A stretch of 64,000 nucleotides of DNA from Limimaricola sp. G21655-S1. Lineage in GTDB: Bacteria; Pseudomonadota; Alphaproteobacteria; Rhodobacterales; Rhodobacteraceae. Position 1 is the stretch's first letter. Every line of letters begins with the position of its first letter. Where the stretch lies: positions 62,001 through 126,000 of the forward strand of contig NZ_JAPWGO010000011.1 of NCBI RefSeq assembly GCF_027213785.1. The letters are read 5' to 3'. The notes under the pieces were generated by a model. That model made no database searches. It worked only from the letters and a program-made list of their open reading frames with translations, and was not told the origin of the DNA. Both the position numbers and the translations under genes were made by a program. This document shows positions 1 through 64,000 of the stretch, one piece after another.

Positions 1-18
1 CTGATCGCCGCAGAGTGA
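1..18 (+). CDS. 3' end of an upstream gene, possibly a TRAP substrate-binding protein
   Basis: The first 18 bases read in frame as five codons (LIAAE) and a TGA stop. The rest lies outside the window. Because a GC hairpin and then dctQ and dctM follow, the usual order dctP-hairpin-dctQ-dctM suggests this is the tail of a dctP-type binding protein gene. Five residues cannot prove it, so the call rests on context only. Confidence 0.3.
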   Translation: MIAAE

Positions 19-39
19 TCCGGCCCGGCTGAGCGAAAC

Positions 40-65
40 CCGGCCCCCGATCCGTCGGGGGCCGG
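40..65 (+). terminator. GC hairpin between upstream gene and dctQ
   Basis: Perfect 11-bp stem (CCGGCCCCCGA-type arm at 40-50, complementary arm 55-65) with a TCCG loop and no following T-run. It resembles an attenuator or mRNA-stabilising 3' hairpin rather than a full terminator, since dctQ follows with its own ribosome-binding site. Confidence 0.6.
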
Positions 66-103
66 TCACGACAGAACCCCGCAAGGCGGCAAGGGAGAGG
101 GCA

Positions 104-907
104 GTGTCCATCAGGGCGACGACATCCATCAAGGACATCCTGTGGCCGGCGGTCTTCACCGCCTGCATGGCATGGCTGGTCTGGTACTTTCCGCGGTTCA
201 TCGTCTTCGCGGGGCTGGCCAACGACAACCTCAACTCGGGCTATCTCGGCGCCGGGCCGATCGATTTCGCGATCATGGCCGGGGCGGTCGTGGCGCTGGT
301 GATGGGGCTGCGCCATGCCCGCACCACCGCGGGCGAAGGGGTGATCGAGACGCCGATCGACCGGCTCAGCCTGTTCCTCGGCCGGGTCACCATGCTGCTC
401 GTGGTGATCCTCGTGGCGGTGATGTTCTACGAGGTGATGCTGCGCTACATCTTCGAGCGGCCGACGCTCTGGGCCAACGAGCTGAGCCTGTGGATGGCCG
501 GGTTCATCTTCCTGCTCTCGGGGCTCTACTCGATGCAGCAGCGCAACCACATCCGCATCTACCTGCTCTACGACGTGCTGCCGCGACCGGTGCAGCGGAT
601 CTGCGACGTGATCTCCACCGCGCTGATCTGCGTCTTCGCCTTCGCGATGATCTGGGGCTCGTGGAACGAGGCGCGCGACAAGTTCCTGCGCTGGGAGACC
701 TTCGGCACCGCCTTCGACCCGCCGATCCCCGCCACTCTCAAGCCGCTGGTGCTTCTGGTGATCGTGCTGGTCTCGCTTCAGGCGATCGCGAACCTGATCG
801 CCGATTGGAACAAGGGCCCCGAGAGCCACGGGGTGATCGACGAGGGCGAGGTCGAGGACATGATCCAGACCGCCCGCGCGCAGCACGAACAGGGAAGACA
901 CGACTGA
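104..907 (+). CDS. TRAP transporter small permease, long form (DctQ family)
   Basis: Small membrane subunit of a tripartite ATP-independent periplasmic transporter, 267 aa. The start is GTG at 104, preceded by GGGAGAGG. The DctQ core runs from about residue 86 to the end with four predicted membrane helices. The N-terminal ~85 residues add two more hydrophobic segments (about 12-30 and 52-68), making it much longer than the usual 160-200 aa. This long form pairs with long DctM proteins, as in the FcbT2/FcbT3 (mannitol/chloroaromatic) subclass. Its stop overlaps the dctM start by one base (TGATG), so the two are translationally coupled. The substrate is unknown; context suggests a sugar acid. 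Confidence 0.88.
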   Translation: MSIRATTSIKDILWPAVFTACMAWLVWYFPRFIVFAGLANDNLNSGYLGAGPIDFAIMAGAVVALVMGLRHARTTAGEGVIETPIDRLSLFLGRVTMLLVVILVAVMFYEVMLRYIFERPTLWANELSLWMAGFIFLLSGLYSMQQRNHIRIYLLYDVLPRPVQRICDVISTALICVFAFAMIWGSWNEARDKFLRWETFGTAFDPPIPATLKPLVLLVIVLVSLQAIANLIADWNKGPESHGVIDEGEVEDMIQTARAQHEQGRHD

Positions 908-2502
908 TGTTCGATATCGGAACCATCTCGACGCTGCTGCTCCTGGCGATGCTCGGGCTTCTGGCCATCGGCATGCCGCTGGGCTTCGCCTCGGCCGTGC
1001 TCGCCGTGGGCGTGCTGGTGATGAAGTTCGGCCCGGACCTGCTCTTCGCCAATTTCGGCACCGGGCCGCTCAACATCCTGGCGCAGCGGATCTACGGCCT
1101 GCTCACCGACTACGTGCTGATATCGATCCCGCTCTTCATCTTCATGGCGAACCTGCTGGAGCGATCCGGCATCGCCGCCGAGATGTACAACTCGCTCAAT
1201 GTCTGGCTGAACCGGACCCGTGGCGGCATCGCCATCGTCACCTCGATCATGGCGGTGATCATGGCGGCGATGTCGGGCATCATCGGCGGCGAGGTGGTGC
1301 TTCTGGGCCTGATCGCGCTGCCGCAGATGCTGCGGCTGGGATACGACCGCAACCTCGCCATCGGCACGATCTGCGCCAGCGGTTCCCTGGGCACCATGAT
1401 CCCGCCCTCGATCGTGCTGATCATCTACGGGCTGATCACCGAGACCTCGATCAAGGCGCTGTTCACCGCTTCGTTCCTGCCGGGCTTCATCCTCGCCTCG
1501 TTCTTCATCATCTACATCGTGGTGCGCACCCGCCTGAACCCGGCGCTGGCGCCGCTGCCCGATCTCGACCCGTCCGAGCCGGAGCTGGCCGAGAAGCGCA
1601 AGCTGTTCGGGACCTTCCTTCTGACGATCATCGGCGGCTTCGCGGGCGCGCTGTTCCTGCGGGCCCTGTTCCTGACCGTGACCGGGCAGAACGCGGCGCG
1701 CGAAGGCGTGGCCGACATCGCCTTCGGCACCCCGGCATATGTCGCGATCTTCGGCGTGGTGACGCTGGCGGCGCTGGGGCTGATCTTCGGGGTGATGGGG
1801 CGCGAGCGGTTCCGCACCTCGTGGTCGATGGGCAAGGGCCTCGTCGGGCCGATGGTCGTCATCGGCGTGGTGCTGGGCTCGATCTATGGCGGCATCACCG
1901 GCATCACCGAGGCGGCCGGGATGGGCGTCATCGCGGTGGGCGTGATCGCCGCCCTCAGGGGCGAGATGAGCTTCAACCTGCTGTGGGAGGCGCTCAAGCG
2001 GACGCTGAAATCGACCGGCACGATCATCTGGGTGACGATCGGCGCGACGGCGCTGGCGGGGGCCTATACCATCGCGGGCGGGCCGACCTTCATCGCCTCG
2101 ACCATCGTCGGCAGCGACCTGCCCACCATGGGGGTGATCCTGATCATGATGGCGATCTTCCTGGTGCTGGGCGCCTTCATGGACTGGGTCGGCATCGTGC
2201 TCTTGGTGATCCCGGTGTTCCTGCCGATCATCCTGCGGCTGCCGATCGAGGAAATCGGCCTGTTCGGCACGCTGGAGCCCGCGCATCTGTCGATCTGGTT
2301 CGGGGTGGTGTTCTGCATGAACATGCAGGTGAGCTTCCTCAGCCCGCCCTTCGGCCCGGCGGCCTTCTACCTCAAATCCGTGGCGCCGCCCGAGATCTCG
2401 CTGACCGACATCTTCCGCGGCTTCCTGCCCTTCATCGCGATCCAGCTCGCAGCCCTGTCCCTGCTGCTGATCTGGCCGCCGCTGGTGTCGGTGTTCCTCT
2501 AG
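907..2502 (+). CDS. TRAP transporter large permease, long form (DctM family)
   Basis: Large membrane subunit that carries the Na+-coupled transport path, 531 aa, strongly hydrophobic throughout. Motifs such as GIIGGEVVLLGLIALP and GSLGTMIPPSIVLIIYG are typical of the DctM repeats. It is about 100 residues longer than the second DctM in this window (59284-60564). The extra length is mainly a loop plus helices at about residues 205-300, matching the FcbT3-like subclass. The ATG at 907 overlaps the dctQ stop. A perfect hairpin follows the stop and separates it from the dehydratase gene, so downstream genes may be co-transcribed at reduced level. Confidence 0.92.
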   Translation: MFDIGTISTLLLLAMLGLLAIGMPLGFASAVLAVGVLVMKFGPDLLFANFGTGPLNILAQRIYGLLTDYVLISIPLFIFMANLLERSGIAAEMYNSLNVWLNRTRGGIAIVTSIMAVIMAAMSGIIGGEVVLLGLIALPQMLRLGYDRNLAIGTICASGSLGTMIPPSIVLIIYGLITETSIKALFTASFLPGFILASFFIIYIVVRTRLNPALAPLPDLDPSEPELAEKRKLFGTFLLTIIGGFAGALFLRALFLTVTGQNAAREGVADIAFGTPAYVAIFGVVTLAALGLIFGVMGRERFRTSWSMGKGLVGPMVVIGVVLGSIYGGITGITEAAGMGVIAVGVIAALRGEMSFNLLWEALKRTLKSTGTIIWVTIGATALAGAYTIAGGPTFIASTIVGSDLPTMGVILIMMAIFLVLGAFMDWVGIVLLVIPVFLPIILRLPIEEIGLFGTLEPAHLSIWFGVVFCMNMQVSFLSPPFGPAAFYLKSVAPPEISLTDIFRGFLPFIAIQLAALSLLLIWPPLVSVFL

Positions 2503-2509
2503 GCCAACC

Positions 2510-2532
2510 GGGCGGGCCGTGACGGCCCGCCC
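2510..2532 (+). terminator. GC hairpin downstream of dctM
   Basis: Perfect 10-bp stem GGGCGGGCCG (2510-2519) with its complement at 2523-2532 and a TGA loop, 7 bases after the dctM stop and 23 bases before the next start codon. There is no clear T-run, so partial termination (attenuation) within an operon is more likely than a full stop. Confidence 0.6.
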
Positions 2533-2555
2533 CTCCCATTCGAGAGACCTCGCCC

Positions 2556-4049
2556 ATGTCCGCCCTGATCCGACTAGACGCCGCAGACAACGTCGCCACC
2601 GCGCGCCGCGCCATCAGCCCCGGCGAGGAGGGGGCGACGACCCCGGTGCCGCGCGGCCACAAGATGGCGCTGGAGCCGATCCCCGCAGGGGCGGCCGTGA
2701 CCAAATACGCGCAGGTGATCGGTTACGCCGCCGAGGACATCCCGGCGGGGGCGCATGTGCATGTCCACAACCTCGCCTTCCGCGACATCGACCACGAACA
2801 CGCCTTCGGCTCGAACCTGCGGCCCGCGCCTGCGCCCGAGCGGCGCGATCACTTCATGGGCTACCGACGGGCCACCGGGCGGGTCGGCACCCGCAACTAC
2901 ATCGCGGTGCTCACATCGGTGAACTGCTCGGCCACCGCGGCGCGGCTGATCGCGCAGGCCTTCACGCCCGAGAAGCTGGCCGCCTATCCCAATGTCGACG
3001 GCGTCGTGGCCTTCGTGCATGGCACGGGCTGCGCCATGGGCGGCGACGGCACCGGGTTCGAGCTGTTGCAGCGGACGCTGTGGGGCTATGCGCGCAACCC
3101 CAATGTCGGCGGCGTGCTGATGGCGGGGCTGGGCTGCGAGATGATGCAGATCGACTGGCTGATCGAGGCTTACGGCCTCACCCCCGGCCCGCTGTTCCGC
3201 ACGATGAACATCCAGGACGTGGGCGGGCTGCGCCGCACGGTCGAGGCCGGTGTGGCGGCGATCGAGGAGATGCTGCCCGAGGTCGACAAGGCGCGGCGCG
3301 AGGAATGCCCGGCCTCGGAGCTGATGGTGGCGCTGCAATGCGGCGGCTCGGACGCGTGGTCGGGGATCACCGCCAACCCGGCGGTCGGTTACGCCTGCGA
3401 CCTTCTGGTGGCGCAGGGCGGCACCGGGGTGCTGGCCGAGACGCCCGAGATCTACGGCGCCGAGCACCTGCTGACCGCGCGCGCGGCGAAGCCGGAGGTC
3501 GGCGAGAAGCTGATCGGGCTGATCGAGTGGTGGCGCGACTACACCGCGCGCAACCGCGGCTCGATGGACAACAACCCCTCGCCCGGCAACAAGGCGGGCG
3601 GGCTGACGACGATCCTCGAGAAATCACTCGGCGCGGCGGCCAAGGGCGGCACGACGCCGCTCATGGGCGTCTACCGCTATGCCGAGCCGGTGACCGAAAA
3701 GGGCTTCGTCTTCATGGACAGCCCCGGCTACGATCCGGCCAGCGTGACCGGGCAGATCGCGAGCGGTTGCAACCTCGTGGCCTTCACCACCGGGCGCGGC
3801 TCGGCCTTCGGCGCCAAGCCGTCGCCCTCGATGAAGATCGCGACCAATTCCGAGATGTTCGCCCGGATGGAGGAGGACATGGACATCGATGCGGGCCGCA
3901 TCCTGACGGGCGGCGCGACGGTCGAGCAGGTCGGGCGCGAGATCTACGAGACATGGCTGCGCATGGCCTCGGGCGAGACATCGAAATCCGAGGCGCAGGG
4001 GCTTGGCGATTACGAGTTCGTGCCCTGGCAGGTCGGGGCGGTGATGTGA
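2556..4049 (+). CDS. UxaA/GarD-family sugar-acid dehydratase (altronate/galactarate dehydratase-like)
   Basis: Predicted cytoplasmic metal-dependent dehydratase that converts an aldonate or aldarate to a 2-keto-3-deoxy acid, 497 aa (family length). An N-terminal SAF domain (about 1-80) is joined to the UxaA catalytic part, which begins with the family motif GRVGTRNYI (about 109-117). Later landmarks include GCAMGGDGTG, LQCGGSD and GNKAGGLTTI, the last typical of altronate hydrolases. It lies between dctQM and an SDR dehydrogenase, so import, dehydration and oxidation of a sugar acid are the likely sequence. The exact sugar acid cannot be read from sequence. Confidence 0.85.
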   Translation: MSALIRLDAADNVATARRAISPGEEGATTPVPRGHKMALEPIPAGAAVTKYAQVIGYAAEDIPAGAHVHVHNLAFRDIDHEHAFGSNLRPAPAPERRDHFMGYRRATGRVGTRNYIAVLTSVNCSATAARLIAQAFTPEKLAAYPNVDGVVAFVHGTGCAMGGDGTGFELLQRTLWGYARNPNVGGVLMAGLGCEMMQIDWLIEAYGLTPGPLFRTMNIQDVGGLRRTVEAGVAAIEEMLPEVDKARREECPASELMVALQCGGSDAWSGITANPAVGYACDLLVAQGGTGVLAETPEIYGAEHLLTARAAKPEVGEKLIGLIEWWRDYTARNRGSMDNNPSPGNKAGGLTTILEKSLGAAAKGGTTPLMGVYRYAEPVTEKGFVFMDSPGYDPASVTGQIASGCNLVAFTTGRGSAFGAKPSPSMKIATNSEMFARMEEDMDIDAGRILTGGATVEQVGREIYETWLRMASGETSKSEAQGLGDYEFVPWQVGAVM

Positions 4050-4059
4050 GGAGAGGCAG

Positions 4060-4776
4060 ATGAGACTGACAGGCAAGCGCGCCTTCGTCACGGCGGCGGG
4101 GCAGGGGATCGGCCGGGCCATCGCCGAGGCCTATGCCCGCGAGGGGGCCGAGGTGCTCGCGACCGATCTCGACGGCGGCAAGGTCGCGGATATCGGCGGC
4201 CGCGCGCTCGACGTGACCGACAAGGCGGCGCTGCAGGCGGCGGTGCGTGAGGCGGCGCCCGACATCCTCGTCAACTGCGCGGGCATCGTGCATGCGGGCT
4301 CGATCATGGAGGCCAGCGACGCCGATCTCGACTTCGCCTTCGCGCTCAACGTGCGGGCGCAGTTCCACGCGATGCAGGCGGCGCTGCCGGGCATGGTCGA
4401 GCGGGGCGGGGGGGCGATCGTCAACATCGCCTCGGTCTGCTCCTCGATCCTCTCGGCGCCGAACCGCTTCGTCTATGGCACCACCAAGGCCTCGGTCATC
4501 GCGATGACCAAGTCGGTGGCCAAGGATTTCGTAACGCAGGGCATCCGCGCCAACGCGATCTGCCCCGGCACCGTCGACAGCCCGTCGCTGCACGAGCGGC
4601 TGCGGGCCACGGGCGATTACGAGGCGGCGATGGCCGCCTTCATCGGGCGCCAGCCGATGGGCCGGATCGGCCGGGCGGAGGAGGTCGCGGCGCTGGCGGT
4701 GTATCTGGGCTCCGACGAGGCGGCATTCACCACCGGACAGGCGCATATCATCGATGGCGGCTGGGCCAACGGCTGA
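4060..4776 (+). CDS. SDR dehydrogenase, BDH2/DHRS6-like (2-keto-3-deoxy sugar acid dehydrogenase candidate)
   Basis: Short-chain NAD(P)-dependent dehydrogenase, 238 aa. It has a Rossmann glycine motif (TAAGQGIGRA), NAG (residue ~75), a catalytic Ser and the Y-x3-K pair (YGTTK). The segment TKASVIAMTKSVAKDF...CPGTVDSPSL closely follows the DHRS6/BDH2 group, which also contains bacterial 2-keto-3-deoxy-L-fuconate dehydrogenases. The preceding dehydratase would supply such a substrate. A GGAGAGG ribosome-binding site sits 6 bases before the ATG. The stop overlaps the next start by one base (TGATG). Confidence 0.85.
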   Translation: MRLTGKRAFVTAAGQGIGRAIAEAYAREGAEVLATDLDGGKVADIGGRALDVTDKAALQAAVREAAPDILVNCAGIVHAGSIMEASDADLDFAFALNVRAQFHAMQAALPGMVERGGGAIVNIASVCSSILSAPNRFVYGTTKASVIAMTKSVAKDFVTQGIRANAICPGTVDSPSLHERLRATGDYEAAMAAFIGRQPMGRIGRAEEVAALAVYLGSDEAAFTTGQAHIIDGGWANG

Positions 4777-5651
4777 TGGAGGCGGTGCGCCCGCGCGAGG
4801 AACGGACCGGCTTCGGACTGGTGCTGATGGGCTGCGCGGTGGGGTTCTTCACCTGCATCGACACCTCGGCGAAATGGCTGATCCTCGCCGGGTTCCCGGC
4901 CTTGCAGGTGGTCTTCGCGCGCTATGCGGGGCACCTGCTGCTGTCGCTGGCGCTCTACATGCCCGGCGGCGGTCTGGCACAGTTCCGCTCGGCGCGGCCG
5001 ATGCTGCAATTCCTGCGCTCCTCCTTCCTGCTGGGCAGCACCTTTCTCAACTTCACGGCGCTGAACTACCTGCCGCTGACCGTCACCACGACGGTGATGT
5101 TCGCCGGACCGATCGCGGTGACGCTCCTGTCGATCCCGATGCTGGGCGAGCGGGTCGGCATTAGGCGTCTCGTGGCGGTGCTGGTCGGGTTCTCGGGCGT
5201 GCTGGTGGTGGTGCAGCCCTGGGGTGCGGCGTTCCACCCGGCGATGATCCTGTCGCTGGGCGCGCTGAGCTGCGCTTCGCTCTATTTCGTGCTGACGCGG
5301 ATGATCGCCGGGGCCGAGAGCACGGCGACGAGCCAGCTCTGGTCGAGCGGGCTGTCGACGCTGGTGATCGCGCCGATGGTGCTGCCGGTCTGGCAATGGC
5401 CCACGACCCTGCTGGAGGGGGTGATGCTTTGCGCGATCGGGCTGTTCGGCGGGGTGGGCCACATCCTCGCCACCGTGGCGCATCGCTTCGCCGATGCCTC
5501 GCTGCTGGCGCCGGTGGTCTATATCCAGATCCTCTTCGCCTCGCTGGCGAGCATCCTCGTCTTCGCGACATGGCCCACCCCCTGGACGCTTCTGGGCGGC
5601 GCGATCATCGTCGCGGCGGGGGGCTATATCTGGAACCGCGAGCGGCGCTAG
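4776..5651 (+). CDS. DMT-superfamily transporter with two EamA domains
   Basis: Integral membrane protein of 291 aa with about ten hydrophobic helices arranged as two EamA repeats (about 12-145 and 155-288), the usual architecture of drug/metabolite transporters. Family members export amino acids, drugs or metabolites; the substrate here is unknown. It is translationally coupled to the SDR gene. Its TAG stop shares the palindromic bases CTAG (5648-5651) with the stop of the convergent GntR gene, so no terminator can lie between the two. Confidence 0.85.
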   Translation: MEAVRPREERTGFGLVLMGCAVGFFTCIDTSAKWLILAGFPALQVVFARYAGHLLLSLALYMPGGGLAQFRSARPMLQFLRSSFLLGSTFLNFTALNYLPLTVTTTVMFAGPIAVTLLSIPMLGERVGIRRLVAVLVGFSGVLVVVQPWGAAFHPAMILSLGALSCASLYFVLTRMIAGAESTATSQLWSSGLSTLVIAPMVLPVWQWPTTLLEGVMLCAIGLFGGVGHILATVAHRFADASLLAPVVYIQILFASLASILVFATWPTPWTLLGGAIIVAAGGYIWNRERR

Positions 5652-6403
5652 GCACCGCTGCCCCAGGCGCGGATGCGGTCGGCGACGCGGGCGTCCGGCG
5701 CGCCGCCCTCCTCGCGCTCGCGCCAGCGGTCGAGCAGCGGCTGGCCCGAGTTGCGGCAATGCACCCGCATGGCGCGGCGCGCGACCTCGGTGTCGGCGGC
5801 GGCGAATGCGTCGAGGATCGCGAGGTGTTCGGCCTCGTAGAAGCGCGCCACGTCGGCCGCGTCGCGGCGGTTGTTGGCACGGGTCCATTCGGGAAAGCGC
5901 CGGCGGGCGCGCCAGAACTCCTCGACGATGCCGACGAAGACCGAGTTGCCGGTGGCCCGCGCGATGGTGACGTGGAAGTCCCGGTCGAGCCGCTCGACCT
6001 CCGAGAGCGGCAAGGCGGGGTCGGCCATGCCGGCGACCAGCCCGCGCAGATGCGCGAGATCCGAGGCATCCACGAAGGGCGCGGCGGCGGCGGCGATCTC
6101 GGGCTCGATCCGGTAGCGCGCCTCGACCAGCTCGTAGAAGCCGGGCTGGGCCGGCGGCTCGGACGGGGCCTCGGGCAGCGTTTCGGCGACGAAGGCGCCG
6201 GCGCCGAAACGGGTGACCACGTAGCCCATCAGCTCCAGAGCGATCATCGCCTCGCGCACCGTGGTGCGGCTGACGCCCAAGCGTTCGACCAGATCCTTGT
6301 CGGCGGGCATCTTGGCGCCGGGGGCGAGATCGCCCGCGCGGATCGCGGCGGCGATCTCATCGGCCACGAGCCGGTAGCGCGGGGTCTGGATGATGGGCTT
6401 CAC
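5648..6403 (-). CDS. GntR-family regulator with FCD ligand domain (FadR subfamily)
   Basis: Transcription factor of 251 aa. A winged helix-turn-helix (about 8-75, with RLGVSRTTVREAMIALELMGYV) is followed by an all-helical FCD domain (about 95-230) that binds small organic acids, usually through a metal. The start is a GTG at 6401-6403, preceded by AAAGGATC. It is the last gene of a minus-strand series starting near 11078. It is the best candidate regulator for the two TGGTATACCA palindromes at 11131 and 13183, a core that matches FadR-subfamily operators such as those of ExuR/UxuR. The regulator-site link is inferred. Confidence 0.87.
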   Translation of the reverse strand: MKPIIQTPRYRLVADEIAAAIRAGDLAPGAKMPADKDLVERLGVSRTTVREAMIALELMGYVVTRFGAGAFVAETLPEAPSEPPAQPGFYELVEARYRIEPEIAAAAAPFVDASDLAHLRGLVAGMADPALPLSEVERLDRDFHVTIARATGNSVFVGIVEEFWRARRRFPEWTRANNRRDAADVARFYEAEHLAILDAFAAADTEVARRAMRVHCRNSGQPLLDRWREREEGGAPDARVADRIRAWGSGA

Positions 6404-6420
6404 GCGATCCTTTCTGCGGC

Positions 6421-7383
6421 TCAGGCCGGCCGGTCGTCCTCGAGATAGTAGCGCACGTTCTCCTCGAAGCTCGCATCGGCCTCGAGCCCGAGCGCCAGCG
6501 CCTTGGCAGGATCGTAGTCGAAACGCCAGCCCGACACGATGTCACGGATCGCCGGGTCGTCCTCGAAGCGGATGAGCTTCGCCGGCTCGGGCCCCGCCAC
6601 CGCCGTCATCGCCTCGATCATCTGGCGGATGGTGAGGGTGCGGCCGGGCATCGTCATGGTGCGGCTCTGGCCCAGATCGGCGGCCGCGATCTCGGCGCCG
6701 CGGATCAGGTTCTCGACGCAGAGCCGCGGGCTCAGGTAGTAATGCGGGAATTCCGGATCGACCGGGCAGACCGCCTCTTCGCCGTTCAGCGGTTCGCGGA
6801 TGATCGAGGACATGAAGGAGGAGGCGGCGCGGTTCGGGCGGCCCGGGCGCACCGAGATCGTCGGCAGGCGCAGCGTCCGGCCATCGACGAAGCCCCGGCG
6901 CGAGTAGTCGTTGACCAGAAGCTCGCCGATCGCCTTCTGGGTGCCGTAGGAGGTCTGCGGGTTCGGGATGGTCCAGTCGCGGATCGGGTCGGGCACCTCG
7001 CCGCCGAACACCGCGAGGGACGAGGTGAAGACCAGCACCGGGGCGCGGCCCTGCAGGCGCAGGCTCTCCAGCACGTTCAGCGCGCCGTGCAGGTTGACGT
7101 TCATGCCGTCCTCGAACTCGGCCTCGGCGTGGCTGGACACCACGGCGGCGAGCAGGAACACCGCGTCGAAGCCCGGCGCGATGAGCGCGTTCACCGCCGC
7201 GCGGTCGGTGATGTCGCAGGCGGTGCGGGCGACCTCGAAGGGCGCGTCGAGCGGGGCGGGGGCGGCGATGTCGGCCAGCGTCAGCCCGGCGATCTCGCGG
7301 CCGCGCAGTTCCCCGCGCGCGATGAGGCGGCGGGCCAGCTTCTGGCCCAGAAAGCCGCCGCCGCCGATAATCAGGATGTTCAT
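6421..7383 (-). CDS. NAD-dependent epimerase/dehydratase-family dehydrogenase, DenD-like
   Basis: Extended SDR of 320 aa with the N-terminal NAD motif GGGGFLGQ and a YGTQK (Y-x3-K) active site. The stretch FLLAAVVSSHAEAEFEDGMNVN is characteristic of the D-erythronate dehydrogenase (DenD) group, which oxidises four-carbon aldonates. I chose the ATG at 7381-7383 because it gives MNILIIGGGG as the N-terminus with GGAAAG upstream; a longer reading would add an unlikely Pro/Arg/Ser-rich extension through the upstream hairpin. It lies downstream of the orphan TRAP binding protein gene, so that protein may bind its substrate. Activity on erythronate is an analogy. Confidence 0.8.
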   Translation of the reverse strand: MNILIIGGGGFLGQKLARRLIARGELRGREIAGLTLADIAAPAPLDAPFEVARTACDITDRAAVNALIAPGFDAVFLLAAVVSSHAEAEFEDGMNVNLHGALNVLESLRLQGRAPVLVFTSSLAVFGGEVPDPIRDWTIPNPQTSYGTQKAIGELLVNDYSRRGFVDGRTLRLPTISVRPGRPNRAASSFMSSIIREPLNGEEAVCPVDPEFPHYYLSPRLCVENLIRGAEIAAADLGQSRTMTMPGRTLTIRQMIEAMTAVAGPEPAKLIRFEDDPAIRDIVSGWRFDYDPAKALALGLEADASFEENVRYYLEDDRPA

Positions 7384-7407
7384 TGGGTCACTTTCCAGTC
7401 TGGGGGC

Positions 7408-7428
7408 GGGGGGCCGGAGCGGCCCCCC
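7408..7428 (-). terminator. GC hairpin between TRAP binding-protein gene and denD-like gene
   Basis: Perfect 9-bp stem (GGGGGGCCG at 7408-7416 and its complement at 7420-7428) with a GAG loop, 7 bases past the binding-protein stop. This fits the usual way of making binding protein in excess over downstream products. Confidence 0.6.
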
Positions 7429-7435
7429 GGACGGC

Positions 7436-8449
7436 TCAGTCGCGCAGGCCGATCCGCTCGAGGAACTCGAGGTGGCTGTCGACGATGGCGCGGGCCTCCG
7501 GCGTCTTGGCGGCCCAGACCTCCCAGGTGTCGGTCGCGGCCTTGCGGAAGGTGGCGCGATCCTCGGCCGACCAGTCATGCAGCGTCACGCCCTTCTCGGG
7601 CAGCGCGTCGAGCGCCTCGCCATTGTCGACGATCACCTGCGTCATCAGCCCCAGCGCGAGGCTGTCCATCGAGACCTTGAGGATCTCGCGATGCGCCTCG
7701 GGCATCGCCTCCCATGTCGCGGTCGAGCAGGCGAGGTGGTCCGAGGACATCGAGTGGAAGCCCGGATAGGTGGTGTGGGTGGCGATGTCGTAGATGCCCA
7801 GCCCCACATTGTTGGCCAGCGTCGAGGCGTCGGCGCCGTCGATGATCCCGGTCTCCAGCGCCGTGAAGATCTCGGTGAAATCCATCACCACCGGCTTGGC
7901 GCCGAGCGCCGCGAAGATCTCCGACTCCATCCCCGGGGGCGAGCGGAACTTGAAGTTCTGCAGGTCCGAGATGCCGCTCAGCGGCTTGGTCGAGTTGAGC
8001 GATTCCTGCCCGCCGAGCCAGGCGCCGACGAACTCCATGCCGTTGGCGTTGTAGAGCTCGTTGATCTGCTCGCGACCGCCGCCATGCTGGATCCAGGCCA
8101 GGAACTGCAGCGGCGTGTCGTAGCCGCCCATCACGTCGGCCACGAACTGGAAGGCCGGGTTCTTGCCGGTCTGGTAGGAGCCGTTGGTCATGTCGCAGTC
8201 GAGGATGCCGTTGGCGGCGGCGTCGAAGGTCTCGGCGGATTTGACCACCGCCGAGGAGTAGAACATCTCGATCGAGATGTCCCCGCCGGACATCTTCTCG
8301 ACCTTCTCGACCCATTGCGCGGCCTGCTGGCCGGCGGGCGATTCAGGCGATTGCTGGGTCTGGACGCGCAGCGTTGTGGTCTGCGCGGCCGCGGTTCCCG
8401 CGAGCAGGGCCGCGGTGCCGATGGCGGCGAGCGACGAGACGATCTTCAT
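7436..8449 (-). CDS. TRAP transporter substrate-binding protein (DctP family), no adjacent permease
   Basis: Periplasmic solute receptor of 337 aa with a cleavable signal peptide (hydrophobic 6-20, cut near AAAQ). The conserved DctP arginine that grips the substrate carboxylate is in the segment FKFRSP. The ATG at 8447-8449 has GGGAGGG in front; a longer frame would put the signal peptide internally. The gene has no dctQM beside it on the same strand. The only local permeases are at 104-2502, which appear to have their own binding protein upstream. It may be an alternative receptor for those permeases or serve genes elsewhere. Confidence 0.88.
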   Translation of the reverse strand: MKIVSSLAAIGTAALLAGTAAAQTTTLRVQTQQSPESPAGQQAAQWVEKVEKMSGGDISIEMFYSSAVVKSAETFDAAANGILDCDMTNGSYQTGKNPAFQFVADVMGGYDTPLQFLAWIQHGGGREQINELYNANGMEFVGAWLGGQESLNSTKPLSGISDLQNFKFRSPPGMESEIFAALGAKPVVMDFTEIFTALETGIIDGADASTLANNVGLGIYDIATHTTYPGFHSMSSDHLACSTATWEAMPEAHREILKVSMDSLALGLMTQVIVDNGEALDALPEKGVTLHDWSAEDRATFRKAATDTWEVWAAKTPEARAIVDSHLEFLERIGLRD

Positions 8450-8501
8450 GGTTCCCTCCCTGTGAAATCCTCCACCGGGAGCCTGCCGCAGGGTCATCAA
8501 G

Positions 8502-8514
8502 ATTGCCAGACAAT
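8502..8514 (-). promoter_or_regulatory. Possible GntR-type operator upstream of the TRAP binding-protein gene
   Basis: ATTGCCAGACAAT is a 13-bp imperfect palindrome matching the form ATTGTC-N-GACAAT with one mismatch. It lies about 50 bases upstream of the start at 8449 and 25 bases past the preceding gene. Such spaced TTGTC/GACAA arms are common for FCD-type GntR proteins. A single short site with a mismatch is weak evidence. Confidence 0.3.
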
Positions 8515-8539
8515 TCGACAATCGGGCATGAGAAAATCG

Positions 8540-9676
8540 TCAGAGCAACCCGCGTCCGGCGAGGTTGCGCATCAGAGCGCCGGTGCCGAAGCACCATTCC
8601 GGGCATTCGGTCGAGAGCCGCACCGTGTTGCGCAGCGCGCCGAGGCGGTCCTCCTCGATCACCACCACGTCGCCGGTCTTGTGGGTAAATCCCTGTCCCG
8701 GCGCGTCGCGGTCCTGGATCGGCGCGAAGAGCGTGCCGAGGAACAGCAGGAAGCCGTCGGGATACTGGTGATGGCGGCCGATGGTCTGGGCGACGAGGCT
8801 TTCGGGGTCGCGGCTGATCTTCGACATCGAGGAACGGCCCTCCAGCCTGAAGCCATCCTCGCCCGTGACGTCGAGCCGCAGCTCGGCGGCGCGCATGTCG
8901 TCCATGGTGTAGTGTTCGTCGAAGACCCGGATGAAGGGGCCGATGGCGCAAGAGGCGTTGTTGTCCTTGGCCTTGCCCAGAAGCAGCGCCGAGCGGCCCT
9001 CGACGTCGCGCAGGTTCACGTCGTTGCCCAGGCTCGCGCCGCGAATCCGGCCTCGGCTGTCGACGGCGAGCACGATTTCGGGCTCGGGGTTGTTCCAGTT
9101 CGAGATCGGGTGCAGACCGACGCTCGCGCCCCAGCCGACGGCGGCCATCGGCTGGCACTTGGTGAAAACCTCCGCATCCGGGCCGATGCCGACCTCGAGA
9201 TATTGCGACCAGAGCCCCTCGGCCTGCAGCACCGCCTTGACCTGCTCGGCCTTGTCGGAGCCGGGGACGATGCCCGACAGGCTGTCGCCGATCACGCCCT
9301 GCACCCGGGCGCGGATCGCCTGCGCGCGGTCGGCGTCGCCCGCCGCCTGCTCCTCGATCACCCGCTCGACCATGCTCTCGGCGAAGGTGACGCCCGAGGC
9401 CTTGATCGCCTGCAGGTCGGCCGGGGCGAGGAGATGCGGCGTGCCGGGGGTTTCGGTCGAGGCGGCGAAGATCTCCTCGACGGGGCCGATGTCCTCGCCC
9501 GGCGCGCCGCGCAGGTAAGCGGCGAGGTCGTCGCGCTCCATCAGGTCGCGCATCGTCGGGGCCTCGCGCGAGGTGATGTCGATCACCCGGCCCTCGCGCA
9601 AGGTGACGAGGGCGGGGCCCTGGTCGCGCTGGACACGACCGGCGAGCAGGGCGCGGGAATGGTCTTGGGGAAGCAT
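8540..9676 (-). CDS. Fumarylacetoacetate hydrolase-family dehydratase, 2-keto-3-deoxy-pentonate type
   Basis: FAH-fold enzyme of 378 aa. The C-terminal metal-binding domain contains NNPEPEIVLAV, GNDVNLRD and CAIGPFIRVFD. Length and motifs fit the long FAH proteins such as Caulobacter XylX, which dehydrates 2-keto-3-deoxyxylonate to alpha-ketoglutarate semialdehyde. With the xylonate-dehydratase-like enzyme at 13264 it would supply two consecutive steps of a Weimberg-type pathway. Only 4 bases separate it from the upstream oxidase gene. The last enzyme, semialdehyde dehydrogenase, is not in the window. Substrate specificity is inferred. Confidence 0.8.
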   Translation of the reverse strand: MLPQDHSRALLAGRVQRDQGPALVTLREGRVIDITSREAPTMRDLMERDDLAAYLRGAPGEDIGPVEEIFAASTETPGTPHLLAPADLQAIKASGVTFAESMVERVIEEQAAGDADRAQAIRARVQGVIGDSLSGIVPGSDKAEQVKAVLQAEGLWSQYLEVGIGPDAEVFTKCQPMAAVGWGASVGLHPISNWNNPEPEIVLAVDSRGRIRGASLGNDVNLRDVEGRSALLLGKAKDNNASCAIGPFIRVFDEHYTMDDMRAAELRLDVTGEDGFRLEGRSSMSKISRDPESLVAQTIGRHHQYPDGFLLFLGTLFAPIQDRDAPGQGFTHKTGDVVVIEEDRLGALRNTVRLSTECPEWCFGTGALMRNLAGRGLL

Positions 9677-9680
9677 CGGT

Positions 9681-11078
9681 TCAGCCTTCGTCGTCGGCGG
9701 GCAGCATCTTGCCCGGGTTGAGGATGCCCTTGGGATCGAGGGCGGTTTTCAGCGACCGCATCACCGCGACGGCATCGCCGTGCTCCTCGGCCATGTGGGC
9801 GATCTTGCCCAGGCCCACGCCATGCTCGCCGGTGACGGTGCCGCCGAGCCGCAGCGCGGTTTCGGCCAGCGCGGCGGTGAAGCGGTGGACGCGGGCGACC
9901 TCGTCGGCATCGGCGGGATCGACCCGCAGCCCGCAATGGAAATTGCCGTCGCCGACATGGCCGACGATGGTCGAGGTGAGGCGCAGTTCGCGGGCGAGAC
10001 CCTGGGCATGGGTCACCGCCTCGGCCAGCCGCGAGATCGGCACGCAGACATCGGTGGCCAGCGTCCGCTTGCCGGGATCGAGCGCGCCGGTGGCGTAATG
10101 CGCCTGATGCCGCATGCGCCACAGCTCGCGGCATTCCTCGGCCCGGTCGGTCCAGCGGATCGCCGAGGCGCCGTATTCGCCGGCAAGCTCGCCGAAGGCC
10201 TGCGCCTGTTCGCCGACGCCGGTGGGGGTGCCGTGGAACTCGACGAAGAGATGCGGCGCCTCGGGCAGGTCGCTGCCCTGATAGGCGTTGAAGCCGCGCA
10301 CCATCATCTCGTCGAGAAGCTCGATCCGCGCCACGGCGAGGCCGGACTGGATCGTGGCGATGACGCAGTCGACCGCGTCGGCGACGCCGCCAAAGCGACA
10401 GGTCGCGGCCGAGACCGCCTCGGGCTGGCCATGCAGCCGAAGCGTCAACTCGGTGATGATGCCGAGCGTGCCCTCCGAGCCGATCATCAGACGGGTCAGG
10501 TCGTAGCCCGCGCTCGACTTGCGGGCGCGGCTGCCGGTGCGGATGATCCGCCCATCGGCCAGCACCACCTCGAGCGCCAGCACGTTGTCGCGCATCGTGC
10601 CGTAGCGCACCGCCGTGGTGCCCGAGGCCCGCGTCGCGGCCATGCCGCCAAGCGAGGCGTCGGCGCCCGGATCGACCGGGAACATCAGCCCGGTGGCGCG
10701 CAGCTCCTCGTTCAGGCGCGAGCGGGTGACGCCGGGCTGCACCACCGCGTCCATGTCCTCGGGGTGTACGGCGAGGATGCGGTCCATGCGCGAAAGGCTT
10801 AGCGCGATGCCGCCCCGTATGGCGAGATGATGCCCTTCGAGCGCGCTGCCCGCGCCCTGCGCCGTGACCGGGCAGCCATGGGCATGGCATTCGCGCAGGA
10901 TCGCCGCGACCTCCTCGGTGGTTTTGGGAAACACCACCGCGTCGGGCGGCGCGGGCGGGTAATGCGCCTCGTTCGCGCCGTGCTGGTCGCGCAGCGCCTC
11001 CGAGGTGGAGAGCCGGTCGCCCAAGAGCGGCGCGAGCGCGGCGATGGCCGCCGGGGCGGCGGGGTGAATGGTCTGCAT
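9681..11078 (-). CDS. FAD-binding oxidase, D-lactate dehydrogenase/GlcD type
   Basis: Flavoprotein of 465 aa: PCMH-type FAD-binding domain (about 35-215, with AQGAGSALEGH and VDPGADASLGGMAATRASG), then the FAD-oxidase C-terminal domain ending VTGEHGVGLGK...LDPKGILNPGKML. The motif GHVGDGNFH holds the metal/substrate-binding histidines of this family. It oxidises a 2-hydroxy acid (D-lactate, glycolate or a larger hydroxy acid). I start it at the ATG 11076-11078 because GGGAGGAC lies 7 bases ahead; an upstream reading would begin inside the operator at 11131. It appears to be first gene of the minus-strand operon. Confidence 0.87.
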   Translation of the reverse strand: MQTIHPAAPAAIAALAPLLGDRLSTSEALRDQHGANEAHYPPAPPDAVVFPKTTEEVAAILRECHAHGCPVTAQGAGSALEGHHLAIRGGIALSLSRMDRILAVHPEDMDAVVQPGVTRSRLNEELRATGLMFPVDPGADASLGGMAATRASGTTAVRYGTMRDNVLALEVVLADGRIIRTGSRARKSSAGYDLTRLMIGSEGTLGIITELTLRLHGQPEAVSAATCRFGGVADAVDCVIATIQSGLAVARIELLDEMMVRGFNAYQGSDLPEAPHLFVEFHGTPTGVGEQAQAFGELAGEYGASAIRWTDRAEECRELWRMRHQAHYATGALDPGKRTLATDVCVPISRLAEAVTHAQGLARELRLTSTIVGHVGDGNFHCGLRVDPADADEVARVHRFTAALAETALRLGGTVTGEHGVGLGKIAHMAEEHGDAVAVMRSLKTALDPKGILNPGKMLPADDEG

Positions 11079-11130
11079 CTGTCCTCCCAGCGCGGGGCTC
11101 GCGAGCCCCGCGCTTGTCCTCCACCCCGAT

Positions 11131-11140
11131 TGGTATACCA
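11131..11140. promoter_or_regulatory. TGGTATACCA operator, copy 1
   Basis: Perfect 10-bp palindrome between the divergent oxidase (start 11078) and beta-hydroxyacid dehydrogenase (start 11185) genes, in the context ATTGGTATACCATTTT. An identical decamer lies at 13183. The TGGT-N2-ACCA form matches operators known for FadR-subfamily GntR proteins (UxuR/ExuR use a TTGGTATACCAA core). Likely bound by the GntR protein at 5648-6403. Confidence 0.65.
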
Positions 11141-11184
11141 TTTTCGCGAGGCATCAAGCCGCAGGTGGCGGCGAGGGAGGAACA

Positions 11185-12108
11185 ATGACGGACAAGTCGA
11201 AGATCGGCTTCATCGGGCTGGGCTACATGGGGCGCGGCATGGCCGCGAACCTGCTGCGGGCCGGGCATCCGATGATGGTCAAGGGCAACCGCGACCGCGC
11301 GCCGGTCGAGGCGCTGGTGGCCCAAGGCGCGGTCGAGGCGGCGAGCCCGCGCGAGATGGCCGAAAGCTGCGACATCATCCATCTGTGCCTGTCGAACTCA
11401 AAACAGGTCGAGGCGGTGATCCGTGGCGAGGACGGGATCTTGGCGGGCGCGCGCGAGGGGTTGATCGTGATCGACACCACCACCGCCGATCCGGTCTCGA
11501 CCGCTTCGCTGGCCGGGGAGATGGCGGCGGCGGGGGTCACGCTGGTCGACGCGCCGCTCGGCCGCACGCCCAAGGAGGCCGAGGCGGGTACGCTCGACGC
11601 GATGGTCGGCTGCGACGCCGAGACCTTTGCCAAGGTGCGACCGGTGATCGAGGTCTGGGCCGGCAATATCAACCATGTCGGGGAAACGGGCGCCGGGCAC
11701 CGGATGAAGCTGGTGATGAACTTCATCTCCATGGGCTATGCCGCGCTTTATGCCGAGGCGCTGGTCATGGGGGTGAAGTCGGGGTTGAGCCCGCAGGCGA
11801 TCCAATCGGTGATCGGCGGCTCGCGGCTGTCGAACGGCTTCTTCGAGACCTTCATGCGGGCGGCGGTGGAGCGCGAGCGCGACGTGCACCAATTCTCGAT
11901 CACCAATGCCGCCAAGGACACGCGCTATGCCGCCTCGATGGCGATGGCGGCGGGGATGGCCAATCCGATGGGCTCGGCGATCCGCGATGCCTTCGCGCAG
12001 ATGGAGGCGGCGGGGAAGGGCGGCGACTACGTGCCGTGGCTGGCCGATCACGTGGCCGCGCTGAACGGGCTCGACCTCGAAGGCGCGGTGGCTCAGAGCA
12101 AGGCCTGA
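11185..12108 (+). CDS. Beta-hydroxyacid dehydrogenase (HIBADH/tartronate semialdehyde reductase family)
   Basis: NAD(P)-dependent dehydrogenase of 307 aa. The N-terminal Rossmann motif is GFIGLGYMGRGMA (about 8-20), the substrate signature DAPLGRTPKEAEAGTL follows near 115-135, and the catalytic lysine is in GAGHRMKLVMNF. The family reduces or oxidises beta-hydroxyacids such as tartronate semialdehyde, 3-hydroxyisobutyrate or sugar-acid breakdown products. The ATG at 11185 has GGGAGG 8 bases upstream. The gene starts 45 bases from the TGGTATACCA site and ends overlapping the convergent azlD-like gene by 16 bases. Confidence 0.87.
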   Translation: MTDKSKIGFIGLGYMGRGMAANLLRAGHPMMVKGNRDRAPVEALVAQGAVEAASPREMAESCDIIHLCLSNSKQVEAVIRGEDGILAGAREGLIVIDTTTADPVSTASLAGEMAAAGVTLVDAPLGRTPKEAEAGTLDAMVGCDAETFAKVRPVIEVWAGNINHVGETGAGHRMKLVMNFISMGYAALYAEALVMGVKSGLSPQAIQSVIGGSRLSNGFFETFMRAAVERERDVHQFSITNAAKDTRYAASMAMAAGMANPMGSAIRDAFAQMEAAGKGGDYVPWLADHVAALNGLDLEGAVAQSKA

Positions 12109-12413
12109 GCCGCGTAGAGCGTGGCGAGCCCGGCGGTGATCGCGCCGACCGGGCCGAAGCGCAGGCCCACGGCGACGGCCAGAAGCGCCGCGATGACCCG
12201 GGGGGCTTCGGTTTCGCCGCCGGTGGCGGCGGGCCAGAGCACGGCGGGCACGATCAGCGCCGGGAACACCGCGACGCCCACATATTTGAGGTGCAAGAGC
12301 AGCCAGTCGGGCAGCTGGCGTCCGCCCAGAAGGCCGAGAAAGGAAAACCGGATCAGGAAGGTGCCGAGGCCGAGCGCCAGCGTCAGACTCCAGAACTCGC
12401 CCGCGCCGATCAT
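12093..12413 (-). CDS. azlD: AzlD-family branched-chain amino acid exporter, small subunit
   Basis: Membrane protein of 106 aa with about four hydrophobic helices and the AzlD-typical pattern TFLIRFSFLGLLG and LKYVGVAVFPALIVPAVLWP. It works with AzlC to export branched-chain or related amino acids. Its ATG overlaps the azlC stop (ATGA, 12410-12413), so the pair is translationally coupled. The last 16 bases overlap the 3' end of the convergent dehydrogenase gene. Confidence 0.85.
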   Translation of the reverse strand: MIGAGEFWSLTLALGLGTFLIRFSFLGLLGGRQLPDWLLLHLKYVGVAVFPALIVPAVLWPAATGGETEAPRVIAALLAVAVGLRFGPVGAITAGLATLYAAQALL

Positions 12414-13135
12414 GCCGGGCACTCCGAACGCCGCGCCGCCCGGCGGCGCAGGAACAGCTCCGCCTGCGCGCCCGCGATCATCGCGGCGATGGCGGCGATC
12501 GGCAGGCCGAGATTCCACGGCAGCCAGGCAAAGCCGATGGTGACGATGGACGAGACCAGCGCCGCGAGCAGGTGCGGCAGGCTGCGCAGCAGGGGCGCGA
12601 GCAGCGCGATGAAGCAGACCGGCACCGCGAAATCGAGCGACAGCGAGGCCGGGATCGCCTGTCCCATCAGCGCGCCCGCCAGCGTGCAGCCGTACCAGAT
12701 CGGGCAGACCACGGCCATGCAGCCGAAATAGTAGCGCAGCTTCTGCGACAGCGTCATGCCGGGGCTGTCCTCGTAGCGGCGCACCGCCACGGCGAAGCTC
12801 TGATCCACCATGAGATAGGCCGCGAGTGCCCGTGCGCCCAAGGGAGCCGCGCCCAGATGCGGCACCAAGGCGGCGGAATACATCGCCATGCGCAGGTTCA
12901 CCGCCAGCGCCGCCAGAAGCGCCACGAAGACCGGCGCGCCGTCCTGCAACAGCGCCAGCGCCGTGAACTGCGAGGCCCCGGCGATGACGATCACCGACAT
13001 CGACATCACCTGCAGGAGGTCGAGACCCGCATCGCGGGCGACGACACCGAACAGGGTTGAGAACGGGATCACGATCAACACGAAGGGCAGGCAGTCGCGA
13101 AATCCCGCGCGGAAGGGATGGCGAGGCGGCGGCAT
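12410..13135 (-). CDS. azlC: AzlC-family branched-chain amino acid exporter, large subunit
   Basis: Integral membrane protein of 241 aa. The N-terminal region RAGFRDCLPFVLIVIPFSTLFG and the motif GASQFTALALL are diagnostic of AzlC, and NLRMAMYSAALVPHL is the conserved loop. It forms the permease with AzlD. An amino-acid exporter is unexpected in a sugar-acid locus; because it diverges from the dehydratase gene across the TGGTATACCA site at 13183, it may be co-regulated and export a side product. Confidence 0.9.
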   Translation of the reverse strand: MPPPRHPFRAGFRDCLPFVLIVIPFSTLFGVVARDAGLDLLQVMSMSVIVIAGASQFTALALLQDGAPVFVALLAALAVNLRMAMYSAALVPHLGAAPLGARALAAYLMVDQSFAVAVRRYEDSPGMTLSQKLRYYFGCMAVVCPIWYGCTLAGALMGQAIPASLSLDFAVPVCFIALLAPLLRSLPHLLAALVSSIVTIGFAWLPWNLGLPIAAIAAMIAGAQAELFLRRRAARRSECPA

Positions 13136-13182
13136 GGGTGGCTCCGGTAATGAGGCGACAGGGCCGGATTGGCTCTTGCATC

Positions 13183-13192
13183 TGGTATACCA
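13183..13192. promoter_or_regulatory. TGGTATACCA operator, copy 2
   Basis: Second perfect copy of the decamer found at 11131, here in the 128-bp region between azlC (start 13135) and the xylonate-dehydratase-like gene (start 13264). Identical sequence in both divergent promoter regions of the block argues for a shared regulator acting on at least four transcription units. Confidence 0.65.
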
Positions 13193-13263
13193 TCTAGCGA
13201 TCCTGCCACAAGCAGACAGGCGATCCGCGATGTCGGGACGCCGCCGAGAGGGAGGAGAGGGCC

Positions 13264-15042
13264 ATGGACACCCGCGCGAAGCGCAAGTTCCGCAGCCAGG
13301 AATGGTTCGACAACCCCAACAATCCGGGGATGACCGCGCTTTATATCGAGCGCTACCAGAACCAGGGCTACACGCAGGGCGAGCTGCAGGGCGAACGCCC
13401 GGTGATCGGCATCGCCCAGACCGGCAGCGACATCGCGCCCTGCAACAAGATCCACGTCTTTCTCATGGACCGGATCAAGGCGGGCATCCGCGACGCCGGC
13501 GGCATCCCGATGGAATTCCCGGTGCATCCGATCCAGGAGACCGGCAAGCGGCCCACCGCCGCGCTCGATCGCAACCTGAGCTATCTCGGCCTCGTCGAGG
13601 TGCTGCATGGCTACCCGATCGACGGCGTGGTGCTGACGACGGGCTGCGACAAGACCACGCCCGCCATGTTGATGGGCGCGGCCACGGTCGACATCCCCGC
13701 CATCGCGCTCAATGGCGGGCCGATGCTCGATGGCTGGTGGAAGGGCGAGCGCGCGGGCTCGGGCACGATCATCTGGGAAAGCCGCCGCCTGCTGGCCGAG
13801 GGCAAGATCGATTATGACGAGTTCATGGGCCGGGTCTGCGCCTCGGCCCCGTCGCTCGGGCATTGCAACACCATGGGCACGGCCAGCACGATGAACGCGA
13901 TGGCCGAGGCCTTGGGCATGACGCTGCCCGGCAATTCGGCGATCCCGGCGCCGTTCCGCGAGCGCATGGCGATGGCCTACGAGACCGGGCGGCGCATCGT
14001 CGCCATGGTGCACGAGGATCTGAAGCCCTCGGACATCCTGACCCGCGAGGCCTTCGAGAACGCCATCGTCACCAACTCCGCGATCGGCGGCTCGACCAAC
14101 GCGCCGCCGCATCTTCAGGCGATCGCGCGGCATGCGGGCGTCGAGCTGGACGTGACCGACTGGCAGAAGATCGGCTTCGACGTGCCCTTGCTGGTCAACA
14201 TGCAGCCGGCGGGCAAGTATCTGGGCGAGAGCTTCTTCCGCGCGGGCGGCGTGCCCGCCGTGATGGGTGAGCTGCGCAAGGCGGGCCGCCTGCATGAAGG
14301 CGCGATGACCGCCTCGGGCAAGAGCATGGGCGAGAACCTCGAAGGCTGGGAGAGCCGGGACACCGACGTGATCCTGCCCTATGACGCGCCGCTGCGGATC
14401 AATGCGGGCTTTCTGGTGCTCTCGGGCAACCTGTTCGACAGCGCGCTGATGAAGACCTCCGTGATCTCCGAGGGTTTCCGCGAGCGTTACCTGTCCCGAC
14501 CGGGCCATGAAGGCATCTTCGAGGCCCGCGCCGTGGTGTTCGAGGGGCCCGAGGATTACCACGAGCGGATCAACGACCCGTCCTTGGAGATCGACGCCGA
14601 GACGATCCTGTTCATCCGCGGCGTCGGCTGCGTCGGCTATCCCGGCTCGGCCGAGGTGGTGAACATGCAGCCGCCCGACGCGGTGCTGAAGGCCGGGATC
14701 AACCACTTGCCGACGGTGGGCGACGGGCGGCAATCGGGCACTTCCGAGAGCCCCTCGATCCTCAACGCCTCGCCCGAGGCGGTGGTGGGCGGCGGGTTGG
14801 CCCTGCTCGAGACCGGCGACCGGGTGCGGCTCGATCTCGGGGCCTGCCGCCTCGACGCGCTGGTGCCGGACGAGGAATGGGCCGCGCGCCGCGCCGCGTG
14901 GTCGCCGCCCGAGCTGCGAAACCAGACGCCGTGGCAGGAGATCTACCGCAAGAACGTGGGCCAGCTCGCCGATGGCGGCTGCCTCGAACTGGCCACGGCC
15001 TATCACAAGGTCGGCCGCGACCTGCCGCGCGACAACCATTGA
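13264..15042 (+). CDS. IlvD/Edd-family dehydratase, xylonate dehydratase-like
   Basis: Iron-sulfur dehydratase of 592 aa, the length of Caulobacter XylD (D-xylonate dehydratase). The presumed cluster ligands are Cys60 ([11 protein letters not shown]), Cys128 ([12 protein letters not shown]) and Cys201 ([11 protein letters not shown]), all intact. It converts a pentonate such as xylonate or arabinonate to a 2-keto-3-deoxypentonate, which the FAH-family enzyme at 8540 could dehydrate further. GGGAGGAGAGG lies before the ATG. Sequence separates it from biosynthetic IlvD by the long N-terminus ([21 protein letters not shown]), typical of sugar-acid dehydratases. Confidence 0.9.
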
Positions 15043-15050
15043 GGCGAGAG

Positions 15051-15788
15051 ATGAGCAAGACGATCCTGATCACCGGCGCGGGCAGCGGCATCGGCCGCGC
15101 CACGGCGCGGCGGTTCCTCGAAGCGGGCTGGCGCGTGGCGCTGACCGGTCGTCGCGAGGCGCCGCTGCAGGAAACGGCCAATGGCTACGACACGGCCTTG
15201 GTCCAGAGCTGCGACGTCACCGACCCGGCCTCGGTCGAGGCGCTGTTCGCCGCGATCGAGGGCAAGTGGGGCCGTCTCGACGCGCTGTTCAACAATGCCG
15301 GTACCAACGCGCCGGGCCGCCCGATCGACGAGATCCCGGTCGAGGACTGGCTCAAGGTGTGCGACACCAACATCACCGGCATGTTCCTCGTCGCGCGCGG
15401 CGCCTTCGGGTTGATGCGCCGCCAGCAGCCGCAGGGCGGGCGGATCATCAACAACGGCTCTATCTCGGCGCATGTGCCGCGGCCGGGCTCGGCGCCCTAC
15501 ACCATGTCCAAGCATGCGGTGACCGGGCTGACGCGGACGCTGTCGCTCGACGGGCGGCCCTTCGACATCGCCTGCGGCCAGATCGACATCGGCAACGCGC
15601 TCACCGACATGGCCGAGGCGATGACGCGCGGCGTACCGCAGGCCGACGGCTCCACGGCGGTCGAGGCGGTGATGGATGTGGGCCATGTCGCCGATGCGGT
15701 GCTGCACATGGCGTCGCTGCCGCCCGAGGCCAATGTGCAGTTCATGAACGTCATGGCGACCAAGATGCCCTTCATCGGACGCGGCTGA
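15051..15788 (+). CDS. SDR-family oxidoreductase
   Basis: Short-chain dehydrogenase of 245 aa with [10 protein letters not shown] (NAD binding), NNAG, a serine in NNGSISA and the Y-x3-K pair in APYTMSKHA. It starts 8 bases after the xylonate-dehydratase-like stop and is surely in the same transcript. The end of the protein ([17 protein letters not shown]) is seen in SDRs encoded with sugar-acid genes. It could oxidise a pentose (sugar dehydrogenase step) or a keto-deoxy intermediate; the sequence does not decide. Confidence 0.82.
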
Positions 15789-15806
15789 GCGCCGCGCCCG
15801 GCCGGT

Positions 15807-17717
15807 TCAGCGCGGCAGCCGCGTCACCGAGATCGGCGGCAGGTCGAGCCCCTCGACCTGCACCGCCCGCTCGGTGTGGTTGAACCAGAACCGCTCCGTC
15901 CCGGTGTCGCGGCGGCGGATGCCGTCGGGCAGCTCCACCGTATCGAGGCCTGCGCGCGTGGACAGACCGGCGATGATGCGCCTTGCGGCGACCGGGTCGG
16001 GCCAGCCGCCGAGATAGCTCACCCGCCCTTCGCGCATCAGCGCCGGGGCGCCCGACGCGGTGCGTTCGACGATCTTGGCCGCGCCTTCCAGCGCTTCGCG
16101 GTAGCCGGTGAAGGCGCCCCCCTGGTCGAGCGGCTCGGGCCGGTCGGCGCGCAGGCTCTCGACATGGGCCACTGTCACGTCGAGGCCCGGAAAGGCAGGG
16201 GGCAGCGGCACCGGGATCGAGAACTCGGCATCGCGCGCGCCCGCGCGGGGCCCGATCAGCACCTCGGCATCGGTGGCGGCCAGCGCCGATTTCAGCGCAT
16301 CCGGCATGTGCATCAGCCCGGGCGCCGCGATCAGCCGGTAGCCGGTGAAGTCGCGCGTGGTGGCCGGCAGGATGTCGATCGAGAGCCCGAGCCCGCGCAT
16401 CGCCTTGTAGAGATCGAGCACGAGGCCGAAATAACTCAGACCCTGCCCGTGCGGCTGCACCGCCCACGCGGCATCGGCGTCGTAGTCGAAGAGGATCGCC
16501 ACCTCGGCGGCGGCGGTCGCCACCGCAGGGGCCTGCGCGATCTCGCGCGCGACCTGGCGCGCCTCATCCAGCCCCGGCGCGGGCTGGCTGTCGGGGCGCA
16601 AGAGCCCCGCGTGAAGCTGTTCCTGCGCGAAAGGGGCCTGCCGCCAGCGGAAATAGCTGACGCATTCCGCGCCATGCGCGAAGGCCTCCCAGCTCCAGAG
16701 CCGCACCATGCCCGGGAGCGGGGCGGGGTTGTGCGGGGCCCAGTTCACCGGCCCCGGCTGCTGCTCCATCACCCACCAGCGGCCGCGTCCGACGGCGCGG
16801 TAGAGGTCGTGGTGCAGCGCCTGGAAATCCGGGTCGCCCTGCCGCGCGTAATCGCGCTGCTGCTCCGGCGTGGCGCCGGCGCGGTCTTCGAGAAAGCCCA
16901 AGGGGTAGCTGTCCCACGAGGCGAAATCGAGATCGGCGCCGACCGCGAAATGGTCGAAATCCGTGATCCGGCCCATGTAGTTGTGGGTGACCGGGGCCGA
17001 GGAGCGAGCGCGGATGATCTCGACCTGGCGGCGGTTGAAGGCCACCACCTGATCCGAGGAAAAGCGGCGGAAAGCCAGCGCATGCGCCGGGTTCGGCTCG
17101 GTCACGGTGAGGTTGGGCAGGTCGATCTCGTCGAAATCGCGATACTCCATCGACCAGAACACGTTGCCCCAGGCGGTGTTGAGCGCGTCGATGTCGCCGT
17201 AACGGGCGCGCAACCAGCGGCGAAAGGCGGCGCGGGCCGCGTCGGAATAGGAAATGGTGGTGTCGTGGCAGCCGTATTCATTGTCGGTCTGCCACGCCGC
17301 GACATGTTCGTTGCGGCCGAAGCGATCGGCCATCAAGCCGACGATCCGGTCGCTCTCGGTGGCGTAGCTTTCGTGGCTGAAGCAGTAATGCCGCCGCGAG
17401 CCGAACTTGCGCGGGCGCCCCTGCGCGTCCACCGCCAGCATGTCGGGGTGCCGATCGAGCATCCAGCGCGGCGGCGTGGCGGTGGGGGTGCCGAGCACCA
17501 CCTTGAGCCCGGCCTCGCCCAGCGTCCAGATCGCCTCGTCGAGCCAGTCCCAACGCAGCTCGCCGGGGCGGGGCTCCAGCTTCGCCCAGGCGAATTCGCC
17601 GATCCGCACCCATGTCAGCCCGGTCTCGGCCATGCGGCGGGCATCCTCGGCCCAGATCGAGCGGGGCCACTGCTCGGGATAGTAGCAGCAGCCCAATGTG
17701 CGGATGAGATCGGTCAT
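15807..17717 (-). CDS. Beta-galactosidase, glycoside hydrolase family 42
   Basis: Cytoplasmic GH42 enzyme of 636 aa that hydrolyses beta-galactosides. The TIM barrel begins GCCYYPEQWP (about 9-18). The acid/base is Glu147 (QTDNEYG) and the nucleophile Glu318 (WVMEQQPG). A trimerisation/GATase-like middle domain (about 385-560) and a small C-terminal beta domain follow. The ATG at 17715-17717 is 11 bases from the alpha-galactosidase stop. It is last in the galactoside operon. There is no signal peptide, so substrates must be imported by the ABC system upstream. Confidence 0.92.
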   Translation of the reverse strand: MTDLIRTLGCCYYPEQWPRSIWAEDARRMAETGLTWVRIGEFAWAKLEPRPGELRWDWLDEAIWTLGEAGLKVVLGTPTATPPRWMLDRHPDMLAVDAQGRPRKFGSRRHYCFSHESYATESDRIVGLMADRFGRNEHVAAWQTDNEYGCHDTTISYSDAARAAFRRWLRARYGDIDALNTAWGNVFWSMEYRDFDEIDLPNLTVTEPNPAHALAFRRFSSDQVVAFNRRQVEIIRARSSAPVTHNYMGRITDFDHFAVGADLDFASWDSYPLGFLEDRAGATPEQQRDYARQGDPDFQALHHDLYRAVGRGRWWVMEQQPGPVNWAPHNPAPLPGMVRLWSWEAFAHGAECVSYFRWRQAPFAQEQLHAGLLRPDSQPAPGLDEARQVAREIAQAPAVATAAAEVAILFDYDADAAWAVQPHGQGLSYFGLVLDLYKAMRGLGLSIDILPATTRDFTGYRLIAAPGLMHMPDALKSALAATDAEVLIGPRAGARDAEFSIPVPLPPAFPGLDVTVAHVESLRADRPEPLDQGGAFTGYREALEGAAKIVERTASGAPALMREGRVSYLGGWPDPVAARRIIAGLSTRAGLDTVELPDGIRRRDTGTERFWFNHTERAVQVEGLDLPPISVTRLPR

Positions 17718-17728
17718 GGCGATGTCCG

Positions 17729-19816
17729 TCAGAGACGGGTGCCCTCGAGCACCCACATGGTATCGGGAAAGGCGGATGGCAGGTGCAGCCCGTGGCTCAT
17801 CAGATAGCTGCCGGGCAGGTCGAGCGCGCCGTCCTTGAGCGCCAGCGGCCCGCGCGACAGCACGCCCAGATCCTCGGGGTTCACCAGCGCGACGCGGTAG
17901 CTCGCCTCGGGGTCGAGACCGGTGAGCCGCAGCGGCCGGGGCAGGATCTGCGCCGCGCTTTCGGCATAGCCCGCGAAGACCACGAAGCGGCCGCCATCGG
18001 CCGCCATCTGCGCCTCGGCGATCACCGCGCCGTCGGCGCTGTCGAGCCGGTGGATGTCGGCGCGCATGGTCCAGTCGCGGTTGTTCTTCCACCACGCGGT
18101 GACGCGGGTGAGCACCTGCGCCTCCTCCTCGGTCAGTTCGCGCGGGTCCATCTCGAAGCCCATATGCCGCTGCGCCGCGACCCAGGCGCGGAAGCGGATG
18201 TCGTGCACCCGTCCCGAGGTATGGGCGCGGCGCGGACCGACATGGCTGCCGGTGATGGCGGCGGGCAAGAACAGCGCCGCCTCGTGCTGCATCCTGAGCC
18301 GCTCGACCGCGTCGTTGCTGTCCGAAAGCCAGACCCGCTGGGTGCGCGACAGGATCCCCGCGTCGATGCGGCCGCCGCCGGAGGCGCAGCTTTCGATCTC
18401 GACCATGGGGTGCGCGGCGCGCAGCCGGTCCAGCAGGTCGTAGATGCCGCGCGTCTGTTCGGCGTCCGGGTAGGGGAGCAGCCGGTTGTGGTCCCACTTG
18501 ATGTAGTCGATCGGGTGGTCGCGCAGCACCGCGCCGATCCGGTCGAAGAGATAGTCGCGCACCTCCTCGCGGGTCAGGTCGAGCACCAGCTGCTGGCGTC
18601 CCTCGATCTGGTCGCGCGGCCCCATCGCCCAGTCGGGATGGGCGCGGTGGGTGTCGCTGTCGGCGTTGATCATCTCCGGCTCGAACCAGATGCCGAAGGT
18701 CATGTTCAGCCCGTGGACATGCTCGATCAGCGGGCCGAGCCCGTCGGGATACTTGCGGTCGTCGATCCACCAGTCGCCCAAGCTCGAAGTGTCGTCGTCG
18801 CGCCGGCCGAACCAGCCGTCATCGAGCACGAAGCGCTCGGCGCCGAGGGCGGCGGCGCGGTCGGCGATCGCCTTCAGATCCTCGACATCGTGGTCGAAAT
18901 AGATCGCCTCCCAGCAATTGTAATGCACCGGGCGCGGGCGGTCGGGGTCGGGCCACGTGACGACGCGGTCGCGGATGTGGCGCTGGAACGCGATGGCGCA
19001 GCCATTGAGCCCGGCGCGCGAATAGCTCGCCAGAAGCTGGGCGGTGGCGGCGCGGGTGACCGGGGCCAGATCGGTCGCGCTGGCATGGCCGAACTGGATC
19101 TGCCGCCGCCCGTCGGGCAGCTCCTCGGCCACCATGCGGTGGCCGCCGGACCAGCCATAGTGAAAGGCCCAGGCCTCGCCTCTTGTGTCGGTGGTGCCGC
19201 GCCCCGGCACGATCAGGCCGGGGAAATGCTCGTGCCCCGAGCGGCCGGTGCGGCTCTCGCGCAGGCGGATGCCCGAGGACCACGGCGTGCGCTGCGGCCG
19301 GAACTCGCCGATCCAGCGGCCCGCCATGTCGATCATCTCGTCCGAGAGTTGCGGCGCGGGCAGCACCGGGGCGGCGAGCCAGTCGATGATGACGGGCGCG
19401 TCGCTCTCGATCTCGGCCGAAAGGCCCAGCACATGGGTGTCGGGGCCGATCTCGAACCGCGCGGCGTAGCGCAGCCCGAGATCGGCATCGGCGCAATGCA
19501 CCACCAGCCGGTCGCGCGCCGCCTCGACCTCCACGAGCCGCAGCCGCGGTCGCAGCACCCGCCCATCGGCGTCGCGCAGGCTCAGCCCCGGCTGGCCCGG
19601 AAAGCTGCGATCGGCCTCGGGGCAGATCGAGAGCGGCGCATTGGCGTCGAGCATGCCGCCGGTCCGGTCCATCGCATGGGCGCGGGCGATGGGGGCGAGG
19701 TCGGTGGCCTTGGGAAGCGGCGCGCCCCAATAGACCACCTCGGGCAGCCGCGCGTCGGTCGCGGCCAGCACGAGGGTCTGGGCAAAGCTGTCGAGGCGCC
19801 AGCAGTCGGTGGTCAT
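17729..19816 (-). CDS. Alpha-galactosidase, glycoside hydrolase family 36
   Basis: GH36 enzyme of 695 aa. An N-terminal beta-sandwich (about 1-280) precedes the catalytic barrel with FVLDDGWFGRRDDD, the nucleophile Asp442 in YIKWDHNR, ESCASGGGRID and the probable acid/base Asp499 in WLSDSNDA. It releases galactose from melibiose/raffinose-type sugars, acting in the cytoplasm because no signal peptide is present. Its ATG overlaps the preceding permease stop (ATGA, 19813-19816). Together with the GH42 enzyme the operon can handle both alpha- and beta-linked galactose. Confidence 0.93.
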   Translation of the reverse strand: MTTDCWRLDSFAQTLVLAATDARLPEVVYWGAPLPKATDLAPIARAHAMDRTGGMLDANAPLSICPEADRSFPGQPGLSLRDADGRVLRPRLRLVEVEAARDRLVVHCADADLGLRYAARFEIGPDTHVLGLSAEIESDAPVIIDWLAAPVLPAPQLSDEMIDMAGRWIGEFRPQRTPWSSGIRLRESRTGRSGHEHFPGLIVPGRGTTDTRGEAWAFHYGWSGGHRMVAEELPDGRRQIQFGHASATDLAPVTRAATAQLLASYSRAGLNGCAIAFQRHIRDRVVTWPDPDRPRPVHYNCWEAIYFDHDVEDLKAIADRAAALGAERFVLDDGWFGRRDDDTSSLGDWWIDDRKYPDGLGPLIEHVHGLNMTFGIWFEPEMINADSDTHRAHPDWAMGPRDQIEGRQQLVLDLTREEVRDYLFDRIGAVLRDHPIDYIKWDHNRLLPYPDAEQTRGIYDLLDRLRAAHPMVEIESCASGGGRIDAGILSRTQRVWLSDSNDAVERLRMQHEAALFLPAAITGSHVGPRRAHTSGRVHDIRFRAWVAAQRHMGFEMDPRELTEEEAQVLTRVTAWWKNNRDWTMRADIHRLDSADGAVIAEAQMAADGGRFVVFAGYAESAAQILPRPLRLTGLDPEASYRVALVNPEDLGVLSRGPLALKDGALDLPGSYLMSHGLHLPSAFPDTMWVLEGTRL

Positions 19817-20661
19817 TTCACGGCTCCGAGGGTGAGGCCAGCGATGAAGTGTCGCTGCATCAGGAAGAACATGGCGACGGGCGGCAGGGCGGCGACGATG
19901 CTGCCCGCGCTCATCAGGTGATAGGCGGCGCGGTACTGCGCGTTGAATGAGGTGATGCCTGCCGTCACCGGCTGGCTCTCGGCGCCTTGGGTCAGCACCA
20001 CGGCCCAGAAGTAGTCGTTCCAGATGAAGGTGAAGATCAGCACGGCGAGCGCCGCGATGGCGGGCTTCATCAGGGGCAGCACCACGAAGACGAAGATGCG
20101 CCATTCCGAGACGCCCTCGACGCGGGCTGCTTCGATCAGCTCGAAGGGCAGGGCGCGGATGAAGTTGCGCATGAACAGGGTGCAAAAGCCGGTCTGGAAG
20201 GCGATGTGGAACAGCACCAGCCCGGTCTTGGTGTTGTAGAGGCCCAGATCGAGCGTCAGGTCGCGGACCGGGACCATCAGGATCTGGAACGGCACGAAGT
20301 TGCCCGCGACGAACAGGAAGAAGATCCAGATATTGGCGCGGAACTTGTAGATGCCGAGCGCGAAGCCGGTCATGCAGCTGAGCGCCACCGCGCCGATCAC
20401 CGTGGGCACGGTGATCAGCACCGAGTTCAACAGGTAGCGCGGCATGTCGCTCTCGAAGAACACCTTGGAGTAGTTCGTCACGCCCTCGAACGAGGACGGC
20501 CAGCCCCAGTAGTTGGCGTTGGCGAAATCGGCGTCGGGGCGGATCGAGAAGATCGCCACGGCGATCAGCGGCAAGAGCCACAGGATGAGGGCTATGGGGA
20601 TCAGCGACTGGTAGGCGATCTGCGCGCCGCGCGGCTGCTTGTCGATCGGGGTCGGGAACAT
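19813..20661 (-). CDS. Carbohydrate ABC transporter permease (MalG/RafG type)
   Basis: Inner-membrane permease of 282 aa with six predicted helices and the EAA loop near ELIEAARVEGVSEWRIFVFVVLPLMKPA, which contacts the ATPase. It pairs with the permease at 21025-21975, the binding protein at 22048 and the ATPase at 24278. Unusually, a YjbR-like gene separates the two permease genes; only one base lies between that gene's stop and this start. Confidence 0.92.
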   Translation of the reverse strand: MFPTPIDKQPRGAQIAYQSLIPIALILWLLPLIAVAIFSIRPDADFANANYWGWPSSFEGVTNYSKVFFESDMPRYLLNSVLITVPTVIGAVALSCMTGFALGIYKFRANIWIFFLFVAGNFVPFQILMVPVRDLTLDLGLYNTKTGLVLFHIAFQTGFCTLFMRNFIRALPFELIEAARVEGVSEWRIFVFVVLPLMKPAIAALAVLIFTFIWNDYFWAVVLTQGAESQPVTAGITSFNAQYRAAYHLMSAGSIVAALPPVAMFFLMQRHFIAGLTLGAVK

Positions 20662-20662
20662 C

Positions 20663-21028
20663 TCAGATTTCCTCCATCGGCGGCAGTTCGGCCTGCGCCC
20701 GTTTCGTCAGGCCCGCGCGCACACGGCCATAGCTGACGGCGATCCGGTGGCGGGCCTCTTCGGGGTCGAGCCCGTCGAGCGTCAGCCCGACCCAGGCGCC
20801 GCGGAAATAGGGCGGCCAATGCGCGGCCCCCGCCTCGACCAGCATTTCGGCGGTCTCGCGGTCCGGCGTGGCGACGACCACGGTGTCGGTATTGGTCGCG
20901 CGCGCCTCGCCGTCGCCCCAGCAGGCGAACATCTTGCCGCCGATCTTCCACGAGTCGAGCTCGCCCGGGCCCGACCGCACCGCGCCGGGCCGTGCCGCGC
21001 AGAGCGCGTCGAATTCGCCCCGGGTCAT
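20663..21028 (-). CDS. MmcQ/YjbR-family protein inserted between ABC permease genes
   Basis: Small protein of 121 aa with the MmcQ/YjbR (CyaY-like fold) pattern: an N-terminal helix MTRGEFDALCAARPGA, then SWKIGGKMFACW, HWPPYFRGAWVGL and a C-terminal RIAVSYGRVRAGLTKR. Family members are predicted to bind DNA, but their function is not established. It overlaps the upstream permease stop (ATGA, 21025-21028) and sits one base before the next permease, so it is translated as part of the importer operon. Its role in galactoside uptake, if any, is unknown. Confidence 0.82.
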   Translation of the reverse strand: MTRGEFDALCAARPGAVRSGPGELDSWKIGGKMFACWGDGEARATNTDTVVVATPDRETAEMLVEAGAAHWPPYFRGAWVGLTLDGLDPEEARHRIAVSYGRVRAGLTKRAQAELPPMEEI

Positions 21029-21975
21029 CGGCCGCGCTCCTCGCGGTACATCGACCACAGGAAGTAGGTGATGAAGACCAGCATGATCAGGAACAGCACC
21101 ACGGCGATGGCGGCGCCGTAGCCCATGCGGAAGCCGTATTCCGACAGCGCCACCTCGAACATGTAGAAGCTCAGCACCCGGCTTTCGCCGAACGGCCCGC
21201 CCGCGGTCATGATCGAGATCAGGTCGAAGGAGCGCAGCGCACCGATGATGGTGACGACGAAGGCGATGAAGGTGGCGGGGCGCAGCTGCGGCAGGATGAT
21301 GTGCCACAGCATCCGGAAGCCCTTGGCGTTGTCGAGGCGGCCCGCCTCGATCTGCTCGGGATCCACGGCGTTCAGGCCGGTGAGATAGAGGATCATGCAA
21401 TAGGCGGTCTGCGGCCAGAGACCGGCGGCGATGATGCCGTAGGTGACCCAGCGCTCGTCGCCCAGCACGTTGATCGGGCCCGCCCCGAACCAGCCCAGCA
21501 TCACGTTCAGCAATCCGAAGGACGGATCGTAGAACCAGCTGAAGACGAGGCCCACGACCACCTGCGAGATCACGAAGGGAAAGAAGAACAGCGACTTGTA
21601 GATCCGGATGCCGGTTACGGTCTGGTTCAGGAACAGCGCGATGGCGAGCCCCATCGGGATCGCCAGCAGGTAGAGCACCAGCCAGATCACGTTGTTTCTC
21701 AGCGAGGTGTAGAAGGCGTCGTCCCAGTACATCTCCTCGTAATTGGCGAGTCCCACATATTCGGCTTCGCCCAGCCCGTCCCATTCGTAGAGCGAGACGT
21801 TGAAGCTCTGGAACACCGGGATCAGCACGTAGATCGCGAAGAACAGGATGCCGGGCGCCAGGAACAGCCATGGCGTGATCGCGATCTGGTTGCGGCGCCA
21901 CCAGCCGCGCGGCGCGGGCCCGCTCGCGGGGATGGCTGCCGGTCGGGGCGCGGTGGAGGGCGGGAGCGGGGCCAT
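21025..21975 (-). CDS. Carbohydrate ABC transporter permease (MalF/RafF type)
   Basis: Inner-membrane permease of about 316 aa with six helices and the EAA loop PEQIEAGRLDNAKGFRMLWHIILPQLRP. I place the start at the ATG 21973-21975 (MAPLPPST), which leaves the GC hairpin at 22007-22026 untranslated between the binding protein and permease genes. An ATG at 22033-22035 would extend the protein by 20 residues through the hairpin and lacks a ribosome-binding site. The N-terminal ~30 residues are Pro/Ala rich before the first helix. Confidence 0.9.
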   Translation of the reverse strand: MAPLPPSTAPRPAAIPASGPAPRGWWRRNQIAITPWLFLAPGILFFAIYVLIPVFQSFNVSLYEWDGLGEAEYVGLANYEEMYWDDAFYTSLRNNVIWLVLYLLAIPMGLAIALFLNQTVTGIRIYKSLFFFPFVISQVVVGLVFSWFYDPSFGLLNVMLGWFGAGPINVLGDERWVTYGIIAAGLWPQTAYCMILYLTGLNAVDPEQIEAGRLDNAKGFRMLWHIILPQLRPATFIAFVVTIIGALRSFDLISIMTAGGPFGESRVLSFYMFEVALSEYGFRMGYGAAIAVVLFLIMLVFITYFLWSMYREERGR

Positions 21976-22006
21976 GGCTGCACCTTCGGGAGAGAACGGA
22001 TTGGTC

Positions 22007-22026
22007 GGGGGCGGCGCACCGCCCCC
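22007..22026 (-). terminator. GC hairpin between ABC binding-protein and permease genes
   Basis: Perfect 8-bp stem GGGGGCGG/CCGCCCCC with a 4-base loop (CGCA), 22 bases past the binding-protein stop. Same position relative to the receptor gene as the hairpins at 40, 7408 and 58641, consistent with raising receptor mRNA over permease mRNA. Confidence 0.6.
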
Positions 22027-22047
22027 GGGGATCATGCGTCGCGCGGA

Positions 22048-23313
22048 TCAGTAGATCCGCTGGCGCGCGCGCTCGAGCCGGTCGAGGATGCGGTCGAGAT
22101 TGTCGGGCTTGACCATGAATTCCTGGAAGCCCTCCATCGCCACCTTGGCCATCTCGGCCGGGGCGTCGCGGTCGAAGAACTGCGCCACGCCGCCGGGGCT
22201 GTTCGATGACAGCACCTCGAAGCCCTCTTTCAGGAACTTGTCATCATCGACCGAGGAGCCGCTGTTCACCGGCAGCTGCCCCAGCGCGTCGCCCGCGTTG
22301 ATCGCGGTCTGGTTCTCGGCCGAGGTGACGAATTTCAGGAAGGCGCGCGCGGCCTCCTTGTTCTGCGCCCCCGAGGGGATGTGGAACGTGTCGGTGGGCG
22401 CGTCTTCGGCCAGCTCGACGTCGGGGTTGATCGCCGGGAACTGGTAGTAGTCGAGCTGATCGTCCGAGAGCCCGGCCTCGCGCAGCGGCGCCACGGCGAA
22501 GTTGCCCATCAGGTAGGCTGCGGCCTCGCCGTTCACCATGAAGGGCAGCGCCTCCTGCCAGCTATAGGCGGTGTGGTTGTCGACATAGGCACCCATGTCG
22601 ATCAGCTCGCGCCAGTTGGCGAAGGTCTGCTTCACCCGCTCGTCGGTCCACTCGACCTCGCCATTGGCGAGCGCCATGTGGAAGTCGAAGCCGTTGGTGC
22701 GCATGTTGAGGTAGTCGAACCAGCCGGCGGCGGTCCACAGGAACTTGGTGCCGATGGTGAAGCACTTGATGTCGTTGTCCAGGAGAGTCTGGCAGTTGGC
22801 CTTGAAGGCCTCCCAGTCCTGCGGCTCCTCAAGCCCGTGCTCCTCGTAGAGATCCTTCCGGTAATAGACCCCCCACTGGTAGTAGGTGTAGGGCACGCCC
22901 CATTGCTTGCCGTCAAGCGTCATCGCGCCCTTGGTCGAGGCGAGGTTCTCGCTGAGCTCGCCCTCCCACAGATCGGACACGTCCTCGAACAGCCCGGCAT
23001 CGACATAGGGCGCCATGCGGTTGCCCGCGTACCAGTTCGCCACGTCCGGCGGGTTCGCCGTCAGGAAGTTGCGGATCTGCGTCTTGTAGGCCTCGCGGTC
23101 GATCACCGTCAGCTCGATGTCCAGATCGGGATGCATCTCGCCGAATCGTTCGACCATGCCCTCCATCACCGCGCGCGGCGCGGGGTTGGACATGTCCGAG
23201 AAGATCTTCAGCTCGCCCGAAAGCGCCATCTCGTGGCTTTCGGCAAAGGCGCCGCTGGCCAGCGACGTCGACATGGCCAGCGCGGCAAGCGCGGCCCGGT
23301 AGTGAGTAACCAT
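22048..23313 (-). CDS. ABC transporter sugar-binding protein (extracellular, family 1)
   Basis: Periplasmic receptor of 421 aa with a signal peptide (about 1-24, MVTHYRAALAALAMSTSLASGAF... cut near AFAES). The body shows the usual SBP_bac features: DLDIELTVIDREAYKTQIRNFLTANPPDV and GKQWGVPYTYYQWGVYYRKDLYEEHGL. It presents galactosides to the two permeases. The ATG at 23311-23313 has GGGGAGGAG 7 bases in front. First gene of the minus-strand galactoside operon, divergent from the IclR gene. Confidence 0.92.
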   Translation of the reverse strand: MVTHYRAALAALAMSTSLASGAFAESHEMALSGELKIFSDMSNPAPRAVMEGMVERFGEMHPDLDIELTVIDREAYKTQIRNFLTANPPDVANWYAGNRMAPYVDAGLFEDVSDLWEGELSENLASTKGAMTLDGKQWGVPYTYYQWGVYYRKDLYEEHGLEEPQDWEAFKANCQTLLDNDIKCFTIGTKFLWTAAGWFDYLNMRTNGFDFHMALANGEVEWTDERVKQTFANWRELIDMGAYVDNHTAYSWQEALPFMVNGEAAAYLMGNFAVAPLREAGLSDDQLDYYQFPAINPDVELAEDAPTDTFHIPSGAQNKEAARAFLKFVTSAENQTAINAGDALGQLPVNSGSSVDDDKFLKEGFEVLSSNSPGGVAQFFDRDAPAEMAKVAMEGFQEFMVKPDNLDRILDRLERARQRIY

Positions 23314-23344
23314 GGTCTCCTCCCCATTTCCTCCGGCAAATCTA

Positions 23345-23361
23345 GTCTCATTATTTGAGAC
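23345..23361. promoter_or_regulatory. Inverted repeat, candidate IclR operator
   Basis: GTCTCA-TTATT-TGAGAC, a perfect 6-bp inverted repeat with an AT-rich 5-base centre. It lies in the 144-bp region between the divergent binding-protein (start 23313) and IclR (start 23458) genes. Outside the core the flanks (AAATCT / AGGTTT) are also near-complementary. Location and symmetry fit a site for the adjacent IclR protein controlling both directions. Confidence 0.55.
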
Positions 23362-23457
23362 CAGGTTTTGCATATTGAAATCATACGCCGGTCTGCCCTA
23401 TGCTTGTCAACAGCCGAGGCACGCTTTGACGGGCCGGGACGCAACGGAGGGGGCAGG

Positions 23458-24285
23458 ATGAGGGCGCAGCGAAGCGAACAGCAGGTGGGCGACGGGACCA
23501 TCGGCAAGGCGGTGACGGTGCTCGATCTTGTGGCCGGGTTCGAACGCCCCGTCCGGTTCAACGAGCTGCGCGAGCGCTCGGATTATCCCAAGGCGACGCT
23601 CTACCGGCTGCTGCAGACGCTGACGAATCAGGGTCTGCTGGCGCTCGATCCGGAGCGGCAGACCTACGCGCCGGGGCTGCGGCTGATGCGGCTCGCCCAT
23701 GCCGCCTGGGAGCAGTCCTCGCTGGCGCCGGTGGCACGGCCGCATCTGTCGCGGCTCGCGGCGCGGGCGGCCGAGACCGTGCATCTGGCGCAGCTCGACG
23801 CGGGACAGGTGCTCTATGTCGACAAGCGGGTGCCGTCCCGCCCGGTCGAGATGTTCAGCCAGGCCGGCAAGGTCGGGCCCGCGCATTGCACCGGGGTCGG
23901 CAAGGCGATGCTGGCCTTTCTCGACGAGGCGGCGCTCGACCGGGCGGTGGCGCTGCAGAGCTTCTACCGGTTCACGCCGCAGACGATCACCGATGCGCAA
24001 GCCCTGCGCGCCGAGCTGGCCGAGATCCGCGACCGCGGCCATGCCTTCGACCGCGAGGAGCACGAGCCGGGCATCATCTGCGTGGCGATGCCGATCCTCT
24101 CGGCGCGCGGCCGGGTGATCGGCGCGCTCTCGGTCACCTCGGTGACCGCCCGCAAGACACTGGACGACTTGGAGAAGATGGTGCCGCTGCTGCGCGAGAC
24201 GGCGGCGTGCATCTCGAAGGACATGGAGGCGTGGCGCTTCCCCGATCAGGGGCAGGCCCGCGACAAGGGAGAGAAAGATGTCTGA
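23458..24285 (+). CDS. IclR-family transcriptional regulator
   Basis: Regulator of 275 aa: winged helix-turn-helix (about 15-75, [25 protein letters not shown]) and the IclR effector domain (about 90-260, with [13 protein letters not shown] and [14 protein letters not shown]). The ATG at 23458 has GGAGGGGG upstream; an earlier reading would run through the intergenic region. It is divergent from the galactoside operon and overlaps the ABC ATPase gene by 8 bases, so regulator and ATPase are made from one mRNA. Effector unknown, probably a galactoside or galactose derivative. Confidence 0.9.
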
Positions 24286-25339
24286 CGTCACCCTGCGCAA
24301 GCTCGTGAAGCGATACGGCGAGGTGGAGGTGATCCACGGCGTCGATCTCGACATCAGCGACGGTGAATTCGTGGTCTTCGTCGGCCCCTCGGGCTGCGGC
24401 AAGTCCACGCTGCTGCGGATGATCGCCGGGCTGGAGGCGACCAGCGCCGGCGAGATCCGCATCGGCGACCAGGACGTGACCCGCGCCGACCCGGCCGATC
24501 GCGGCGTGGCGATGGTGTTCCAGACCTACGCGCTCTACCCGCACATGACGGTCGAGGAGAACATGGGCTTCGGCCTGAAGATGACCGGCCACAAGAGCGC
24601 CGAGATCAAGGAGAAGGTGCGCGAGGCGAGCCGCATCCTCAAGCTCGACGATTACCTCAAGCGCAAGCCCAAGGCGCTCTCGGGCGGGCAGCGCCAGCGC
24701 GTCGCCATCGGCCGCGCCATCGTGCGCGGTCCGGAGGTGTTCCTGTTCGACGAGCCGCTGTCGAACCTCGACGCCGAGCTTCGGGTCGACATGCGGGTCG
24801 AGATCGCGCGGCTGCACAAGGAGATCGGCGCGACGATGATCTACGTCACCCACGACCAGGTCGAGGCGATGACGCTCGCGGACAAGATCGTGGTGCTCAG
24901 GGGCGGCAACATCGAGCAGGTCGGCGCGCCGATGGATCTCTACCGCGATCCCGACAACCGCTTCGTCGCGGGCTTCATCGGCAGCCCGGCGATGAACTTC
25001 GTGAGCGGCAGCGCCGCCGCGGAGGGGGTGCTGGCGCCGGGGCTCGGGGCGCAGACGCTGCGGGTGCCGGCCCGCCTGCCGGAGGCCGGAACCGAGGTGA
25101 CCGTCGGCGTGCGGCCGCAGCATCTCGCGCTCGCGGAGGGCGACAGCCACCTCGTCGACCTGGTCGAGCGTCTCGGCGGTGTCTCCTATGCCTATCTGGT
25201 CGCGGCGACCGGCGACCGGCTGGTGGTGGAGCTGCGCGAGGACGACCCCGCGCCGCGCCCGAACAGCCGGGTGGGCCTTCAGGTCGATGCGGCGCGGGTG
25301 ATGCTGTTCGACGCCGCGACCGAGCGGCGGCTGCGCTAG
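24278..25339 (+). CDS. Sugar ABC transporter ATPase (UgpC/MsmK/MalK type)
   Basis: ATP-binding subunit of 353 aa. Walker [10 protein letters not shown] (about 37-45), Q-loop [10 protein letters not shown], signature [14 protein letters not shown], Walker [13 protein letters not shown] and the switch histidine in YVTHDQ are all intact. A C-terminal TOBE/regulatory domain (about 240-353) is typical of the MalK branch. It energises the galactoside importer encoded divergently. ATPases of this branch are often shared between several sugar importers. Confidence 0.94.
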
Positions 25340-25417
25340 GGTCGAGGATGGCTTCCCGGGCTTGCCCCAAGGGCATGTAGCGCGCTTAATGTCTGCAACT
25401 CGCAGAGGAGCAGACCG

Positions 25418-27196
25418 ATGAGACACGCCGTGATCCCGCTGCTGCTGGCCGCTTGGCCCGCCGCCGCGCAGCAGGCCGCCGATGCCGTCACCACCGAGGG
25501 CACCTCCTCGGGCGAGATCGCGGGGCTGTCTGAGGCGGCGCAGGCCGCGGTCGAGGCCAAGCGCGCAGGCCGCCCGGTCGAGGCGCAGGAGTGGATGGTG
25601 GCCGCCGCCAACCCGCTTGCCGTGGAGGCGGGCGCGGAGGTGCTGCGCGAAGGCGGCTCGGCCGCCGATGCGATGGTCGCGGTGCAGGCGGTGCTGGGGC
25701 TGGTCGAGCCACAAAGCTCGGGGCTCGGCGGCGGCGCCTTCCTCGTCTGGTACGACGCCGAGAGCGGCGAGCTGACCACGCTGGACGGGCGCGAGACCGC
25801 GCCGCTGGCCGCGACGCCGACGCTGTTTCAGGACGAGAGCGGCCAGCCGCTCGAATTCTTCGACGCGGTGGTGGGCGGTCTTTCGGTCGGCACGCCCGGC
25901 ACGCCGCGCCTGCTCGAGACGGCGCATGAGAAATGGGGCAAATCCGACTGGGCCGGGCTGTTCGACGCCGCCATCGCCCATGCCGAGGAGGGCTTCGCGG
26001 TCTCGCCGCGCCTTGCCACGCTGGTCGCCGAGGATGCCGAGCGGTTGCAGCGGTTTCCGGCGACGGCCGCGTATTACTTTCCCGGCGGCAGCGCCATCGC
26101 CGAGGGTGCGACGCTGAAGAATCCCGACTATGCCGAGGTGCTGCGCGCCATGGCCGAGGGCGGGGCCGACGCCTTCTACGAGGGCGGCATCGCCGCCGAC
26201 ATCGTCGCCACGGTGCAGGGCGCCGAGGGCAATCCGGGCGTGCTGTCGGAAACCGATCTCGCGCTCTACGAGGTGGTCGAGCGCGACGCGGTCTGCGCCG
26301 CCTATCGCGACTACGATGTCTGTGGCATGGGGCCGCCATCCTCAGGCGCGCTGACGGTGGGGCAGATCCTCGGCATGCTCGGTACCTATGATCTCGGCGC
26401 GATGGGGCCCGACAGCGCCGAGGCATGGCGGCTGATCGGCGACGCCTCGCGGATCGCCTTCGCGGATCGCGGCCGCTACATGGCCGATAGCGATTACGTG
26501 CCGATGCCGACCGAGGGGCTGGTCGATCCGGCCTATCTCTCGGGCCGCGCGGCGCTGCTCGCGGGCGACGACGCGCTGCCGGAGGTGGCCCCGGGCGAGC
26601 CGGAATGGCAGCACGCGATGCTCTGGGGCGACGACATGTCGATCGAGCTGCCCTCGACCAGCCACATCTCCATCGTCGACGCCGATGGCAACGCGCTGTC
26701 GATGACCACGACGATCGAGAACGGCTTCGGCTCGCGGCTGTTCGTGCGGGGGTTCCTCTTGAACAACGAGCTGACCGATTTCAGCTTCGCCACGCATGAG
26801 GAGGGCCGCCCGATCGCCAACCGGGTCGAGCCGGGCAAGCGGCCGCGCTCCTCGATGGCGCCGACCATCGTGATGCAGGGCGAGACGCCGGTGCTGGTGG
26901 TGGGCTCGCCCGGTGGCAGCCGGATCATCGGCTATGTCGCGCAGACCATCATCAACTGGGCCGATTGGGGCATGGACGTGCAGCAGGCCGTCGCCGCGCC
27001 GCATCTGGTGAACCGCTTCGGCACCTTCGACATCGAGGCGGGCACCGAGGCCGAGGCGCTGCAGACCCCGCTGCAGGAGATCGGCTTCGAGACCGAGATC
27101 CGCGACCTGACCTCGGGGCTGCACGCGATCGAGATCGGCGAGGTGCTGTCGGGCGGCGCCGATCCGCGCCGCGAGGGGATCGCGCTCGGGCAATGA
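25418..27196 (+). CDS. ggt: Gamma-glutamyltransferase
   Basis: N-terminal-nucleophile hydrolase of 592 aa that cleaves and transfers gamma-glutamyl groups (glutathione and related compounds) in the periplasm. A signal peptide (about 1-17, cut after AAAQ) precedes the large subunit with GLGGGAFLVWYD and GRETAP (substrate-binding Arg125). Self-cleavage should occur before Thr414 in STSHISIVD, the catalytic residue. The small subunit contains NNELTDFSF and VGSPGGSRIIGYV. It stands alone between the galactoside and uric acid clusters and is followed by a strong terminator. Confidence 0.93.
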   Translation: MRHAVIPLLLAAWPAAAQQAADAVTTEGTSSGEIAGLSEAAQAAVEAKRAGRPVEAQEWMVAAANPLAVEAGAEVLREGGSAADAMVAVQAVLGLVEPQSSGLGGGAFLVWYDAESGELTTLDGRETAPLAATPTLFQDESGQPLEFFDAVVGGLSVGTPGTPRLLETAHEKWGKSDWAGLFDAAIAHAEEGFAVSPRLATLVAEDAERLQRFPATAAYYFPGGSAIAEGATLKNPDYAEVLRAMAEGGADAFYEGGIAADIVATVQGAEGNPGVLSETDLALYEVVERDAVCAAYRDYDVCGMGPPSSGALTVGQILGMLGTYDLGAMGPDSAEAWRLIGDASRIAFADRGRYMADSDYVPMPTEGLVDPAYLSGRAALLAGDDALPEVAPGEPEWQHAMLWGDDMSIELPSTSHISIVDADGNALSMTTTIENGFGSRLFVRGFLLNNELTDFSFATHEEGRPIANRVEPGKRPRSSMAPTIVMQGETPVLVVGSPGGSRIIGYVAQTIINWADWGMDVQQAVAAPHLVNRFGTFDIEAGTEAEALQTPLQEIGFETEIRDLTSGLHAIEIGEVLSGGADPRREGIALGQ

Positions 27197-27229
27197 GCGT
27201 CGGGCTCGGGGCCGATCACCATTGACGGA

Positions 27230-27263
27230 AAGGCGGGGTCGCCGTTTCGGACGGCCCCGCCTT
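27230..27263 (+). terminator. Terminator after ggt
   Basis: Stem AAGGCGGGG (27230-27238) paired with CCCCGCCTT (27255-27263), with an inner CCGT/ACGG extension and small bulge. It starts 33 bases after the ggt stop. Confidence 0.6.
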
Positions 27264-27429
27264 CTGGCCGACCGGTCGCCGGTGATACCCGCCATCCGCC
27301 TCGGGGCCGCGAGCGTTCGGGCCGCGCCCGATCCTCAGGAAGAACTTGAAACACCCCCGGCCCGGGCGGCGCTTTTCCCTCCGCCACGCGCCGCGCTACT
27401 CTGCGGGCGACGCTGCAAGGAGTGACGCG

Positions 27430-27783
27430 ATGCCAGGCTACCTGACCACCCATGTTCTCGACACCGCGCGGGGCTGCCCCGCCGCCGGGATGCGGATCGA
27501 GCTGGCCCGGATCGAGGGCGACCGGCGGGTCGTGCTCAAGGAGATGGTGACCAATGAGGACGGTCGCACCGACGCGCCGATCCTGCCCGAGGCCGAATTC
27601 GAGACCGGCACCTACGAGCTGAGCTTCGCGGTGGGCGACTATCTCGACGCCTGCGGCGTGGCGGCCGAGAGCCCGCGTTTCCTCGACACGGTGCCGCTGC
27701 GCTTCGGCATGTCGGCGGCGGACCACTACCACGTGCCGCTGCTGGTCTCGCCCTTCGGCTATTCGACCTATCGCGGCAGCTGA
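27430..27783 (+). CDS. uraH: 5-hydroxyisourate hydrolase (transthyretin-like)
   Basis: Enzyme of 117 aa that hydrolyses 5-hydroxyisourate, the product of urate oxidation, to OHCU. The N-terminal THVLDTARGCPA (family LTTHVLD..G.PA), the internal TNEDGRTD and the C-terminal YHVPLLVSPFGYSTYRGS tetrapeptide signature (YRGS) identify it. Catalytic His and Arg positions are present. No signal peptide. The ATG at 27430 has AAGGAG 9 bases ahead. It is convergent with the permease gene. Next step (OHCU decarboxylase) is encoded in the fusion at 29806. Confidence 0.94.
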   Translation: MPGYLTTHVLDTARGCPAAGMRIELARIEGDRRVVLKEMVTNEDGRTDAPILPEAEFETGTYELSFAVGDYLDACGVAAESPRFLDTVPLRFGMSAADHYHVPLLVSPFGYSTYRGS

Positions 27784-27798
27784 AGCCGCGCGGGCCGG

Positions 27799-27823
27799 TG
27801 GCCAGCCCCGGAAGGGCTGGCCA
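27799..27823. terminator. Bidirectional terminator between uraH and the permease gene
   Basis: Perfect 10-bp stem TGGCCAGCCC / GGGCTGGCCA with a CGGAA loop, placed between two converging genes (stops at 27783 and 27842). Confidence 0.65.
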
Positions 27824-27841
27824 TTCCCGCTCGAAGGATCG

Positions 27842-29269
27842 TCAGTGGCGCGGCGTCTCGAATGGCAGGCCGTGCGGCTTGGGCGCGGGGGCCGGTGCCT
27901 CGTCGGCCAGCGCCTCGGGCAGGACGAGGTTCAGCACGATGGCGAGGAAGGCCGCGGGCAGCAGCCCCGAGGTCAGCAGCACCCGCGCCGTCTCGGGCAG
28001 GTACTGCACCGCCTCCGGCTCCAGCTGCAACCCGAGGCCGAGGCTGAGCGAGACCGCGAAGATCACCATGTTGCGGCGGTTCCAGTCGACATCGGCGAGC
28101 ATCGAGACCCCCGCCGCGACCACCATGCCGAACATCACGATCACGCCGCCGCCCAGCACCTCGATCGGCACGGTGCGGATCACCGCGCCGACCTTGGGCA
28201 CCAGCCCGCAGATGATCAGGAAGATCGCGCCGCATGTGACGACGTGGCGGCTCATCACCCCGGTCATCGCGATCAGCCCGACATTCTGGCTGAACGAGGT
28301 GTTGGGCAGCCCGCCGAACACCCCCGCGAGCGCGGTGCCGAACCCGTCGGCATAGGTGGCGCCCTCGATCTCGCGATCCGTGGCCTCGCGGCCCGCGCCG
28401 CCCTTGGTGATGCCCGACACGTCGCCCACCGTCTCGACCGCCGAGACGAAGGCCATCAGGCAAAAGCCGATGATCGCGGCCGCCGTGAACTCGACCCCGT
28501 AGCGGAACGGGTCCGGCAGGGCGAAGGCGGCGGCGTTCGACCACGAGCCCGCGACCTCGGCCGGGGTGAGGATGCCGACCGCCATGGCGTAGGCGTAGCC
28601 CGCGATCAGCCCCAGAAGCACCGCCGAGACCGCCAGCATGCCGCGCGTGAAGAACTTCAGCCCCAGTGTCACCGCGATCACCACGAGCGCCGCCGACCAG
28701 TTCAGCGCCGAGCCGTATTCGGCCGCGCCCGCCGCCTTGGCCGGCACGCCGCCCGCCGCGTACTGGATCCCGACCTGCACCAGAGCCAGCCCGATCAGCG
28801 TCACCACGAGGCCGGTGACCAGCGGCGGCAGCGCGAAGCGGATGCGGCCGATGACGAGGCCGAGCGAGGCGTGGAACAGCCCGCCCACCACGATGCCGCC
28901 ATAGAGCGCGGCGAGCCCGTCGACGCCCTTGCCCGCCACGAGCGGGATCATGATCGGCAGAAAGGCGAAGCTGGTGCCCTGCACGATCGGCAGCGCCGCG
29001 CCGATGCGGCCCAGGGTTATCGTCTGCAGGAGCGTCGCGAGGCCAGCGAACAGCATCGACATCTGGATCAGGTAGAGGAGTTCGGGAAAATCCGGCGAGT
29101 TCGAGCCGAAGCCGAACCCCGCCGCGCCGGCGACGATGATCGCCGGGGTGACGTTGGCCACGAACATGGCAAGCACGTGCTGGATGCCCAGCGGGATCGC
29201 CTTGTGCAGGGCGGGGGTGTAGTTCGGATCCCGCAGCTGTTCCGGGGTTCCGATCGAGGTATCGGCCAT
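27842..29269 (-). CDS. Nucleobase:cation symporter-2 family permease (urate/xanthine type)
   Basis: Inner-membrane permease of 475 aa with about 12-14 helices. The QNVGLIAMTGVMSRHVVTCGAIFLI segment is the NCS2 signature (QNxGxIxxTGVxSR), and the N-terminus HKAIPLGIQHVLAMFVANVTPAIIVAG matches the XanQ/UacT branch. The surrounding uric acid/ureide genes favour urate or xanthine as substrate. It is last in the minus-strand series puuE/uraD-allA-permease; 51 bases separate it from allA. Confidence 0.92.
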   Translation of the reverse strand: MADTSIGTPEQLRDPNYTPALHKAIPLGIQHVLAMFVANVTPAIIVAGAAGFGFGSNSPDFPELLYLIQMSMLFAGLATLLQTITLGRIGAALPIVQGTSFAFLPIMIPLVAGKGVDGLAALYGGIVVGGLFHASLGLVIGRIRFALPPLVTGLVVTLIGLALVQVGIQYAAGGVPAKAAGAAEYGSALNWSAALVVIAVTLGLKFFTRGMLAVSAVLLGLIAGYAYAMAVGILTPAEVAGSWSNAAAFALPDPFRYGVEFTAAAIIGFCLMAFVSAVETVGDVSGITKGGAGREATDREIEGATYADGFGTALAGVFGGLPNTSFSQNVGLIAMTGVMSRHVVTCGAIFLIICGLVPKVGAVIRTVPIEVLGGGVIVMFGMVVAAGVSMLADVDWNRRNMVIFAVSLSLGLGLQLEPEAVQYLPETARVLLTSGLLPAAFLAIVLNLVLPEALADEAPAPAPKPHGLPFETPRH

Positions 29270-29320
29270 TCCTGTCTCCCTGTGTTTGGGCGGGCCCGGT
29301 CTTGGCGCCGGGTCCCGCGA

Positions 29321-29809
29321 TCAGCCGGTGACGCGCCAGGGCATCTCGAACCGGTATTCTTCCAGATTTGCGCCGGGCCCGATGCGGTCGACCACCGCGA
29401 AGAGCCCCGGCGCCTCGAGCGGCGTCAGCACGCCGTGCCACGTGTTCCTCAGCAGGTTGACCGCCTGGCCCGGCGTCGTCACGAAGGCGCGCGGGCGACC
29501 GGGCCGGCCATCCTCGTCCGGCGCGACGATGACCAGAAAAGAGGCGAGGCTGAGCGGAATGAAGGCTTGGCTGCCATCGGGGTGCCGCTCCACGAGGTCG
29601 AGCGTGTAGGGCAGGCTGCGCGGCTTGGCGTCGAAGACCGAGATCCCGGCGCGGCCGTCCGCGCCGAAATCGAGCCGGGCCAAGTCATGATGCCGCCCGC
29701 AGAGCCCGGCATTGATGATCTTGTCAGGTGCGCCCGCCGCCTCGATCACGTCGCCGAATGGTGCGAAGGCCGCGCGGGTCAGCGGCTCGGTGCGGATCTC
29801 GCCGCTCAT
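29321..29809 (-). CDS. allA: Ureidoglycolate lyase
   Basis: Cupin-fold enzyme of 162 aa that splits ureidoglycolate into glyoxylate and urea. Landmarks of AllA are LTRAAFAPFGDVI at the N-terminus, VERHPDGSQAFIPL and GTWHGVLTPL-like NTWHGVLTPLEAPGLFAVVDR. The ATG overlaps the preceding fusion gene's stop (ATGA, 29806-29809), so translation is coupled. It completes ureide breakdown with the ureidoglycine aminohydrolase encoded at 31430. Confidence 0.93.
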   Translation of the reverse strand: MSGEIRTEPLTRAAFAPFGDVIEAAGAPDKIINAGLCGRHHDLARLDFGADGRAGISVFDAKPRSLPYTLDLVERHPDGSQAFIPLSLASFLVIVAPDEDGRPGRPRAFVTTPGQAVNLLRNTWHGVLTPLEAPGLFAVVDRIGPGANLEEYRFEMPWRVTG

Positions 29810-31239
29810 GCCGGGTTCCCGCCCCCGCTCGGCGGCAGCATCGCGCGCAGCCGGTGCAGTGCGATCCGCTCCACCTGCCGGCAGGCCTCGGCGAACTCGG
29901 TGTCGCGGTCGCTGTCGATGCGCTGCTCGAAGGCCGCGAGGATGCTTGCCTTGTCGTGATCGCGCACCGCGATGATGAAGGGAAAGCCGAACTTGGCGAC
30001 ATAGGCGTCGTTCAACTCGGTGAAGCGCGCCCGCTCTTGGTCGGTGAGCGCGTCGAGCCCGGCGCTGGCCTGCTCGGCGGTGCTCTCGGCGGTCAGCCGC
30101 TTGGCCGCCGCAAGCTTGCCCGCGAGATCGGGATGCGCGGTGAGCACGCCGAGCCGTTCGCTTTCAGAGGCCGAGCGGAAGACGCGCGAGAGCGCGTTGT
30201 GCAGCCCGAGGGCGGTGTCATGCGCGGGCCCAAGCTCCAGCCCGTGCGCGCGCTCCGCGATCCAGGCCGAATGCTCGAACACGCCGCCGAAGCGGGCGAC
30301 GAAGGCGTCGCGCTCCATCTTGGAGGGCCGCTCGCGCGCCACCGGCGGATGCGTCGCGGCCCAGTGCTCGGCGATCTGCAGGCGCGTGGCGAACCAGACG
30401 CCCTCGTGGCGGCGGACATAGTCGAGGAATCGCTTGAGCGCCTGCGCCCTGCCGGGCCGCCCGACGAGGCGGCAGTGCAGGCCGATCGACATCATCTTGG
30501 GCGCGCCTTCGAGCCCCTCCTCGTAGAGGCAGTCGAAGCTGTCCTTGAGATAGGAGAAATACTGGTCTCCCGAGTTGAAGCCCTGCGGCGTGGCGAAACG
30601 CATATCGTTAGCGTCGAGCGTGTAGGGCACGATCAGCTGGTCGCGATCCCCGAAGCGTGACCAGTAGGGCAGATCGTCGGCATAGGTGTCGGCGGCATAG
30701 GCGAAGATGCCCTGCTCGGCCACCAGCCGGACCGTGTTGTCCGAAGACCGCCCCGTGTACCAGCCGCGCGGCGGCTCGCCCACCACCTCGGTGTGCAGCC
30801 GGATGGCCTCCTCCATGTCGGCGCGCTCGGAGGCCTCGTCGGCGTCCTTGTACTCGATCCATTTCAAGCCGTGGCTGGCGATCTCCCAGTTTGCGTCCTT
30901 CATTGCCGCGACCTGCTCGGGGCTGCGCGCCAGCGCGGTGGCCACGCCGTAGACGGTGACGGGCAGGTCCTTGAGCATCCGGTGCAGCCGCCAGAACCCG
31001 GCGCGCGCGCCGTATTCGTAGATCGACTCCATGTTCCAGTGCCGCTGGCCCGGCCATGCGGCGGCGCCGACGATTTCCGACAGGAACGCCTCCGATCCCG
31101 CATCGCCATGCAGGATGTTGTTCTCGCCGCCCTCTTCGTAGTTCAGCACGATCTGCAGCGCGATCTTCGCGCCTCCCGGCCATTTCGGATCGGGGGTCTC
31201 GGCGCCGTAGCCGATCATGTCGCGGGGGTAGCGGTTCAC
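29806..31239 (-). CDS. Fused allantoinase (PuuE) and OHCU decarboxylase (UraD)
   Basis: Bifunctional protein of 477 aa. The N-terminal ~305 residues form a polysaccharide-deacetylase-fold allantoinase (YPRDMIGYGAETPDPKWPGGAKIALQ, SHGLKWIEY, GLHCRLVGRPGRAQAL). The C-terminal ~165 residues are OHCU decarboxylase (GGVFEHSAWIAERA, LTAHPDLAGK, KFGFPFIIAVRDHDK). The two activities are consecutive: OHCU to S-allantoin, then to allantoate. The start is GTG 31237-31239 because AAAGGAGG lies 6 bases ahead and the protein then begins VNRYPRDMIGYG, the family N-terminus. Such fusions are known in alphaproteobacteria. Confidence 0.93.
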   Translation of the reverse strand: MNRYPRDMIGYGAETPDPKWPGGAKIALQIVLNYEEGGENNILHGDAGSEAFLSEIVGAAAWPGQRHWNMESIYEYGARAGFWRLHRMLKDLPVTVYGVATALARSPEQVAAMKDANWEIASHGLKWIEYKDADEASERADMEEAIRLHTEVVGEPPRGWYTGRSSDNTVRLVAEQGIFAYAADTYADDLPYWSRFGDRDQLIVPYTLDANDMRFATPQGFNSGDQYFSYLKDSFDCLYEEGLEGAPKMMSIGLHCRLVGRPGRAQALKRFLDYVRRHEGVWFATRLQIAEHWAATHPPVARERPSKMERDAFVARFGGVFEHSAWIAERAHGLELGPAHDTALGLHNALSRVFRSASESERLGVLTAHPDLAGKLAAAKRLTAESTAEQASAGLDALTDQERARFTELNDAYVAKFGFPFIIAVRDHDKASILAAFEQRIDSDRDTEFAEACRQVERIALHRLRAMLPPSGGGNPA

Positions 31240-31429
31240 TTGGGGCCTCCTTTGATGCGGGCAGCTTAGCAAAGCGCTGCGCCGGGAATCTTATGAAAAT
31301 ATTTGAAGCTGTCTCGTTCACACCCCGCCCGATTATCAAGCGCAGGCTGAAGTACCTTGTGCCTGAGCGGCGCTATCCGTGGCCCGGCGGGCCATGCGAG
31401 ACTGTTTCGCGACCGCACAGGAGATCGTC

Positions 31430-32260
31430 ATGACCGAGCGCAGCTATTTCGCCCAAACCGGCGGCCACCCGCCCCAGACCGAGCTGATGACCGGCCGCGC
31501 CGTCTTTACCGAGGCCTATGCGGTGCTGCCGAAGGGCACGATGCGCGACATCACCACCAGCTACCTGCCGTTCTGGGACGCCACGCGGCTGTGGGTGATC
31601 GCCCGCCCACTCACCGGCTTCGCCGAGACCTTCTCGCAATATCTGATGGAGGTGCAGCCCGGCGGCGGCTCGGAGCGCGGCGAGACCGAGGCCGGGGTCG
31701 AGGGGGTGATCTTCGTGGTCGAGGGGCGGCTCTCGCTGGAGATCGAAGGGGTCCGCCACGAGATGGGCGAGGGCGGCTATGCCTATCTGCCCGCCGACAG
31801 TCGCTGGTCGTTGCGCAATGCGGGTCAGGGGGCGGCGCGGTTCCATTGGATCCGCAAGCTCTACGAGCCGGTCGAGGGGCTGGAGAAGCCCGATCCGATC
31901 GTCACCTCGGACGCCGAGGTCGCACCCTCGGAGATGCCGGGCACCGAGGGCCGCTGGGCCACCACCCGCTTCGTCGATCCTACGGATCTGCGGCACGACA
32001 TGCATGTCACCATCGTCACCTTCCAGCCCGGCGGCGTGATCCCCTTCGAAGAGACCCACGTGATGGAGCACGGGCTCTACGTGCTGGAGGGCAAGGCGGT
32101 CTACAAGCTCAACCGCGACTGGGTCGAGGTCGAGGCGGGCGACTTCATGTGGCTGCGCGCCTTCTGCCCGCAGGCCTGCTACGCGGGCGGGCCGGGGCCG
32201 TTCCGCTACCTGCTCTACAAGGACGTGAACCGGCACGCGGGTTTCCTGCCCCGGCGCTAG
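31430..32260 (+). CDS. allE: (S)-ureidoglycine aminohydrolase
   Basis: Bicupin enzyme of 276 aa that releases ammonia from S-ureidoglycine to give ureidoglycolate, the AllA substrate. Two cupin modules are seen (about 65-125 and 185-255). Metal-site residues lie in the second cupin within [22 protein letters not shown]. The N-terminus [31 protein letters not shown] is typical. The ATG at 31430 has AGGAG 7 bases before it. It is divergent from the puuE-uraD fusion across a 190-bp promoter region. Confidence 0.92.
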
Positions 32261-32343
32261 GCCGCCGCCCGGCGGGCGATGTCGCAAACGCCGCCGCGAT
32301 GCGTCGCATCCATCCACTCGGGCGCGGCGCGATCGTGGCACTG

Positions 32344-32360
32344 CGGGGGCGATGCCCCCG
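32344..32360 (+). terminator. GC hairpin between allE and soxB
   Basis: Perfect 7-bp stem CGGGGGC/GCCCCCG with a GAT loop, 15 bases upstream of the soxB start. No T-run. It may attenuate read-through from the ureide gene into the sarcosine oxidase genes. Confidence 0.5.
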
Positions 32361-32375
32361 CCCGAGGATTGCCCG

Positions 32376-33629
32376 ATGCCCCGCTATTCCGCCTTTGCCG
32401 TCGTGAAGAACGCGCTCACCGGTCACAAGGGCTGGCGCGAGCAATGGCCCGATGCGCAGCCCAAGAAGGAATACGACGTCATCATCGTCGGCGCCGGTGG
32501 CCACGGGCTCGGCGCGGCATACTACCTCGCCCGCGAACACGGCATCACCAATGTCGCGGTGATCGACAAGGGCTGGCTGGGCGGCGGCAACACCGGGCGC
32601 AACACCACAATCATCCGCTCGAACTACCTCTATGACGAGAGCGCGAAGCTCTACGACCACGCGCTCGATTTGTGGGACGGGCTGTCACAGGAGCTGAACT
32701 ACAACGTCATGTTCTCGCGGCGCGGGGTGATGATGTTGGCGCACAACGTCCACGACGTGCAGTCCTTCCAACGCCACGTCCATTCCAACCGGCTGAACGG
32801 CGTCGACAACCGCTGGCTTTCGGCCGAGGAGGCCAAGGAATTCTGCCCGCCGCTCAACATCTCCCGGGAGGCGCGCTACCCGGTCATGGGCGCGGCGTTG
32901 CAGATGCGGGCGGGCACGGCGCGGCACGACGCGGTGGCCTGGGGCTATGCGCGCGCCGCCGCTGCGAGGGGTGTCGACATCATCCAGAACTGCCCGGTGA
33001 TCGCGATCCGGCGCGGGCCCGACGGGGCGGTGACGGGGGTCGATACCGCCAAGGGCTTCATCGGGGCGAAGAAGGTCGCGGTCTCGGCGGCGGGGCACAC
33101 GAGCGTGGTGATGGAGAGCGCGGGCGTGCGGATGCCGCTCGAAAGCTTCCCGTTGCAGGCGCTGGTCTCGGAGCCTGTGAAGCCGGTGTTTCCCTGCGTG
33201 GTGATGTCGAACACGGTGCACGCCTATATCAGCCAGTCCGACAAGGGCGAGCTGGTGATCGGTTCGGGCACCGACCAGTACACCAGCTATTCGCAGCGCG
33301 GCGGGCTGCCGCTGATCGAGCACACGGTGGCGGCGATCTGCGAAATCTTCCCGATCTTCAACCGCATGCGGATGCTGCGGAAATGGGGCGGCATCGTCGA
33401 CGTGACGCCGGACCGCTCGGCGATCATCGGCAAGACGCCGGTCAAGAACCTCTTCGTCAATTGCGGCTGGGGCACCGGCGGCTTCAAGGCGACGCCGGGC
33501 GCGGCGCATGTGCTGGCGCACACGGTGGCCACGGGCGAGCCGCATGCCCTCAACGCCCCCTTCACGCTGGACCGCTTCCGCACGGGGCGGCTGATCGACG
33601 AGGCGGCGGCCGCCGCCGTCGCGCATTGA
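32376..33629 (+). CDS. soxB: Sarcosine oxidase beta subunit
   Basis: FAD-dependent subunit of heterotetrameric sarcosine oxidase, 417 aa (family length). The FAD dinucleotide motif is [18 protein letters not shown] (about 34-51), followed by [17 protein letters not shown], a Sox-beta hallmark. The covalent-flavin site histidine is expected in the conserved region around [24 protein letters not shown]. The C-terminus [15 protein letters not shown] binds FAD. The ATG at 32376 is chosen because [20 protein letters not shown] matches the family start. First of four adjacent genes soxBDAG. Confidence 0.95.
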
Positions 33630-33638
33630 GGTGACGAC

Positions 33639-33938
33639 ATGCTGCTGATTCACTGCCCCTATTGCGACGAGACCCTGCCGGAGCTGGAGTTCGCCTATGC
33701 GGGCGAGGCGCATGTCATTCGGCCCGAGGACCCCTCGGCGATGTCCGACGAGGAATGGCGCGACTTCCTGTTCATCCGCACCAACGCGCGCGGCCCGCAT
33801 TTCGAGCGCTGGCGCCATGTCCATGGCTGCGCGCGCTTTTTCAACGCGGTGCGCGACACGGTGAGCGACCGGTTTCTTCTGACCTACAAGGCGGGCGAGC
33901 CGCGCCCCGACCTCGCATCGCTGGAGGCCGCGCAGTGA
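33639..33938 (+). CDS. soxD: Sarcosine oxidase delta subunit
   Basis: Small zinc-binding subunit of 99 aa. The ligands appear as the CPYC motif near the N-terminus (HCPYCDETLPELEF) and the later HVHGCARFFN. The motif DEEWRDFLFIRTNARGPHFERW is typical of SoxD. Its last four bases overlap the soxA start (GTGA, 33935-33938). Confidence 0.95.
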   Translation: MLLIHCPYCDETLPELEFAYAGEAHVIRPEDPSAMSDEEWRDFLFIRTNARGPHFERWRHVHGCARFFNAVRDTVSDRFLLTYKAGEPRPDLASLEAAQ

Positions 33939-36928
33939 GCCAGTTCCGCATCCCCGGCAAGGGCCGGGTGGATCACGCCGAAACGGTGCGCTTTGCCTTT
34001 GACGGCCGCGAATTCACCGGCCTGCGCGGCGATACCGTCGCCTCGGCGTTGCTGGCGCACGGGGTCCACCTGATGGGCCGCTCGTTCAAGTATCACCGCC
34101 CGCGCGGGCCGGTAACCGCCGACAGCGCAGAACCCAACGCCCTGATCGGCACGTCGCGCGGGCCGGGGCGCTTCGAGCCCAACACCCGTGCCACGGTGCA
34201 GGAGTTGCGTGAGGGATTGATGTGCGAGAGCCAGAACCGGCTCGGGTCGCTCTCCTTCGATCTCGGCGCGGTGAACGACGCGCTGCACCCGCTGTTCCCG
34301 GCGGGCTTCTACTACAAGACCTTCATGTGGCCGCGCAGCTTCTGGGACAAGCTCTACGAGCCGGTAATCCGCCGCGCCGCCGGCCTTGGCCGGGCGCCGA
34401 GCGAGGTCGATCCCGATCGCTACGCCTCGCGCTATCTGCACACCGACCTGCTGGTGGTGGGCGCCGGGCCCTCGGGGCTGATGGCGGCGCTGGAAGCGGC
34501 GCGCGCCGGGGCGCGGGTGACGCTGGTCGACGAGAACCCGGAGATGGGCGGGGCGCTGCGGTCCGATCCCGGCATCGAGATCGCCGGGCAGCCCGCTTGG
34601 GACTGGCTCGACGGGGCGCTGGCCGAGCTGGAATCCCTTGGCGTGCGGCTGATGAACCGCACCACCGCGATCGGCTATTACCACCAGAACATGGTGGGGC
34701 TGTGCGAGAAGCTCACCGATCATCTTGACACGATCCCCGAGAACGCCCCGCGCGAGCGGATGTGGCGGGTGCGGGCAACCCGGGTGGTGCTGGCGCAGGG
34801 CGCGCTGGAAAAGCCGCTGGTGTTCCACGGCAACGACCGGCCGGGCGTGATGCTGGCGGGCGCGGCGCAGACCTACCTGCATCGCTACGGCGTCAAGGTC
34901 GGCGACCGGGCCGTCATCGTCACCTCGCATGACAGCGCCTATCACGCGGCCTTCGATCTCGCCGAGGCGGGCACCAAGATCGTCGCCATCGTCGACACAC
35001 GGGCCACGCCGGAAGAGGATCTGCGCGCCGAGGCGCGGGCGCGCGGGATCGAGGTGCTGACCGGCCATACCGTCACCGACACCAAGGGGCGGCTCAGAGT
35101 GGCGTCGGTCACGGTCAACCCGGTCGAGGGCGGGCGCATCGGCGCGGCGCGGCTGCTGCATTGCGACTGCCTGCTGATGTCGGGCGGCTGGACGCCGTCG
35201 CTGCACCTGTTCTCGCACACGAAGGGCAGCCTGCAATGGGATGAGGAGAGCCGGACCTTCCTGCCGGGGCGGATGACCGAAGACTGCCACATCGCGGGCG
35301 CGGGACGCGGTCTCTGGGGCTATGGCGAGGCGCTGGCCGACGGGGCGAAGGCCGGGGCAGAGGCGGCGACGGCGCTCGGCAAGAAGGCCGGGGCCACGCC
35401 CCTTGCCGTGGCGCATGATCGCCCCGGCACGGGCGAGAGCCACAAGGAACTGCCGACGAATCGCAAGTCGAGCCGCGTGCGCGCCTTCATCGATTTCCAG
35501 AACGACGTGACTGCCAAGGACATCCGGCTGGCGGTGCGCGAGGGCATGCGCTCGATCGAGCATGTCAAGCGCTACACCACCAACGGCATGGCGACCGATC
35601 AGGGCAAGATGTCGAACATCAACGGTCTGATGATCGCCGCCGACGCGGTGGGCAAGGCGCCTCCGGAGGTCGGGCTCACGACCTTCCGCCCGCCCTACAC
35701 GCCGACGACCTTCGGCGCCTTCGCGGGTTACCACAAGGGCGCGACCTTCGAGGTGACGCGGCGCACGCCGATCGACGCTTGGGCCGAAGCGAACGGCGCG
35801 GTGTTCGAGCCTGTCTCGCTGTGGCGCCGCGCTTGGTACTTCCCGCAAGGCGGCGAGGACATGGAGGCCGCCGTGGCGCGCGAGTGCTTGGCCACGCGGG
35901 CATCGGTGGGCATCTTCGACGCCTCGACTCTGGGCAAGATCGAGGTGGCGGGGCCCGACGCGGTCGAGTTCATGAACCGCATGTACACCAACCCCTGGAC
36001 CAAGCTTGCGCCGGGTCGCTGTCGTTACGGCGTGCTGCTGGGCGAGGACGGCTACATCCGCGACGACGGGGTGATCGGGCGGCTCGGGTCGGACCTGTTC
36101 CACGTCACTACCACCACCGGGGGTGCGGCGCGGGTGCTCAACATGATGGAGGACTATCTCCAGACCGAGTGGCCCGATCTCGACGTCTGGCTGACCTCGA
36201 CCACCGAGCAATGGGCGACCGTGGCGCTGAACGGGCCCAAGGCCCGCGAGGTGCTCGTGGGGCTGGTCGAAGGCTGCGACATCTCGGCCGAGGCCTTTCC
36301 GCACATGTCGGTCGCCGAATGCCGCGTCGCGGGCTTCCCCGCCCGGCTGTTCCGGCTGAGCTTCACCGGCGAGTTGGGCTTCGAGATCAACGTGCCGGCG
36401 CGGCACGGGCTGGCGCTGTGGGAGGCGCTGATGCAGGCGGGCGAGCCGCATGGCATCACCGCCTACGGCACCGAGACCATGCATGTGCTGCGCACCGAGA
36501 AGGGCTTCATCATCGTCGGGCAGGACACCGACGGCACGGTGACGCCGGAGGATGCGGGTCTGGGCTGGGCGATCGGCAAGGCGAAGCCCGATTTCGTCGG
36601 CAAGCGGTCGCTGGCGCGGCCCGATCTCGTCGCCCCGGGGCGCAAGCAGCTGGTCGGTCTCCTGACCGAGGACGGCGCGGTGAAGCTGGAGGAGGGGGCA
36701 CAGATCGTACTCGACCCGGGCCAGCCCAAGCCGATGAAGATGGTCGGCCACGTGACCTCCTCCTATCACAGCGCCACGCTGGGCCGCTCCATCGCCATGG
36801 CGCTGATCGAGGGCGGGCGCGACCGCGAGGGCGAGACGGTGCATGTGCCGATGCCCGAGGGCGTGGTGCGGGCGAAGATCACCTCGACCGCCTTCTATGA
36901 CCCCGACGGCGACCGGCTGAAGCTCTGA
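33935..36928 (+). CDS. soxA: Sarcosine oxidase alpha subunit
   Basis: Large subunit of 997 aa (family about 1000). An N-terminal 2Fe-2S-ferredoxin-like domain (about 1-100) lacks cysteines for a cluster, as usual in SoxA. It is followed by an NAD-binding domain with VVGAGPSGLMAALEAARAGA (about 170-190) and a C-terminal aminomethyltransferase (GcvT-like, folate-binding) part from about 590. With soxBDG it oxidatively demethylates sarcosine, passing the one-carbon unit to tetrahydrofolate. I use the GTG start at 33935 because it gives SQFRIPGKGRVDHAETVRFAFDG directly and overlaps soxD for coupling. Confidence 0.95.
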   Translation: MSQFRIPGKGRVDHAETVRFAFDGREFTGLRGDTVASALLAHGVHLMGRSFKYHRPRGPVTADSAEPNALIGTSRGPGRFEPNTRATVQELREGLMCESQNRLGSLSFDLGAVNDALHPLFPAGFYYKTFMWPRSFWDKLYEPVIRRAAGLGRAPSEVDPDRYASRYLHTDLLVVGAGPSGLMAALEAARAGARVTLVDENPEMGGALRSDPGIEIAGQPAWDWLDGALAELESLGVRLMNRTTAIGYYHQNMVGLCEKLTDHLDTIPENAPRERMWRVRATRVVLAQGALEKPLVFHGNDRPGVMLAGAAQTYLHRYGVKVGDRAVIVTSHDSAYHAAFDLAEAGTKIVAIVDTRATPEEDLRAEARARGIEVLTGHTVTDTKGRLRVASVTVNPVEGGRIGAARLLHCDCLLMSGGWTPSLHLFSHTKGSLQWDEESRTFLPGRMTEDCHIAGAGRGLWGYGEALADGAKAGAEAATALGKKAGATPLAVAHDRPGTGESHKELPTNRKSSRVRAFIDFQNDVTAKDIRLAVREGMRSIEHVKRYTTNGMATDQGKMSNINGLMIAADAVGKAPPEVGLTTFRPPYTPTTFGAFAGYHKGATFEVTRRTPIDAWAEANGAVFEPVSLWRRAWYFPQGGEDMEAAVARECLATRASVGIFDASTLGKIEVAGPDAVEFMNRMYTNPWTKLAPGRCRYGVLLGEDGYIRDDGVIGRLGSDLFHVTTTTGGAARVLNMMEDYLQTEWPDLDVWLTSTTEQWATVALNGPKAREVLVGLVEGCDISAEAFPHMSVAECRVAGFPARLFRLSFTGELGFEINVPARHGLALWEALMQAGEPHGITAYGTETMHVLRTEKGFIIVGQDTDGTVTPEDAGLGWAIGKAKPDFVGKRSLARPDLVAPGRKQLVGLLTEDGAVKLEEGAQIVLDPGQPKPMKMVGHVTSSYHSATLGRSIAMALIEGGRDREGETVHVPMPEGVVRAKITSTAFYDPDGDRLKL

Positions 36929-36938
36929 GGAAGGCGCG

Positions 36939-37490
36939 ATGATGACCAACCAGACGCATGATTTCACCTTGGCGGAGGCCACCGCGCGGGTCCGCATCGA
37001 CGAGCTGGCGCCGGTGTCGCGGTTTTCGCTGCGGGTGCGTCCCGCGCAGGCGGCGACGCTGGGCCGGGCGCTCGGGCTGGATCTGCCCGACCGTATCGGG
37101 CGGATCGCCGAGGCGCAGGGCCGTACGGCGTTGTGCCTCGGCCCGGATGAATGGCTGATCTGCGCGCCCGAGGCGGCCCGTGACGCGATCCTCGCCGCGG
37201 CGCGGGATGCGTATGAGGCCGCGCCGCACAGCCTCACCGAGATTTCCGATCGTGAGATCAGCTACCGCATCAGCGGCCCGGCGGCGCAGGAACTGCTGAC
37301 CATCGCCTGCCCGCGCGACCTCGACCTTCTGGAGCCGGGACGTGCGGTCCGCACCGTGTTCGACACAGTGCAGGTGGTGCTGTGGCGCGACGGGCCGCAG
37401 GAATTCCGGCTCGACGTCTGGCGCAGCTTCGCGCCGCATGTCCGGGCGCTGCTGGAGATCGGTCAGGCGGAGCTTGCGGCCGGGCTCTGA
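36939..37490 (+). CDS. soxG: Sarcosine oxidase gamma subunit
   Basis: Gamma subunit of 183 aa with the SoxG/GcvT-like pattern VSRFSLRVRP, CLGPDEWLICAP and VLWRDGPQEFRLDVWRSFAPHVRALLEIG. It starts 10 bases after soxA with GAGGAAGG ahead. Two ATG codons in tandem are possible starts (36939 or 36942). Last gene of the sox operon, closed by the hairpin at 37513. Confidence 0.92.
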   Translation: MMTNQTHDFTLAEATARVRIDELAPVSRFSLRVRPAQAATLGRALGLDLPDRIGRIAEAQGRTALCLGPDEWLICAPEAARDAILAAARDAYEAAPHSLTEISDREISYRISGPAAQELLTIACPRDLDLLEPGRAVRTVFDTVQVVLWRDGPQEFRLDVWRSFAPHVRALLEIGQAELAAGL

Positions 37491-37512
37491 CGCGGCTTCC
37501 GCCCGGCCTTTC

Positions 37513-37527
37513 GGGGCCTTCGGCCCC
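37513..37527. terminator. Hairpin between convergent soxG and hybrid kinase genes
   Basis: GGGGCC-TTC-GGCCCC, a perfect 6-bp stem with a tight 3-base loop filling the gap between the two stop codons (37490 and 37528). It probably serves both directions. Confidence 0.55.
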
Positions 37528-39837
37528 TCAGCCCGTGGTGCCGACCGCCCCGGAGATCGCCTCGCCGAGCTGGGCCTCGGTGAAGGGTTTTCCGAGCCGG
37601 CCCGCGATGACGCTCTCGCTGCCCGGCGGCAGCTCGCCATAGCCGGTGCAGAGCAGGACCGGCAGTTCGGGGCGCAGCGCCCGGCTGGCCTCGGCAAGCT
37701 GCGCCCCGGTCATGCCCGGCATCGCCTGATCGGTGATCAGCAGGTCGATGTCGGAATGGGCCCGAAGCTGGTCGAGCGCCGCCTCGCCATGCGCCGCCTC
37801 CAGCACCTCGTGCCCGAGCGCTTCGAGCATGCCGACCGTGCCCATCAGCACCAGGAAATCATCATCCACCACGAGGATCTTCAGCGGTCGTTCGGGCCCG
37901 GCGGCGCGGCTGGTGCCAAGTCGCTCCGGCGCGTCCGTGTCGGCCGTCGCGGCGACCGGCAGGAAGATCCGCGCCGTGGTGCCGCGCCCGGGGGCGCTGT
38001 CGAGGCGGAACGCGCCGCCCGACTGGCGCGCCAGCCCGTGCACCATGCTCAGCCCGAGCCCGGTGCCCTTGCCCACGCCCTTGGTGGTGAAGAACGGCTC
38101 GGTCGCCTGCGCCAGCACCGCCGCATCCATGCCGGGTCCGTCATCCCTGACCTCGATGACCACGTAGCTGCCGGGCGACAGGTCCGGTTCATCGACCCTC
38201 TCGACGAGGCGGCAGCTCAGGTCGAGCGTGCCACGCCCCTCCATCGCGTCGCGCGCGTTCACGACGAGGTTCAGCACCGCCATCTCAAGCTGGTTGGCAT
38301 CGACCAGGGCCAGGGGTGTGTCCTCGTCGAATTGGCGCCGGATCCTGACGCCCGGGCCGATCGAGCTGCGCAGCAGCGGCTCCATGTCATCGAGCAGCGC
38401 GCAGGCATTGACCGGGCGCGGGGTGAGATCCTGACGGCGCGCGAAGGCGAGCATGTGCTGCACGAGCTTGGCGCCGCGATCGGCGCTCGCCTGCGCGCGG
38501 TCGAGCAGGGTGAGGGTCCGGTCGTCGGGCGCCTCGATCTGCCGTCGCAGCAGGCTCAGATTGGTCTGGATCGCCGCGAGCAGGTTGTTGAAGTCATGCG
38601 CCACGCCGCCGGTGAGCTGGCCCAGCGTCTCGAGCTTGCGCGACTGCGCGAGCGCCTCCTCGGCGAGGCGCAGCTGCTCTTCCTGCCGGCGCTTCTCGCC
38701 GAGGTCGCGGCCGGTGGCGAAGATGACGCCGCCGCTGATCACCGCGCTCCAGCCGAGCCAGTGGAACTCGCCCGCTCGGTCGCGCATGCGCAGCTCGACA
38801 TGGCCGACCGAGCCGGTTTCCAGAAGCTCCGCGAAGAGCCGTTGCGCGAAATCGAGATCGTCCTCGTGGATCAGCGCATCGAAGCGCATGCCGACCAGCT
38901 CCTCCGGGGCGAAGCCGAGCTGCGACTGCCAGGCGTCGCTGACCTCCTGGTAGATGCCGTCGAGCGAGCAGATCAGATGCAGGTCGCGCGAGGCGGACCA
39001 CAGATTGCTGCGCTCGGCCCGGCGCAGCTCAAGCTCCTCGGCATGGGCCCGCTCCTGGGTGACGTCCCGCGCCGTGGCGTAGATCCTGCCCTCATGCGGC
39101 ACGGTGACCCAGGACAGCCAGCGATAGCTGCCATCGGCATGGCGATATCGATTTTCGAAGCGCAGGACCGGCTGGTCCTGCTTCACGTTCTCGAAGGCTG
39201 CAAGGGTGCCGACGCGGTCCTCGGGATGGATCAGCTCCATGAAGGGCGTGGCGAGGAGAACCTCCTTCGAATGGCCGAGGATGACGGTGGCCGCGGGATT
39301 CACCTGTTCGAAATAGCCCGCGTGATTGGCGACCACCTGGATATCGGGTGACACGTCCCAGACCCGGGCCCGGGCGCCGAACTCGTCGCGGATCCGCGCT
39401 TCCAGCACCTCGGCCCGCTCCCTGAGCTTCGTCTCGTTTTCCTCGCGCTCGGTGACGTCGAGAAACAGCAGGCCGAAGCGGTCCTTCGAGATCGGGAAGG
39501 CACGGATGTCGTAGATCCGACCGAGTTCCGAGACCGGGCCGACCAAATTGCGTGGCTCCTGTTCGAGGGCGACCGCGGCGAAATCCTCGACCCAGTGCTG
39601 TTCGACGCCGGGGATGACGTCGGTCACGAGGCGGCCCGCGATACCCTCGGCGCTCAGACCGGTGAGGCGGGACCAGGCCTCGTTGACATGCAGGTAGCGC
39701 CAGTTGACCCGCCCTCGGGCGTCATGCACCACTTCGGCGATGACCAGCCCCTCATGCAGGCGGTCGAACACGGCGGGCCAGTCGACACGGTCGCTTCCGC
39801 CCACGCCGAGCCCTTGCAGGAAATCGATGGTTCTCAT
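37528..39837 (-). CDS. Cytoplasmic hybrid histidine kinase: PAS-PAS-PAS-HisKA-HATPase-REC
   Basis: Signal-transduction kinase of about 769 aa with no membrane segment. Three PAS-type sensor domains lie at about 20-130, 160-265 and 285-380. The phospho-acceptor His414 is in GGVAHDFNNLL, the ATPase has the N-box NLVVNARDAM (~523) and DDGPGM (~565). A C-terminal receiver domain has acidic residues VVDDD (656-660), phospho-acceptor Asp703 (ITDQAMPG) and Lys750. All catalytic residues are intact. No separate response regulator adjoins it. The ATG at 39835-39837 has only a weak ribosome-binding site and a GTG 30 bases upstream is possible. Confidence 0.88.
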   Translation of the reverse strand: MRTIDFLQGLGVGGSDRVDWPAVFDRLHEGLVIAEVVHDARGRVNWRYLHVNEAWSRLTGLSAEGIAGRLVTDVIPGVEQHWVEDFAAVALEQEPRNLVGPVSELGRIYDIRAFPISKDRFGLLFLDVTEREENETKLRERAEVLEARIRDEFGARARVWDVSPDIQVVANHAGYFEQVNPAATVILGHSKEVLLATPFMELIHPEDRVGTLAAFENVKQDQPVLRFENRYRHADGSYRWLSWVTVPHEGRIYATARDVTQERAHAEELELRRAERSNLWSASRDLHLICSLDGIYQEVSDAWQSQLGFAPEELVGMRFDALIHEDDLDFAQRLFAELLETGSVGHVELRMRDRAGEFHWLGWSAVISGGVIFATGRDLGEKRRQEEQLRLAEEALAQSRKLETLGQLTGGVAHDFNNLLAAIQTNLSLLRRQIEAPDDRTLTLLDRAQASADRGAKLVQHMLAFARRQDLTPRPVNACALLDDMEPLLRSSIGPGVRIRRQFDEDTPLALVDANQLEMAVLNLVVNARDAMEGRGTLDLSCRLVERVDEPDLSPGSYVVIEVRDDGPGMDAAVLAQATEPFFTTKGVGKGTGLGLSMVHGLARQSGGAFRLDSAPGRGTTARIFLPVAATADTDAPERLGTSRAAGPERPLKILVVDDDFLVLMGTVGMLEALGHEVLEAAHGEAALDQLRAHSDIDLLITDQAMPGMTGAQLAEASRALRPELPVLLCTGYGELPPGSESVIAGRLGKPFTEAQLGEAISGAVGTTG

Positions 39838-40257
39838 CCGGTCACGCTCGGTCTGATCAGAATTCACGCATATGGGAGTTTGCGCCCGGGCGGAAGTGGT
39901 CACCGATCGGGACGGCGGGTTCATGCGCCGGCAAAGGGTTCCGGGGCATTCCATGCGCCGATGCCCGACATGCGGCGCATCGGTTCCGGTACCGCGGGTG
40001 TTGCGGATGAGGCGAGTCCTCGGGCCGGCTGATATGCGCCACCTCGGGGTCCGTCGCCGCGTCCTGCCCATGCTCCGGCGGGTCCGATGCCGGTCGAGAG
40101 GAAGCGTGAGAGCGCACATCTTATGGCCCTGGTCGGGCGGAGAGCAGGCTGCCCCGCATCGTCGAACCCTGATCCGATTGCAAAAACACCGTTTTCGCCA
40201 TCATTCGGTCGAGTTTCGCCCGCAGATATGCGCGCGACGGCAAGAGGGGCACGAGAC
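39838..40257. other. 420-bp divergent intergenic region, hybrid kinase / c-di-GMP protein
   Basis: No gene recognised. Frames that stay open here are Arg-rich and match nothing. It must hold the promoters of the divergent genes at 39837 and 40258. A GATGC...GCATC type inverted repeat (CCGATGC near 39958 and GCATCGG near 39979) is the only symmetry I noted. Confidence 0.5.
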
Positions 40258-42654
40258 ATGGTGACGACGATCCTGCAGGGCCTGCAGCAGACCAGCCCCC
40301 ACTACCTCGTCACCGCGATCATCGTCTGCGCCGGCATGGCGCTGACGCTGGTGACGCTGATGCGGCAGGTCGCCCTCGCCGGGTCGCCGGTGCGGCTGGC
40401 GCCGCTGGGCTGGATCGCGCTGGTGGCCGGGCTCGGGGTCTGGACCACGCATTTCGTCGCGATGATCGGTCACATCCCCAGCGCGACGCTGAGCTACGAC
40501 CCCGCCATCACCGCGCTGTCGGCGCTGGTCGGGGTGATCGGCGTCGGCCTGCCGCTCGCGCTCGCCAGCCCGCTGGGCCGCCGCTGGCCCCGCGCCGCCC
40601 TGGGCGCGCTGGCCGGGGTCGGGGTCGGCGCGATGCATTTCACCGGCATGATGGCGATGCAGAACAACATGCATCACGATCCGGCGTCCTCGGTGCTGGC
40701 GGTGCTTCTGGGCGCAGGCTTCTTCGCGCCGGCGATGGGCTGCTCGGGCACGAGCCTGCGGGGGCTCTGGCTGCGCGGGCTGGGGCTGGTGGGCGGCGTC
40801 TGCGCGCTGCATTTCACCGCGATGTCCGGGCTCAGCATCAGGGTGATCGGCGCGGTCGAGCCGGGCATCGATCGCCAGTTGCTGTCGAGCTTCACCACGC
40901 TGGCGACGCTGGCGCTGTGCTATGCCGCCGTCACCGCGATGCTGCACCGCCGCCACCTGACCAGCGCCCGCCGCGAGGTCGAGCGCAAGGAGGCCTCCTT
41001 CGTCGCGGCGCTGCAGAACATGTCGAACGCGCTGGTAATGATCGACGAGGCGCGCCGGATTACCGCGATCAACCAGCGCTGCCACGCGCTGTTCGACATC
41101 CCCGAGGCCGAGATCGGCCCCGGCGCCGGGATCGAGCGGCTGATCGAGGTGGTCGAGGGCGGCCGGGCCTGGGGGGGCGCGCGCTTTGCCTCGGTGGTCA
41201 GGACCCATCTGGAACGGCTGCGCGGCACCGAGATGCTGCGCAGCGAGGAGGAGTTCGCCAATGGCCGGATCCTGTGCATCTCGAGCCGGCGCATGCCTAC
41301 GGGCGAGGTGGTGCTGACCTTCGACGATTTCACCGAGCACCGCGCCGCGCAGGCCAAGATCGCGCATATGGCGTTCCACGACGCGCTGACCGGGCTGCCC
41401 AACCGGCGCAGCTTCCGCGACCACATGGCCGCGCTCGATCCCGAGGGCAATCCGCAGGCGCTGCTGATGCTCGATCTCGACCACTTCAAGGTGGTCAACG
41501 ACACTCTGGGCCACCCGGTCGGCGACGGCCTCTTGATTCAGGTGGCGCGACGGCTGCTCGACGCCTCGGGCAACGGCGCCACGGTGTTCCGGCTCGGCGG
41601 CGACGAGATGGTGGTGGTGCTCGACGGCGCGGGCGAGGTCGAGGCGACGGAGATCGGCCGCGCCATCATCGAGAGCCTGAGCCGGCCCTTCGAGGTGGAC
41701 GGCCACAAGATCTCCATCGGCTGCAGCATCGGTGCCAGCCTGACCGAGGGCGGGCTCGGCGCCTCCGAGGCGCTGCAGCGCGCCGATCTGGGGCTCTACC
41801 GCGCCAAGAATCTGGGCCGCAACCGGATCCAGTTCTACGAGGAAGGCATGATGGAAAAGGCGCTGGAGCGGCGCCAGATGGAAAGCGATCTCGTCCAGGC
41901 CCACAAATGCCGCGAGTTCGAGCTCGACTACCAGCCGATCTGCCGGCTGTCCGACCGCGAGATCCTCGGCTTCGAGGCGCTGATCCGCTGGCGCCACCCG
42001 CTGCGCGGGCTGGTGCCCCCGGCCGAGTTCATCCCGCTTTGCGAAGAGAACGGCATGATCGTGCAGATCGGCGAATGGGTGATCGACGAGGCCTGCCGCC
42101 AGCTCGCGCAATGGCCCGGCACGGTGCATGTGGCGATCAACGTCTCGCCGGTGCAGATGCGCCTGCCCTCGATCGTCGAGGTGGTGCGACAGGCGCTCGA
42201 ACGCCACGGTCTCGACCCGGCGCGGCTGACGCTCGAACTGACGGAGACCGCGCTGGTGCGCGACGGCGCGCATCTGGCGCGCAACCTCGTGGCGCTGCGC
42301 GCCATGGGGGTGAAGATCGCCATGGACGATTTCGGAACCGGCTATTCCTCCTTTACCCATCTGCGCGATTTCGAGCTCGACCAGATCAAGATCGACCGCA
42401 GCTTCGTCAACGTGTCAGAGAGCGATCACAAGGCCTGGGCCGTGGCGCAGGCGGTGACCAGCATGGCGCGCGAATTGTCGGTCGGGGCGGTGGGCGAGGG
42501 GGTCGAGACCTCCGAGCAGATCGACCGGCTGATGCAGCTGGGCTGCGACGTGGCACAGGGTTTCCTTCTGGGCCGGCCGATGAGCGGCACCGAGGCAGGC
42601 GCGCTTCTGGCGCGGTCGGCCGAAACCGCCCCGGAGCCCGTCGCGGCGGAATGA
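40258..42654 (+). CDS. MHYT-PAS-GGDEF-EAL membrane c-di-GMP enzyme
   Basis: Protein of 798 aa for cyclic-di-GMP turnover. The N-terminal membrane part (about 1-230) has three MHYT-type motifs (THFVAMIG ~64, MHFTGMMAM ~126, LHFTAMSG ~184), proposed to bind metal and sense O2, CO or NO. A PAS domain (about 245-360) leads to GGDEF (about 370-530, catalytic GGDEM at 447-451) and EAL (about 545-790, EALIRW at 573, AINVSP, LELTET, DDFGTGYSS, KIDRSF). Both cyclase and phosphodiesterase catalytic residues look intact, so the net activity cannot be predicted. The ATG at 40258 is preceded by AGAGGGG. Confidence 0.92.
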   Translation: MVTTILQGLQQTSPHYLVTAIIVCAGMALTLVTLMRQVALAGSPVRLAPLGWIALVAGLGVWTTHFVAMIGHIPSATLSYDPAITALSALVGVIGVGLPLALASPLGRRWPRAALGALAGVGVGAMHFTGMMAMQNNMHHDPASSVLAVLLGAGFFAPAMGCSGTSLRGLWLRGLGLVGGVCALHFTAMSGLSIRVIGAVEPGIDRQLLSSFTTLATLALCYAAVTAMLHRRHLTSARREVERKEASFVAALQNMSNALVMIDEARRITAINQRCHALFDIPEAEIGPGAGIERLIEVVEGGRAWGGARFASVVRTHLERLRGTEMLRSEEEFANGRILCISSRRMPTGEVVLTFDDFTEHRAAQAKIAHMAFHDALTGLPNRRSFRDHMAALDPEGNPQALLMLDLDHFKVVNDTLGHPVGDGLLIQVARRLLDASGNGATVFRLGGDEMVVVLDGAGEVEATEIGRAIIESLSRPFEVDGHKISIGCSIGASLTEGGLGASEALQRADLGLYRAKNLGRNRIQFYEEGMMEKALERRQMESDLVQAHKCREFELDYQPICRLSDREILGFEALIRWRHPLRGLVPPAEFIPLCEENGMIVQIGEWVIDEACRQLAQWPGTVHVAINVSPVQMRLPSIVEVVRQALERHGLDPARLTLELTETALVRDGAHLARNLVALRAMGVKIAMDDFGTGYSSFTHLRDFELDQIKIDRSFVNVSESDHKAWAVAQAVTSMARELSVGAVGEGVETSEQIDRLMQLGCDVAQGFLLGRPMSGTEAGALLARSAETAPEPVAAE

Positions 42655-42868
42655 CGAGCGCGGCCGGGCGGGATCATCCGGGGGACCTTAGGTAAGGCGC
42701 TTCGCCGCCGCTGCGCGCGGGCGCATTCTGCGCATGGTTGTAGTTCCAACGCATCTTGGTCACATATCCGCACGGCGCGGGGTTTTCCCGGCGCCGCACC
42801 GGGGCGCGCGCGCCTTGGACACGTCCCGATGGCCCCCTCGCGTAGCAGATTCCAAGGAAGCAGTTGCC

Positions 42869-45646
42869 ATGACCCTCCCCCAAACCGTCGGCGCCGCGCT
42901 GGTGCGCGCTATCTCGGTCCATGCGTCCCGCCTCGCCATGGCGGACGAGGCGGGCGGGCTGAGCTATGGCCAGCTGGGCAGCTTCGTCGAACGCAGCGCG
43001 CCGTATCTGAGGGGCGCACCGGCGGTGGGCGTCTTCGGGGCGCCCGGCCTCGCCATGGCCGCGAGCGCCACGGCCTGCGTGATCCACGGGCGGCCCTTCG
43101 TGCATCTCGACCCGGCGATGCCGCGGGCGGTGCTGCACAACATCTGCGAGGAGCTGGGCGTGACGCTGGTGCTGACCTGTCAGCCGGTCACGCCGGGCCA
43201 CCTGCCGCAGGACTGCGAGGTACTGGATGCTCGGCGTCTCTTGGAGACCATCGGCGACGCCCCGATGGCGCCGTTGCAGGCGGCGCCGGTCCGGCCGGAC
43301 GCCGCGATCTATCTCGTGGCGACCTCCGGGACCACCGGGCGGCCGAAATGCATCCCGGTCACGCAGGACGCGGCCCAGCTCTCCTATGAATGGCGCGATG
43401 CCTACACGCCCTATGCGCCGGGCATGCGGATGGGGATCTACATCTTCGCGATCTGGGAGATGTTCCGACCGCTGCGCATGGGGGCGGAGCTGTGGTTTCC
43501 CGATCCCAACACGCTGATGAACCCGCGCGGCCTCGCCGGTTTCCTGATCCGCAACCGGATCGACGAGATGCTGTTCACCCCGTCCTTCTACAACAGCTTC
43601 CTGACCGCGATCGACCGCGACACCGCGGCCGCGCTGCCGCTGCGCCGCGTCGTGCTCAATGGCGAGGTGGTGGGCGACGGGCTGATCACGGCCTCGCTCG
43701 ACAAGCTGCCGGGGGCGGAGCTGTGGAACCTCTACAGCATCTGCGAGACGCATGACGTCTGCATGTCGCGGCTCACCGGGCCCTGCGGCGACGGCCCGGC
43801 CTCGGTCGGCGTGCCGATGGGGCACCTGCGCGCGGTGATCCTCGACGAGAGCGACCGCCCCTGTCCGCCGGGCGTGCCGGGGCAGCTGCATTTCGAAGGG
43901 CCGCGCATGCTGGGACCGGGCTACGTGAACCGCCCCGAGGAAACCCGGCTGCGGTTCCGCGTGCTGCATATCGAAGGTCGCGAGGCGCGGCTCTACGACA
44001 CCGGCGATCAGGCATGGGTCGACGCGGAGGGCGCGCTGCACATCATCGGTCGCGTCGCGCATATGCTCAAGCTGCGCGGCTTTTCGATCCAGACGCGCGA
44101 GCTGACCGAGACGATGCGCGGCCGCTTCGATTTCGCGCAGGCGGTGCCATGGGTGGGCGAGGTCGGTGCGCGGGGACAGGCGCTGATCTTCTATTTTGCC
44201 GTCGATGCCGCGCAGGCCCGCGCCAATGCCGAGCGCTGGGGGCTGCGGCCCGGCACCAACCGGATGCCCGCTGCCCTCGCGGCCGAGCTGCGGGGCGTCC
44301 TGCCGGCCTATTGCGTGCCCGCCTATCTGGTGCAGCTCGACGCGATCCCGCTGCACCCGGTTTCGGGCAAGGCCGATCTGCGCGCGCTGCCGCCGGTGAC
44401 CGAGACGGCGGAGGCGGGCGCCGGGACGGAGGACGCGGTGATCGCCGCCGCGGCCCGGGTGATGGGGCGGGCGCCGGACGAGATCGACGGGGCGCTCAGC
44501 TTTCACGATCAGGGCGGCGACTCGCTGATGTGCGTGAGCCTGATCCTCGAGCTGGAGCGCTGCTATGACAGGCCGGTGGATTTCGAGCTGGCCATGAACG
44601 TGCCGCTCGACCGGTTGCACAGGTTGCTGACGGAGGCGCGCGATGCTGCCACGGGCGCGGAGTTCGACCGGCCCGGCATCCTGCTGACCGGGGCGACGGG
44701 CTTCCTCGGTGGCCACGTGCTGGCGCGGTCCGCGCGCGACCTTCCGCCCGGCCATGTCGTCTATTGCCTGGTGCGCGACAAGCGGCGCGACGCCGCCGAG
44801 CGACTGGCCGAGGCGGCGCGCCGTCACGGGGTCGCGCCCGAGCGCTATGTCATGGTGCCCGGCACGCTGGATACGCCGCGCTTCGGGCTTGGCGAGGCGG
44901 CGCATGACGCGCTGGCGGCGCGCGTCGGTTCGGTCGTCCATTGCGCCGCCACGGTGAACATGGCGATCGGCCGGGACGACATGCTCGACTGGTCGGCGCG
45001 GGGCATCGAGACGGTGCTGGAATTCTGCCGCGCCGCCGGGGCGGACCTGCGGTTCAGCTCCTCCAGCGCGGTGTTCCCCGAGCAGGGCGGCCCCTGGCCC
45101 GAGGGACCGGCGCGGCCATGGGAGGGCTGCACCGGCTACGGCGCCGCCAAGATCGCGGCCGAGTCGGCGATCACCGCATCCGGGGTCCCCGCCGCCATCA
45201 TTCGACTGCCCTCGCTCTACGATCTCGACGCGCCGAACCCGCGCGACATCTGCGAGATCATCCTCGCCGCCGGGCTCCGGGCCGGGGTCTTTCCGCAGGA
45301 CATGGCGTTCCCGATGACCGACGTGACCGCCGCCGCCGCGATGCTGCTGGGGCCGGTCACCGGGCCCGGGGTGCCGATCTACAACCTCGTGGCCGAAACC
45401 CGCGTGGCCCATGACGGCGCGCTCCCGGCGCGGGACTGGGTCGAGGCGGTCGATCTGCCTTCGGGCATCGCCCGGGTGATCGCCGAGACGACCGAGACGC
45501 TGCGCGCCGACGCCACATTCGACAGCGCCGCGGCCCGGGCGGCATGGGCGCGGATCTCGGAGCTGCCCTTCGAGGCGATCAGCGACGCCGCCGCGCTGCT
45601 GGCGCGGCGGCGCGCGGCCTACCAGAGCGAGCCGGCATTGACCTGA
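42869..45646 (+). CDS. Stand-alone NRPS-like enzyme: adenylation, carrier, thioester reductase (A-T-R)
   Basis: Protein of 925 aa that should activate a carboxylic acid as AMP ester, load it on its own carrier domain and release it as an aldehyde or alcohol. A domain about 1-505: TSGTTGRPK (152-160), YDTGD (376-380), catalytic Lys501 in PVSGKADL. Carrier domain about 515-590 with phosphopantetheine Ser552 (QGGDSLMC). Reductase domain about 600-915: TGATGFLGG (607-615) and Y757-x3-K761. There is no condensation domain. The A4 segment (YIFAIWEM, ~191-198) lacks the Asp that usually binds the alpha-amino group, so a non-amino acid substrate is likely. AAGGAAG precedes the ATG. Confidence 0.88.
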   Translation: MTLPQTVGAALVRAISVHASRLAMADEAGGLSYGQLGSFVERSAPYLRGAPAVGVFGAPGLAMAASATACVIHGRPFVHLDPAMPRAVLHNICEELGVTLVLTCQPVTPGHLPQDCEVLDARRLLETIGDAPMAPLQAAPVRPDAAIYLVATSGTTGRPKCIPVTQDAAQLSYEWRDAYTPYAPGMRMGIYIFAIWEMFRPLRMGAELWFPDPNTLMNPRGLAGFLIRNRIDEMLFTPSFYNSFLTAIDRDTAAALPLRRVVLNGEVVGDGLITASLDKLPGAELWNLYSICETHDVCMSRLTGPCGDGPASVGVPMGHLRAVILDESDRPCPPGVPGQLHFEGPRMLGPGYVNRPEETRLRFRVLHIEGREARLYDTGDQAWVDAEGALHIIGRVAHMLKLRGFSIQTRELTETMRGRFDFAQAVPWVGEVGARGQALIFYFAVDAAQARANAERWGLRPGTNRMPAALAAELRGVLPAYCVPAYLVQLDAIPLHPVSGKADLRALPPVTETAEAGAGTEDAVIAAAARVMGRAPDEIDGALSFHDQGGDSLMCVSLILELERCYDRPVDFELAMNVPLDRLHRLLTEARDAATGAEFDRPGILLTGATGFLGGHVLARSARDLPPGHVVYCLVRDKRRDAAERLAEAARRHGVAPERYVMVPGTLDTPRFGLGEAAHDALAARVGSVVHCAATVNMAIGRDDMLDWSARGIETVLEFCRAAGADLRFSSSSAVFPEQGGPWPEGPARPWEGCTGYGAAKIAAESAITASGVPAAIIRLPSLYDLDAPNPRDICEIILAAGLRAGVFPQDMAFPMTDVTAAAAMLLGPVTGPGVPIYNLVAETRVAHDGALPARDWVEAVDLPSGIARVIAETTETLRADATFDSAAARAAWARISELPFEAISDAAALLARRRAAYQSEPALT

Positions 45647-46392
45647 ACATCCTCCATGGTGATCGCCCGGCCGGCATCGCTCACCAGAAAGGCGGCCAGC
45701 TCGGCGATCTCCTCGGGCTGAACCAGCTGGTGCTGCGGGTTCGAGGCGGCGTAGTTGGCGCGGATCTCCTCGCGCGACTTGCCGCTGGCGGCGATGTCGG
45801 CGTCGATGAACTGCTTGAGCATCTCGGTCTCGACCCAGGTCGGGCTGATCGAGACGCAGGTGACGCCATGCGCGGCGCCTTCGAGGCTGACGCAGCGCCC
45901 GAGGCCCAGAAGCCCCGCCTTGGAGGCGCAATAGGCGGCGTTGTTCGCCATGCCTTGATGCGCCGCGACCGAGGCGAGGTTGACGATCCGGCCCCAGCCC
46001 GCCGCCGTCATGTGCGGCATCACCGCGCGGATCATCCGGAAGGTGCCGGACAGGTTGGTGTCGATCTGGTCGTCCCAGACCGCGTCGGGATGGTCGGCGA
46101 CCGGGGCCTCGGAGTAGACCCCCGCCGCGTTGACGAGAATGTCGACGCCACCGCGCCGCGCCACCACATCCGACACGAAGCGCGCGACGCTGTCGCTGTC
46201 GCGCACGTCGAGCGCGGCGGCGCGGGCCTCGATGCCCTGCGCCCCGAGGATGTCGCGCACCGCGTCGGCATCGCCGCCCCGGCGGGCGCCGATGGTCACG
46301 TCGACGCCGTCGCGTGCCAGCCGGCGGGCGATGGCCAGCCCCATGCCCGAAAGCCCTCCGGTCACGATCGCGGTTCTGGTGACTTGGGTCAT
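45619..46392 (-). CDS. SDR-family oxidoreductase, 3-hydroxybutyrate dehydrogenase-like
   Basis: Short-chain dehydrogenase of 257 aa: TGGLSGMGLA (NAD), NAAG, LASVAAHQGM and YCASK (Y-x3-K). The C-terminal part (SPTWVETEML...QPEEIAELAAFLVSDAG) follows the classical 3-hydroxybutyrate dehydrogenase layout, but specificity is open. The ATG at 46390-46392 has AGGAAC 8 bases before it. The last 28 bases overlap the 3' end of the convergent A-T-R gene, so it may act on the aldehyde/alcohol that enzyme releases; that is only a suggestion from position. Confidence 0.85.
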   Translation of the reverse strand: MTQVTRTAIVTGGLSGMGLAIARRLARDGVDVTIGARRGGDADAVRDILGAQGIEARAAALDVRDSDSVARFVSDVVARRGGVDILVNAAGVYSEAPVADHPDAVWDDQIDTNLSGTFRMIRAVMPHMTAAGWGRIVNLASVAAHQGMANNAAYCASKAGLLGLGRCVSLEGAAHGVTCVSISPTWVETEMLKQFIDADIAASGKSREEIRANYAASNPQHQLVQPEEIAELAAFLVSDAGRAITMEDVQVNAGSLW

Positions 46393-46686
46393 GCCGTTCC
46401 TATCGTTTCTGAGCCATTCGGGACTTGCTACGCCGATTCCTCCGTGGCTGCACCGAGAAACATGCCAAGCGCAGGGGGTTGAGCCTGGCATGAGCGTGAA
46501 TGTCCGGGCGCAGACGGCGCTGCGACATTTCCGAGCGGGATTTGCGAGAGGCCATGGGGTCGCGGCAGGAACGTACGAATTGCCGCACGGCCGTGGCCGA
46601 GGAGTGACGACCCGCGGCCCGAAGGACCGCTGGCCGTGACAAGGCCGCGGGGGGCCTTCGCCGACCGCTTCGCTTCCGTAGCGGGG

Positions 46687-47079
46687 TCAGCCCGCCATGG
46701 GATAGCGGGTCGGCTCGGCCCCGCGCTGTCGTGCGGCGGCCTTGACCGCCTCGGGATCCTCGCGGAGCACGTCGCAGGGCGCGCGGTCCCCGAGCGCCGC
46801 GCAGGGCGCGTGGAGCCAAGCCAGCATTTCTTCGGCGTCGAGCGCCGGCCTGAGGGACAGGATGATATCGCGCATGGCGCTGATCGGCAGTCCGGCCTGG
46901 TCGAACTGCCAAGCCGGGTAGGCGGTCGCGCCGTTGCGCGCGACACCGAGAATCCGCCACTCCCGTGCCCAGTTCTCGGCAACGGTCGCGCCGAGCGGCA
47001 CCCAGCGTCGCAAGGCCCCCGCGACGCCCGCGGCATCGAGCATCCGGCCTTCCACGGCGTGGCTCGCGTGCTTGATCAT
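46687..47079 (-). CDS. MbcA/ParS/Xre antitoxin-like protein (DUF2384-type), orphan
   Basis: Protein of 130 aa. A helix-turn-helix-like N-terminal part (DAAGVAGALRRWVPLGATVAENWAREW...) leads to the pattern YPAWQFDQAGLPISAMRDIILSLRP...LDAEEMLAWLHAPCAALGDRAPCDVLREDPEAVKAAAR, which is that of the toxin-binding domain of MbcA/ParS/Xre antitoxins. The ATG at 47077-47079 has GGGAGGGC ahead. No RES- or other toxin gene is adjacent; the neighbours are small unknown proteins. It may be a solitary antitoxin-like protein or act with a distant partner. Confidence 0.6.
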   Translation of the reverse strand: MIKHASHAVEGRMLDAAGVAGALRRWVPLGATVAENWAREWRILGVARNGATAYPAWQFDQAGLPISAMRDIILSLRPALDAEEMLAWLHAPCAALGDRAPCDVLREDPEAVKAAARQRGAEPTRYPMAG

Positions 47080-47247
47080 GCTCGTGCCCTCCCCTGTGAA
47101 CAAAGAGAATAGACGTTGCCTGCCCTTGGGGAAATCGAGGGTGCGGATGCGGACGTTGGCGGTCGTTTCACTCGGCCCCCGGGGTGGTACGGCCCGTCTG
47201 CGTCGAAGACGTCGAGGCGCTACGGGCCGGGTAGTTCGTCGCGGATA

Positions 47248-47637
47248 TCAGGCGAAATCCCCGGCCCTCGCGTCGGTATCGGCCTCATCAGAATGTCCAA
47301 GCCGCTTGGTGGCGCGCAGGCGCAGCTTCGCGGGCTGGCCGGGATGGGTCGGGTCCACCCAACCGGTAACCTCGAAGGCCGAGATCTCGCGGTATCCGAG
47401 CCGATCGACAGAGTGCAGACGGCAGCGTCGCGCCGCCGCCGCAAGCTCGCGCAGCAGGCCGTTGCGGCGGCCATGCGGCGCGCGGCTGAACAGCGTGAGC
47501 GTCCAGATCCCACCCTTCCTGTCGGTGACCGTGACGTGGTCGGCCTCCTGGTTGGCACCGGTCTCGAAGCGCCCGGTGACGGGAAGACGCGGAAACTCGC
47601 GCCCGAGCACCCTTGCCAGTCTGACTTCGGCCGTCAT
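47248..47637 (-). CDS. Conserved-looking protein of unknown function
   Basis: 129-aa basic protein, not recognised. An excellent ribosome-binding site (AAAGGAGG) lies 6 bases before the ATG at 47635-47637, and codon use resembles neighbouring genes. It contains an alternating beta-type stretch (DHVTVTDRKGGIWTLTLFSRA) and an Arg-rich helix, with no signal peptide or membrane segment. The start overlaps the upstream small gene's stop (ATGA), suggesting a coupled set of small genes reading from 48055 leftwards. Confidence 0.6.
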   Translation of the reverse strand: MTAEVRLARVLGREFPRLPVTGRFETGANQEADHVTVTDRKGGIWTLTLFSRAPHGRRNGLLRELAAAARRCRLHSVDRLGYREISAFEVTGWVDPTHPGQPAKLRLRATKRLGHSDEADTDARAGDFA

Positions 47638-47841
47638 CGCGGGCCTCCTTTCTTTTCGGAACAATCGGCAAGCGACGCATAGGCCTGCAGCGCGTTGCGG
47701 GCGGATCTGCGTGCCAGAGAGGCCGTCGGCGCATCATGCGCGCGCAGCATGTCCTTCAGGGCATCCGCCATGAGGTCGAGCAGCATTTCCGTCCCGCCAG
47801 CGGACGGGGCGCGCTGCAGAACCGTTGCGTCGTTGTTCACC
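47634..47841 (-). CDS. Small protein of unknown function
   Basis: Short helical protein, not recognised. With the GTG at 47839-47841 it is 68 aa; an ATG at 47784-47786 with GGGACGGA ahead would give 50 aa (MLLDLMADALKDML...). The stop overlaps the next start (47634-47637), which supports it being translated. The middle is amphipathic helix rich in Leu/Ala. Confidence 0.45.
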
Positions 47842-47842
47842 G

Positions 47843-48055
47843 CTAGCTGACCTGCGACACGAAGCGCGGCCGGGCCGCCTGGCGCTCGGCCGCCTCGATG
47901 CGCCCGATCAACTGTCTGAGGATTCCGGCGGCTTCGCGGCAATGGCGCATGCGGGCATCGGCATTGTCATGCTGGGCTTCCAAAAGAATTGCCAAGGATT
48001 CGAAGCGAAGCCGTTCTTGCTTGCTCACGGAATTGCTTCCGAGTTCGCGTCTCAT
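47843..48055 (-). CDS. Small helical protein of unknown function
   Basis: 70-aa charged helical protein (MRRELGSNSVSKQERLRFES...), not recognised. GGGAGGG lies 8 bases before the ATG at 48053-48055. It is probably first in a set of three or four small minus-strand genes (48055 to 46687). The upstream DNA is AT-richer than the rest of the window and should contain the promoter. Confidence 0.55.
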   Translation of the reverse strand: MRRELGSNSVSKQERLRFESLAILLEAQHDNADARMRHCREAAGILRQLIGRIEAAERQAARPRFVSQVS

Positions 48056-48423
48056 CAATCATTCCCTCCCAAGAAAGATTGGCTTTTGGAAAGGTCGAAC
48101 GGCGCTCGCGCCCGAACGGCCCCTCCAACATGAGACCAGTTACGCGACGTCGCCACAATAGCCGGTTCAATCCCGTACGAAGGTATAGGCCAAATACCGC
48201 CATCGCGCGCGAACCCGTTCTCGGAATTGGGTTTTCAGGGGCAGCGAATTTACGGAAGCCCACCCCGAAAGGCAGGTTCCGCATATATGTTTGTCATGAA
48301 AATTATGTTGTGGATATGTGGTTTACCCAGAGAATGGATGCCTTGTCCTATAAGTATTTTGCATTCAAATGCATTGGAGCAGGGGGTCTGCGCTCAAGGG
48401 AATCGCTTCTCCAAGGTCTTCCT
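48056..48423. other. AT-richer stretch without a recognised gene
   Basis: This 368-bp stretch, especially 48280-48480, has visibly lower G+C than the flanks (runs such as ATATATGTTTGTCATGAAAA and TATAAGTATTTTGCATTC). Frames open on the plus strand (47989-48537 and 48227-48565) resemble no protein and have atypical composition. A small palindrome GCATT-CA-AATGC is at 48361-48372. It probably carries the promoter of the small genes and may be a remnant of foreign DNA. Confidence 0.45.
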
Positions 48424-48846
48424 TCAAGCGAACCGTTTCGAACGATTCGGAACGTCACATATCCTTCGCATTTCGAGTGGGCGCATGAAAAACGAATGCG
48501 TTTCGGCGATGGCAGGCAACGAAAACCGTGCTTCTGAATCGGGTGCGACCTGCCATTTGAAATAATTCAGCGCTCCAAGGAAAAGCTCAGCTCGAACACG
48601 AGGCCGTCTCGCGAGAAGCCCGCTGCCATCTTTCCATGCAGTTGGGTCCTCGACCTGCGCCGCGACCAGATCGAGGCCATAGCCATCGACCGCCCCGTCG
48701 GGCGCGCCGGTGCCGCCGATCTCGTGCCAGCCTAGCGTCACGCGGTCGCCCGCCCGGTCCCAGGTCAGGGAAATCCGGCCCTCCTCGGTGGTGAGCGCAC
48801 CGTGCCGCGCGGCATTGCTCGCAAGCCCGCGCAGGGTCACGCCCAC
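48424..48846 (-). pseudogene. Truncated HWE-type histidine kinase (ATPase domain remnant)
   Basis: A 140-codon frame whose first ~90 residues look like the ATPase end of an HWE/HisKA_2 sensor kinase: LASNAARHGALTTEEGRISLTW (N-box), TLGWHEIGG, then GYGLDLVAAQV. Sensor, phospho-acceptor and dimerisation parts are missing, and an in-frame TGA closes the frame about 20 bases upstream of the GTG at 48846. The C-terminus continues ~45 residues into AT-richer DNA without similarity. I read it as a decayed fragment; a functional short ATPase (Spo0B/RsbW-like role) is less likely. Confidence 0.55.
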
Positions 48847-49069
48847 GGCAACCTTTATAATTCATTGGAACAGTGTGACTGTGACCTTTCCTCCCCGAGG
48901 ATTACAGAGTGGCACCGTTGGTCCGAGAGGACAATTCGGTACGCTTTCGTCGGCCTTGGCTTGGGAAGCTGGGACGCAACTGATATGGTGCGGCCATCGA
49001 TCGCCAGCGCAGATGGGCATGGTCGTCGGGAGCTTGGGTACCCTCTCGCCCAACATGCGAGGAGGTTGC

Positions 49070-49786
49070 ATGACAGTCATATCCACCGAGTCGAACATGT
49101 TGCTCAGGGGCATGCCTGCCGGAACCATGTCCGGGCTGCGCAGATCACTCAGCTTTGTCGATCTGCCAGCGCGCACGCAGATCGAGCGGTACGACAGACC
49201 GCTGGAATACGCCTATTTCCTCACGAGCGGCATCGCCTCGATCGTTTCGAGCGAGAACGGGGGTCTTACCATCGAGGCGGCATTGGTGGGGCGCGAAGGC
49301 ATGACCGGCCTGCCACTCGTGCTGAGCGACGACCGAAGCACCAGCGACGTGATAATGCAGGTGGCGGGGACGGGCTGGCGCGCCGACGCCGACACCGTTC
49401 GGCGTCTCATGGGAGACGGGGCCTGCCGGGATCGGCTGCTGCGCTACGTCAACACGGTCATAGCTCAGATACAGGGTACCGCGCTGGCCTATGGGCGGGG
49501 CAAGCTGGAGACCCGGCTCGCCCGATGGCTCCTGATGTGCCACGATCGGGTGGTGGGGGACGAGCTCGAACTCACGCATGATTTCATGGCGCTGATGCTG
49601 GGGGTGCGACGCGCCGGCGTCACCGTGGCGTTGCACGAACTCGAAGGCCGTGCGCTGATCCGCTCGACCCGGGGACGGGTGCTGATCCGCGACCGCGAGG
49701 GGCTTCTGGACGTGACCAACGGGTTCTATGGCGGTCCCGAAGCGCATTACCGCCGCCTGCTGGGAGCAGGCTCGACCGTGACGTGA
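49070..49786 (+). CDS. Crp/Fnr-family transcriptional regulator
   Basis: Regulator of 238 aa. The N-terminal cyclic-nucleotide-binding-like fold (about 10-135, with YAYFLTSGIASIVS and GREGMTGLPLVL) is followed by a C-terminal Crp winged helix (about 150-225, LTHDFMALMLGVRRAGVTVALHELEG). No cysteine cluster for an iron-sulfur centre is seen, so it is not a classical O2-sensing Fnr. The DNA-recognition helix V-R-R-A-G-V is typical of many alphaproteobacterial paralogues. GGAGG is 4-9 bases before the ATG at 49070. It is a single-gene unit. Confidence 0.88.
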   Translation: MTVISTESNMLLRGMPAGTMSGLRRSLSFVDLPARTQIERYDRPLEYAYFLTSGIASIVSSENGGLTIEAALVGREGMTGLPLVLSDDRSTSDVIMQVAGTGWRADADTVRRLMGDGACRDRLLRYVNTVIAQIQGTALAYGRGKLETRLARWLLMCHDRVVGDELELTHDFMALMLGVRRAGVTVALHELEGRALIRSTRGRVLIRDREGLLDVTNGFYGGPEAHYRRLLGAGSTVT

Positions 49787-50087
49787 ATCCCCGGCGCCTC
49801 GCCCGCCGAAGGGGTCAGGTTTCCGCCTCGTCGGCGGCGGGTTGATCGATCTCATCGGGCGGCGTGACTGGCGTGCGCTCCGCGATCCGGAACAACGCCT
49901 CGCATTCGGGGCCTGGCCGTGTCTGCTTATGGTAGCTTGGTCTGGGGGGGGGAGATCCCGCTGATGCGGCCCTTCGTCGGCGGCATCGAAAGATCGGTGG
50001 ACCGCCAACATGTCGCGGGGGTCGTACGCGTATCGCCCTGGCCGCGCCGCACCGAGAAGATGTGAAACGCCGTTCGGGCGTCATGCC
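49787..50087. other. 301-bp region with no firm gene
   Basis: Lies between the crp-like gene and the convergent pcm gene. A minus-strand frame (49815-50084) has a plausible acidic C-terminus (PDEIDQPAADEAET) but an Arg/Pro-rich unconvincing first half and no ribosome-binding site, so I do not call it. No terminator of note seen. Confidence 0.4.
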
Positions 50088-50738
50088 CTACAAGGGCCAG
50101 CCTTCCGCCCCGAGCAATGGCACGAAGCGCACCCCGCCCAGATCCTCAATGGGAGGGTCGCCGGAGCCGGGCGGGTCGGGCGCCGTCAGCCGCAGCAGGC
50201 GTTGAACCTCGGCGCTGCCCACCGGCATCACCAGTCGCCCGCCGGGGGCCAGCTGGCGACGCAGCGGTTCGGGCAGGCGTGGCCCGGCGGCCGAGACGAT
50301 GATCGCGTCGAATGGGGCGGATTGCAGCGCGCCGGCGCTGCCATCGCCGCACAGCAGTTCCAGCTCGTAGCCGAGATCCTCAAGCCGCAGGCGCGCCGCC
50401 TCCGCCAGCGCGGGGTCGCGCTCGATCGCCAGCACATGCGCGCCCATTTGCGCCATCACCGCAGCGGCATAGCCCGATCCGGCCCCGATCTCGAGCACCC
50501 GGCTGCCCGGCCCGATCCGGGCGGCCTCGATCATCCGGGCCACGATCCAAGGTTGGGAGATGGTCTGGCCCCGGCCGATCGGCAGCGGTCCGTCGGCATA
50601 GGCGAGGCCGTGATGCGCGGGCGGCACGAAGGCCTCTCGCGGGACCGCGCCCATCGCGCGCAGCACCCCTTCATCGGCGATGCCGCGTCCCGCGAGCTGA
50701 CGGGCGACCATGTCCTGCCGGGCTTCCTGCATCGACAT
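50088..50738 (-). CDS. pcm: Protein-L-isoaspartate O-methyltransferase
   Basis: Repair methyltransferase of 216 aa that methylates L-isoaspartyl residues with S-adenosylmethionine. Landmarks: REAFVPPAHHGLAYADGPLPIGRGQTISQPWIVARM (N-terminal PCMT region), SAM motif VLEIGAGSGYAAAVMA (about 86-101), and DAIIVSAAGPRLPEPLRRQLAPGGRLVMPVG. The ATG at 50736-50738 has GGGAGGG 4 bases ahead. Monocistronic. Confidence 0.93.
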   Translation of the reverse strand: MSMQEARQDMVARQLAGRGIADEGVLRAMGAVPREAFVPPAHHGLAYADGPLPIGRGQTISQPWIVARMIEAARIGPGSRVLEIGAGSGYAAAVMAQMGAHVLAIERDPALAEAARLRLEDLGYELELLCGDGSAGALQSAPFDAIIVSAAGPRLPEPLRRQLAPGGRLVMPVGSAEVQRLLRLTAPDPPGSGDPPIEDLGGVRFVPLLGAEGWPL

Positions 50739-50850
50739 CGTGCCCTCCCTTGCTCGGTCGGTCAGAGGCGCGTCCCGGCGGCTCGTCGGGGCGCTGACGT
50801 TATGCTCTTCGGGCCACTATGCGATGGCCCTCGGACTCCATATGCCGTCC

Positions 50851-51066
50851 TCAGCGCGGCTTCGTCGTGCCGAGGGGTGCGGTGTCGCCCTCTGGTTCCG
50901 GCGGACGACGGCGTTCGGCATCCGTCAGGCCGGTGCCGGGGTCGTCCATGATCGAATTCGGAACATGCCCGGGAGGCGTGCGCCGTCCGGGATACTCATA
51001 GCCGTCATCGCGATCCTTTTTGCGCGCCGGGTCGCTGTGCCCGCGCTCATCCTTGCCAGTCATCAT
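50851..51066 (-). CDS. Small hydrophilic protein of unknown function
   Basis: 71-aa very hydrophilic, Pro/Asp/Arg-rich protein (MMTGKDERGHSDPARKKDRDD...), probably disordered. Two tandem ATG codons (51066 and 51063) follow GGAGGAC, a good ribosome-binding site, which is the main support. Not recognised. Confidence 0.5.
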   Translation of the reverse strand: MMTGKDERGHSDPARKKDRDDGYEYPGRRTPPGHVPNSIMDDPGTGLTDAERRRPPEPEGDTAPLGTTKPR

Positions 51067-51457
51067 CCGTCCTCCTGCGGCTTTGCCTTCAAAACCCTGA
51101 CGGAGTTGACGCAGTTCCCCGCGCCACGTGGCGTTCCCCTCGTTATGTGGGCGGGCATCCTGCCGTGACACCGACGGATCAGCCCGCCCTCCGGGTGAAA
51201 CGTGGTGACGGGCGATCGGAATGGCCACCGACGCCACGCGGAGCCGGCGCTCGGTTCCTGTCCGGCCACCGCCTCGGGCTGCTGACCGGCCATGCAATGC
51301 GGCGCACTCCCACCTTGGCAAGGCGGATGCGCAGGGCCCTTCCCGTCAGCGGATAAAGACAGCGACACAGCCCACGGGCGTTTGTCCGGCCCCCGGTTAC
51401 ATCGCGAGGCGAATTGCGCTAGGCGTCGGGCATCGGAAACAGCAAGCGACTGACTTC
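51067..51457. other. 391-bp region with no recognised gene
   Basis: Between two small divergent genes. Several frames are open on both strands but none has a ribosome-binding site or recognisable protein. Promoters for the flanking genes presumably lie here. Confidence 0.4.
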
Positions 51458-51742
51458 ATGACCCATTCGATCGAGATCGTCCCCCTCCACTGCACCGAAA
51501 CCGGGCTTCGTCTCCGGACCAAGTTCAGGGCTGCCACCGAATACGACGTCGTGGCCCGGCGGGTTTCGAAAGGCAGGAAGGAGTTCTTGTGGCGCAAGCC
51601 GGCGGACACGATCGAGAAGGCGCAGCAGATCGCGGACGAGGCCCGCGCCGAGTTCGGCGGTGACGCGCGGATCATCGGCGACATGCCGGGTCTGCTCGCG
51701 GCGGCGCTGCCGACTTCGAAGGGGCGCAGCGCCGCGATCTGA
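51458..51742 (+). CDS. Small protein of unknown function
   Basis: 94-aa protein (MTHSIEIVPLHCTETGLRLR...), not recognised. It has an alternating beta-strand N-terminal half and an amphipathic helix (DTIEKAQQIADEARAEFGG), and ordinary codon usage. The ribosome-binding site before the ATG at 51458 is weak, so the start is uncertain. It converges on the secreted protein gene at 51755. Confidence 0.5.
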   Translation: MTHSIEIVPLHCTETGLRLRTKFRAATEYDVVARRVSKGRKEFLWRKPADTIEKAQQIADEARAEFGGDARIIGDMPGLLAAALPTSKGRSAAI

Positions 51743-51754
51743 ACGCGGGTCCGG

Positions 51755-52255
51755 CTACTGCGCGACGCAGTCAGCCCGCCATTCGCCGGCCTCGGGGCAC
51801 CAGCTCTGGCCGGCGGCCAGCTTTGCCTCGAAGAGCGGCGTGAAATCGAGGCCCAGGGCCGTCTCGGGACGGCAGGCGAGCCGGGCGATTTCGCGACCGG
51901 CTTCGTGGATCGCGATCCCGGCCTCCACCACATGGGTCTCGCTCAGCCGGTCGATGCCGTAGGAGATCTCGTACGCCGTCTCGCCATTGGTGAACCGCAG
52001 TGCCTCGTGCAGCCAGCGGCCGATGCCGTTCCACGGCTGTAGGTCGACATCCTCGACCCGCCGCGCGAGGATCATCTCCGCCGCGCCGTCCATCGGCCCG
52101 AACCGGTAGAGCGCGACGCCGTCCTGCAGGCAGATATCGACCTGCTTGGCGCTCCCTTCGATACGGCAATGGAACAGCGGCTCACCGGCGCCGAAGCAGC
52201 CGGCCTGAGCGGCGGCGGGAAGCCCCGCCAAGAGAACCGCCACTGCAAGCTTCAT
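51755..52255 (-). CDS. Secreted/periplasmic protein of unknown function
   Basis: 166-aa protein with a clear signal peptide (MKLAVAVLLAGLPAAAQAG, cut near AQA-G). The mature part has six cysteines (e.g. GCFGAG, FHCRIEG, DICLQDG, LACRPE, SWCPEA, DCVAQ) that could form three disulfides in the periplasm. Repeated FRFTNGETAYEISYG-like beta strands suggest a small beta fold. Not assigned to a named family. Monocistronic and convergent with the small gene to its left. Confidence 0.65.
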   Translation of the reverse strand: MKLAVAVLLAGLPAAAQAGCFGAGEPLFHCRIEGSAKQVDICLQDGVALYRFGPMDGAAEMILARRVEDVDLQPWNGIGRWLHEALRFTNGETAYEISYGIDRLSETHVVEAGIAIHEAGREIARLACRPETALGLDFTPLFEAKLAAGQSWCPEAGEWRADCVAQ

Positions 52256-52307
52256 CCCCAGCCTCTCCCGCCATGCGATTATCGGCCCTGCCGCCGTCGC
52301 GACGACG

Positions 52308-52835
52308 CTACCCGGTCCGTTCGGTCATGACGACCGCCATGTCGCGGATCCGGGCGCTGGCCTCGGTGCCAAGCGTCACGCGCTTGTCGGTGACGTCGTG
52401 CAGGGTCTGGATCAGCTCTCCGACCTCCTCGATCTCGGCGGCCGTGAAATCACGATCGCTGCGCGCGAGACCGCCGAAGCTGATGTCGTCGCCCTCGTGG
52501 ATCGAGCGGGTGTGGCCGTGGACGATGCCGTATTCGCGGGCGCGGGCCAGGACCCCGGCGCCATCCTGCTCCTCGAGTTCCGCCCACCGCTTCGCGCCAT
52601 GATGATGCATCGCCCAGCGAACCGTGGGATCGCGCATCAACAGCCCGTCCCGCGCATAGAGGTCGAGCCATTCGGCCGGGTAGCTCTCGAACATGTAGGC
52701 TGGCGTCATGTAGCGGATATGCAGACCGATCGCGAACCCCGCCGGCGCGATTTCGATCAGGCGACCCAACGTCGCAATCACGACCGCGCCGGGATCATCT
52801 ACTGTCCCACGGGGATCATGGGCGGAATTGAACAT
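52308..52835 (-). CDS. LuxR-type autoinducer-binding domain protein lacking a DNA-binding domain
   Basis: 175-aa protein consisting of an autoinducer-binding domain only. The ligand-pocket pattern is kept: YPAEWLDLYARDGLLMRDPTVRW holds the conserved Trp, Tyr and Asp-Pro, and a later KRWAEL supplies a Trp. It ends at MTERTG where a LuxR protein would continue into the GerE helix-turn-helix. It may sequester a signal or pair with the full LuxR-like protein encoded divergently at 52934. No frameshifted HTH was found downstream. Confidence 0.78.
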   Translation of the reverse strand: MFNSAHDPRGTVDDPGAVVIATLGRLIEIAPAGFAIGLHIRYMTPAYMFESYPAEWLDLYARDGLLMRDPTVRWAMHHHGAKRWAELEEQDGAGVLARAREYGIVHGHTRSIHEGDDISFGGLARSDRDFTAAEIEEVGELIQTLHDVTDKRVTLGTEASARIRDMAVVMTERTG

Positions 52836-52862
52836 GGCTTTTCAGGCTCCGAGCAGTTTTTT

Positions 52863-52882
52863 GGTTGATCCGCCAGTCAACC
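52863..52882. promoter_or_regulatory. 20-bp lux-box-like palindrome
   Basis: GGTTGATCCGCCAGTCAACC: perfect 6-bp inverted repeat (GGTTGA/TCAACC) with an 8-base spacer, total 20 bp as in classical lux boxes. It is located in the 98-bp region between the two divergent LuxR-like genes. The sequence itself differs from the Vibrio consensus, so assignment rests on length, symmetry and place. Confidence 0.5.
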
Positions 52883-52933
52883 TTGTCCAGTTAGGCGGTT
52901 CCGGGGCGGCAATCAGTCGATGAGGCCCAAGAG

Positions 52934-53536
52934 ATGACAGAGCATTTGTCCTACGAGGTCGCACAGCGTTTGGGGCCGTCCGGGTTCTACCTCGGGCTGC
53001 GGATCCGCTTTGCCTTTCCCGCCCGAGAGGCCAACCACCTGCCACGCTCCTGGGTCGAACTCTACTCCCGCGAGAAGTTCTTCTTCGCGGACCCCTCCCT
53101 GAAGTGGTCTTATGAACACACAGGCGCGATCCGCCTGCAGGAGCTGAGCGAGGACGACCCGTTGGGGATCATCCCGCAGGCGCGGGAGCAGGGGCTGCGC
53201 CACGGCGCCGTCGCCTCCTACAACGAGGATGGCGGGCTGCGCAGCTACGGGCTGTTCTACCGCGATGACCGTGAATACGACGATGCCGAGCTCGCGCTTC
53301 TCGCGGATTACGTCATGGAACTGCACCGAAAGCTGGCGCCACCGCAGACGCTGACGCGGGCCGAACTCGACGTGCTCCGGCGGATCAAGGATGGCGGCAA
53401 GCTCAAGCAGATCGCCTCGGAGTTCGGCGTGTCGGAAGGCGCGATCAAGCAGCGGCTGAAGAATGCCCGCCTCAAGCTCAATGCGAGCAACGGCACGCAG
53501 GCGGCCTCGCTCGCCGCCACCTTCGGCCTGATCTGA
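52934..53536 (+). CDS. LuxR-family transcriptional regulator (autoinducer-binding plus HTH)
   Basis: 200-aa regulator. The N-terminal autoinducer-binding domain (about 5-130) keeps LPRSWVELYSREKFFFADPSLKW (Trp, Tyr, Asp-Pro), but the later pocket Trp is replaced (GAIRLQEL), so ligand choice may differ. A GerE-type HTH follows (about 138-185, LTRAELDVLRRIKDGGKLKQIASEFGVSEGAIKQRLKNARLKL). It is shorter than most LuxR proteins (about 240 aa). No luxI synthase lies in the window, making it a solo, divergent from an HTH-less relative. Confidence 0.85.
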   Translation: MTEHLSYEVAQRLGPSGFYLGLRIRFAFPAREANHLPRSWVELYSREKFFFADPSLKWSYEHTGAIRLQELSEDDPLGIIPQAREQGLRHGAVASYNEDGGLRSYGLFYRDDREYDDAELALLADYVMELHRKLAPPQTLTRAELDVLRRIKDGGKLKQIASEFGVSEGAIKQRLKNARLKLNASNGTQAASLAATFGLI

Positions 53537-53742
53537 GGGCCGACGGCACCGGGCGAGGCGGTGACCCGATGATCCCCCAGGCACGCATTGCTCGATAGAG
53601 CGGCTCGATCGCAAGCAGGCGGCCGTGTCGTGCAGCCACGGTGACACGGAGCCGTCCCCATGTGCCTTCGCGATTGAACCCCGCCGCGTCGGCTGCTTCT
53701 GTGAACCGGGTCAGCACGGGCCGATAGCGACGAAGGGGCGGA

Positions 53743-54147
53743 ATGATGGGCGATGATCGGGGCAGGGCGGCAAAACAGCCCGAGGGCGATCTGGTGATCC
53801 GCACCATCGCGATGCCGGCCGACACCAACCCGGCCGGCGACATCTTCGGCGGCTGGCTGATGGCGCAGATGGACCTCGCGGCGGGCAATCTCGCAGCCGC
53901 GCGGTCGCGCGGGCGCAACGCCACCGTTGCGGTGGACGGCATGCAGTTCCTGCACCCGGTCAAGGTCGGTGACGAGGTCACGCTCTATGCACGGCTGCAA
54001 TCCGCGGGCCGGACCTCGATGAAGATCCGGGTCGAGGCCTGGGCCCGCAACCGTTTCGAGACCGACAGCTTCCCGGTCACCGAGGCGCTGTTCGTCTTCG
54101 TCGCGCTCGATGAGGACGGCCAACCGCGCGCGCTTCCCGACCTCTAG
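53743..54147 (+). CDS. Acyl-CoA thioesterase, YciA-like hotdog fold
   Basis: 134-aa single-hotdog enzyme that hydrolyses acyl-CoA. The YciA/BACH signature is seen in MPADTNPAGDIFGGWLMAQMDLAAGNLAA, with the catalytic Asn/Asp region at NPAGDIFGGW, and FLHPVKVGDEVTLYARL. AAGGGGCGG precedes tandem ATG codons (53743/53746). A 48-base gap separates it from the mechanosensitive channel gene, so co-transcription is possible. Confidence 0.88.
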   Translation: MMGDDRGRAAKQPEGDLVIRTIAMPADTNPAGDIFGGWLMAQMDLAAGNLAAARSRGRNATVAVDGMQFLHPVKVGDEVTLYARLQSAGRTSMKIRVEAWARNRFETDSFPVTEALFVFVALDEDGQPRALPDL

Positions 54148-54195
54148 CCTCACCGCGTGCTGGAGCGGCGCCCATCGCGCCCTAGCTGTGCCACC

Positions 54196-55536
54196 ATGCT
54201 TCGCTGGCCAAACAGTTTTGCCATCCTGCTCGTCGCCTGCCTCGCCGCGGGCGGCGTCGCGCATGCGCAGGAGGAGGCGCCCGAGGCCCCGGCCGCTCCG
54301 ATCGCGGTCGCGGAGGTGCGCCAAGATGAGGAGATCGCCGCGCGGCTGGGCGCCATACTCGCGGCGCTTGGCCATGACGACATCGCGGTCGGGGTCGAAG
54401 CGGGGGTCGTGACGCTGTCGGGCGAGGTCGCCGAGGAGGCCGAGATCGCCGAACTCACCGCGATCGGCGAACGGGTCGAGGGCGTGGTGGCGGTCCGAAG
54501 CGAGATCGCCGCGACGCAGGAGATCGCCGAACAGCTGAACCCGGCGCTCGACCGCTTCACGACGCGGCTGCGGCAGGCGGCGGGGCGGCTGCCGCTCCTG
54601 CTCGTGGCGCTGGCCATCTTCGCGCTGATCCTGGGCCTCGGCCTTCTGGTCGCGAGGGCCCGGTTCTGGGACAGGCTGGCGCCGAACGCCTTCATTGCCG
54701 GGCTCTACCGGCAGGGGGTGCGGGTCGCGATCGGCATCGCCGGGCTCGTCGTGGCGCTCGACGTGGCCGGTGCGGCGGCGCTTCTGGGCACCATCCTCGG
54801 CGCGGCGGGGCTGGTCGGCCTCGCGCTCGGCTTCGCGGTGCGCGACACGGTCGAGAACTTCGTGGCCTCGACCATGCTCAGCCTGCGCCAGCCGTTCCAG
54901 CCCAACGATCTCGTCGAGATCGAGGGCGACACCGGCCGCGTCATCCGCCTGACATCGCGGGCGACGATCCTGCTGTCGCTCGACGGCAACCACATCCGCA
55001 TCCCCAACGCGGTGGTCTTCAAGAGCCGCATCGTCAACTTCACGCGCAACGCCGAGCGCCGCTTCAGCTTCGACATCGGCATCGACCCCGATGCCGATCT
55101 GGAGGCGACGCGGCTTCTGGCGCAGGACACGCTGGCGGGCCTGCCCTTCGTGCTCGCCGAGCCCGCGCCGCTGGTGTGGATCGAGGACGTGACCGAGGCG
55201 GGGGCGATCCTGCGCTCCAGCGCCTGGATCGATCAGGCCGCCACGGGCTTTGCCACCGCGCGCGGCGACGCGATCCGTCTGGTCAAGGGCGCGATCGAGG
55301 CGGCTGGGGTCGCGATCCCCGATACGACCTATCGCATCCGGCTCGAAGGCGCTTCGATGCCCGTCGCCGGGGTCGAGCGCGGGGAGGGGCCCCAGTCCGC
55401 GCCGACGCGACCCGCGCGCCCTGTCCCGGGCCCGGCCGCGTTCCACCAGTCCGAGGAAAAAGCGCTGATCCCGCTGGTCCAGGCCGAACGCGAGGAGACG
55501 GACGACCTCCTGCACAAGGACGCGCCGAGGGAGTGA
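54196..55536 (+). CDS. MscS-family mechanosensitive channel with N-terminal BON domain
   Basis: 446-aa channel protein. An N-terminal signal peptide (about 1-25, AHAQ) precedes a BON domain (about 42-110, RQDEEIAARL...GVVTLSGEVAEE...VEGVVAVRSE) placed in the periplasm. Three to four membrane helices follow from about 130. The pore helix and MscS core are GTILGAAGLVGLALGFAVRDTVENF and the beta domain QPNDLVEIEGDTGRVIRLTSRATILLSLDGNHIRIPNAVV. A long charged C-terminal tail (about 395-446) ends the protein. The ATG at 54196 is preferred for the signal peptide; an upstream GTG (54157) is possible. Confidence 0.88.
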   Translation: MLRWPNSFAILLVACLAAGGVAHAQEEAPEAPAAPIAVAEVRQDEEIAARLGAILAALGHDDIAVGVEAGVVTLSGEVAEEAEIAELTAIGERVEGVVAVRSEIAATQEIAEQLNPALDRFTTRLRQAAGRLPLLLVALAIFALILGLGLLVARARFWDRLAPNAFIAGLYRQGVRVAIGIAGLVVALDVAGAAALLGTILGAAGLVGLALGFAVRDTVENFVASTMLSLRQPFQPNDLVEIEGDTGRVIRLTSRATILLSLDGNHIRIPNAVVFKSRIVNFTRNAERRFSFDIGIDPDADLEATRLLAQDTLAGLPFVLAEPAPLVWIEDVTEAGAILRSSAWIDQAATGFATARGDAIRLVKGAIEAAGVAIPDTTYRIRLEGASMPVAGVERGEGPQSAPTRPARPVPGPAAFHQSEEKALIPLVQAEREETDDLLHKDAPRE

Positions 55537-55752
55537 CGCCGCCGGGAACAGGGCGACGCGACCCGTTGGCCGTATCCTCGACGTGGTGAACTTGCAGGGC
55601 ACCGCCTCGCCGTCCACGCGCATGCGCGGCGTCGGATCAGGTACGACATGCAGTCCGGCCCGTCCATGATCCCGACCCGCCGATCCACATAGCCGTTCGC
55701 AGCGACATCTGCCCGGCTCGCACCCGAATACGCCCGATCTGCAATCTTGCGC

Positions 55753-55770
55753 TATACGATATATCGTATA
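55753..55770. promoter_or_regulatory. 18-bp palindrome, candidate operator of the GntR-Ldh2 fusion gene
   Basis: TATACGATATATCGTATA is a perfect 18-bp palindrome 26 bases upstream of the ATG at 55797. It is the only strongly AT-rich symmetric element near this operon. Its form (ATAC-GATATATC-GTAT) is typical of FCD-type GntR operators, and it overlaps the expected promoter, as for an autorepressor. Confidence 0.7.
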
Positions 55771-55796
55771 CCATTTTGAGTCGGGGAGGGCGCTGG

Positions 55797-57563
55797 ATGT
55801 CGGAGAGCATTGCGGCGACTGCGCGGCTGGACCGCCAGAAACTGTCGGAGCAGGCGCGCGAGGCGATCCGCGACCGGATCGTGCAAGGCGCGTTTCCGCT
55901 GGGCCGCAAGCTGCCCGAAGCGGAGCTGGTCGAGCTGCTGAGCATGAGCAAGAGCCCGATCCGCGAGGCGCTGCTGCAGCTCGAGCGCGAGGGGCTGATC
56001 GAGATGGCGGCGGGCCGAAGCGCGCGGGTCTTCTCGATGGGCGCGGCCGAGATCGCGGAGCTGGGCGAGCTGCGGCAGATGCTGGAGTTGCAGGCGATGC
56101 GGATGGCGCTCGAACGCAATCCCGGCCCGCTTCGGGCGGCGCTCGACGGTATCGCGGCGCGGATGGAGGAGGCGCTGTCGCGCGGTGACACCGGGGCCTA
56201 CAAGCTGCTCGACCACGACTTCCACGACGCGATCTTCGACAGTTGCGGCAACAGCTTCGTGCGCGACAACTTCCGGCGGCTGTCGTTCCGGGTGCAGGCG
56301 CTGCGCAACCGCCTGTCGCTCGACGACACGCTGAACCAGAAATCTCTCGGCGAGCATATCGCCATCGCCGAGGCCGTCACGGCCGGGCGCGGCGAAGCGG
56401 CGGTCGCGCTCCTGTCCACGCATATCGGCGACACGATCGAAGCCTATCTTGCGCGGCTCGCGGCGGAGGCGGAGCCGGCGTCGGAGGCGCTGACCCCGGT
56501 CCGGGTCGCGCTGGAGGAGATGGAGCGTTTCTCGCGCGCGGCGCTGGCGGCGGTGGGGGCCGATGATCCGACGATCAAAGCGGTGACGAAGGCGCTGCTG
56601 CATGCCTCGGCCCTCGGGGTGGACACGCATGGGTTCCGGCTTTTGCCGCATTACCTGCAAGGGCTTTCCGAAGGGCGGCTGAACCGGGCACCGAAGCTCG
56701 AGATCGTGCAGGAGACCGGCGGCGCCTGCGTTCTCGAGGCCGATGACGCGCATGGCGCGCGGGCCGGTTACGCGGCGGTGGAGCGGGCGCTGGAACTGGC
56801 GCGGACGCATGGTCTCGCGGCGGTGGCGATCCGCGGCTCGTCGCATTTCGGAGCCGCCGGGGCCTATGCGCTGGAGATCGCGCGCCACGGCATGATGGGC
56901 CTCGCCTTTTGCAATTCCGACAGTTTCGTGCGGCTGCATGGCGGCGCGGTGCGGTTCCACGGCACCAACCCCATCGCCGCCGCCGCGCCGGCCGGAGAGG
57001 GGGAGCCTTGGCTGCTCGACATGGCGACGAGCGCCATTCCCTTCAACCGCGTGCAGCTCAACCGCAGCCTCGGCGCGGCGCTGCCCGAGGACGTGGCCTC
57101 GGACGCGCGGGGCGTCAACGTCACCGATCCGGCGATCGTCGAGATGCTGGCCCCGCTGGGCGGCGCGCTTTTCGGCTACAAGGGAGCGGGCCTCGCGGGG
57201 CTGGCCGAGATCTTCTCGACCGCCTTTTCCGACGCGCCGCTGAGCTTCGAGCTGCCGCCGATGATCAGCGACGACATGGCGACGCCGCGCAGGCTCGGCG
57301 CCTTCGTCATGGCGCTGGACCCCGAGGCCTTCGGCGGTCGCGCCGTCTTCGAGGCCGTCATTCGCCGCTACCTCGCCGCCATCACCGCGTCGCCGGCCGC
57401 GCCGGGCGAAACCGTCATGGCGCCGGGCGCGCGCGAATGGGCCGAGGCCGAGCGGCGGCGCGTGCAGGGGATGAAGCTCGACCGCGGCTCGGTCGAGGCG
57501 CTGAAGCGCTTTGCCGAGACGCATGGGATCGAGCCGCTCCGCTACCGTTCGGGAGGGCGGTGA
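55797..57563 (+). CDS. Fusion protein: GntR/FCD regulator joined to an Ldh2-family (malate/L-lactate/ureidoglycolate-type) dehydrogenase
   Basis: One uninterrupted 588-codon frame encodes a whole transcription factor and a whole enzyme. Residues ~15-80: GntR winged HTH (LSMSKSPIREALLQLEREGLIEM). Residues ~88-222: FCD domain with the probable metal ligands Asp139, His143, His187 and His209. Residues ~233-588: Ldh2-family NAD(P)-dependent 2-hydroxyacid dehydrogenase with GVDTHGFR (His278), GSSHFGAAG (His350), HGTNPIAAAAP, LLDMATSA and GYKGAGLAGLAE. GGGGAGGG lies before the ATG. dctPQM follow after 37 bases. An in-frame ATG (residue 242, after GGAGGAG) might allow separate enzyme synthesis. Confidence 0.88.
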   Translation: MSESIAATARLDRQKLSEQAREAIRDRIVQGAFPLGRKLPEAELVELLSMSKSPIREALLQLEREGLIEMAAGRSARVFSMGAAEIAELGELRQMLELQAMRMALERNPGPLRAALDGIAARMEEALSRGDTGAYKLLDHDFHDAIFDSCGNSFVRDNFRRLSFRVQALRNRLSLDDTLNQKSLGEHIAIAEAVTAGRGEAAVALLSTHIGDTIEAYLARLAAEAEPASEALTPVRVALEEMERFSRAALAAVGADDPTIKAVTKALLHASALGVDTHGFRLLPHYLQGLSEGRLNRAPKLEIVQETGGACVLEADDAHGARAGYAAVERALELARTHGLAAVAIRGSSHFGAAGAYALEIARHGMMGLAFCNSDSFVRLHGGAVRFHGTNPIAAAAPAGEGEPWLLDMATSAIPFNRVQLNRSLGAALPEDVASDARGVNVTDPAIVEMLAPLGGALFGYKGAGLAGLAEIFSTAFSDAPLSFELPPMISDDMATPRRLGAFVMALDPEAFGGRAVFEAVIRRYLAAITASPAAPGETVMAPGAREWAEAERRRVQGMKLDRGSVEALKRFAETHGIEPLRYRSGGR

Positions 57564-57600
57564 CGGGATCACGTCAGACATCAACCAGGGAGGAAGACCG

Positions 57601-58602
57601 ATGACACCGAAGCTGACCCAGACCGTCGCGCTGGCCACCACCGCGGTGGCCGCGCTCACCGCCGCCGCGCCGGTCGCGGCGCAGGACGCCGAGCGCATGT
57701 TGAAATGGGCCCATGTCTACGAGGTAAGCGAGGCCTACCACACCTGCGCCGTCGCGGCGCATGACGAGCTGGTCGCCTCGACCGATGGCCGCTACGGCAT
57801 CGAGGTCTTCCCGGCCTCGTCGCTCGGCAAGGAGGTCGATATCAACGAAGGCCTCAGCCTCGGCACCGTCGACATCATCTATACCGGCCAGCTCTTTGCC
57901 GGCCGCGCCTATGGCCCGGTCGCCATCGGCGGCGCGCCCTACATGTTCCGCGACTACGCGCATTGGGATGCCTTCCGCAATTCTGACCTGTTCGAGGAGC
58001 TGAGCCAGGGCTACGCCGACGCGACCGGCAACCAGATCGAGGCGCTGACCTATTACGGCAACCGCCACGTGACCTCGAACAAGCCGATCACCACGCCCGA
58101 GGACATGGACGGGCTGAAGATCCGCGTGCCGAACGCGCCTCTTTACATGATGTTCCCCGAGGCCGTCGGCGCCAACCCGACGCCGATCGCCTTCGCCGAG
58201 GTGTATCTGGCGCTTCAGCAGGGGACCGTCGACGCGCAGGAGAACCCGCTGCCGACGATCCAGGCCAAGAAGTTCTACGAGGTGCAGTCGGACATCAACC
58301 TGACCGGCCATATCACCGACGCGCTGCTGACCATCGTCGGCGGCCCGGCCTGGAGCAGCATGGACGAGGCCGACCAGCAGGCGCTCTCGGCGGCCATCGA
58401 CAACGCCGCCGCCTGCGCCACCGAGGCGATCCGAGACCAGGAGGCCGAGCTGGTCGAATGGTTCAAGGAACAGGGCGTCAACGTCAACGAGGTCGACCGG
58501 GAGCCGTTCATCGAGGCGGTGAAGGCCATGCATATGGGCGATATGGCGAGCTGGGATCAGGAGACCTACGACCGGCTCCAGGCCATCGGCCAGGAGTCCT
58601 GA
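57601..58602 (+). CDS. dctP: TRAP transporter substrate-binding protein (DctP family)
   Basis: Periplasmic receptor of 333 aa with a signal peptide (about 1-26, cut after APVAAQ). The carboxylate-binding arginine lies in the family segment MDGLKIRVPNAPLY, and QQGTVDAQENPLPTI is the conserved helix/loop. AGGGAGGAAG precedes the ATG. It is preceded by the GntR-Ldh2 fusion gene, so the ligand is probably the hydroxy acid that enzyme oxidises or a precursor. A strong hairpin separates it from dctQ. Confidence 0.93.
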   Translation: MTPKLTQTVALATTAVAALTAAAPVAAQDAERMLKWAHVYEVSEAYHTCAVAAHDELVASTDGRYGIEVFPASSLGKEVDINEGLSLGTVDIIYTGQLFAGRAYGPVAIGGAPYMFRDYAHWDAFRNSDLFEELSQGYADATGNQIEALTYYGNRHVTSNKPITTPEDMDGLKIRVPNAPLYMMFPEAVGANPTPIAFAEVYLALQQGTVDAQENPLPTIQAKKFYEVQSDINLTGHITDALLTIVGGPAWSSMDEADQQALSAAIDNAAACATEAIRDQEAELVEWFKEQGVNVNEVDREPFIEAVKAMHMGDMASWDQETYDRLQAIGQES

Positions 58603-58640
58603 CCCGCGCGCGCGTGTCCCCGCGTCGCATACCGTGACCA

Positions 58641-58666
58641 ACCGGCCCCCGGGAATGGGGGCCGGT
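58641..58666 (+). terminator. GC hairpin between dctP and dctQ
   Basis: Perfect 10-bp stem ACCGGCCCCC (58641-58650) with GGGGGCCGGT (58657-58666) and a 6-base loop, 39 bases after the dctP stop. Probably a differential-expression element. Confidence 0.65.
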
Positions 58667-58693
58667 CCGCATGCCCCATAGGGACGAGTGACC

Positions 58694-59272
58694 ATGAAAT
58701 CAGGACCCCGGACTTCCCAAGCGCCGCAAGAGACGACGCCGGCGCTGCATCTTGAGGAGGAGGAGATCGACCTGTCGGACCTGCGATGGGACGATGCGCT
58801 GGTCATGGTGATCTTCTGGGTGCTCGCCTTCGTGGTGTTTCTCCAGTTCTTCACCCGCTACGTGCTCAACGACTCGCTTGGCTGGACCGAGGAGATCGCG
58901 CGGTTCCTGTTGATCGCGGTCACCTTCACAGGCTCGGTCATGGCGGTGCGCAAGAATGCCCATATCGCGGTCGAGTTCCTGTATCGCTGGGTGCCGCGGC
59001 CGCTGCGCCGGGTCGCGCAGACGCTGATCGACCTCGTCTCGATCGCCTTCTACTCCGGGCTTGCCTACCTGTCGGGCCAGCTCGCGGGCCGGACCCGGCA
59101 GATGATGGTCTCGATCGACGTGCCGAAATCCCTGGTCTACTGGTTCGTCGCCGCCTGTTTCGCCGCGATGGCCGCCTATGCCCTCCGCAACGCCTGGCTG
59201 CACCTGCGCAGCGGCACCAGCAAACTCATCGACCCCGAGCAGCACGCGGACTCCGTGCGCGCGATGGACTAG
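58694..59272 (+). CDS. dctQ: TRAP transporter small permease (DctQ family)
   Basis: Small membrane subunit of 192 aa with four helices (about 40-60, 75-93, 118-138, 152-172) and the DctQ pattern FFTRYVLNDSLGWTEEIARFLLI. The N-terminal ~30 residues are acidic and cytoplasmic. An in-frame GTG 6 bases upstream (58688) is an alternative start, but the ATG is better spaced from AGGGA. Eleven bases separate its stop from dctM. Confidence 0.9.
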   Translation: MKSGPRTSQAPQETTPALHLEEEEIDLSDLRWDDALVMVIFWVLAFVVFLQFFTRYVLNDSLGWTEEIARFLLIAVTFTGSVMAVRKNAHIAVEFLYRWVPRPLRRVAQTLIDLVSIAFYSGLAYLSGQLAGRTRQMMVSIDVPKSLVYWFVAACFAAMAAYALRNAWLHLRSGTSKLIDPEQHADSVRAMD

Positions 59273-59283
59273 GAGCGCCCGCC

Positions 59284-60564
59284 GTGGAAATCGCCTTTCT
59301 CTTCATCATCCTGTTCTCGCTGCTGCTCTTCGGGGTGCCCGTGGCCATCGCCCTCGCCGGGTCCTCGGCGGTGTTCATCCTGGCCAACGGGATGCCGCCG
59401 CCGATGGTGGTGGCGCATCGGATGATCAACGGCGTCGACAGCTTCCCGCTGCTCGCGGTGCCGTTCTTCATCCTCGCGGGAAACCTGATGAACACCGCCG
59501 GGATCACGGAGCGCATCTTCAACTTCGCCCTGGCGCTGGTGGGCTGGATGCGCGGCGGGCTGGGCCATGTGAATGTCGGCGCCTCGGTGATCTTCGCGGG
59601 GATGTCGGGCGCGGCGGTGGCCGATGCGGGCGGTCTCGGCGCGATCGAGATCAAGGCGATGCGCGACGCCAAATACGATGCCGGCTTCGCCGTGGGGGTG
59701 ACGGCCGCCTCATCGACCATCGGTCCGATCATCCCGCCATCGCTGCCGATGGTGATCTACGGCGTGGTCGCCGGCACCTCGATCGGCCAGCTCTTCGCCG
59801 CGGGCTTCGTGCCCGGCATCGTGATGGCGGTGTCGCTGATGCTGATGGTCGCCTTCTTCGCGCGGCGCCGGGGCTTTCCGCGCGACCAGCCGTTCGAGAT
59901 GTCGCTGCTGGTCAGCTCGTTCGGGCGCGCCTTCCTGTCGCTGCTGACGCCGGTGATCATCGTCGGCGGCATCCTGTCAGGGGCCTTCACCCCGACCGAA
60001 GCCGCCGTCGCCGCCTGCGCCTGGGCGATGTTCCTCGGGCTCGTGATCTACCGCACGCTCACCCTGCGGCGGTTCCTGCGGGTGACCTTCGACACGATCG
60101 AGACCACGGCGGTGGTGCTGTTCGTGGTCGCCGCGGCGGCGATCTTCGCCTGGATCCTGACCTCGAACCGGGTGCCCGAGGCGGTGGCGGGCATGCTGCT
60201 CTCGGCCTCGGACCGGCCCTGGGTCATCCTGCTGCTGATCAACCTGATCCTGCTGATCGTCGGCTGCTTCATGGAGACCGTCGCGGCGATCACGATCCTC
60301 GTGCCGGTGCTGTTGCCGGTGGCGATGGAGCTCGGCATCGACCCGGTGCATTTCGGCGTCATCATGGTGCTGAACCTGATGCTGGGCCTGCTCACCCCGC
60401 CGGTCGGCATGGTGCTTTACGTGCTCGCGCGCGTGGCCAGGATCCCGTTCGAGCGCTGCGTCGTCTCCACCGCGCCGTTCCTGATCCCGCTGGTGCTGGT
60501 GCTGGTGCTGATCACCTTCGTGCCGGCGGTCACCATGTGGCTGCCGACGCTGATCTATCGCTAG
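59284..60564 (+). CDS. dctM: TRAP transporter large permease (DctM family)
   Basis: Large permease of 426 aa, the standard family length, with about 12 membrane segments. Typical motifs are GMSGAAVADAGGLGAIEIKAMRDA, STIGPIIPPSLPMVIYG and NLMLGLLTPPVGMVLYV. It starts with GTG at 59284. Last gene of the GntR/Ldh2-dctPQM operon; the oligopeptidase gene converges from the right 30 bases away. Confidence 0.95.
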   Translation: MEIAFLFIILFSLLLFGVPVAIALAGSSAVFILANGMPPPMVVAHRMINGVDSFPLLAVPFFILAGNLMNTAGITERIFNFALALVGWMRGGLGHVNVGASVIFAGMSGAAVADAGGLGAIEIKAMRDAKYDAGFAVGVTAASSTIGPIIPPSLPMVIYGVVAGTSIGQLFAAGFVPGIVMAVSLMLMVAFFARRRGFPRDQPFEMSLLVSSFGRAFLSLLTPVIIVGGILSGAFTPTEAAVAACAWAMFLGLVIYRTLTLRRFLRVTFDTIETTAVVLFVVAAAAIFAWILTSNRVPEAVAGMLLSASDRPWVILLLINLILLIVGCFMETVAAITILVPVLLPVAMELGIDPVHFGVIMVLNLMLGLLTPPVGMVLYVLARVARIPFERCVVSTAPFLIPLVLVLVLITFVPAVTMWLPTLIYR

Positions 60565-60594
60565 GGCCGGTCGGGCACGGGGCGCCGGGGCGCG

Positions 60595-62706
60595 CTAGCT
60601 CCGCGCCCCGTCCTCCGTCCCGGTGACCTTAATCGCGAAGGCATAGGAGCGCGCCGCATCCTCGAGCGCGGCAAAGCGTCCCGACTTGCCGAAATGGCCC
60701 GAGCTCATGTTGGTCCGCAGCATCAGGATGTTGTCGTCGGTCTTGGTGGCGCGGAGCCGCGCGACCCATTTGGCCGGCTCCCAGTAGGTGACGCGCGGAT
60801 CCGAGACGCCGGCGGTCACGAGCATCGGCGGATAGTCCTGCGCGGTGACGTTGTCATAGGGCGAATAGCGTCGGATGTCGTCGAATGCCTCACGGCTCTC
60901 GATCGGGTTGCCCCATTGCGACCACTCTCCCGGGGTCAGCGGCAGCGTGTCGTCGAGGATCGTCGCGAGCACGTCGACGAAGGGCACGTCGGCGATGGCC
61001 CCGGCCCAGAGATCGGGACGCATGTTCAGAACCGCGCCCACCAGCAGCCCCCCGGCGGAGCCACCCTGGATGATGATCCGACGGCGGGCGGCATAGCGGC
61101 CATCGACCAGCGCCTCGGCCACGGCGATGAAGTCGTGGAACGTGTTGGGCTTGCCCCCGAATTTCGCCGCCTCGTACCAGTTGCGCCCCAGCTCCTCGCC
61201 GCCGCGCACATGGGCGATGGCATGGACGAAGCCGCGATCCACCAGGCTCAGCCGGTTGGCGGAGAAGGCGGCGGGCATGCTCGCGCCGTAGGAGCCATAG
61301 CCATAGAGCAGGCAGGGCGCCGTGCCATCGAGCGGCGTGTCCTTGTGGTGCAGGATCGTCACCGGCACCTGCGCGCCATCATGCGATGTGGCCGCCATCC
61401 GGATCGTCACGTAGTCCGCGGGGTCGTGGCCCGAGGGGATCTCGGTGGTCTTGCGCAGCACCCGCTCGCCGCTCGTCAGGTCGTAGTCGAAGACCTGCGG
61501 CGGCGTGGTGGGGGAGGAATAGGTGAAGCGGAAGCTGTCGGTGTCGTATTCCGGGCTGGGATCGCTTCCCAGCGAATAGGCCTGTTCCTCGAACGCGATG
61601 GGCCGCGCCTCCGAGATCGGCCGCCCCTGCGCGACATAGCAGATGCGGGGCAGGGCGTTGCGCCGTTCCATCCAGATCGTCCAGCCCCGATAGGCGGCGA
61701 GGCTCACGATCATCCGACCGGGCTCGTGCGGGATCAGGTCGACCCAGTTGGCGCGGGAGGGGGCCGAGACCGGCGCGCGCACCACCTTGAAGTCGAAGGC
61801 CTCGTCGGCATTGGTCAGGATCAGGAAGCTGTCGCCCTGCTGCTCGACCTCGTATTCGAGACCCCGGGTCCGGGGCTCGATCACCCGCGGCGCGGCCTGC
61901 GGATCGCCGGTGGGGATCACGTGGATCTCGTTCTCGTCGTTCATGCCGGTGGACAGCGCGACGAACTCACCCGACCGCAGCCGGTGGACGGCGACGCCGT
62001 AGCGGGTGTCCGCCTCGGTGAAGACAAGGACATCCTCGGCCGGATCGCTGCCGAGCACGTGGCGGAACACCTTGTTCGGGTGATGCCGCGCATCGACGCG
62101 CACGTAGAACAGCGTCCGCGCATCGGCCCATGCGAGCGACGCGACATCCTCGATGTGATAGTCGAGATCGGTGCCGGCATCGATGTCGCGGAACGACAGG
62201 CGGTAGAACTCGGAGCCGTTGACGTCGGCGGTCCAGGCCAGGACCTTGTGGTCGGGCGAGACCTGCCTGCGACCCAGTTGGAAATACGCCTGCGCCGCGG
62301 CCTCGGCATTCACGTCCAGCACGACCTGTTCCGCGCCGCCGTCGCGCGGCGTGCGGGTGAAGAGCGGATACTCCGCCCCTTCCACGAAGCGCATCGCGTA
62401 GGCGAAGGGGCCGTGATCGCGCGGAACGCTGCTGTCATCCTCCTTGATGCGGCCGCGCATCTCCTCGACCAATCGCGCCTGCAGATCGACCGTGTCGGCC
62501 ATCGCCGCCTCGTAATAGGCATTCTCGGCCTCCAGGTAGCCGGCGATGTCGGCGGGCAGCTTTTGCGGCTCCCGCATCGCCTCCTGCCAGTTCGCCGCGC
62601 GCAACCAGGCATAGTCGTCATGCAGATCGACACCGTGGACATGGGCGATCGAGGGGCGGCGCTCCGCGACGGGCGCGCCGGGCAAGGCTTTGAACGAACG
62701 GGGCAT
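60595..62706 (-). CDS. S9-family prolyl oligopeptidase (oligopeptidase B-like)
   Basis: Cytoplasmic serine peptidase of 703 aa. The N-terminal seven-bladed propeller (about 70-420) gates a C-terminal alpha/beta-hydrolase domain. The catalytic triad is Ser550 (GGSAGG), Asp636 (SDPR) and His671 (SSGHFG). YGYGSYGASMPAAFSANRLSLVDRGF and the RGGEELGRNWYEAAK segment match oligopeptidase B, which cuts after basic residues in short peptides. The ATG at 62704-62706 has AAAGGACC ahead; no signal peptide. Confidence 0.93.
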   Translation of the reverse strand: MPRSFKALPGAPVAERRPSIAHVHGVDLHDDYAWLRAANWQEAMREPQKLPADIAGYLEAENAYYEAAMADTVDLQARLVEEMRGRIKEDDSSVPRDHGPFAYAMRFVEGAEYPLFTRTPRDGGAEQVVLDVNAEAAAQAYFQLGRRQVSPDHKVLAWTADVNGSEFYRLSFRDIDAGTDLDYHIEDVASLAWADARTLFYVRVDARHHPNKVFRHVLGSDPAEDVLVFTEADTRYGVAVHRLRSGEFVALSTGMNDENEIHVIPTGDPQAAPRVIEPRTRGLEYEVEQQGDSFLILTNADEAFDFKVVRAPVSAPSRANWVDLIPHEPGRMIVSLAAYRGWTIWMERRNALPRICYVAQGRPISEARPIAFEEQAYSLGSDPSPEYDTDSFRFTYSSPTTPPQVFDYDLTSGERVLRKTTEIPSGHDPADYVTIRMAATSHDGAQVPVTILHHKDTPLDGTAPCLLYGYGSYGASMPAAFSANRLSLVDRGFVHAIAHVRGGEELGRNWYEAAKFGGKPNTFHDFIAVAEALVDGRYAARRRIIIQGGSAGGLLVGAVLNMRPDLWAGAIADVPFVDVLATILDDTLPLTPGEWSQWGNPIESREAFDDIRRYSPYDNVTAQDYPPMLVTAGVSDPRVTYWEPAKWVARLRATKTDDNILMLRTNMSSGHFGKSGRFAALEDAARSYAFAIKVTGTEDGARS

Positions 62707-63050
62707 ATCGGTCCTTTGGATCCTTTGAGCGCAATGTGGAGACGCGGCCTCGGGATGACAATGACCCGCGAGAGCCGTAGCCGATCGCCGGCCACGCCCG
62801 GCATGCGCCCATGGGGGCCTCAAGGCGCAGGGTAAGGCATCGGTGGGCTTGGAAGGATGCGGCTCGTCGCCCCCTTGTCCGGCGCCTGACAGCCGAACGC
62901 CTGTGCTTGGCAAAACTTCCCCTTTTCGGCTTAAGGCCAAGCCCTATCGCGCGGACGACCCCGCCCCGCCCCGCTCGGAACGAACCGGAACCCGGCGGGT
63001 CCGGCGCCCCCCTTACAAAGCCATGAACCTGCGGCCCCTCGCTACCCGGC
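62707..63050. other. 344-bp region with no recognised gene
   Basis: Between the oligopeptidase start and the 3' end of the LysR gene. Open frames cross it on both strands but are Arg/Pro-rich and lack ribosome-binding sites. It should contain the oligopeptidase promoter. Nothing else seen. Confidence 0.5.
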
Positions 63051-63947
63051 TCAAGCGACGAGCGGGGCGAGCCCCTCGGCCAGCATGTCCCAGACACGGC
63101 GGATGCGCGGGGTGCGCCGCATCGTTTCATGCGCGGTCAGCCAGACCGGGAGGCTCGGCAGTTCGAGTCCGACACGGATTTCCTCCACGCCGGGGCAGGC
63201 GCGGCCGACGCTGGCCTGCGCAAATCCGAGGCCGCAGCCCGCGCGCACCAGCTCCCAATAGACTGCGTGATCGTCACAGCGCGTGGCGAACCATTCGCGC
63301 GAAAGCGCGAAACCAGCGGCGCGGAAGCCGTCGAGAATGGCCGGATTCGCATCGTAGCCGACGAAGTCATGCTCCAGCAGCTCGTCCTGCCGCACGGGAC
63401 GGCCGCACCGGTCGAGATAGCCGGTGGCGCCGAACAGTCCCAGCTCGATATCGCCCAAATGGGTCGTGACGAGGTCGAGCTGCCGCGGGCGATACATCCT
63501 CACCGCGATATCGGCCTCGCGGAACAGCAGATTGCTGCTGCTGTCGGAGGGCACGAGCTCGATCTGGATCGCGGGTTCGTCCGCTCGGATCCGGGCGAGG
63601 ATCGGCGGCAGGTGATGCAGCGCCATGGCGACGCTCGCGGCGATCCGCACGGTGCCTTCGAGCCGCGCCGCGCGACCGGCGGCGGCAAGCGCGATGCTGT
63701 TCGCGGAGGCGCGCATGGCGCGGGCCGGTTCGACCAGCGCCGCGCCCGTCTCGGTCAGATCGAGGCCCTTGGGGCGGCGATGGAAAAGCTCCGCGCCGAG
63801 CTGCGCCTCCATCGCCTTCACCTGTCGCCCGAGCGTGGGCTGCGAGGTGCCCAAGGCCCGCGCGGCGGCGGAGAGCGAACCGGTCTCGGCCACAGCGAGA
63901 AAGGCCCGGATCAGCGACCAGTCGAGATTGGCGAATGATGTATCCAT
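63051..63947 (-). CDS. LysR-family transcriptional regulator
   Basis: 298-aa regulator. The N-terminal HTH (about 9-68, FLAVAETGSLSAAARALGTSQPTLGRQVKAMEAQLGAELFHR) is classical LysR. The LysR substrate-binding domain (about 95-290) has the typical RIAASVAMALHHLPPILARI and EADIAVRMYRP. Its target genes lie presumably to the right, outside the window. Two palindromes surround its start region. Confidence 0.92.
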   Translation of the reverse strand: MDTSFANLDWSLIRAFLAVAETGSLSAAARALGTSQPTLGRQVKAMEAQLGAELFHRRPKGLDLTETGAALVEPARAMRASANSIALAAAGRAARLEGTVRIAASVAMALHHLPPILARIRADEPAIQIELVPSDSSSNLLFREADIAVRMYRPRQLDLVTTHLGDIELGLFGATGYLDRCGRPVRQDELLEHDFVGYDANPAILDGFRAAGFALSREWFATRCDDHAVYWELVRAGCGLGFAQASVGRACPGVEEIRVGLELPSLPVWLTAHETMRRTPRIRRVWDMLAEGLAPLVA

Positions 63948-63959
63948 TCATTGATGAAT
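63946..63959. promoter_or_regulatory. 14-bp palindrome overlapping the LysR start codon
   Basis: ATTCAT-TG-ATGAAT, 6-bp arms around a 2-base centre, covering the first two bases of the LysR start codon (63945-63947) and the sequence just upstream. Position suits autorepression, or dual control with a divergent gene beyond the window. Confidence 0.45.
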
Positions 63960-63968
63960 ACGCATCAT

Positions 63969-63980
63969 GCCAGATCTGGC
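63969..63980. promoter_or_regulatory. 12-bp palindrome near the right end
   Basis: GCCAGATCTGGC is a perfect palindrome 10 bases from the previous one, in the presumed divergent promoter region of the LysR gene. It may be a second regulator site; it is short enough to occur by chance. Confidence 0.3.
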
Positions 63981-64000
63981 AATTCCTATTCAATGCCGAG

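Follow-up and report, generated by a model that had tools for sequence, protein, structure and literature searches.

A single gene in the window—the whole 64,000-nucleotide stretch of Limimaricola DNA analyzed here—encodes a GntR-FCD repressor joined to a full Ldh_2 dehydrogenase, and this fusion is real and widely kept among relatives. We propose, at a probability of roughly two in three, that its product is one bifunctional protein, with an FCD/GntR half that would repress its own gene and the TRAP importer encoded downstream, and an active Ldh_2 half that would clear the signal of the pathway. The proposal starts from features read in the sequence—the fusion, its apparent single origin, selection on both halves, a conserved palindrome, linkage to TRAP genes and a link to sugar-acid genes—and extends by inference to binding of DNA and repression, to the make-up of the operon, to the ligand and the reaction, and to any coupling of the two halves. 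Few enzymes carry a repressor of their own, and in this fusion it is the FCD branch of GntR regulators that has been joined to one; the enzyme half offers a direct clue to the ligand of the regulator.

A repressor and a dehydrogenase in one open reading frame

The fused gntR-FCD-ldh2 gene occupies 55797..57563 (+) and translates without a single internal stop into 588 aa, bearing out the initial annotation, which had described one uninterrupted frame. At its N-terminus, a GntR winged helix-turn-helix (residues 16-78, 55842..56030, +; Pfam PF00392, E 1.4e-14) is followed by an FCD metabolite-sensing domain (residues 88-211, 56058..56429, +; PF07729, E 9.3e-24), both above cut-off, placing this half in the FCD subfamily of the GntR superfamily. 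The C-terminal half is an Ldh_2 family NAD(P)-dependent 2-hydroxyacid dehydrogenase domain (residues 238-569, 56508..57503, +; PF02615, E 1.2e-88), whose match spans profile positions 2-332 of 333 and which, by this full-length match and its conserved motifs, belongs to the type 2 malate/L-lactate dehydrogenase family. Assignment to the AllD, YiaK or sulfolactate dehydrogenase sub-families was not obtained (best NCBIfam score 172.6 bits vs. a cut-off of 356), and among the matches listed none of 19 models reached its curated cut-off. With a predicted DNA-binding domain and an apparently intact catalytic domain on one polypeptide, the protein has the make-up of a trigger enzyme.

Both halves had also been described as full length with key residues kept, and this held when 31 fused proteins were aligned. 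Asp139, His143, His187 and His209, which we take from the FCD family to be metal ligands, are all present and invariant, and the Asp and His of the FCD Asp-x3-His motif align with those of PDB 3fms. In the enzyme half, H278, R281, H350, D375, D408-M-A-T-S412 and K462-G463 of the GYKG motif are likewise invariant, with G460 and Y461 of the same motif at least 90% conserved; these presumably include the catalytic histidine and the nucleotide and substrate motifs of the Ldh_2 family.

Between the halves lies a linker (residues 219-235, 56451..56501, +) that varies in both length and sequence, measuring 39-60 nt between our two custom domain profiles across 29 fused loci and 51 nt in the closest relative. 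A linker does join the halves as first described, but it is slightly longer than the approximately ten residues given at the time. An AlphaFold2 model built from a 31-row alignment reached a mean pLDDT of 76.3 and a pTM of 0.54, with a poor stretch at approximately residues 375-500 and low confidence at linker residues 226-232. Foldseek supported both folds (best 50 of 85 matches) and gave nothing firm on the relative placement of the halves, and no single chain in the PDB matched the two halves together at E<=0.001. In sequence and in fold (the latter among the best 50 of 85), the first 220 residues match VanR/Atu1419, PmiR and TM0439, stand-alone FCD/GntR repressors of known structure, although these are chains of 198-250 residues without an enzyme. 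The nearest solved stand-alone Ldh_2, Agrobacterium 1z2i, aligns with residues 235-583 and is 56% identical over the enzyme (again among the best 50 of 85 fold matches).

We also considered an internal restart at Met242 that would release a free enzyme and judged it unlikely, though a GGAG-like stretch precedes Met242 in the window: the likely starts of unfused enzymes (L006, L081) lie further upstream, and 1z2i carries Leu at this position.

Distribution, origin and selection of the fused gene

To survey relatives, named genomes were scanned with two peptide patterns of this enzyme clade, and all 80 loci kept of 357 confirmed were classified with custom regulator and enzyme profiles; because the scan was restricted to this clade, GntR fusions to other Ldh_2 clades may have been missed. 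This architecture search, which the initial annotation had suggested, revealed a single-ORF fusion of regulator and enzyme in 29 of the 80 loci, comprising 3 further records and 26 loci in 16 named genera (Limimaricola, Tranquillimonas, Oceanicola, Actibacterium, Maritimibacter, Jannaschia, Psychromarinibacter, Tropicimonas, Roseicyclus, Natronohydrobacter, Roseinatronobacter, Salipiger, Alloyangia, Pseudoponticoccus, Palleronia and Marivita). Across 101 related genomes, the full-length protein was present in the window's own genome, in three of seven congeners (87-95% identity) and in one other genus (G032). A family sample of 394 genomes, approximately one per genus, contained the enzyme clade at E<=1e-60 in 25, five of them fused by matched range, while a phylum-wide sample of 398 genomes yielded 12 matches at E<=1e-40, with the window's own as the sole fusion by matched range. 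Of 1859 matching plasmid records, two among the matches listed (the best 40) reach a query coverage of 80% or more, and in either case the annotation gives separate genes.

In other families regulator and enzyme genes do lie next to each other, which lends some plausibility to a sequencing or assembly artefact joining two neighbors, but this explanation is refuted by the same fusion recurring in 29 loci from separate genome records. Recurrence on this scale, and in congeners, means that chance and local sequencing error can both be discarded as sources of the fusion. Close relatives in which the two genes are always separate had been named as grounds for abandoning the fusion; the congeners and the 16 genera contradict this, and it is the more distant relatives that keep the genes apart.

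The remaining 51 loci, mostly from Rhizobiaceae and Paracoccus, encode the enzyme without a fused regulator. In 27 of them a stand-alone GntR gene and, after it, dctP lie behind the enzyme gene, an order that recalls the fused loci, although the genes are separate and the GntR protein is another one, of weak similarity (48-71 bits vs. 250-367 bits for fused regulators).

We then placed the enzyme domain in a tree of 67 rows, made up of 31 distinct fused sequences and 36 separate ones picked from 86 distinct. All 31 fused rows, together with the unfused enzyme of Palleronia aestuarii (L081), formed one clade with SH-aLRT 100 in a quick tree search, and the fused or unfused state changed 2 times on the tree vs. 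a mean of 22.4 with shuffled labels; long branches led to L177, L051 and L008. Within this clade, L081 is nested with a support of 91; immediately upstream of its enzyme gene lie an FAH gene and a stand-alone FCD/GntR gene. These patterns suggest that the fusion apparently arose once and that L081 probably split again from the fused state, and the unfused relatives and L081 offer natural controls. As for the origin of the regulator half, the nearest unfused regulators share 38-40% identity with it, no enzyme of this clade was found in the 9-14 kb around five of them, and no donor was found among these five neighborhoods. In a congener whose match runs past a stop (G002), the regulator is present, with no enzyme within the 4.4 kb covered.

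Purifying selection acts on both halves. In ten pairs analyzed by the NG86 method, dN/dS was 0.12-0.34 for the regulator half (0.02-0.27 for its helix-turn-helix), 0.06-0.21 for the enzyme half, which fell below the regulator half in nine of the ten, and 0.06-0.93 for the short linker. These values, together with a palindrome retained upstream of 27 of the 29 fused genes (described below), make it very improbable that the protein is simply an enzyme with an N-terminal extension, its regulator half being cargo in decay. The one locus that speaks for such decay is L033, with its diverged helix-turn-helix and no palindrome seen.

The locus itself (G234:C1:833004-834716) carries a fusion with no recognizable palindrome upstream, and its regulator half is perhaps changing target or losing function.

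Selection also bears on the dehydrogenase half, which could in principle be a catalytically dead ligand sensor as is generally so for the aminotransferase-like half of MocR regulators. In the latter the enzyme fold is that of a PLP aminotransferase used for sensing, and neither FCD nor Ldh_2 is known to be present. As a precedent, PMC5320631 describes a GntR-type helix-turn-helix joined to an enzyme fold in MocR, PdxR and GabR regulators, the same combination as in our fusion. We nonetheless regard a dead enzyme as improbable: His278, His350, Asp375, DMATS and K462-G463 are unchanged in all 31 fused proteins, the enzyme evolves under the tighter constraint just described, the protein already contains an FCD sensor, and its genome holds no second enzyme match at E<=1e-60 to replace the activity. 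Pfam found no aminotransferase domain in the fused protein, which sets it outside the MocR group.

A candidate operator, the TRAP importer and known parallels

An operator-like palindrome, TATACGATATATCGTATA, lies at 55753..55770, 26 nt before the start codon of the fused gene, with a 15-mer core, GATATATCGTATACC, at 55758-55772. Singled out in the initial annotation, it proved unique in the window when up to 3 mismatches were allowed, and 100 shuffles gave no match. The window's own genome contains one perfect 18-mer site, at this very position, and two 3-mismatch sites, and the core at up to 2 mismatches occurs in 7 places (two of which are the operator itself, overlapping) vs. 4 for a reversed control, so no regulon can be claimed beyond the protein's own operon.

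Among relatives, a palindrome scoring at least 13/18 was found upstream of those 27 fused genes, whereas it precedes dctP in 0 of the 29 fused loci and an unfused enzyme in 1 of 51. The score is not fully blind, since seven other upstreams had already been inspected when the pattern was derived from the site in the window. The two other fused loci scored just 11/18. In other genera, the usual form of the site before fused genes is G[AG]TATA-3-TATA[CT]C, with variants. A shuffle test gave p<=0.015 for 29 of 33 upstreams (a number that includes duplicates of the same genome), failing in L033, L065, L066 and L068, yet both L065 and L066 carry a good palindrome of this shape. A recurring palindrome before the fused gene is the pattern that autogenous control by the fused protein predicts, and the protein probably represses its own operon, TRAP importer included, via the candidate operator at 55753-55770. 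A simple scan of 55600-60700 found neither a sigma-70-like promoter nor a terminator.

The importer adjoins the fused gene as originally described, taking up the next three genes: the solute-binding protein DctP (57601..58602, +; PF03480), the small permease DctQ (58688..59272, +; PF04290) and the large permease DctM (59290..60564, start approximate, +; PF06808). Only 37 nt separate the fused gene from dctP, and dctP lies downstream on the same strand in all 29 fused loci, directly next in 28 of them (cut by the contig end in L058) and behind three catabolic genes in L071. The nearest solved relatives of DctP are PDB 4pc9 and 4pcd, which we take to have been solved with D-mannonate and L-galactonate. 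TRAP importers near sugar-acid genes of the kind discussed below have been assigned to L-fuconate and L-galactonate (PMC5507952).

The closest working parallel for such an arrangement is PutA, a repressor and dehydrogenase in one protein with its own gene and an importer as targets. PutA combines a ribbon-helix-helix domain with proline and P5C dehydrogenase domains. According to PMC8249747, the E. coli and Salmonella protein is both DNA-binding repressor and catabolic dehydrogenase, controls its own gene and the adjacent importer gene putP (see also PMC6978683 on PutA), and counts among five trigger enzymes of E. coli, alongside BirA, NadR, PepA and PyrH. The fusion differs in its GntR-FCD and Ldh_2 parts, in a TRAP importer that lies downstream in the same direction, and in having a separate sensor domain between its DNA-binding and catalytic parts; Pfam gives only GntR, FCD and Ldh_2 in the 588 residues, so it is not a PutA. 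The initial annotation had known of no described system like this one, which stands for the domain pair within the reach of our open-access searches aimed at it, as these gave no description of a GntR-FCD-Ldh_2 protein (subscription papers being mostly outside their scope). It does not extend to the principle of a DNA-binding enzyme repressing its own gene and importer, already known from PutA, nor to the joining of GntR to an enzyme fold, known from MocR; what is new, as far as these searches reach, is this pair of domains.

Sugar-acid genes and possible coupling of the halves

Several loci place sugar-acid genes beside the enzyme. In three fused loci (L065, L071 and L078), a galactarate/altronate-type dehydratase, an SDR and an FAH hydrolase stand beside the fusion, and in L071 all three are inserted between the fusion and dctPQM in the same direction. 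The dehydratase scores under the NCBIfam cut-off for galactarate dehydratase, and the closest model for the hydrolase of these three loci is 2,4-didehydro-3-deoxy-L-rhamnonate hydrolase at 416.7 bits, below its cut-off of 500. The fused loci L066 and L072 have the dehydratase and the hydrolase, respectively, and unfused L081 has both. Altogether, a dehydratase or FAH gene occurs in only 5 of 29 fused loci, with neither in the stretch covered for the other 24 (short in some). A locus from another class (G485/L189) groups an SDR, a hydrolase, a GntR gene, a separate enzyme and dctPQM, with a weaker dehydratase match of 220 bits.

Co-occurrence points the same way: the dehydratase is present in 24 of 25 family genomes with the enzyme clade vs. 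175 of 369 without it (Fisher p 8e-7, uncorrected for kinship), and, among 12 hand-picked genomes, in 7 of 8 fused genomes and 1 of 4 unfused congeners. Individual congeners depart from this, as the fused G006 has no dehydratase at E<=1e-100 and G002, lacking the fusion, has two. In the window's genome, a dehydratase (2556-4049) and an SDR (4060-4776) lie within the window and an FAH gene lies 1.9-2.7 kb beyond its left edge, all on the same contig as the fusion, some 51-58 kb away; this dehydratase may be of a different subgroup, being just 60% identical to that of L071 when others of 62-77% exist in the family. Neighbors and co-occurrence together suggest, as a statistical link, that the enzyme belongs to sugar-acid catabolism. 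A dehydratase, SDR and hydrolase route turns L-fuconate into pyruvate and L-lactate (PMC11199699), and an L-2-hydroxyacid dehydrogenase would be well suited to the step that uses L-lactate or L-glycerate.

Under our preferred reading, the fused gene would be the first of its own operon, and the protein would bind the palindrome just before its own start codon, repressing itself and the TRAP importer in a PutA-like, autogenous manner. A sugar-acid-derived acid imported by the TRAP system, or its product, would bind the FCD metal site and release the operator, while the dehydrogenase half would oxidize an L-2-hydroxy acid of the same pathway—our guess being L-lactate or L-glycerate from the dehydratase/SDR/FAH-hydrolase route, oxidized to pyruvate or hydroxypyruvate—and so remove or change the signal. 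Fusion would set repressor and enzyme at 1:1, and the switch would go off as the enzyme clears the metabolite.

How far the halves communicate is a separate matter. A stronger version, close to the coupling of transcription to catalytic state put forward in the initial annotation and in our view rather doubtful, is that the protein senses flux, with the occupancy or redox state of the dehydrogenase (NAD(P)H and keto acid vs. NAD(P)+ and hydroxy acid) relayed via the FCD domain to the DNA-binding half. If true, importer transcription would track catalysis itself, beyond metabolite level, and this would be a GntR/FCD-based trigger enzyme maintained since one fusion event. The variable linker argues slightly against such tight coupling, whereas the fact that the fusion has been kept for so long argues slightly in its favor. 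The halves could instead work independently, like the separate GntR and Ldh2 proteins of other alphaproteobacteria, with fusion only fixing their ratio, which is our main explanation minus the feedback through the enzyme and to which we give somewhat less than even odds. The 27 unfused loci with a separate GntR gene and dctP behind the enzyme indicate that the parts can work apart, L081 has apparently split again, and a linker that varies in length and sequence, modeled at low confidence, is what a plain tether predicts; against this, one fusion event with 31 distinct members and at most one loss on the tree suggests an advantage of joining. The autorepressor with an enzyme that clears its signal is the reading we retain, and the system is testable in environmental marine bacteria.

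The sugar-acid genes at the left of the window form a second cluster, spanning 104-15042 plus approximately 3 kb further left (C22:59316-62000) and including TRAP genes. In addition to the dehydratase and SDR, it contains an FCD/GntR gene (5648-6403, -), an FAH-fold protein (8540-9676, -), an FAD-linked oxidase (9681-11141, -), a 6PGDH-like protein (11182-12105) and an IlvD/Edd dehydratase (13264-15042), with another FCD/GntR gene next to the FAH gene just left of the window. In and near this cluster we observed five occurrences of GGTATACC in 76 kb vs. 0.63 expected from base composition, all five reading TGGTATACCA, at C22:54755, 60880, 60938, 73132 and 75184 (the last two being window positions 11132 and 13184). 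These may be binding sites for a stand-alone FCD/GntR regulator of the conventional type; their half-sites resemble those of the fusion's candidate operator, and the spacing differs. GGTATACC is also found shortly before the enzyme start in L081. Finally, the window contains two divergent LuxR-type genes, one at 52308-52835 (-), in which an autoinducer-binding domain was found and a helix-turn-helix was not, and one at 52934-53536 (+) with both an autoinducer-binding domain and a helix-turn-helix.
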